Positions 1 through 22,972 of a stretch of DNA of 22,972 nt are shown piece after piece; position 1 is the first letter of the stretch; every line of letters starts with the position of its first letter. Position numbers and translations under genes: made by a program. Origin of the DNA: a virus. The notes below the pieces were generated by a model. The model was given only the letters and a program-made list of their open reading frames with translations, was not told where the DNA came from and made no database searches. The DNA lies in IMG/VR virus record IMGVR_UViG_3300018411_001336, positions 1 to 22,972 of that record; one strand, 5' to 3'.

Positions 1-2030
1 CGCCCAACGTGCAGGAAATCCTCACCAAGTTCAACTTCCGCAACCAGATCCAGAAGCTGGTGGATTCCCACGTCCTTGGCTACCTGATCGATGACTTCCT
101 CGACCCCGAGGTCAATCTCGCGCCGCTGCCGGTGAAGGATGCCGACGGCCGCATCAAGCTGCCCGCGCTGGACAACCACGGCATGGGCACGGTGTTCGAG
201 GAGTTAATCCGCCGCTTCAACGAAGACAACAATGAAGAGGCAGGCGAACACTTCACCCCGCGCGACGTGGTGCAGCTTATGGCCAAACTGCTGTTCCTGC
301 CGGTGGCCGACCGGATCGATTCCAGCACCTATTCGCTCTACGACGGCTCCTGCGGTACAGGCGGCATGCTCACCGTGGCCGAGGAAGCCTTGCATGAACT
401 GGCAGAGGAACACGGCAAGGAAGTATCGATCCACCTGTTCGGGCAGGAGATCAGCGACGAGACCTACGCCATCTGCAAGGCCGACCTGCTCTTGAAGGGC
501 GAAGGCGCAGAGGCCGAGAACATCGTCGGCGGCGCGGACAAGTCCACCCTGTCCGCCGACCAGTTCCGCAGCCGCGAATTCGATTTCATGATCTCCAACC
601 CGCCCTACGGCAAGAGTTGGAAGACCGATCTGGAGCGCATGGGAGGCAAGAAGGAATTCAACGACCCGCGCTTCATCGTCAGCCACGCGGGCAACGCCGA
701 GTTCAAGCTCCTCACCCGTTCCAGCGACGGGCAGCTCATGTTCCAGGTGAACAAGCTGCAAAAGATGAAGCACAACACGCCGCTGGGCAGCCGCATCGCG
801 CTGGTGCATAACGGCTCGGCGCTATTCACCGGCGACGCAGGCCAGGGCGAGAGCAACATCCGCCGCTGGGTGCTGGAGAACGACTGGCTCGAAGCCATCA
901 TCGCCCTGCCGCTCAACATCTTCTACAACACCGGCATCGCCACCTACATCTGGGTGCTGGCCAACAAGAAGGCCGAAGCGCGCCGTGGCAAGGTGCAGTT
1001 GATCGACGCCAGCGGCTGGTTCCAGCCGCTGCGCCGCAACCTCGGCAAGAAGAACTGCGAACTGGCTGACGCCGACATTGCCCGCATCCTCGACCTGTAT
1101 CTGGGCGAGGCGCAGGAAACCGCCCAGTCCAAATGGTTCGACACCCAGGACTTCGGCTACTGGAAGATCACCGTCGAACGCCCGCTGCGCCTGAAAAGCC
1201 AGCTCTCCGACGAACGCATCGAGCCCCTGCGTTTTGCCACCGGCGACGAGGCGCTGCGCGCCGAGATCTACGCCACCCATGGCGACGCGCTCTACACCGA
1301 GTTTGCCAAGCGCAAACCGGCCATCGAGGCGTGGCTGAAAGGCGAGGACGAGAACGAAGACGACGACAGCGAAGACAGCGACAGCGGCGATGACAGTGAG
1401 GCCCCCGCAGCCCGCAAGGCCGTGCCCGCCAAGCGGCGCAAGAAGCTGCTAGACGCAACGACGTGGCAGCGCGACAAGGGGCTGATGGAAGTGGCGCAAC
1501 GGGCGCAGCAGGCATTGGGCAGCGCCGTGTTCGACGACCACAATGAGTTCCGCACCCGCTTCGATGCTGCACTGAAGGCGCGGGGCGAAAAGCTCGGTGC
1601 GCCGGAGAAGAAGGCCATCTACAAGGCGGTGAGCTGGCGCGACGAAGCAGCGCCGCCGGTCATCGCCAAGCGCAGCAAGCTCAAGGCGGGCGAACACTTT
1701 GAGCCCGGCTTCGATGGTGCGTACTTGGAGACCGTGGGCAAGGATCGCTTCATGGTCGAGTACGAGCCCGACAGCGAGCTGCGCGACACCGAGCAGGTGC
1801 CATTGAAGGAACCGGGCGGCATCGACGCCTTCTTTGCCCGCGAAGTATTGCCGCACGCGCCGGACGCCTGGATCGCCACGGATAAGACCCAGATCGGCTA
1901 CGAGATTTCGTTTGCCCGCTATTTCTACAAGCCCGCGCCGCTGCGCACGCTGGCAGAAATCCGCGCCGACATCCTCGCGCTGGAGCAGCAAAGCGAAGGT
2001 TTGCTGCACAAGATCGTGGGGGGCGCGTGA
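1..2030 (+). CDS. hsdM: Type I restriction-modification DNA methyltransferase subunit HsdM (5' end outside window)
   Basis: This is the modification subunit of a type I RM system. It transfers a methyl group from S-adenosylmethionine to adenine N6 at the site chosen by HsdS, and it is also part of the restriction complex. The frame is open to the left edge (first whole codon at base 3), so the N-terminal part is missing; the GTG at 9 is internal, not a start. Visible signatures are the HsdM-typical GEHFTPRDVV stretch (about 244-273), the SAM-binding motif DGSCGTGG (342-365) and the catalytic motif NPPYG (597-611). After the methylase core comes a long C-terminal extension with a run rich in Asp and Glu (about 1345-1401) and a final region of about 200 residues, making the protein longer than classical HsdM of about 520 aa. 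The stop TGA overlaps the hsdS ATG as TGATG. The family is certain; the recognition sequence cannot be read from it. Confidence 0.96.
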   Translation, partial: PNVQEILTKFNFRNQIQKLVDSHVLGYLIDDFLDPEVNLAPLPVKDADGRIKLPALDNHGMGTVFEELIRRFNEDNNEEAGEHFTPRDVVQLMAKLLFLPVADRIDSSTYSLYDGSCGTGGMLTVAEEALHELAEEHGKEVSIHLFGQEISDETYAICKADLLLKGEGAEAENIVGGADKSTLSADQFRSREFDFMISNPPYGKSWKTDLERMGGKKEFNDPRFIVSHAGNAEFKLLTRSSDGQLMFQVNKLQKMKHNTPLGSRIALVHNGSALFTGDAGQGESNIRRWVLENDWLEAIIALPLNIFYNTGIATYIWVLANKKAEARRGKVQLIDASGWFQPLRRNLGKKNCELADADIARILDLYLGEAQETAQSKWFDTQDFGYWKITVERPLRLKSQLSDERIEPLRFATGDEALRAEIYATHGDALYTEFAKRKPAIEAWLKGEDENEDDDSEDSDSGDDSEAPAARKAVPAKRRKKLLDATTWQRDKGLMEVAQRAQQALGSAVFDDHNEFRTRFDAALKARGEKLGAPEKKAIYKAVSWRDEAAPPVIAKRSKLKAGEHFEPGFDGAYLETVGKDRFMVEYEPDSELRDTEQVPLKEPGGIDAFFAREVLPHAPDAWIATDKTQIGYEISFARYFYKPAPLRTLAEIRADILALEQQSEGLLHKIVGGA

Positions 2031-3454
2031 TGGCGGTGGCGAGTCCCTATCCGAACTACCAGCCGCTTCGTTCGCGCTGGGTACCGCGTGTGCCGGAGCA
2101 CTGGTCGCTGCTGCGTGCCAAAAATTTCTTGCGGGAGATTGACGATCGGTCGAAAGCCGGCGAGGAGACGCTGCTGTCAATGCGTATGCAGCGGGGCTTG
2201 GTGCCGCATAACGATGTCTCGGTAAAGCGCATCGCCCCAGAGAACCTCATTGGCTACAAGAAGGCACAACCGGACGAGCTTGTATTGAACCGGATGCAGG
2301 CGGGCAACGCCATGTTCTTCCGCAACCGCCAGCCCGGTTTAGTCAGCCCGGACTACGCCGTATTCCGCTTGCTCCGCGACGACAACCCAGAATATCTCGG
2401 CCACCTGTTCCGTTCGTGGCCAATGCGCGGGTTGTTCCGTTCGGAATCGAAGGGGCTTGGGACAGGCACTTCAGGCTTCTTGCGCCTCTACTCGGATCGC
2501 TTCACGGCGCTGGAGATTCCGCTGCCTCCGCGCCCCGAGCAAGACCAGATCGTTGCCTATCTCCGTGCACAAGATGCCCACATCGCCCGCTTCATCCAGG
2601 TCAAGCGCGATCTCATCAAGCTGCTCACCGAACAGAAGCTACGCATCATCGACCACGCCGTAACACACGGCCTAGATGCATCGGTGACGCTGAAGCCGTC
2701 CGGCATCGAATGGCTGGGTGAGGTGCCGGAGCATTGGGAAGTCGCCTTCATTAAGCACATTGCGGACGTGCGCTTCAGCGGCGTAGACAAACACTCGCAC
2801 GACCACGAAACACCGGTGCGCCTGTGCAATTACACCGACGTCTACAAAAACGACCGCATCACCGGCGATATGGACTTGATGCGCGCCACAGCGACGGAGG
2901 CGGAGATCGCCCGCCTGACGCTGAAAGCGGGTGATGTCATTCTGACCAAGGATTCCGAAACACCGGACGACATTGGCGTGCCCGCGTGGGTGCCGGAGGA
3001 CCTGCCCGGCGTGGTTTGCGCATATCACCTCGGCCTGCTGCGCCCCGTACCGAATCGGGTGTTGGGCGAGTTCCTGTTTCGCGCCATCGGCTCGGCGCGT
3101 ACGGCGCAGCAGTTCCACGTTCTTGCCACCGGCGTCACACGCTTTGCACTTGGCAAGCACGACGTGAAAAACGCTGTCGTTGCCTTGCCGCCGGTCGAAG
3201 AACAGCAATCCATCTGTCGCTGGATCACCAATGAGTGCCAACCGCTGGACGACGCCATCGCCCGCACGGAAGAGGAAATCAAGCTGATCCGCGAGTACCG
3301 CGACCGCCTGATTGCCGATGTGGTCACCGGCCAAGTGGACGTACGCGGCTGGCAGCCTGACCCGGACGACGTGGTAGACGACGCGGCGCTGGCTGCGCTC
3401 GGCGATGACCAAGAGGATGTGACCGAAGAGGAGGATGGCGATGGCGAAGACTGA
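2030..3454 (+). CDS. hsdS: Type I restriction-modification specificity subunit HsdS
   Basis: This DNA recognition subunit directs HsdM and HsdR to a bipartite target. The protein is 474 aa with the usual two-repeat layout. The first target recognition domain begins at PEHWSLLRAKNFL (residue about 22). A central conserved helix region follows from PEQDQIVAYLR (about 169). The second domain starts at SGIEWLGEVPEHWEV (about 224), and the C-terminal helices begin at PPVEEQQSI (about 387). The PEHW hallmark occurs in both halves. A tail of about 30 residues is strongly acidic and looks like an add-on to the family. I chose the ATG at 2030 because it forms a TGATG junction with the hsdM stop; a GTG at 2027 is a possible alternative. 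The 3' end overlaps hsdR by 14 bases. The second domain replaces the target half-site, so specificity cannot be predicted without a database match. Confidence 0.95.
   Translation: MAVASPYPNYQPLRSRWVPRVPEHWSLLRAKNFLREIDDRSKAGEETLLSMRMQRGLVPHNDVSVKRIAPENLIGYKKAQPDELVLNRMQAGNAMFFRNRQPGLVSPDYAVFRLLRDDNPEYLGHLFRSWPMRGLFRSESKGLGTGTSGFLRLYSDRFTALEIPLPPRPEQDQIVAYLRAQDAHIARFIQVKRDLIKLLTEQKLRIIDHAVTHGLDASVTLKPSGIEWLGEVPEHWEVAFIKHIADVRFSGVDKHSHDHETPVRLCNYTDVYKNDRITGDMDLMRATATEAEIARLTLKAGDVILTKDSETPDDIGVPAWVPEDLPGVVCAYHLGLLRPVPNRVLGEFLFRAIGSARTAQQFHVLATGVTRFALGKHDVKNAVVALPPVEEQQSICRWITNECQPLDDAIARTEEEIKLIREYRDRLIADVVTGQVDVRGWQPDPDDVVDDAALAALGDDQEDVTEEEDGDGED
3428..3434 (+). promoter_or_regulatory. Ribosome binding site of hsdR inside the hsdS acidic tail
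   Basis: The sequence GAGGAGG lies 6 bases before the ATG at 3441. It sits within the hsdS codons for its Glu-Glu-Asp tail. It is directly adjacent to an earlier ATG at 3435, which is too close to be served by it. The site therefore decides the hsdR start at 3441 rather than 3435. Confidence 0.7.
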
Positions 3455-6400
3455 TACCAGCGAGCGCTGGTTCGAGGCGCGCGTGGTACGCGGCTTGACC
3501 GGTGTGCCACAGCCCGAGTACAGCCACGCGCTGGCTCCTACGGACTTCGCCGCCACCCACAACGGCTACGTGCAGGGCAAGCCCACCGACTACAACCGCG
3601 ACGTGGCGCTGGATGTGGCGCAGTTGCTGGCCTTCTTGCAGGCCACCCAGCCCAAGGCGGTGGAGACACTGGAGCTGGCGGCGGACGGCATTAAGCGCAC
3701 CCAATTCCTGCACCGGCTACAGGGCGAGATCACCAAGCGTGGCGTTGTGGACGTGCTGCGCAAGGGAGTTAGCCACGGACCGGTACACGTCGATCTGTAC
3801 AAGCTGCTGCCCACGCCGGGCAACGCTGCCGCAGCGGATGCCTTCGGCAAGAACATTTTTAGCGTCACCCGGCAGGTGCGCTACAGCAACGATTCCGGCA
3901 ACGAACTGGACTTGGCGATCTTCATCAATGGCCTGCCGGTGCTGACCTTCGAGCTGAAGAACTCGCTGACCAAGCAGACCCTTGCCGACGCCATCGTCCA
4001 ATACCAGACCACGCGCAGCCCGCAGGAGCTGCTGTTCCAGCTGGGTCGTTGCGTCGCGCACGTCGCGGTCGATGACGCGGAGGCCGCGTTCTGCACCGAG
4101 CTCAAGGGGAAGGCATCGTGGTTCCTGCCATTCAACCAGGGCTGGAACAGCGGTGCAGGCAATCCGCCCAACCCGGATGGTCTGAAGACCGATTACCTGT
4201 GGAAGCAGGTGCTGAACCGCGAGTCGCTGGCCAACATCATCGAGAGTTACGCGCAGGTGGTGGAGGAGGAAGAAGCAGACGCCAGCGGCAAGAAACGCAA
4301 GAAGCGCAAGCAGATCTTCCCGCGCTTCCATCAGTTGCGCACGGTGCGTGCCCTGCTGCGCCGTGCCCATACCGATGGGGTGGGCAAACGTTATCTGATC
4401 CAGCATTCGGCAGGCAGCGGCAAGAGCAACACCATTGCCTGGCTGGCGCACCAGTTGGTGGAATTGCGCCGCAAGGACGACCCGATGACGGCGCAGTTTG
4501 ACTCCATCGTCGTCATCACTGACCGGCGCGCGCTGGACACGCAGATCGCCCGCACCATCAAGGGTTACGACCACGTCGCGGCAATTTTCGGCCACTCCGA
4601 CAACGCGCAGGAGCTGCGCGAGTACCTGCGCCGGGGCAAGAAGATCATCGTCACCACGGTGCAGAAATTCCCGTTCATCCTCGATGAGCTGGGCGACCTC
4701 TCCGGCAAGAGCTTCGCGCTTTTGATCGACGAGGCGCATTCCAGCCAAGGCGGCAAGACCACGGCGCGGATGCACGAAGCCCTCGGCGGCAAGGTGGCCG
4801 AGGAGGAGTTCGAGGAGGACAGCACGCAGGATGCGGTGAACGCGGAAATCGAGAAGCGCATCGCCTCGCGCAAGCTGCTCGCCAACGCGAGCTACTTCGC
4901 CTTCACTGCCACGCCCAAGAACAAGACGCTGGAGTTGTTCGGTGAGAAGACTCTGGTCGGCGACAAGGTGCAGTTCCGCTCGCCCGAAGAACTGACCTAC
5001 ACCACCAAGCAGGCCATCCAGGAGAAGTTCATCCTCGACGTGGTGGAGAACTACACCCCCTACGACAGCTTCTACCAAGTGGCCAAGACGGTGGCGGACG
5101 ACCCGGAATTCGACAAGGTGAAGGCGCTGAAGAAAATCCGCCACTACGTCGAATCGCACGACAAGGCCATCCGCCGCAAGGCCGAGATCATGGTCGATCA
5201 CTTCATCGCACAGGTCGCGGGCAAGCAGAAGATCGGCGGCAAGGCGCGGGCGATGATCGTGTGCAACGGCATCGCGCGGGCCATCGACTACTGGCGCGAG
5301 GTGTCGGACTACCTCACGCAGATCAAGAGCCCGTACAAGGCCATCGTGGCGTACTCGGGCGACTTCGAGATCGGTGGCCAGAAAAAGACCGAGGCCGATC
5401 TGAACGGGTTTCCGAGCAAGGACATTCCGGCCAACCTCAAGCAAGACCCGTATCGCTTCCTGATCGTCGCCAACAAGTTCGTCACCGGCTTCGATGAGCC
5501 CTTGCTGCACACGATGTACGTGGACAAGCCGTTGGCGGGCGTGCTGGCAGTGCAGACCCTGTCACGCCTGAACCGCGCGCATCCGCAGAAGCACGACACC
5601 TTTGTGCTCGACTTCGCCGACAACGCCGAGGCGGTGAAGGCGGCGTTCCAGGACTACTACCGCGCGACCATCCAGACCGGCGAAACCGACGCCAACAAAC
5701 TGCACGACCTGAAGGCCGAACTCGACGGGCAGCAGGTGTACAGCTGGCAACAGGTGGAAGACTTGGTGGCGCTGTACTTGAGCGGCGCAGACCGGGACAA
5801 ACTCGACCCCATCCTCGATGCTTGCGTGGTCGAATACACCGACAAGCTCGGCGAGGACGATCAGGTCAAGTTCAAGGGGAAGGCGAAGGCCTTCGTGCGC
5901 AGTTACGGTTTCCTCGCCGCGATCCTGAGCTACGGCCACCCGACGTGGGAGAAGCTGTCGATCTTCCTGAACTTCCTCATTCCCAAATTGCCCGCGCCCA
6001 AGGAGGAAGACCTATCCAAGGGGGTGCTGGAGACTATCGACATGGACAGCTACCGTGTGGAGGCCAAAGCGGCGCTGAAGATGGCGATGGCCGACGCCGA
6101 CGCCACGGTCGAGCCAGTACCGCCGGGCGGCGGTGGCGGCAAGGGCGAGGCAGACATCGACAAACTCTCCGCGATCATCAAGACCTTCAACGACCTATTC
6201 GGCAACATCGAGTGGAAGGACGAGGACAAGATCCGCAAGGTCATCGCCGAGGAGATCCCGGCGCGAGTGGCGCAGGACAAGGCTTACCAGAATGCGCAGG
6301 CGAACTCCGACAAGCAGAACGCCAAGTTGGAGCACGATAAGGCGCTCAACCGCGTGGTGCTGGAGCTGCTGTCCGACCACACCGAACTGTTCAAGCAGTT

Positions 6401-6512
6401 CAGCGACAACCCCAACTTCAAGCGCTGGCTGACGGACACCGTTTTCGATGCGACCTATCAGCAGGGGACGGTTCCGCCGAAGGCTCCGCCACAGGCTGGA
6501 GCGTCAGCATGA
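3441..6512 (+). CDS. hsdR: Type I restriction-modification endonuclease/translocase subunit HsdR
   Basis: HsdR is the motor and nuclease of the type I complex. It pumps unmethylated DNA with ATP and cuts at a distance from the target. From the chosen start it is 1023 aa, the usual size. The N-terminal nuclease shows the PD-(D/E)XK pattern: D157 in NELDLAIFINGLP, then E171 and K173 in FELK. The superfamily 2 helicase motor follows, with Walker A AGSGKS (324-329), the DEAH box (430-433), the TATPK motif near 4901-4915 and the arginine motif QTLSRLNRAH near 5554-5583. The C-terminal part (after about residue 880) is helical and charged and probably docks onto HsdM/HsdS. All key residues are present, so the enzyme looks intact. 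Its TGA at 6510-6512 overlaps the ATG of a nine-codon frame leading to the SLATT gene. Confidence 0.96.
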   Translation: MAKTDTSERWFEARVVRGLTGVPQPEYSHALAPTDFAATHNGYVQGKPTDYNRDVALDVAQLLAFLQATQPKAVETLELAADGIKRTQFLHRLQGEITKRGVVDVLRKGVSHGPVHVDLYKLLPTPGNAAAADAFGKNIFSVTRQVRYSNDSGNELDLAIFINGLPVLTFELKNSLTKQTLADAIVQYQTTRSPQELLFQLGRCVAHVAVDDAEAAFCTELKGKASWFLPFNQGWNSGAGNPPNPDGLKTDYLWKQVLNRESLANIIESYAQVVEEEEADASGKKRKKRKQIFPRFHQLRTVRALLRRAHTDGVGKRYLIQHSAGSGKSNTIAWLAHQLVELRRKDDPMTAQFDSIVVITDRRALDTQIARTIKGYDHVAAIFGHSDNAQELREYLRRGKKIIVTTVQKFPFILDELGDLSGKSFALLIDEAHSSQGGKTTARMHEALGGKVAEEEFEEDSTQDAVNAEIEKRIASRKLLANASYFAFTATPKNKTLELFGEKTLVGDKVQFRSPEELTYTTKQAIQEKFILDVVENYTPYDSFYQVAKTVADDPEFDKVKALKKIRHYVESHDKAIRRKAEIMVDHFIAQVAGKQKIGGKARAMIVCNGIARAIDYWREVSDYLTQIKSPYKAIVAYSGDFEIGGQKKTEADLNGFPSKDIPANLKQDPYRFLIVANKFVTGFDEPLLHTMYVDKPLAGVLAVQTLSRLNRAHPQKHDTFVLDFADNAEAVKAAFQDYYRATIQTGETDANKLHDLKAELDGQQVYSWQQVEDLVALYLSGADRDKLDPILDACVVEYTDKLGEDDQVKFKGKAKAFVRSYGFLAAILSYGHPTWEKLSIFLNFLIPKLPAPKEEDLSKGVLETIDMDSYRVEAKAALKMAMADADATVEPVPPGGGGGKGEADIDKLSAIIKTFNDLFGNIEWKDEDKIRKVIAEEIPARVAQDKAYQNAQANSDKQNAKLEHDKALNRVVLELLSDHTELFKQFSDNPNFKRWLTDTVFDATYQQGTVPPKAPPQAGASA

Positions 6513-6538
6513 GAACGAATTGGTGCGGGAGTACGTGA
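6509..6538 (+). CDS. Nine-codon leader ORF linking hsdR to the SLATT gene (speculative)
   Basis: An ATG at 6509 overlaps the hsdR stop as ATGA. It is preceded by GGAG at 6498-6501 with a 7-base spacer, which is a sound ribosome binding site. The frame encodes MRTNWCGST and stops with TGA at 6536-6538, which in turn overlaps the SLATT ATG as TGATG. A ribosome leaving hsdR could start here, stop, and restart on the SLATT gene. The peptide itself is probably irrelevant. Chance is a real possibility for nine codons, so this is offered as a coupling device rather than a proven gene. Confidence 0.3.
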   Translation: MRTNWCGST

Positions 6539-7059
6539 TGGCCGGTGCATCGCCACAGGATCAAGCCAAGATTTCTGCCCTTTGCAGAGAGGCCGAGCGA
6601 CTGGAAGAAGACGCCCTGTATTCGAGCAAGGGGCATTTCAATGCCGAAGACACATGGGTTCGGCGCAACTACTGGCTCGGTGTGCCAGCGACCGCACTTG
6701 GTGCGATTGCAGGTGCCGCTCTGATTAAAAGCCAACCCGAGTGGGCCAGTGCCTTCACCTTGCTGGCTTCGCTGCTGACGGGGTTGATGACCTTTCTCAA
6801 GCCCAACGAGCGCGCTGCAATGCACCGGGCAGCTGCCGGACAGTTCTTGGCTCTTCGGAATGAAGCCCGTTTTTTTCGCGAGATCGAATTGCTTGAGACC
6901 GATCGGCTGGGAGAGCTTCCTGAGAGATTGAAGGCACTTTCCTCTGCACGAAATGAGCTGAACCAGAAGAGCCCGAGCATTCCACGGCGCGCATTTGTGG
7001 CCGCACGCAAAGGCATAGAAGAAGGCGAAGCCACCCACAAAGTGGACAAGGAGAAATGA
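6538..7059 (+). CDS. SLATT-domain two-transmembrane protein, predicted CBASS-like membrane effector
   Basis: This 173-aa protein matches the layout of SLATT domains (SMODS- and SLOG-associating two-TM effectors), which are predicted to form pores or otherwise damage the membrane when a partner enzyme makes a nucleotide signal. An N-terminal helix (CREAERLEEDALYSSKGHF, residues about 15-33) precedes two hydrophobic segments, about 46-61 (VPATALGAIAGAALI) and 67-83 (ASAFTLLASLLTGLMTF). A long amphipathic helix follows (NERAAMHRAAAGQFLALRNE onward) with the family's R/E-rich FFREIELLE stretch. I chose the ATG at 6538 because GGGAG lies 6 bases upstream; the frame is open further upstream, and TTG 6520 or GTG 6523 would add a few residues. 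It is 4 bases from the nucleotidyltransferase gene, the standard SLATT partner. Family assignment is from pattern recognition; effector action is inferred from the family. Confidence 0.8.
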   Translation: MAGASPQDQAKISALCREAERLEEDALYSSKGHFNAEDTWVRRNYWLGVPATALGAIAGAALIKSQPEWASAFTLLASLLTGLMTFLKPNERAAMHRAAAGQFLALRNEARFFREIELLETDRLGELPERLKALSSARNELNQKSPSIPRRAFVAARKGIEEGEATHKVDKEK

Positions 7060-7063
7060 CAGG

Positions 7064-7840
7064 ATGTCGGTATTGAGTTTTCTGACGGACACGGCCAGCA
7101 GTGCCGTGCTCTCCACAACTGAGCAGTCGTCGATCACGACTTCGATCATCACACTTCAATCGCGGATGGCGCTGCACTTTGACAGCGGCGTAATTGCGCA
7201 GCATTTCCGATTCGGCTCTTCAACGCGAGGCACGATCCTGCCGCGCTCAATGGACGAACAGTCCGATATTGATTACATGGTGGTCTTCAGCGATGGCAGC
7301 GCCACGCCGCAGACTTACCTGAATAGGTTGAAGACTTTTGTCGAAAAACGGTACGGCTCATCGGAAATCTATCAGTCCAGCCCGACCATTGTTCTCGAGT
7401 TGAACCACATCAAGTTCGATCTGGTGCCCGCGACAAAAACGTGGCTCGGCGAGCTTCAGATTCCCAACGGGTCAGGCGGTTGGATGACCACGAATCCGAA
7501 CGACTTCAACGCCACTCTTGAAGCAAAGAACAAGGACAACAACTCTTTGATCAAGCCAACTATTCGTCTGATGAAATATTGGAATGCGGCCAGCGGATTT
7601 CCATTCGATTCATTTGCGATGGAGAAGTGGATTTGTGGTCAGGGCTTTTGGTTCCAGTCGAATCAAAAGGACTACCTGTTTTCGGTAATCGACAATCTGA
7701 GCACCGACTCGTCTTACTCGCAACGAGTCAATAATGAAATCACGCGTGCAAAAACTATTGTGGCCAAGGTCAGGCAATGCGAGAAAGACCAGATGCCGGT
7801 AACGGCTGAGAATGAGGTCAAGAAGTTGTTCAGGCTCTGA
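7064..7840 (+). CDS. CD-NTase-fold (SMODS-type) nucleotidyltransferase, predicted signal synthase
   Basis: This 258-aa protein is predicted to make a cyclic or linear oligonucleotide that activates the adjacent SLATT effector, as in two-gene CBASS-like systems. The polymerase-beta-type active site is complete: GSSTRGT at residues 51-57, the two-acid motif SDIDYMVVF with D68 and D70, and the third acid D119 in KFDLVPA. The C-terminal half contains a helical region (LIKPTIRLMKYWNA, then FAMEKWICG) like the OAS1/CD-NTase second domain. At 258 aa it is shorter than many CD-NTases of 300 to 400 aa. No Cap2/Cap3, HORMA or TRIP13 gene is nearby, so it would be a minimal (type I-like) arrangement. 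Base composition is low for the region: my hand counts give 27/60, 25/60 and 26/60 GC at 7501-7560, 7561-7620 and 7681-7740, against 36/60 at 5281-5340 in hsdR. The nucleotide product cannot be told from sequence. Confidence 0.85.
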   Translation: MSVLSFLTDTASSAVLSTTEQSSITTSIITLQSRMALHFDSGVIAQHFRFGSSTRGTILPRSMDEQSDIDYMVVFSDGSATPQTYLNRLKTFVEKRYGSSEIYQSSPTIVLELNHIKFDLVPATKTWLGELQIPNGSGGWMTTNPNDFNATLEAKNKDNNSLIKPTIRLMKYWNAASGFPFDSFAMEKWICGQGFWFQSNQKDYLFSVIDNLSTDSSYSQRVNNEITRAKTIVAKVRQCEKDQMPVTAENEVKKLFRL

Positions 7841-7852
7841 GGGGGTATTGAA

Positions 7853-8800
7853 ATGGCATTAAATCTCGCAAAGGCCGTCATCGGCTACCTGAAGGAACGC
7901 CCCGAGGAAAAATTCACTGCTCGGCAAATTGCAGAATGGGTATTTGCCACCTATCCGGATGAGTGCCAGGAAAAGCGGGCCAACAGCCGTGGGGACTACA
8001 TCAAGTCTGATGCGGATCTGGTGCAGCAGCTCGTCGCAGAAATCAGTTCGCAGCGCCCGCGCATGCAAACGAAGCACCCAGAGCTGAAAACGACAGAGGG
8101 ACGGCCGCGCAAGTACTACTACTCGGAGCGCTCGGACAGCGCCGAAGTGGCGGCGGTGGAAAGCGAAGGTACGTCGGCGGCTGCAGATGCCAGTGCGTTA
8201 AAGATTGACGAACACGCGCTGTACCCATTGTTGTCGCAATACCTGTGGGAGGAGTTCGGCGTCTTCTCCAAACGCATCGACGAGAAGCGCTCGTCGAACA
8301 AGCGCGGCCCCAACGGCAACCGCTGGCTGTACCCGGACGTCGTCGGAATGGAGGATTTGGGCAAGGAGTGGCACCGGGAGGTGCGCGACTGTGTGACGCA
8401 GTATTCCGACAAGCGCACCAAGTTGTGGTCGTTCGAGGTCAAGTTGCTGATCAACCGTTCGAACGTGCGCGAGTGCTTTTTCCAGGCGGTGTCGAATTCG
8501 TCGTGGGCCAATTTCGGCTATCTGGTTGCGGCAGAACTTGGCGGTACTGACACGCTGAAGGAACTGCGGATGCTGTTCGCCGCCCACGGCATCGGCTTCA
8601 TCAAGCTGGACGTGGACAACCCTGCCGACAGTCAGGTGCTGATTCCGGCGCGCGAGCGAGACGAGATCGATTGGGACATGGCCAATCGGTTGGCCACGGA
8701 GAACCGGGATTTTCTGGAATACGTGAAGCTGGTCAAGCAGTTCTACCAGACCGGCGAGGCGCGCCCGGCGGACTGGGATGTTCCCGAGACGGGGGACTGA
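7853..8800 (+). CDS. COG2958/HrgA-like protein: N-terminal HTH-like region plus C-terminal PD-(D/E)XK-type domain
   Basis: The protein is 315 aa. The N-terminal 90 or so residues (ALNLAKAVIGYLKE, FTARQIAEWVF, LVQQLVAEISSQRPRMQ, then GRPRKYYYS) look like the winged-helix-type region of the COG2958/HrgA family, which is known from restriction loci such as hrgA of Helicobacter pylori. A low-complexity linker (about 104-120) leads to a C-terminal domain with D162 in YPDVVGME and E195-x-K197 in SFEVKL. This spacing fits a PD-(D/E)XK nuclease core, followed by a helix ECFFQAVSNSSWANFGYLV. The start at 7853 has a G-rich stretch (7841-7845) about 8 bases upstream and lies 12 bases after the nucleotidyltransferase stop, so it is in the same operon. 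Composition returns to that of the hsd genes (35/60 GC at 8521-8580). Nuclease activity is inferred from the motif only. It may serve the RM system, the CBASS-like pair, or be independent. Confidence 0.72.
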   Translation: MALNLAKAVIGYLKERPEEKFTARQIAEWVFATYPDECQEKRANSRGDYIKSDADLVQQLVAEISSQRPRMQTKHPELKTTEGRPRKYYYSERSDSAEVAAVESEGTSAAADASALKIDEHALYPLLSQYLWEEFGVFSKRIDEKRSSNKRGPNGNRWLYPDVVGMEDLGKEWHREVRDCVTQYSDKRTKLWSFEVKLLINRSNVRECFFQAVSNSSWANFGYLVAAELGGTDTLKELRMLFAAHGIGFIKLDVDNPADSQVLIPARERDEIDWDMANRLATENRDFLEYVKLVKQFYQTGEARPADWDVPETGD

Positions 8801-8804
8801 CGGT

Positions 8805-9095
8805 TTATTCCAGATGGCCGATCACGTCGAGGCGTTCATCGCCACGCTGAAACGCCCCGAACCAGCCATCGCGCGAGTCGGCGCGCGTGCGGCTCACCAG
8901 CAACGTGAACCCCTCGCAGCCGCGCCCCTTGGCGGTGGCGAAGTCGGTGGTGTCGAATTTGGCCTCGCGCACCAGCGTCGTGGCCACCGACTTCATGGCC
9001 GATTCGAACAGGTCGAGCAGATGTTCTTGCAGGCTGGCGTCGATGTTGCGCGAGGTCACGTCGTCAATGACGGCGTGCTTGAATCGGTTACTCAT
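8805..9095 (-). CDS. Hypothetical 96-aa protein at the end of the phage late operon
   Basis: I do not recognise this protein. It starts MSNRFKHAVIDDVTSRN and is soluble-looking, with mixed charge, a helical first half (LQEHLLDLFESAMKSVATTLV) and a second half containing a GCEGFTLLVSRTRADSRDGWF stretch. The ATG at 9095 has GGAG 8 bases upstream, so I prefer it over a TTG at 9101. It follows Rz after a gap of 108 bases on the same strand, and its TAA lies only 4 bases from the stop of the HrgA-like gene on the other strand. It could be the last phage late gene or a small cargo gene. A 141-codon plus-strand frame overlapping it has no ribosome binding site or recognisable content. Confidence 0.55.
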   Translation of the reverse strand: MSNRFKHAVIDDVTSRNIDASLQEHLLDLFESAMKSVATTLVREAKFDTTDFATAKGRGCEGFTLLVSRTRADSRDGWFGAFQRGDERLDVIGHLE

Positions 9096-9203
9096 GGTCA
9101 ATGCTCCGTGGTGGGTACGGATGTCATGAACGCGCTGTTCGGGCTGAAAGCCAAGCGCATTCGGGATGGAACGATCAGATGTTGCGAAGTCGTCAAGCGC
9201 TGA
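9096..9203. other. 108-base gap between Rz and the 96-aa gene
   Basis: The gap contains the ribosome binding site of the 96-aa gene (GGAG on the minus strand near 9104-9107) and a TTGACG box on the minus strand (9191-9196) without a convincing -10 partner at normal spacing. I see no hairpin with a T-run and no attachment-site signature. A 20-codon frame on the minus strand (start near 9162) lacks a ribosome binding site. Confidence 0.4.
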
Positions 9204-9701
9204 CTACTTGGTGGTGGATGCCATCTCGCTGACCCAAGCCTGCAACGCCCTCAGTTGCTCGGCGTTTTCGTGGCAGGTTTGGTAGTTGGCGGCAAGGGTT
9301 CCGGCGACGGCAGAGAGCGCAATGCCTGCGGCGGCCGCATCAGCATCTCGGGCGGGCTCGGGCAGGTCACCTGCGGCGGCAGCGTCGTGCAGGCGCACAA
9401 AGCCACGGTTGATAGTGCAAGCAGCATCGGCTTGAACGGGCACATAGACGGGAACCTCCTTGATGATGGTGTCGCCCTTCTCGCGGACGACGCGGACGCG
9501 GTCGACGTACTGCGTAACGACCTTGACGGTGGCTTGCGCCTGCCGTTCGCGGACGGCGGCGGCTTGCAGGGCTTGTTGCTGGATGGCGGCATCCCATTGC
9601 GCTTGAACGTGGCTCGCACCCTTGATCCAGCCGAAGCCGACCAGGGCGACGCTGAGCGCCGCGAGGGTCAGCAGCCGGTACGGCCACGGAATCAAGTTCA
9701 T
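9204..9701 (-). CDS. Rz: Phage inner-membrane spanin Rz
   Basis: This is the i-spanin. With Rz1 it bridges inner and outer membranes and fuses them in the last step of lysis of Gram-negative hosts. The protein is 165 aa. It has a single N-terminal membrane segment (about residues 9-24, LLTLAALSVALVGFGW) followed by a periplasmic, Ala/Gln-rich region that is likely coiled coil (about 33-65), and VVREKGDTIIKEVPVYV. I chose the ATG at 9701, which overlaps the endolysin stop as ATGA and has GGAGA 7 bases upstream. A longer upstream frame covers the endolysin and is not used. Cys residues in the C-terminal part (CTINRG, TCHEN) may form disulphides. Rz1 lies wholly within this gene in another frame, the classic lambdoid-style nested pair. 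Confidence 0.88.
   Translation of the reverse strand: MNLIPWPYRLLTLAALSVALVGFGWIKGASHVQAQWDAAIQQQALQAAAVRERQAQATVKVVTQYVDRVRVVREKGDTIIKEVPVYVPVQADAACTINRGFVRLHDAAAAGDLPEPARDADAAAAGIALSAVAGTLAANYQTCHENAEQLRALQAWVSEMASTTK
9251..9445 (-). CDS. Rz1: Phage outer-membrane spanin lipoprotein Rz1, nested inside Rz
   Basis: This is the 64-aa o-spanin partner of Rz. The N-terminus MCPFKPMLLALSTVALCAC is a short lipoprotein signal; the lipobox is L16-C17-A18-C19, giving a mature protein of about 46 aa that starts with the lipidated Cys. The mature part is rich in proline (TLPPQV, SPPEML, SPEPLPPTTKP), typical for Rz1. The start at 9445 is fixed by an excellent ribosome binding site, AAGGAGGT at 9454-9461, 8 bases upstream. 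That site lies inside the Rz coding sequence. A later Met (9427) has no such site. It is in a different frame from Rz and ends 47 bases before it. It is shorter than the signal-less 122-codon open frame around it. Confidence 0.85.
   Translation of the reverse strand: MCPFKPMLLALSTVALCACTTLPPQVTCPSPPEMLMRPPQALRSLPSPEPLPPTTKPATKTPSN
9454..9461 (-). promoter_or_regulatory. Strong Shine-Dalgarno for Rz1 within the Rz gene
   Basis: The minus strand reads AAGGAGGT, a near-perfect match to the 16S rRNA 3' end, placed 8 bases before the Rz1 ATG at 9445. In the Rz frame these bases encode part of IIKEVPVYV. The site independently supports Rz1 translation and start choice. Confidence 0.85.
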
Positions 9702-10198
9702 GGCGCTTCTCCGACGCACTGGCGGTATTCGGACTGCCGACGCGTGGCCAGCCCGCCGCACAGGCGTACATTGGCAGGCAGCGCGCAGTCCTTGCCCTGG
9801 AAGAAGCGCCAGCGCAGCAGCTCGGAACAGGCTCCGGCGTAGTCCTCGGCGTTGAGTTTCCTCACCAGCGTGGATTGGCAGAACGCGCGGCTGCCGACGT
9901 TGTAGGAGAAACTCACCAGCGCGTCGTACTCGTGCTGGGCCAGCGGCACGGTCACGCACGTTTTCAATGCGCCCTCGAACTGCTGCACGTCGGTGAGCGC
10001 GCGGGCCAGCGCCTTCGGCGGCGTGGTGGTGTCGCCCAGCTTCACGTCCGTGGTGGTGCCGAAGCCGATGGTCGGCACATCACCCTTGACCGGGATCACT
10101 GCGCGGTCGGTGTAGCCCTCGTGCAGCACGATGCCGACCAGGGCGGCGGCAGACAGCGTCAGCGCGGTCACGGTGCGTCGTTGCGGTGGCCGGATCAT
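9698..10198 (-). CDS. Phage endolysin, GH24 lysozyme (T4/P21-like), likely signal-arrest-release type
   Basis: This muramidase cleaves the glycan strands of peptidoglycan at lysis. The protein is 166 aa, normal for GH24. The catalytic Glu is E27 in LHEGYTD and the family Thr is T43 in DVPTIGFGTT. The Asp of the triad is probably D40, although the spacing from E27 differs from the usual E-8-D-5-T, so this is tentative. The substrate-cleft stretch EYDALVSFSYNVG (about 108-120) and a C-terminal LCGGLATRRQSEYRQCVG are typical of phage lysozymes. Residues about 10-25 (VTALTLSAAALVGIVL) form a weakly hydrophobic, Ala/Gly-rich segment with no signal cleavage site directly before the catalytic Glu, as in SAR endolysins that are exported by the host Sec system and released when the membrane is depolarised. 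It has GGAG 8 bases before the ATG and ATGA overlaps with both neighbours. Confidence 0.92.
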   Translation of the reverse strand: MIRPPQRRTVTALTLSAAALVGIVLHEGYTDRAVIPVKGDVPTIGFGTTTDVKLGDTTTPPKALARALTDVQQFEGALKTCVTVPLAQHEYDALVSFSYNVGSRAFCQSTLVRKLNAEDYAGACSELLRWRFFQGKDCALPANVRLCGGLATRRQSEYRQCVGEAP

Positions 10199-10422
10199 CG
10201 GTGCATCTCCGGCTGCGCCACGATGCGGGCCACGGTCGCACCGATGCTGGCGGCGAAGGCCAGCAGCACGAATGCGCCACGCGGCAGCACATCCCCGAAC
10301 AGCGGCACCACCACTTCCGCCGCCGTGAAGGCAGCGGCCAGCAGCGAAAAGCGAATGCTCCAGGCCCGTCGCATTACGCGCCGCCAGTCGTCCAAAAGGC
10401 AGATCTTCGGCTTGGCGGTCAT
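10195..10422 (-). CDS. Small two-transmembrane protein, probable holin
   Basis: The protein is 75 aa. After a basic, tryptophan-containing N-terminus (CLLDDWRRVMRRAWSIR) come two predicted membrane segments, about 24-41 (FSLLAAAFTAAEVVVPLF) and 48-66 (GAFVLLAFAASIGATVARI), with a short charged tail. Size, topology and position directly upstream of the endolysin are those of a class II-type holin or pinholin. A pinholin would suit a SAR endolysin because it only needs to depolarise the membrane. The ATG at 10422 has GGGAGG 6 bases upstream; a longer frame upstream overlaps the preceding gene and is not used. It shares ATGA overlaps with both neighbours. The function is inferred from context and topology, and the DUF6127-like neighbour is the alternative holin. 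Confidence 0.68.
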   Translation of the reverse strand: MTAKPKICLLDDWRRVMRRAWSIRFSLLAAAFTAAEVVVPLFGDVLPRGAFVLLAFAASIGATVARIVAQPEMHR

Positions 10423-10724
10423 TGCACGCCTCCCATCAACTTCAACTTGATGGCGGCCCCCACCAGCAGCGCGGCCAGAATGCCGGTGGTCACGACCTTG
10501 ATGGTGGTCTGCCACGCCGTGCGGCGGGCATCGCGCCACGCTTCCAGCAAATCGCGCAGTTCGCGGATGTCCTTAGCGGCACTGCCGTTCTCCAGCCCGA
10601 TATGGGCAAGGCAGCGCTCGGCTCCGCGTTCGGCGGCACGGTCGAGCAGTTCGTCGAAGTCCTCGCGTCGCAAGAGGAGCATGTTCTCGATGAGCGCAGG
10701 CTGTTGGTGTTCGGGTTCGGTCAT
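10419..10724 (-). CDS. DUF6127-like membrane-anchored protein of the lysis cassette
   Basis: The protein is 101 aa. The soluble N-terminal part has the pattern I associate with DUF6127 phage proteins: LRREDFDELLDRAAERGAE (about 18-36), then a conserved-looking helix AAKDIRELRDLLEAWRDARR (about 49-68). A single C-terminal membrane segment follows (about 76-93, VVTTGILAALLVGAAIKL). This C-tail anchor with a cytoplasmic helix could be a holin accessory or an antiholin, but no role is established. It is the first gene after a hairpin terminator, and its ATG at 10724 has GGAG 6 bases upstream. It therefore opens the lysis cassette, and a promoter or read-through must serve it. I saw no clear promoter in the short gap. 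Confidence 0.7.
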   Translation of the reverse strand: MTEPEHQQPALIENMLLLRREDFDELLDRAAERGAERCLAHIGLENGSAAKDIRELRDLLEAWRDARRTAWQTTIKVVTTGILAALLVGAAIKLKLMGGVQ

Positions 10725-10742
10725 TGCGGTCTCCAGAAATAC

Positions 10743-10766
10743 GAAACCCGCCTCGTGGGCGGGTTC
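10743..10766 (-). terminator. Hairpin terminator between tail genes and lysis cassette
   Basis: The stem AACCCGCC (10745-10752) pairs perfectly with GGCGGGTT (10758-10765) around the 5-base loop 10753-10757. Read on the minus strand, the stem is followed by a T-rich stretch (TTTCGTATTT), which suits termination of the tail operon. The stretch is interrupted, so read-through into the lysis genes is likely. On the plus strand no T-run follows. Confidence 0.65.
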
Positions 10767-10790
10767 AGGGGTTGATCGGAAAGTTGGGTT

Positions 10791-11012
10791 TCAGATTTCG
10801 ATGATTTCCAGCGTCAGGCTGGGCGCGACGCCTTCGATGACGTCGTCGCGCACGAACACCTTCTGGCCGATGGGGGCGCTGCCGCGTGCGCGGATCAAGC
10901 CGCCGCCAGGCAAGGCGACGGTCACGACGCCGGAGCCGACGCCCACCACCGTGCCCGCCTGCAATGGCGGATCAGGGATAAGTTGGCGGAACTGCTCGTA
11001 GAGGTTATGCAT
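10791..11012 (-). CDS. Small 73-aa tail-associated protein, possible OB-like fold
   Basis: The protein is almost entirely predicted beta strand with glycine turns: GTVVGVGSGVVTVALPGGG (about 20-38), LIRARGSAPIGQKVFVRDD and a final LTLEIIEI. The alternation suggests a small barrel or OB-like domain such as those attached to tail hubs, but I do not recognise a named family. Its ATG at 11012 lies 8 bases inside the end of the 675-aa hub-like gene, so the two are translationally coupled and probably work together. It is the last tail gene before the hairpin terminator. No membrane segment or signal peptide is present. Confidence 0.7.
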   Translation of the reverse strand: MHNLYEQFRQLIPDPPLQAGTVVGVGSGVVTVALPGGGLIRARGSAPIGQKVFVRDDVIEGVAPSLTLEIIEI

Positions 11013-13032
11013 GGCTCTGCACTCCCAAGGTCTGCCAGACCTCCGGCATTCCTGCCTCGACTTGCGTCGAGCGCACGATGCCCAGCCTCGTCACGCTGCC
11101 GTCCTGGTACTCGACGAACGCACCCGGCTCGATGATCCCTGTCTCGGCCAGCACCGGCAGTCGCAGACTCACCTCGATCTGTTGCCCGGTATCGGCCAGA
11201 ACCGAGATGCCCCGCTGGCGCGCTGCAGCGGCTTCGGTGATCAGCGCATCGACCACCATCGGGGCCAGCACATCCCCGGCAGTCCCAGCCCGGCTCACTT
11301 GCCCAAGCACACCGACATCCTGGCCGGACACGAACACGCGGTTGTAGCCGGGCTTCTCTACCCAGCGCAGCGACTCGCGGGCCACCGCATCGACGGGCAG
11401 CACGAAGTCTGGCGTGACGGTGTTCCACTCCCACGGCGCGACCGGATACCGGTGGCGCACGCGGATGCTCTGGTCAGACGGGTGCGGGATCAGGTACCCC
11501 CCGGCCGCACTGGCAATGGCGACCAGGGCTTCCATCCACGTGCCCTGCTGGGTGAATACCCCGGCAGGGACGTTCCAGTCCGTCAGGCCCCAATCGATGC
11601 TCCAGCCCAACGGGATGCCGTTGAGCGTAAGGGCATCGTCCATCAACTGCCGCGCCGTGCGCGCCTGCGGTTGCTGAAAGTTCATCACCGGCGCGTAGGG
11701 CGCGGCCAGCACTGCGTTACGCCCTCTTCCTGAGATGCGGATGCTCGCGTCGCCGAACACCCGTTCGCGGCTGATGCTCTCGGCCAGTACGCGGAACTGC
11801 GTGCCGTTGACGCTGGCCACCAGTTCGACCGGGCCACCGTTGCCGCCGGGGGCGACGAGGCTTGTAGCGGCGGCGGGCAGCAGCGCATCGAAGCCCCACG
11901 TCCAGGAGGCGGCGTCGAGCGACAGCGAGAGGTTGAACACCGGCACCGGCAATCCATCGGGAAGCCGGTGCAGCGTCACGTTGTTGATCACGAAATACAC
12001 CCTCCGAACGGGAACGACCACCGGCTCCCCATCGGGAGGTGGCGGGTCGATGTGGTTTTCACAAACGAACAGCAAGTGGCTGTCCGCAGGGGCCAATGTC
12101 GCGAACAGCAGGTGGGTGCTCGGCGTGTAGCAAGGTTGTGGCGCGGGCGGCTCTGGGATCACCCAGAAGCTGATCCCAGGTGGTGGCGGCACGGCATCCT
12201 GATACCGGCCACGCCAACCCCACACGAAGGCACTCGCGCTCTGAAAATCACTCCCTTGGCGCTGGGTGAGCTGCCGCGCGGTTTGCCAAAGGCTCACCCG
12301 TCCCGCGCGCTTGGTGCGGTCGCCGTCTTGATGACGAAACCTCGTCGCATCGCGCAGGCGAGACGCGTTCTGAAACAAGCTCAGTCGAGCCAATTCGAGA
12401 TACGTGCCATCCTGATGCGCGAACCACGTCAAGTCGTGGAAGGGCCGAGCCTGTTGCTGGCCCGTTCGATGCTGCGTAGGCAGCGAGGCCAAGACCGGGG
12501 GTAACCGATGATCGACGCCTTGAGGCGCGGCAATCGTGCGCCGCCAGAACGTCTTCCAGCCTGCGGGCGTTGCAGCCGCATCCTGCTGGCCCTGCTTCGC
12601 GCCGTCCTCCGTCTGCTTCGCCACCTGCCAGAGGTGCGAAGTCCGACCCACCGTGGGACGCTGCGTGTGCGACTCGTACCTGACCTCTCCGGTGAACACG
12701 ATGCCGGGCAGGTTTGCGCCAGCACCAGCCTCCACATTCAAGGGCACGCTCGGGCGCAAGACCAGTGACTGCACCGTCAGGCCCGGGAGCTGGGCTAACA
12801 ACTCGGCCCGTGCCGGTGGGATGAACTTGATCGTGACGACCGGCAGCGGCAGTGTGGCCCACAACGTCACATCGTCGCGCGGGGCGATGTAGTTGGCCCC
12901 GAACACCAAATTGGCGTCGGTGGCAGCGGGTTGATCGAAGAGCAGATCGACCAAGGGCGGACCGACGACTACGGTGACGGCGGGCGCGGGCAACGTGGCG
13001 ACCAAGGTCACCTCGTTGGTCACGGCAGGCAC
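11005..13032 (-). CDS. Phage tail hub-like virion protein (675 aa)
   Basis: The first 120 or so residues are beta-rich and Pro/Ala-rich (VTLVATLPAPAVTVVVGPP and similar repeats). Residues about 130-275 are an unusual Trp/Gln/Arg-rich segment with repeated S-L-(W/F)-Q-x-A units. The C-terminal 330 residues (from about 340, RRVYFVINNV onward) look like a tail hub domain. They contain a bound-function-like region, ISGRGRNAVLAAPYAPV, and a helix-containing part, ARQLMDDALTLNGIPLGWSIDW followed by QGTWMEALVAIASAAGGYL, as in gp27-like hubs. The hub would sit at the tail tip and connect the tube to receptor-binding parts. It starts with GTG at 13032, 3 bases after the stop of the 131-aa gene, with GGGG 6 bases upstream. 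The hub assignment is structural inference from pattern and gene order. Confidence 0.72.
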   Translation of the reverse strand: MPAVTNEVTLVATLPAPAVTVVVGPPLVDLLFDQPAATDANLVFGANYIAPRDDVTLWATLPLPVVTIKFIPPARAELLAQLPGLTVQSLVLRPSVPLNVEAGAGANLPGIVFTGEVRYESHTQRPTVGRTSHLWQVAKQTEDGAKQGQQDAAATPAGWKTFWRRTIAAPQGVDHRLPPVLASLPTQHRTGQQQARPFHDLTWFAHQDGTYLELARLSLFQNASRLRDATRFRHQDGDRTKRAGRVSLWQTARQLTQRQGSDFQSASAFVWGWRGRYQDAVPPPPGISFWVIPEPPAPQPCYTPSTHLLFATLAPADSHLLFVCENHIDPPPPDGEPVVVPVRRVYFVINNVTLHRLPDGLPVPVFNLSLSLDAASWTWGFDALLPAAATSLVAPGGNGGPVELVASVNGTQFRVLAESISRERVFGDASIRISGRGRNAVLAAPYAPVMNFQQPQARTARQLMDDALTLNGIPLGWSIDWGLTDWNVPAGVFTQQGTWMEALVAIASAAGGYLIPHPSDQSIRVRHRYPVAPWEWNTVTPDFVLPVDAVARESLRWVEKPGYNRVFVSGQDVGVLGQVSRAGTAGDVLAPMVVDALITEAAAARQRGISVLADTGQQIEVSLRLPVLAETGIIEPGAFVEYQDGSVTRLGIVRSTQVEAGMPEVWQTLGVQSHA

Positions 13033-13035
13033 GGC

Positions 13036-13431
13036 TTACCCCAGGATGGCCGACACCATCCGGGCGTCACCGCCCAGATAGAGGTTGGTGCTGGCCAGTT
13101 TCACATCGCCATCGCCGTCGGTACCGCTGCAATCCAGATCCAAAGCCGTGACTTCGTTGCCGTTGACCAGCCGCGCCCACGTGGCGATGCCGGTGCTGGT
13201 GATCAAGCCGTCCTCCTGTTGCGTCAGGGTGAGGAGTCCCCCCGCAATCGTGCCTGCGGGCTTGGTGAGCCTGATCTCGACCAGCATCGCGCTCGCGGGC
13301 GTCGTCGCCGGGGTGGCGGGACGCGTACCGCCGTAAATGCGCAGGCGCGCCGGGTTGGTGCCTGCGTCGAGGAAGGCCAAGGTGCCTGCCAGCCGCGCCT
13401 CGTTGTGTTCGACAGTGATGGCAACGGTCAC
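13036..13431 (-). CDS. Phage virion-associated protein (131 aa), function unknown
   Basis: The protein is beta-rich and small: an early AGTLAFLDAGTNPARLRIYGG, a Thr/Pro/Ala-rich loop (about 36-47), and a C-terminal half with LLTLTQQEDGLITSTGIATWARLVNG. It resembles small tail or tail-fibre-associated proteins in its Gly and Thr content, but I cannot name a family. It starts with GTG at 13431, overlapping the stop of the 361-aa gene as GTGA, with GGAG about 10 bases upstream. Its position between the 361-aa protein and the hub-like protein points to a tail-tip component. Confidence 0.68.
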   Translation of the reverse strand: MTVAITVEHNEARLAGTLAFLDAGTNPARLRIYGGTRPATPATTPASAMLVEIRLTKPAGTIAGGLLTLTQQEDGLITSTGIATWARLVNGNEVTALDLDCSGTDGDGDVKLASTNLYLGGDARMVSAILG

Positions 13432-14513
13432 GGCATCATCTCCGGGCGTAGGTTGTCCGCGATCACGGCGCGGTACATCTGCTTGTGGTCGTAGCTGACC
13501 ACCGTGTATCGCTGCGCCGGGTCCAGTAGTTCGAATTGGTAGTTGCCTCCGGTGTCTGACCAGGTTTCGGCGACCAGGACGCGGGTGTTCTCGCTGATGA
13601 GCTGCACCCGCCGCGCCAGCGGTTGGTCGGGTTGTCCCTTCTCCTTGACCGTTCCGACGATGAATCCGTGGCCGCTGAAGTGGATGTTCTTGCGACCGTT
13701 CGGAATCGAATGGAATTGCCAGTCGTAGCCACCACCTCGGTTCCAGTGATTGCTCGACGGGCTGTTGAGGCGCGACAAGTCGACCTGGGCATTGACACCG
13801 ATGTTGGCGGCGGGATTGGGCGGCACCGAGGTCGAGCCCCCGGCCAGGGGCAGGAGATCGTCGTCGGCGTTCACGCCCACCGTCGTCGGAAAAGCGGGCA
13901 AACCGGACGGGGTGTCTCCTGCGATAGCGTGGACGCGTGCCGTGGCTCCGTATAGAAAGACGCCAGGAATCAGCTTGCCCCGGTAGGCGGCATCGCCAAC
14001 CTGGAACATCAGCACGCCATCCGCTTTGAACTGGATCAACCGCGCCCAGGGCACGCCGTTGGCATCCAAGGCACCGACGATGACCTCGCAGCGCAGGGTC
14101 GACCGCTGGCCGACGTTGAAGGTCGGAGCCACGTCGGCCAACCCAGCAATAGGTCTCGCCCCATCATTCACCCCACCTGTCACCCCGGCCCCGTCACCGA
14201 AACCACTGTTCCAGCGGGAAACGCTCCAACCGCCATCGAGATGGGCGAACCGGTAGCCCTCGGAACCATTGCCGGTCGTCATCCACAGCCCGATGTGCTT
14301 GCGGGCGCTTGGGTCGGTCAGCAACTCGATGTCGGCTTCGAACCAGAAATCGCCGTGGGCGGCTTCATTGAAGCGCAGGATGGACTGGCTGTTGGGAGCC
14401 GAGATGTCGATGGATTGCTGCGCACTGTTGTGCGTCGCGGACATTCCGCCAAGGACTGCGGTGTAGCCAGTGGCAGGCGCAGTGGCGAAGGACTCGCTCA
14501 GCGGGTAGCTCAT
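13428..14513 (-). CDS. Phage tail-tip protein with lectin-like N-terminus and regulatory-like beta domain (361 aa)
   Basis: Residues about 1-200 look like a concanavalin/LamG-type beta sandwich (FWFEADIELLTDPSARKHIGLWM, then YRFAHLDGGWSVSRWN and VPWARLIQFKADGVLMFQVG). Residues about 285-361 resemble a carboxypeptidase-regulatory-like beta domain: GHGFIVGTVKEKG, RRVQLISENTRVLVAETWSD, TGGNYQFELLDPAQRYTVVSYD. Both domain types occur in phage adhesion proteins and would suit surface binding to the host. The start is the ATG at 14513, 3 bases after the previous stop. The middle (about 205-265) is Pro/Asn-rich and probably a flexible linker. Domain names are from pattern recognition only. Confidence 0.72.
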   Translation of the reverse strand: MSYPLSESFATAPATGYTAVLGGMSATHNSAQQSIDISAPNSQSILRFNEAAHGDFWFEADIELLTDPSARKHIGLWMTTGNGSEGYRFAHLDGGWSVSRWNSGFGDGAGVTGGVNDGARPIAGLADVAPTFNVGQRSTLRCEVIVGALDANGVPWARLIQFKADGVLMFQVGDAAYRGKLIPGVFLYGATARVHAIAGDTPSGLPAFPTTVGVNADDDLLPLAGGSTSVPPNPAANIGVNAQVDLSRLNSPSSNHWNRGGGYDWQFHSIPNGRKNIHFSGHGFIVGTVKEKGQPDQPLARRVQLISENTRVLVAETWSDTGGNYQFELLDPAQRYTVVSYDHKQMYRAVIADNLRPEMMP

Positions 14514-14516
14514 GGC

Positions 14517-15782
14517 TTACCTCCACGGCCCGGTGATGTCGAACGCGATCTGCGCGCCTTCGGTTTCCGAGCTGTACTGCGTCCTGACCAACAGGAACCT
14601 TCTGCCTTCCTGGCCGACGACGTTGTCGACGATGGTCTGGTCGCTGTACGGACGATCCTGGGGCATCCACAGCATTCCAGGCAGGATGCCGCGCATGTGG
14701 CCATCCTCCTGCCGCACGTAGGTGGGCAGCAGCCACAAGCTGTAGTCGGCTCCGTTCGGGAACGGCGTCGGGCCCCGGCCACAGATCTGCTGGCCGTTGT
14801 TCGTGTTCAGGGACGTGAGCCCAAACCGCACCGGGTTGCCGAGTTGGGTGTGGTTGCGCAGCAGCACCTTGCCCGTGAAGTCCAGGGACGAAACCAGCCC
14901 GTAGCCGCTGAACTGGCCGGGATAGCTCCAGTAGTTGCTCATCCCCGAGTAGTTGTCATCGGCAGCCAGCACCGTGGCGTAGTTGTCACCCGGCTTGAAG
15001 CTGATGAGGTCGCCAAAGCAGTAGCTGTTGCGGCCATACCAGCCGTAGCCCGCTGCGTTGGTGCAGAACAGGAAGAACAGGCGGTCGTCACCGATCAGCA
15101 CCCAGTTGCGCCCACCGCCGCCGCTGTCGCCATTGCTCTCGTACTGGGGGCCGCGCGCGTGGAACCACTTGTACCAACCCCACTGGCTGGCGGTGACCTG
15201 TTTCCAGTTCTGCGTCGGGTTGTTCGGGTCATAGGGAGCCTGCGCGCCGACGATGGTGTCGATGTCCGACAGGTCTTCGACGATGCCGACGTTGGCCCAC
15301 TTGGCCCAGCCCGTCGTGTAGTTGGGCGTCTTGAGGCTGTTGTCGATCAGCAGAATGTTTTGCGGGGACTGCGGGTTCTTGCTGCGGTAGGCGGCCTTGT
15401 GAGTCGACGAGAACGGCTTCTCCCACCCCAGCGGGGCGACCTTGGCCGAGAGACTCGTCGCCGTCGTGGCGGGTGAGACGGGCGTGCCGGTCACCGCATA
15501 GGTGAACGTGGTCATCGTCGCCGTCAGCACACGGAACTGTCCGTTGTACTCAGTCTGCTCAGCGCCAGCGATCTCGACCACTTGAAATGGCCGATAGGCG
15601 TGGCCCGAGGAAATGGTCGCCGTGGCGATGCCGTCGGCGAAGGTCAACGTGTCGATGGCCTTCAGGGCGAAGCCGTTGATCAGGCACGCATCGAGCATCG
15701 TCACCAGATCGCCCCAGTTGTTGGCGATCTGGGGCGCGCCGGTCATGCCGCTGGTGAAGTATTTGACGCTCAGGTCGGTCAT
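14517..15782 (-). CDS. Phage virion/tail protein (421 aa), function unknown
   Basis: The N-terminal 110 residues (MTDLSVKYFTSGMTGAPQI, then NNWGDLVTMLDACLINGF, and strands with GHAYRPFQVVEIAG) form a compact domain often found at the start of tail-associated proteins. The rest is rich in Trp, Tyr, Gly and Asn (QWGWYKWFHARGPQYESN, NAAGYGWYGRNSYCFGD), the composition of an exposed adhesion protein. I cannot name the family. The ATG at 15782 has an AGGA motif about 8 bases upstream. A 47-base gap separates it from the 1202-aa gene, and no promoter or terminator is evident in the gap. The next gene begins 3 bases after its stop. Confidence 0.75.
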   Translation of the reverse strand: MTDLSVKYFTSGMTGAPQIANNWGDLVTMLDACLINGFALKAIDTLTFADGIATATISSGHAYRPFQVVEIAGAEQTEYNGQFRVLTATMTTFTYAVTGTPVSPATTATSLSAKVAPLGWEKPFSSTHKAAYRSKNPQSPQNILLIDNSLKTPNYTTGWAKWANVGIVEDLSDIDTIVGAQAPYDPNNPTQNWKQVTASQWGWYKWFHARGPQYESNGDSGGGGRNWVLIGDDRLFFLFCTNAAGYGWYGRNSYCFGDLISFKPGDNYATVLAADDNYSGMSNYWSYPGQFSGYGLVSSLDFTGKVLLRNHTQLGNPVRFGLTSLNTNNGQQICGRGPTPFPNGADYSLWLLPTYVRQEDGHMRGILPGMLWMPQDRPYSDQTIVDNVVGQEGRRFLLVRTQYSSETEGAQIAFDITGPWR

Positions 15783-15829
15783 AGGAATTCCTGCGAGAAG
15801 GGTTCAAAGATCAGGGGGCACCCACACCA

Positions 15830-18800
15830 TCAGGGCGTGTCTACGTCGCCGCGAATCAGCAACGTGAAGTGGTCGTCGGGCACGGATTCGGGCCCCTGCT
15901 GGACGGTGCGCACCACCCACACCGGGAACTGGCTGCCGATGGTGTTGAAGCGCAGCACGTTGCCGGTGGCCCAGCCGTTGCCCCAGCCAAGCGCGGGCAG
16001 ACGGAAGTACGGCACGCCGGTCGCCGGGTTGTTGGGGGCGCAGTCGGCGCTGGTGTTGCCGGTGGCGATCACGCCGACGTTCTCGCCGATGACCTCGAAC
16101 GAGGTGCTGTTGGTCATCCGCACCACCCAGCGCTCGGTGAGCGCCCCGCGATTGGTGACCGTGATCGGGTACTGGGTGTGGTTGAAGGTGGCGGTGGCAG
16201 CGCTGCCAACGAGTTCATCCGACCAGCTGCCGTTCCAGGTGCTCTGATCGAACACGAGGTTCACGCGGGCGAACAGGTCACCGGCCACCAGCGCACTGGA
16301 GACGAAACTGCCGGAGACCGGATCGCCGGGACTAGCCAGCGGATAGGCGTGCGTCAGCGGGCGCGTGAAGCTGATCTCGCCGTTGATCTGTACGTCGCGC
16401 ACCACGGCCATGTCCTCGATGCGGTGCTCGATGGTCACGGGCTGGCTGTAGCCGGTCACGTCGGTGAAGGTGACCGTGCCTGCTTCCAGATCGGTGACGT
16501 AGCCGGTGTGGATCACCACGCCGTCGTTGCCAACCACGCGCACGCGCGACAGACGCACGCGGGCACAGTCGATGGTCTGGCCGTTGCTTACCGACGCGGT
16601 GATGCGCCCGGTGTGGCCGACGACGGCGAAGCCGCCCGGACGGAAGATCGGCACTCGCCCGTCGCTGGGCAGGCGCACCGGGTCGATACCCAGCAGCGCC
16701 GCGTCCAGGGGCAGATAGCTGTAGGCCACGGCGCTGTAGCGCAGGCTGGATGCCGCCACTGGCTCGGGCCGGAAGATCTTGGCATCCGGTCGCACGTTCT
16801 CGGCGTCGAACCACGGCTCGCTCTCGTTGCCCGCCGCCGTGACCACGGTGCCAAAGCGCACGCGCACGAGGCCGGTGTCGTAGTCGACATTGCCGCTAAC
16901 GCCGGACGCGCTGATCGCGCCGTCGATGCCTGCCGTCACGGTCTGCGTGCCACCCACGGCACGGGCGAACTGGATGGACAGCGATCCCGGGCGCAGCGGC
17001 GCGGCACCGGTGCGGAACACGTACTCGCTGGAGATGTTCTCGCCGACCGTGGTCACGCAGCTGGCGCGCGTGATGCTGTTGGTCGCGCCCGCCGACCACG
17101 ATATGAGGGTCACCGCGCCCGAGAGATAGTTGATGCTGCCGCGCGTGACCCAGCCGCTGGGCGTGAATTCACGGAGCGTTCCCTGACCGTTGTCGCCCCA
17201 GGGCTGGCTGCCCGCAATGGCCAGCAATACCGTTCCGGTCACCACCTGCGCGTTGACGCCGGGCACCAGCCGAAACGACGGGCTGAACGCGAACGTCTCG
17301 CTGTGGTTGCTGGTCGAGCCCGCGCTGTTGTAGCGCAGCTTGACGTAGCCGGACTCGTCGTTCGGGTACATCGACGGCGCGTCCACGTAGCTGATGCCGC
17401 CGTAGTTGAGGCGGAACATCTGGCCCACGCCCGATGCCCAGCCAAGGCGCTGCGCCCCGTAGACAGGACTTGGAATCTTTACAGTGACGTCGGGCTGGAA
17501 CTGCACCGCCCCGGTGGCGTAGTTGACGCTACCGATGACTTGACCTGCGCGCAGCACATTGCCCGCACCATCGTCGCGGGCGTATTGCGTGGGATCGACC
17601 CCGTTCCACAGGCCTAGCCCCATCGCCTGAATCTGCTGCAGCGTGTAGACCCCGAGTACGGCGGTGTCCGTCAGGGTGTTCCACTCGATCTCCAATGAAC
17701 CCGGCTCGATGGAGCCAAGGGTTGCAGTCACGGGCACCTTGCCCTGGCCGTCCCGCGAGGGGTGCGCGAAGCTGTCTTCCTGCTTGGGGCCCGCAACGTA
17801 GTCCACCGTCAGCAGCGCGCCGACCGGCGGCAAGACGTTCGGTGCGAAGCTCAAGAGGTTCTGCGCGACGTTCAGGTTGCCGGTGGCGGCCCCACTGAGC
17901 GTGCCGGAGGTGGCGGCGGACGCCGTGCGCGTGCCGGTGCCGCTCTCGTGCGGCCAGGTGATGGTGAGCGTCCCCGGCTGAACGCTTTTGCCTTCGGGCG
18001 GGGCAAGCTGCAAGGCCTGCGACGCCTTCAGGGCGGCGGTTGGCTGCTGCGTTTCCTGGGTCGGCACGTTCCACGTCAGGATCAGCGATGAGCCCACGTC
18101 GGGCAGTGCCCCCAAGGTCACGACGAATGCCCCGGTGTTCTTGTTGAAAGTACCCGCGCCGTAGCTGGCATCCAGCCCTTTGAGGGAGCCATTGCCGCCA
18201 TCCGAAAGCACGTACCAACGGCCCTGCGCCATGTAGCTGATGGCAAGCGTGGCGGGTTGCGGCACCGGGTTCACGGAGCCGACGTAGGACTGGCTGCGCG
18301 ATTCCGGCGTGACCGCGATCTCCGCGCTTTGCGGCGCGCGCTGCAGTTGTGCAGCAGGTGTGTAGGTGATGGCCTTGCTGTTGGACATCGAGCCGGAGTT
18401 CAGGCTCAGAATGCCGTTGGCGTAATCGATGGTGCCCAGCGTGCCGCTGGCGGTCTTGAGCAGGCCCGCGTCGTCGAAGATCGTGACGCCGTCGGTGACG
18501 ATGGACAGCGATCCGGGCAGGCAGCCGCCCGGCAGGTTGAATTTGATGCTGGTGTTCCAGGCATGGCTGGCCGTGTAGCTCACGGGTGCAGCGCCCGGTA
18601 CCGGCAAACCTGCTGCGGCGTAGGGGGGCACGAAGGAGATCGGCGTCTCGGTCTGGGCGCTGGGCACGAGCTGCGTGTAGATGGACGCGCCCTTGATGGT
18701 GAAGTCGCCCACATTGGCAGCCTGCGTCAGCGGCACGACACCGACGTAGGTGCCCGCGTCGGCCACCACCGTGTCGCGAGTTTTCGTGCTGTTGGTTGCC

Positions 18801-19438
18801 CGCGTGAACGTTCGGCTGGCGGGCGAGCCCGTGAAGTCGAAGCGCAGCGCGTCGCTGATGGCGACGGTGACGACCGCCGCCTTGTAGTCCTGGTCGGTGT
18901 TGTAGGTGAAGCTGCGCTCGACCACCGACACGGCGGTGGCGCGGATGTACTGCTCCTTCTGCGTGGGCAGACCTTCGTTCTCGATCAGGACGAGGGTCTG
19001 GCCGACGTTGGGCACGGCATCGCTGAGGCGCTGGAAGAGCTGGATCACCCGCTGGCCCGCAATGTGGTTCTCGAACAGGTAGCCCGCCCACTCCGGCCCT
19101 TTGTTGAGGTAGGCCTCGATGCGGGTCTGCGCCTGCTCACGGGTGTCGAAGGTCTTGCGGGTGGAAAACAGCGTGACGCTGACGCGCTCGTCCTGCGGCG
19201 GCTCGGCCACGATGACGTTGGCCCCGAAGTAGGTGTCGGTGTCATCCGTGGCCACTTGCACGAAGCTCTTGCGCAAGTTGACACGGCCTCCGGCGCGATC
19301 CAGCTCGGAGATGTCGGGGAAGATGGCGTTCGATACGCCATCGGCAATCACGAGGCCCGTGGGCGCGCCGCCGCCTTCGGGCACGTCCGCCATCACGGCG
19401 GACTTGAGCAGCTTCACGTCGCCAGATTGAATCGGCAT
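15830..19438 (-). CDS. Large repeat-containing phage tail protein (1202 aa)
   Basis: This is one of the two longest genes in the phage part and the likely main distal tail protein. Residues about 1-220 form a distinct N-terminal domain (starting MPIQSGDVKLLKSAVM, with helical EQAQTRIEAYLNKG). From about 300 onward the protein is built of beta-rich units that recur as P-G-(S/T)-L-x-I, then 27 to 57 residues later G-x-(I/V)-(D/N)-Y-x-x-G-x-(I/V/L). Examples are PGSLSIV with GTIDYANGIL, PGSLEIEW with GSVNYATGAV, and PGSLSIQF with GNVDYDTGLV. Glycine and threonine content is high throughout, and there is no catalytic motif, signal or membrane segment. The ATG overlaps the stop of the 136-aa gene as TGATG and has GGAG 8 bases upstream. 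The exact role (tail tip, fibre base or central fibre) is not clear. Confidence 0.78.
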   Translation of the reverse strand: MPIQSGDVKLLKSAVMADVPEGGGAPTGLVIADGVSNAIFPDISELDRAGGRVNLRKSFVQVATDDTDTYFGANVIVAEPPQDERVSVTLFSTRKTFDTREQAQTRIEAYLNKGPEWAGYLFENHIAGQRVIQLFQRLSDAVPNVGQTLVLIENEGLPTQKEQYIRATAVSVVERSFTYNTDQDYKAAVVTVAISDALRFDFTGSPASRTFTRATNSTKTRDTVVADAGTYVGVVPLTQAANVGDFTIKGASIYTQLVPSAQTETPISFVPPYAAAGLPVPGAAPVSYTASHAWNTSIKFNLPGGCLPGSLSIVTDGVTIFDDAGLLKTASGTLGTIDYANGILSLNSGSMSNSKAITYTPAAQLQRAPQSAEIAVTPESRSQSYVGSVNPVPQPATLAISYMAQGRWYVLSDGGNGSLKGLDASYGAGTFNKNTGAFVVTLGALPDVGSSLILTWNVPTQETQQPTAALKASQALQLAPPEGKSVQPGTLTITWPHESGTGTRTASAATSGTLSGAATGNLNVAQNLLSFAPNVLPPVGALLTVDYVAGPKQEDSFAHPSRDGQGKVPVTATLGSIEPGSLEIEWNTLTDTAVLGVYTLQQIQAMGLGLWNGVDPTQYARDDGAGNVLRAGQVIGSVNYATGAVQFQPDVTVKIPSPVYGAQRLGWASGVGQMFRLNYGGISYVDAPSMYPNDESGYVKLRYNSAGSTSNHSETFAFSPSFRLVPGVNAQVVTGTVLLAIAGSQPWGDNGQGTLREFTPSGWVTRGSINYLSGAVTLISWSAGATNSITRASCVTTVGENISSEYVFRTGAAPLRPGSLSIQFARAVGGTQTVTAGIDGAISASGVSGNVDYDTGLVRVRFGTVVTAAGNESEPWFDAENVRPDAKIFRPEPVAASSLRYSAVAYSYLPLDAALLGIDPVRLPSDGRVPIFRPGGFAVVGHTGRITASVSNGQTIDCARVRLSRVRVVGNDGVVIHTGYVTDLEAGTVTFTDVTGYSQPVTIEHRIEDMAVVRDVQINGEISFTRPLTHAYPLASPGDPVSGSFVSSALVAGDLFARVNLVFDQSTWNGSWSDELVGSAATATFNHTQYPITVTNRGALTERWVVRMTNSTSFEVIGENVGVIATGNTSADCAPNNPATGVPYFRLPALGWGNGWATGNVLRFNTIGSQFPVWVVRTVQQGPESVPDDHFTLLIRGDVDTP
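16470..18520 (-). repeat. Degenerate protein-level repeats within the 1202-aa tail protein
   Basis: The unit is P-G-S-L-x-I followed by G-x-V-(D/N)-Y-x-(T/N)-G-x-V. The second half of the unit is seen near 18411-18440, 17504-17533, 17111-17140 and 16864-16893; a weaker copy (DLEAGTVTF) is near 16470-16490. The first half is seen near 18500-18517, 17955-17980, 17680-17704 and 16969-16993. The plus strand shows the related DNA pattern gtagt(c/t)ga near several copies. Similarity is clear at protein level but weak at DNA level, so the repeats are old. Confidence 0.6.
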
Positions 19439-19848
19439 CAGGCAATCTCCAGGAATCGAAGGGTCAGGCGGTAGAAGTCGTTGCCGGATCGCGCCGGGAT
19501 GCCCAGCACAGGTTCGGCCTCGATGGCGGTTTCCGCGTGGCGGAAGGCGACCGTGAAGACACGGCCATCAGCGAAAGTGAGTTCGAAGCGGCCTGTGCTG
19601 CCGCCCACCGGAATCGCCGCCCACGCGCGCAACTGCTCGACGGCGGCACGCGTCACCCAGGCCATATCGGGTGCTCCCACTAGGGTGATCGGCCGACCTG
19701 CCTGCCGGGTGGCCGACTGGATCAGCAAGGCACCGGTGATCAGGTAGGACGCATTGGCGACCGCAGGCGACCACGCGTGCTCGTCGCTCCAGAGCAAGTC
19801 GTCCGGCAATGGCAGAGCCACCCCGGTGTCGAGGTTCTTCAGTTGCAT
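19438..19848 (-). CDS. Phage tail protein (136 aa) between tape measure and large tail protein
   Basis: The protein is small, with mixed alpha and beta: MQLKNLDTGVALPLPDDLLW at the N-terminus, a middle AVANASYLITGALLIQ, then RFELTFADGRVFTVAFRH and a C-terminal RSGNDFYRLTLRFLEIA. The position directly after the tape measure gene is that of a distal tail or tail-tip initiator protein in siphophages, but no family was recognised. The ATG at 19848 has GAGGG 7 bases upstream, and the 36-base gap to the tape measure stop holds nothing else. Its TGA shares one base with the next ATG, so the large tail protein is probably made in step with it. Confidence 0.72.
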   Translation of the reverse strand: MQLKNLDTGVALPLPDDLLWSDEHAWSPAVANASYLITGALLIQSATRQAGRPITLVGAPDMAWVTRAAVEQLRAWAAIPVGGSTGRFELTFADGRVFTVAFRHAETAIEAEPVLGIPARSGNDFYRLTLRFLEIA

Positions 19849-19884
19849 CGGGAAACCCTCAGGCAGAGAAACAGGAGCGCACGG

Positions 19885-22800
19885 TCAGGCCGTGCGGGCG
19901 CGGGCGGCGTCCAGCAGTTGCAGCAGTCGCGCTTCGTCGCGCGCATCGACGGTGGCGTTGACCTTCTGTTGCCCCGAGGACAGTTCCACGCGCACGGTGC
20001 GGGTGGGCGTGCTTTCGGACAACGAGGGACGTGGCAGGCTGCGGCTTGCGGGCTGCACCAGACCGCCCGAGGCAAAGCCCTGGATGCCCGCCAGCGCACG
20101 CCCGGCCAGTGCCTGCGCCGGAGCGCTCAGATTGTTGATGGCTTCGAAGAAGCCCGCGCCGTAGCGGGCGACTGCCTGCCGGTTCACGACGAACTCGCCC
20201 GGGGTGAGCATCGCCGGGACGGTGTCGGATTTCGCCAAGCCACCGCGCCGGTAAAACTCGCCCTGGTTTTGCTCCATGTAGTCGATCAGCTCGCGCTCCA
20301 GGTCTTTACCCCAGAGCAGCGGCTGGGCCATCGCCTGCCGCCACGTCTGCTTGATGCGTTCGAGGTTCTGGCGCTCGTTGCCGGTCAGCGTCTTGCGGCC
20401 GATGAAGTCTTCCAGCGTGCGGCGATCCTGCTGCGCCTGCTTGCCGTAGTTGTCCATCGTCTTGCTGCGCATATCCAGACTGACCGATGCGCCGTAGTTC
20501 CACTGCAGCCAGCTCGTGTACTCGTTCATCCCCTGCAGGCCCAGGTCGATCATCTTGAGCGCCTCGAACGCTTCGCGGTTCTTCTTGGGCCTGCTCGGCT
20601 TGTCGTTGGGATCGGAGCCTGTGGAGCCGGTACCGCCCAACGAGGCAACGCGCCCACCGACCGCGAAGTGGGCGACGCCATTGGCCAGACGCGAGAGCGC
20701 GCCGCTGCCGTACTTCTGCACCGCCGCCTTGCGGATCACGAAGGCCCCGGCATCCAGGGTGCGCGGCACGGTGTCGTGGTGGCCGGAGCCGGGCACCGAG
20801 CCACCGCTCATCCGGGGAAAGGCCGGAGCCACCGCACCGCCGTCGGCAAACCGCCGCACGCCACCCACCAGACCGCCAGTGGCATTGGTTTCCACCTTGG
20901 TCACGTAGATGGTGTGGGTGCTGGAAGTGTTGCGCCCGTTGAGGCTGTCGATTTCCGCGCGTACCGCACCGACGTTGCTGGCCACCTGATGCTGCGACTC
21001 GGTCTGGATGCGATCCAGCGCCTTGATCATCCCCTCGACATTGGTGATAGCCGCCTGCGCCTTCTCGGTCGCCACCTTCAGCTCGAACTGCGCGTTTTGG
21101 TCGGCGTAGGTCTTGAGCTTATCCAGTGCCTCCTTAGCCTTGGACACATCGGCATCGACCGGCAGCGTCTTGCCTTCCTTGAGCAACTGCTCGTATTCCT
21201 TGAGCTTCTTCTCCGCTTCCTGCAGATCAGCCTGGATCTGGAGCAGGTATTCCTTTTCGGCCAGCGCCTTGTCCAGATCAGCGATGGCCTTGTCGAAGCG
21301 CGTGGTGTCGGCGTCGAGCGTGACCTTCAGCCCGTCCTTGAGCTTGGCCGTGATGTCGTCGATCTGGCGCGTGGTCTCGGTCAGCGTCCGCTGAATCTCA
21401 TCGCGTGCGGTGATCGCCGAGCGTGCCGCCGTCTGGTGGGCCTTCGCTTCGGCGTCCAGCGTCTGGTTGAGGATTTCCTCGGACTGGCGGATGCGGTCGA
21501 TGGCCTCACGCACGCCCTGTTTGCCCTGCGCGGCCTGCGCATCGGCGTCCTTGGCCTTCTGCGCCAGTTCGGCGCGCAGCTGATCGGCCTGCCGCATCAA
21601 ATCGGTGGCCTGCTGGTACTCCTGTCTGCGGTAGGCCTCGCGAGACTGCGCTTCGAGCTGCGTGACCTGCGACACCGCCTGCTCGGACTGCTTGCGCGCT
21701 TCCTCGCCGCGCTTGGCCTCGTTGGTCTGGCTGGTGGCCACCTGCGCGGCCATGTCCATCGCCTTCTGCGCAAGCTGGCGGGCAAGCTCCAATTCACCGT
21801 TGGCCAGCGCCCGGCGCGCCTGCTCCTGCATCTCGGCAATCTGGCGCTTACGATCCTCAGTCGCCTCATACTCCGTCATGCCCTGGCGGCGGATGTCGCG
21901 GATGCGCTCCTCCGTGGACATCGACAACTGGCGCTTGGCTTCCTCGATGCGCTGCACTTCCGCGAGATGCCGGTTGGCTTCGGCGTTGAGCGCGTCGATG
22001 TGCTGGCGGTACTCGGAGAGCGCCTGCGTCAGCGTCTGGCGCTTGGTGGCGAGGATGTCGTTCTCGACCCGCTGCACGTTGGCGCGGCGCTCCTCCTCGG
22101 TCTGGCCTTGCCGGGCGGCGGCGTCCTTGCGCGCCTGCGTTTCCTGATCGATCAGGCCGAGCGTCTCGGTCGTGGCCTGACGGCGCAGGGTCGCCTGCTG
22201 CGTCAGCGCCTCGGTGAGCAGCTGCGTGGACTTGGTGATCCTGGCGGTTTCGGATTGCTGGGTGCGATCCAGTTCCGCCTTCTCCTGGTCGTAGCGGTTC
22301 TTCACCGCCTGCACCTGCTGGGCGAGGCTGGCCTCGACGATGGACGTCAGCCCCTTGTAGGCCTCGGCCATCTTGGCGGTGGCATCGTTGACCACGCCTT
22401 GGGCCTTGCCGACGGCCTGTTCGACCTCGCCCAGCCGGGACTTGAGCTTCTCCAGCGCGGCGTGCACGGCCTCAATGCCGCGTCCGACCGCTTCCTGCGT
22501 GCCCTGGCGCACGGCTTCGAGCCGCTTGGCGATCTCCTCGGCAGCGGTCGCGGCGGTGTTCATCGCCCCCTTGGCGGCGTTCGCGCCTTCGGTGGCGTCC
22601 GCGTACATCTCGGCGAAGATGCGATTCATCTCCGCGAGCCGCTGCTCGTGGCGCTTGGTGGCTTCGGCGATGGTGTCGGATGTGAAGATGGCGGCGAACA
22701 CCTCCCACTGGAAGCGCAGGTGCTCGATGCCCTTCATCAGCACCTCGACCATGAAGATGCCCGCCTTGCGGACGATCTCGAACTTCTCTGACAGCCACGT

Positions 22801-22972
22801 CCCAATCTCCCAGCCGATGATGGCCGCGCCCAGCACGCCGAAGGCCACGCGCAGCTTGCCGACCGTGGCGATGGCGTTCGACAACGACAGGTTGGCCGTT
22901 GCCCACGCGGCCGCCGTGGTGCTGGCCGCCGTCACCGCCGCCGCACCTGCCGTCTGCCACGCGATGATCAGC
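19885..22972 (-). CDS. Phage tail tape measure protein (5' end outside window)
   Basis: The tape measure protein sets tail length and is extended inside the tail tube. More than 1016 aa are visible and the frame stays open to the right edge (codons upstream of the GTG at 22935 read LIIAWQTAGAAAV), so the true start lies beyond the window. An N-terminal hydrophobic region (KLRVAFGVLGAAIIGWEIG) is followed by a very long Ala/Gln/Glu/Arg-rich coiled-coil region (about 20900-22450) with many heptad-like stretches. The C-terminal third is Gly-rich and carries two copies of a D-T-V-P-x-x-L-x-x-G-x-F-V-(I/V) motif with a following A-V-x-x-Y-G. That is typical for the C-terminus of tape measure proteins. 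The length would predict a long tail by the usual rule of about 1.5 angstrom per residue, but the missing part prevents a value. Confidence 0.9.
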   Translation of the reverse strand, partial: LIIAWQTAGAAAVTAASTTAAAWATANLSLSNAIATVGKLRVAFGVLGAAIIGWEIGTWLSEKFEIVRKAGIFMVEVLMKGIEHLRFQWEVFAAIFTSDTIAEATKRHEQRLAEMNRIFAEMYADATEGANAAKGAMNTAATAAEEIAKRLEAVRQGTQEAVGRGIEAVHAALEKLKSRLGEVEQAVGKAQGVVNDATAKMAEAYKGLTSIVEASLAQQVQAVKNRYDQEKAELDRTQQSETARITKSTQLLTEALTQQATLRRQATTETLGLIDQETQARKDAAARQGQTEEERRANVQRVENDILATKRQTLTQALSEYRQHIDALNAEANRHLAEVQRIEEAKRQLSMSTEERIRDIRRQGMTEYEATEDRKRQIAEMQEQARRALANGELELARQLAQKAMDMAAQVATSQTNEAKRGEEARKQSEQAVSQVTQLEAQSREAYRRQEYQQATDLMRQADQLRAELAQKAKDADAQAAQGKQGVREAIDRIRQSEEILNQTLDAEAKAHQTAARSAITARDEIQRTLTETTRQIDDITAKLKDGLKVTLDADTTRFDKAIADLDKALAEKEYLLQIQADLQEAEKKLKEYEQLLKEGKTLPVDADVSKAKEALDKLKTYADQNAQFELKVATEKAQAAITNVEGMIKALDRIQTESQHQVASNVGAVRAEIDSLNGRNTSSTHTIYVTKVETNATGGLVGGVRRFADGGAVAPAFPRMSGGSVPGSGHHDTVPRTLDAGAFVIRKAAVQKYGSGALSRLANGVAHFAVGGRVASLGGTGSTGSDPNDKPSRPKKNREAFEALKMIDLGLQGMNEYTSWLQWNYGASVSLDMRSKTMDNYGKQAQQDRRTLEDFIGRKTLTGNERQNLERIKQTWRQAMAQPLLWGKDLERELIDYMEQNQGEFYRRGGLAKSDTVPAMLTPGEFVVNRQAVARYGAGFFEAINNLSAPAQALAGRALAGIQGFASGGLVQPASRSLPRPSLSESTPTRTVRVELSSGQQKVNATVDARDEARLLQLLDAARARTA
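20161..20775 (-). repeat. Two-copy motif in the tape measure C-terminus
   Basis: Copy one (about 20708-20775) reads DTVPRTLDAGAFVIRKAAV, then QKYG. Copy two (about 20161-20227) reads DTVPAMLTPGEFVVNRQAV, then ARYG. They are about 183 residues apart. Each follows a Gly-rich stretch. This duplicated motif is a known feature of many tape measure proteins. Confidence 0.7.

What the first reader, a model, noticed from the sequence alone, without database searches (positions are those of the whole stretch)
8783..8830. Defence operon and phage late operon meet tail-to-tail with 4 bases between stops
The HrgA-like stop is at 8798-8800 and the stop of the 96-aa gene at 8805-8807 on the other strand. 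No terminator, att site or phage end fits between. Either both sides belong to one element (defence operon as prophage cargo next to the lysis genes), or the phage end lies in 9096-9203 and the 96-aa gene is not phage. Read-through from either side would give antisense RNA.
Basis: partly seen in the sequence, partly recalled or inferred. Interest (0 to 1): 0.6.

Follow-up and report, generated by a model that had tools for sequence, protein, structure and literature searches.

The report
Conserved hinge of a prophage defence hotspot
The point where a phage's lysis genes meet an antiviral gene cluster is not a chance join but a conserved two-gene hinge, found in about 60 related prophages in many bacteria, behind which different sets of defence genes are swapped in and out.

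Summary
In detail: the stops lie at 8798-8800 (+) and 8805-8807 (-), with CGGT between. The first alternative is supported (both sides belong to one prophage-type element); the second is rejected (a phage end at 9096-9203 and a non-phage 96-aa gene). The 96-aa gene (p96) belongs to a large family of temperate phages with a serine recombinase, several of which sit beside ssrA. In 54 of 56 measurable loci, p96 meets the same HrgA-like gene tail-to-tail with 3-9 bases between stops. On one side of the pair the lysis cassette changes; on the other the cargo changes (type I RM, two CBASS types, GmrSD, BREX, others). Identity profiles show independent swaps on both sides, with breakpoints inside HrgA. 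So the pair is the fixed inner border of a prophage defence hotspot. p96 carries a 31-bp upstream element shared with other small genes of these phages. p96 has no match in Pfam, PHROGs, NCBIfam, PADLOC or INPHARED. Not settled: the exact right end of this prophage, whether any of it is expressed, and whether p96 acts on the defence genes. Antisense read-through is possible but untested.

The parts
7853..8800 (+). HrgA-like gene (315 aa): N-terminal winged-helix-like domain, C-terminal PD-(D/E)XK-like motif (PD162..FE195-V-K197..Q211); last gene of the defence operon and outer half of the hinge
   Evidence: 80-98% identical relatives in the same place in about 55 loci
8801..8804 (.). four bases (CGGT) between the two stop codons
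   Evidence: gap of 3-9 bases in 54 of 56 loci
8805..9095 (-). p96: 96-aa gene of unknown function, last gene on the phage side of the hinge
   Evidence: no family in Pfam, PHROGs, NCBIfam, PADLOC
9126..9156 (-). 31-bp element GCTTGGCTT-N10-CAGCGCGTTCAT, 30 bp before the p96 start codon; promoter-like; also before other small genes of these phages
9204..9674 (-). Rz-like spanin (phage lysis)
   Evidence: phrog_4952 1.8e-60, phrog_2536 Rz-like
9698..10198 (-). phage lysozyme (endolysin)
   Evidence: PF00959 5e-33
10195..10419 (-). holin-like gene
   Evidence: phrog_1356 1e-11
10419..10724 (-). DUF6127 phage protein (p101)
   Evidence: PF19622 1.5e-28
11005..22972 (-). phage tail genes (tail protein, tape measure and others), continuing outside the window
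   Evidence: PHROG tail families; tail region similar to Acidovorax phages ACPWH/ACF1
7064..7840 (+). CBASS oligonucleotide cyclase (SMODS)
   Evidence: PF18144 3e-38; PADLOC cyclase 9e-119
6538..7059 (+). SLATT / 2TM CBASS effector
   Evidence: NF033632 9e-39; PADLOC 2TM effector 5e-77
3435..6512 (+). HsdR, type I restriction subunit
2027..3454 (+). HsdS, type I specificity subunit
3..2030 (+). HsdM, type I methyltransferase; cut by the window edge; operon continues outside with GmrSD and a WYL regulator gene

Best explanation
The junction is the fixed inner border of a defence-cargo hotspot at the right end of a family of temperate tailed phages. On the phage side the lysis genes end with p96. 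On the other side a convergent defence operon (WYL regulator, GmrSD, type I RM, CBASS, HrgA) ends with HrgA. The pair p96-HrgA, about 1.25 kb, stays put while the lysis cassette on one side and the defence cassette on the other are exchanged by homologous recombination, with crossovers inside or beside HrgA. Shown here: the conserved pair and spacing, variable cargo, variable lysis cassettes, mosaic breakpoints, integrase and ssrA copies around the window. Inferred: that the operon is expressed in the lysogen and protects it from other phages (lysogenic conversion), that the element before p96 is its promoter, and that excision carries the cargo along.
For: p96 with HrgA tail-to-tail in nearly all loci; all 39 viral HrgA loci carry p96. 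Cargo differs between loci. Mosaic: own vs L058 and L064 have unrelated lysis DNA (25-47%) but p96-HrgA at 85-99% and CBASS cargo mostly at 95-100%; own vs L040 and L027 have the same lysis genes and pair but unrelated cargo. HrgA distances track p96 near the junction (rho 0.64) and less further away (0.11-0.53 over the first 400 bases); L059/L023 differ by 2% in p96 and the HrgA 3' end but by 27% in the HrgA 5' end. Same 31-bp element upstream of p96 in 56 of 57 loci and in other phage genes. Own genome: phage integrase module at the left end, ssrA at 2086019-2086396 and a partial 3'-end copy at about 2160546, window in between; in other genomes the same integrase sits beside ssrA. Tandem prophages in L413 show RM-like cargo between the lysis genes of one phage and the integrase of the next.
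Against: The exact right end of this prophage is not fixed: after the WYL gene come a second phage's lysozyme remnant, a stress-tolerance-like locus and a second integrase module. No congener gives a clean empty site. HrgA relatives of 33-48% identity, and one of 92%, occur in cellular genomes without p96, so HrgA is not exclusive to these phages. Two loci have lost HrgA but keep p96 and cargo (L035, L049). No cultured phage in INPHARED carries p96. No expression or activity data.
Confidence: 0.8

Rival explanations
1. The phage ends between p96 and the Rz gene (9096-9203); p96 and the defence operon are host genes.
For: A module boundary does lie there: in several pairs of loci DNA identity jumps just upstream of p96.
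Against: p96 follows phage lysis genes of at least two different cassettes in dozens of viral contigs and in unrelated bacteria; its upstream element also precedes other phage genes including the integrase-linked DUF2924 gene; in L326 p96 lies in an array of such phage genes without HrgA.
Confidence: 0.03
2. p96 is a dedicated partner of HrgA or of the cargo, for example an inhibitor or licensing factor that protects the phage's own DNA or switches the defence off during its lytic growth.
For: Near-obligate pairing; p96 strongly conserved (mean column identity 89%) with its own promoter-like element.
Against: p96 persists in L035 and L049 after loss of most of HrgA and in L326 without it; HrgA relatives exist without p96; conservation of a recombination hinge alone would give the same pairing. 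No structure (pLDDT 49) or known family.
Confidence: 0.25
3. The tight convergent layout is itself selected: late transcription runs into HrgA antisense and silences the defence operon during lytic growth, or defence transcription runs into the lysis genes and damps them in the lysogen.
For: No terminator near the junction; gap of 3-9 bases kept in 54 of 56 loci.
Against: Consensus scans miss Rho-dependent termination; no excess of synonymous conservation at the two 3' ends; close spacing is common in phages (general knowledge).
Confidence: 0.15
4. The pair is only shared by recent common ancestry and has no role in cargo exchange.
For: All loci belong to one broad phage family.
Against: Unrelated lysis DNA on one side and unrelated cargo on the other, with breakpoints inside HrgA, require repeated recombination.
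Confidence: 0.1

Closest known systems
[quoted passage not shown] 2022, PMC9122126)
   Same: Varied defence systems at a fixed place next to conserved phage genes; high turnover; anchor genes can be used to find new systems.
   Different: Different phage family (serine recombinase, several at ssrA); cargo here is a multi-system operon of 10 kb or more rather than about 1-5 kb; the inner anchor is a convergent pair whose outer member looks like a nuclease and takes the crossovers; the outer border was not fixed.
HrgA / HARE-HTH restriction-type proteins (hrgA of Helicobacter pylori and Campylobacter, cited in PMC4615327)
   Same: Winged-helix-like N-terminus, nuclease-like C-terminal motif, found beside RM genes; a distant relative (L347) matches Pfam HARE-HTH.
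   Different: The window protein itself matches no Pfam, NCBIfam or PADLOC model significantly; relation to the Helicobacter protein was not tested; here it is fixed next to a phage gene.
Type I CBASS, type I RM and GmrSD type IV restriction
   Same: The cargo genes match these families strongly.
   Different: Ordinary members; only their place in a phage hotspot is notable.
WYL regulators of defence islands (BrxR-type, PMC9122601)
   Same: A WYL-domain gene at the 5' end of the defence operon.
   Different: Not tested for binding or regulation.

Membership tests
Prophage defence hotspot | Same location relative to conserved phage genes in many related phages | tested here: met
   p96-HrgA after the lysis genes in about 60 loci
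Prophage defence hotspot | High turnover of content at that location | tested here: met
Prophage defence hotspot | Content enriched in defence systems | tested here: met
   RM, CBASS, GmrSD, BREX, MADS-like kinase, PLD-helicase, caspase
Prophage defence hotspot | Bounded on both sides by conserved phage genes | tested here: inconclusive
   inner border clear; outer border often WYL and then integrase or ssrA side, not fixed
Prophage defence hotspot | Small size, about 1-5 kb, as reported for P2/P4 (not treated here as defining) | tested here: not met
   operon from HrgA to WYL spans about 12 kb (C1 2137252-2149072); a size difference within the kind, hence filed as a variant
Prophage defence hotspot | Measured anti-phage activity | not testable with these tools
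   needs plaque assays
Type I CBASS | Cyclase plus membrane effector in one operon | tested here: met
Type I restriction-modification | HsdM, HsdS and HsdR genes | tested here: met
HrgA / HARE-HTH nuclease | Match of the window protein to a HARE-HTH model | tested here: not met
   no significant Pfam match; only the distant relative L347 matches PF05066 at 1.8e-12
HrgA / HARE-HTH nuclease | PD-(D/E)XK catalytic residues conserved | tested here: inconclusive
   D162, E195, K197 and Q211 invariant down to about 32% identity, but the C-terminal fold is not predicted (pLDDT under 50)
HrgA of Helicobacter | Homology to the H. pylori protein | not tested
Phage moron | Own promoter | tested here: inconclusive
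   conserved 31-bp element at fixed distance; transcription not shown
Phage moron | Own terminator | tested here: not met

The most novel reading that the evidence does not exclude
p96 belongs to a phage regulon defined by the 31-bp element and acts on HrgA or the defence cargo, so that the phage can carry any defence set behind HrgA and still complete its own lytic cycle: a built-in safety switch at the border of a swappable defence cassette.
Probability: 0.15. Interest if true: 0.8.

Novelty: new variant of a known kind. Interest (0 to 1): 0.55.

Why it matters
A conserved anchor pair makes a new search handle: whatever lies behind HrgA in these prophages is a defence candidate, as anchor genes did for P2 and P4. 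It shows how large multi-system defence operons can travel and be exchanged in phages outside the well-studied enterobacterial ones. It also makes testable how a phage avoids being stopped by the defence it carries.

Tried and rejected
Mu-like transposable phage with an end at the junction: considered, dropped because a serine recombinase and ssrA copies were found. Reading the 31-bp element as the start of a coding sequence (MNAL...): dropped because one copy has a stop in that frame. Rfam hit at the junction: none. Clean empty site in congeners: not obtained; flanks are rearranged. Direct att repeat at the integrase end: only a 13-base chance match. Structures: p96 pLDDT 49, HrgA C-terminus under 50, so no fold assignment; Foldseek of HrgA gave only weak winged-helix-type matches, none with E below 0.05. 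Synonymous conservation at the 3' ends: no clear excess. p96 in INPHARED phages and in solved structures: none.

Full report
Observation. The coordinates are right. HrgA-like stop TGA at 8798-8800, p96 stop TAA at 8805-8807 on the other strand, CGGT between. p96 starts at ATG 9095. No intrinsic terminator, tRNA/tmRNA or Rfam RNA is at the junction. The left side is a defence operon: HsdM, HsdS, HsdR, a 2TM/SLATT effector, a CBASS cyclase and the HrgA-like gene; outside the window it begins with a WYL regulator and GmrSD. The right side is phage: spanin, lysozyme, holin, DUF6127, tail genes.

Is p96 a phage gene? Yes. Relatives at 72-100% identity are in nearly all of 35 viral contigs, and most of 27 genome contigs carry one at 74-100%, mainly Beta- and some Gammaproteobacteria; a profile finds 47 viral loci. 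It follows the lysis genes, and these belong to at least two unrelated cassettes. It is absent from INPHARED and from Pfam, PHROGs, NCBIfam and PADLOC.

The pair. In 54 of 56 measurable loci an HrgA relative lies tail-to-tail with p96, 3-9 bases apart. Searching from the other side, all 39 viral HrgA loci have p96; many, not all, are the same contigs. Exceptions: L035 and L049 keep p96 and cargo but only about the first 11 codons of HrgA, so HrgA was lost there; L326 has p96 in an array of other small phage genes. More distant HrgA relatives, and one close one (G285, 92%), sit in cellular genomes without p96, several beside RM genes.

The cargo. Behind HrgA lie type I RM of several kinds, CBASS with 2TM or patatin effector, GmrSD, BREX BrxL, a MADS-like kinase, a PLD-helicase and a caspase protein, often ending in GmrSD and WYL genes.

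How it changes. Pairwise identity in 100-bp steps shows swaps on both sides. Own versus L058 and L064: lysis DNA unrelated, pair similar, CBASS cargo mostly 95-100%. Own versus L040 and L027: lysis and pair similar, cargo unrelated. L059 versus L023: p96 and the 3' end of HrgA differ by 2%, the 5' end by 27%. Across 36 distinct pairs the correlation of HrgA distances with p96 distances is 0.64 next to the junction and 0.11-0.53 over the first 400 bases. This is what crossovers inside HrgA would produce. Relatedness among loci was not corrected for, so the correlations are descriptive.

The element before p96. A 31-bp sequence, GCTTGGCTT-N10-CAGCGCGTTCAT, lies about 60 bp before the start codon in 56 of 57 loci, 45 without mismatch. 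In the own genome its other close copies lie only in the same prophage region and the second integrase module. A scan of viral contigs stopped at its limit with 119 stretches, up to seven copies each; it mostly precedes small ORFs by 25-38 bp, among them p96, the DUF2924 gene next to the integrase and several unnamed families. Fixed internal spacing suggests a promoter or binding site. This is inference.

Borders in the own genome. The window is C1:2123080-2146051. A serine recombinase module is at 2092184-2095068; early, head and tail genes run from there to the window. ssrA is intact at 2086019-2086396, and partial copies of its 3' end lie at about 2160546-2160577 and 2174772-2174803. Related integrases in other genomes sit directly beside ssrA, and congener G003 has a related one there. 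So the window lies inside an ssrA-bounded island. The island is composite: after the WYL gene come another phage's lysozyme remnant, a locus that looks from its first residues like a stress-tolerance locus, and a second integrase module 80% identical to the first. The exact right end of the window's phage is therefore open. In L413 two prophages lie in tandem, with RM-like genes between the lysis genes of one and the integrase of the next, which places cargo inside the phage.

Mechanism. Best supported: a prophage defence hotspot whose inner border is the p96-HrgA hinge, with cassette exchange by homologous recombination and, by inference, lysogenic conversion to phage resistance. HrgA itself is probably a DNA-binding nuclease: winged-helix-like N-terminus (pLDDT 72-92) and invariant PD..ExK..Q residues, but the C-terminal fold was not predicted. 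Whether p96 acts on HrgA or the cargo, and whether the convergent layout matters for transcription, cannot be told from sequence.

Known or new. Prophage hotspots for defence genes are known (Rousset et al., PMC9122126), there as 1-5 kb loci between two conserved phage genes. This one is in another phage family, carries a multi-gene operon of about 12 kb, and uses a convergent pair as anchor. The literature searched here showed no description of it, but that library is incomplete.

Noticed in passing
window 9126-9156; also G000:C1 2094886, 2110359, 2110977, 2111279, 2165999: 31-bp element before several small genes of this phage family; 119 or more stretches in viral contigs, up to seven per contig. 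It may define a phage regulon of small genes.
   Followed up: partly
L460/L458 (G020), L461/L464 (G149), L059, L061, L072: Compact forms in which the integrase or ssrA lies close beside lysis genes (with p96-HrgA-defence in all but the G149 second element), with head, tail and replication genes missing: repeated deletion that keeps defence, or satellite-like elements.
   Followed up: partly
G000:C1 2149746-2160457 (outside the window): ClpK-, FtsH- and small-heat-shock-like genes resembling a transmissible stress-tolerance locus (recognised by eye from the translations, not searched) beside a second phage lysozyme remnant at 2149254-2149664.
   Followed up: no
L035 8230-8480 and L049 8230-8480: Two HrgA losses that both leave about the first 11 codons followed by a stop, next to p96.
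   Followed up: partly
L025, L068: Two ParB-like genes and a second, different serine recombinase beyond the defence cargo; perhaps an outer-border module.
   Followed up: no
L343 (G285): A 92% HrgA with RM cargo lies beside what looks like an intein and a phage head gene fragment, without p96: the defence cassette may move between phage types.
   Followed up: no
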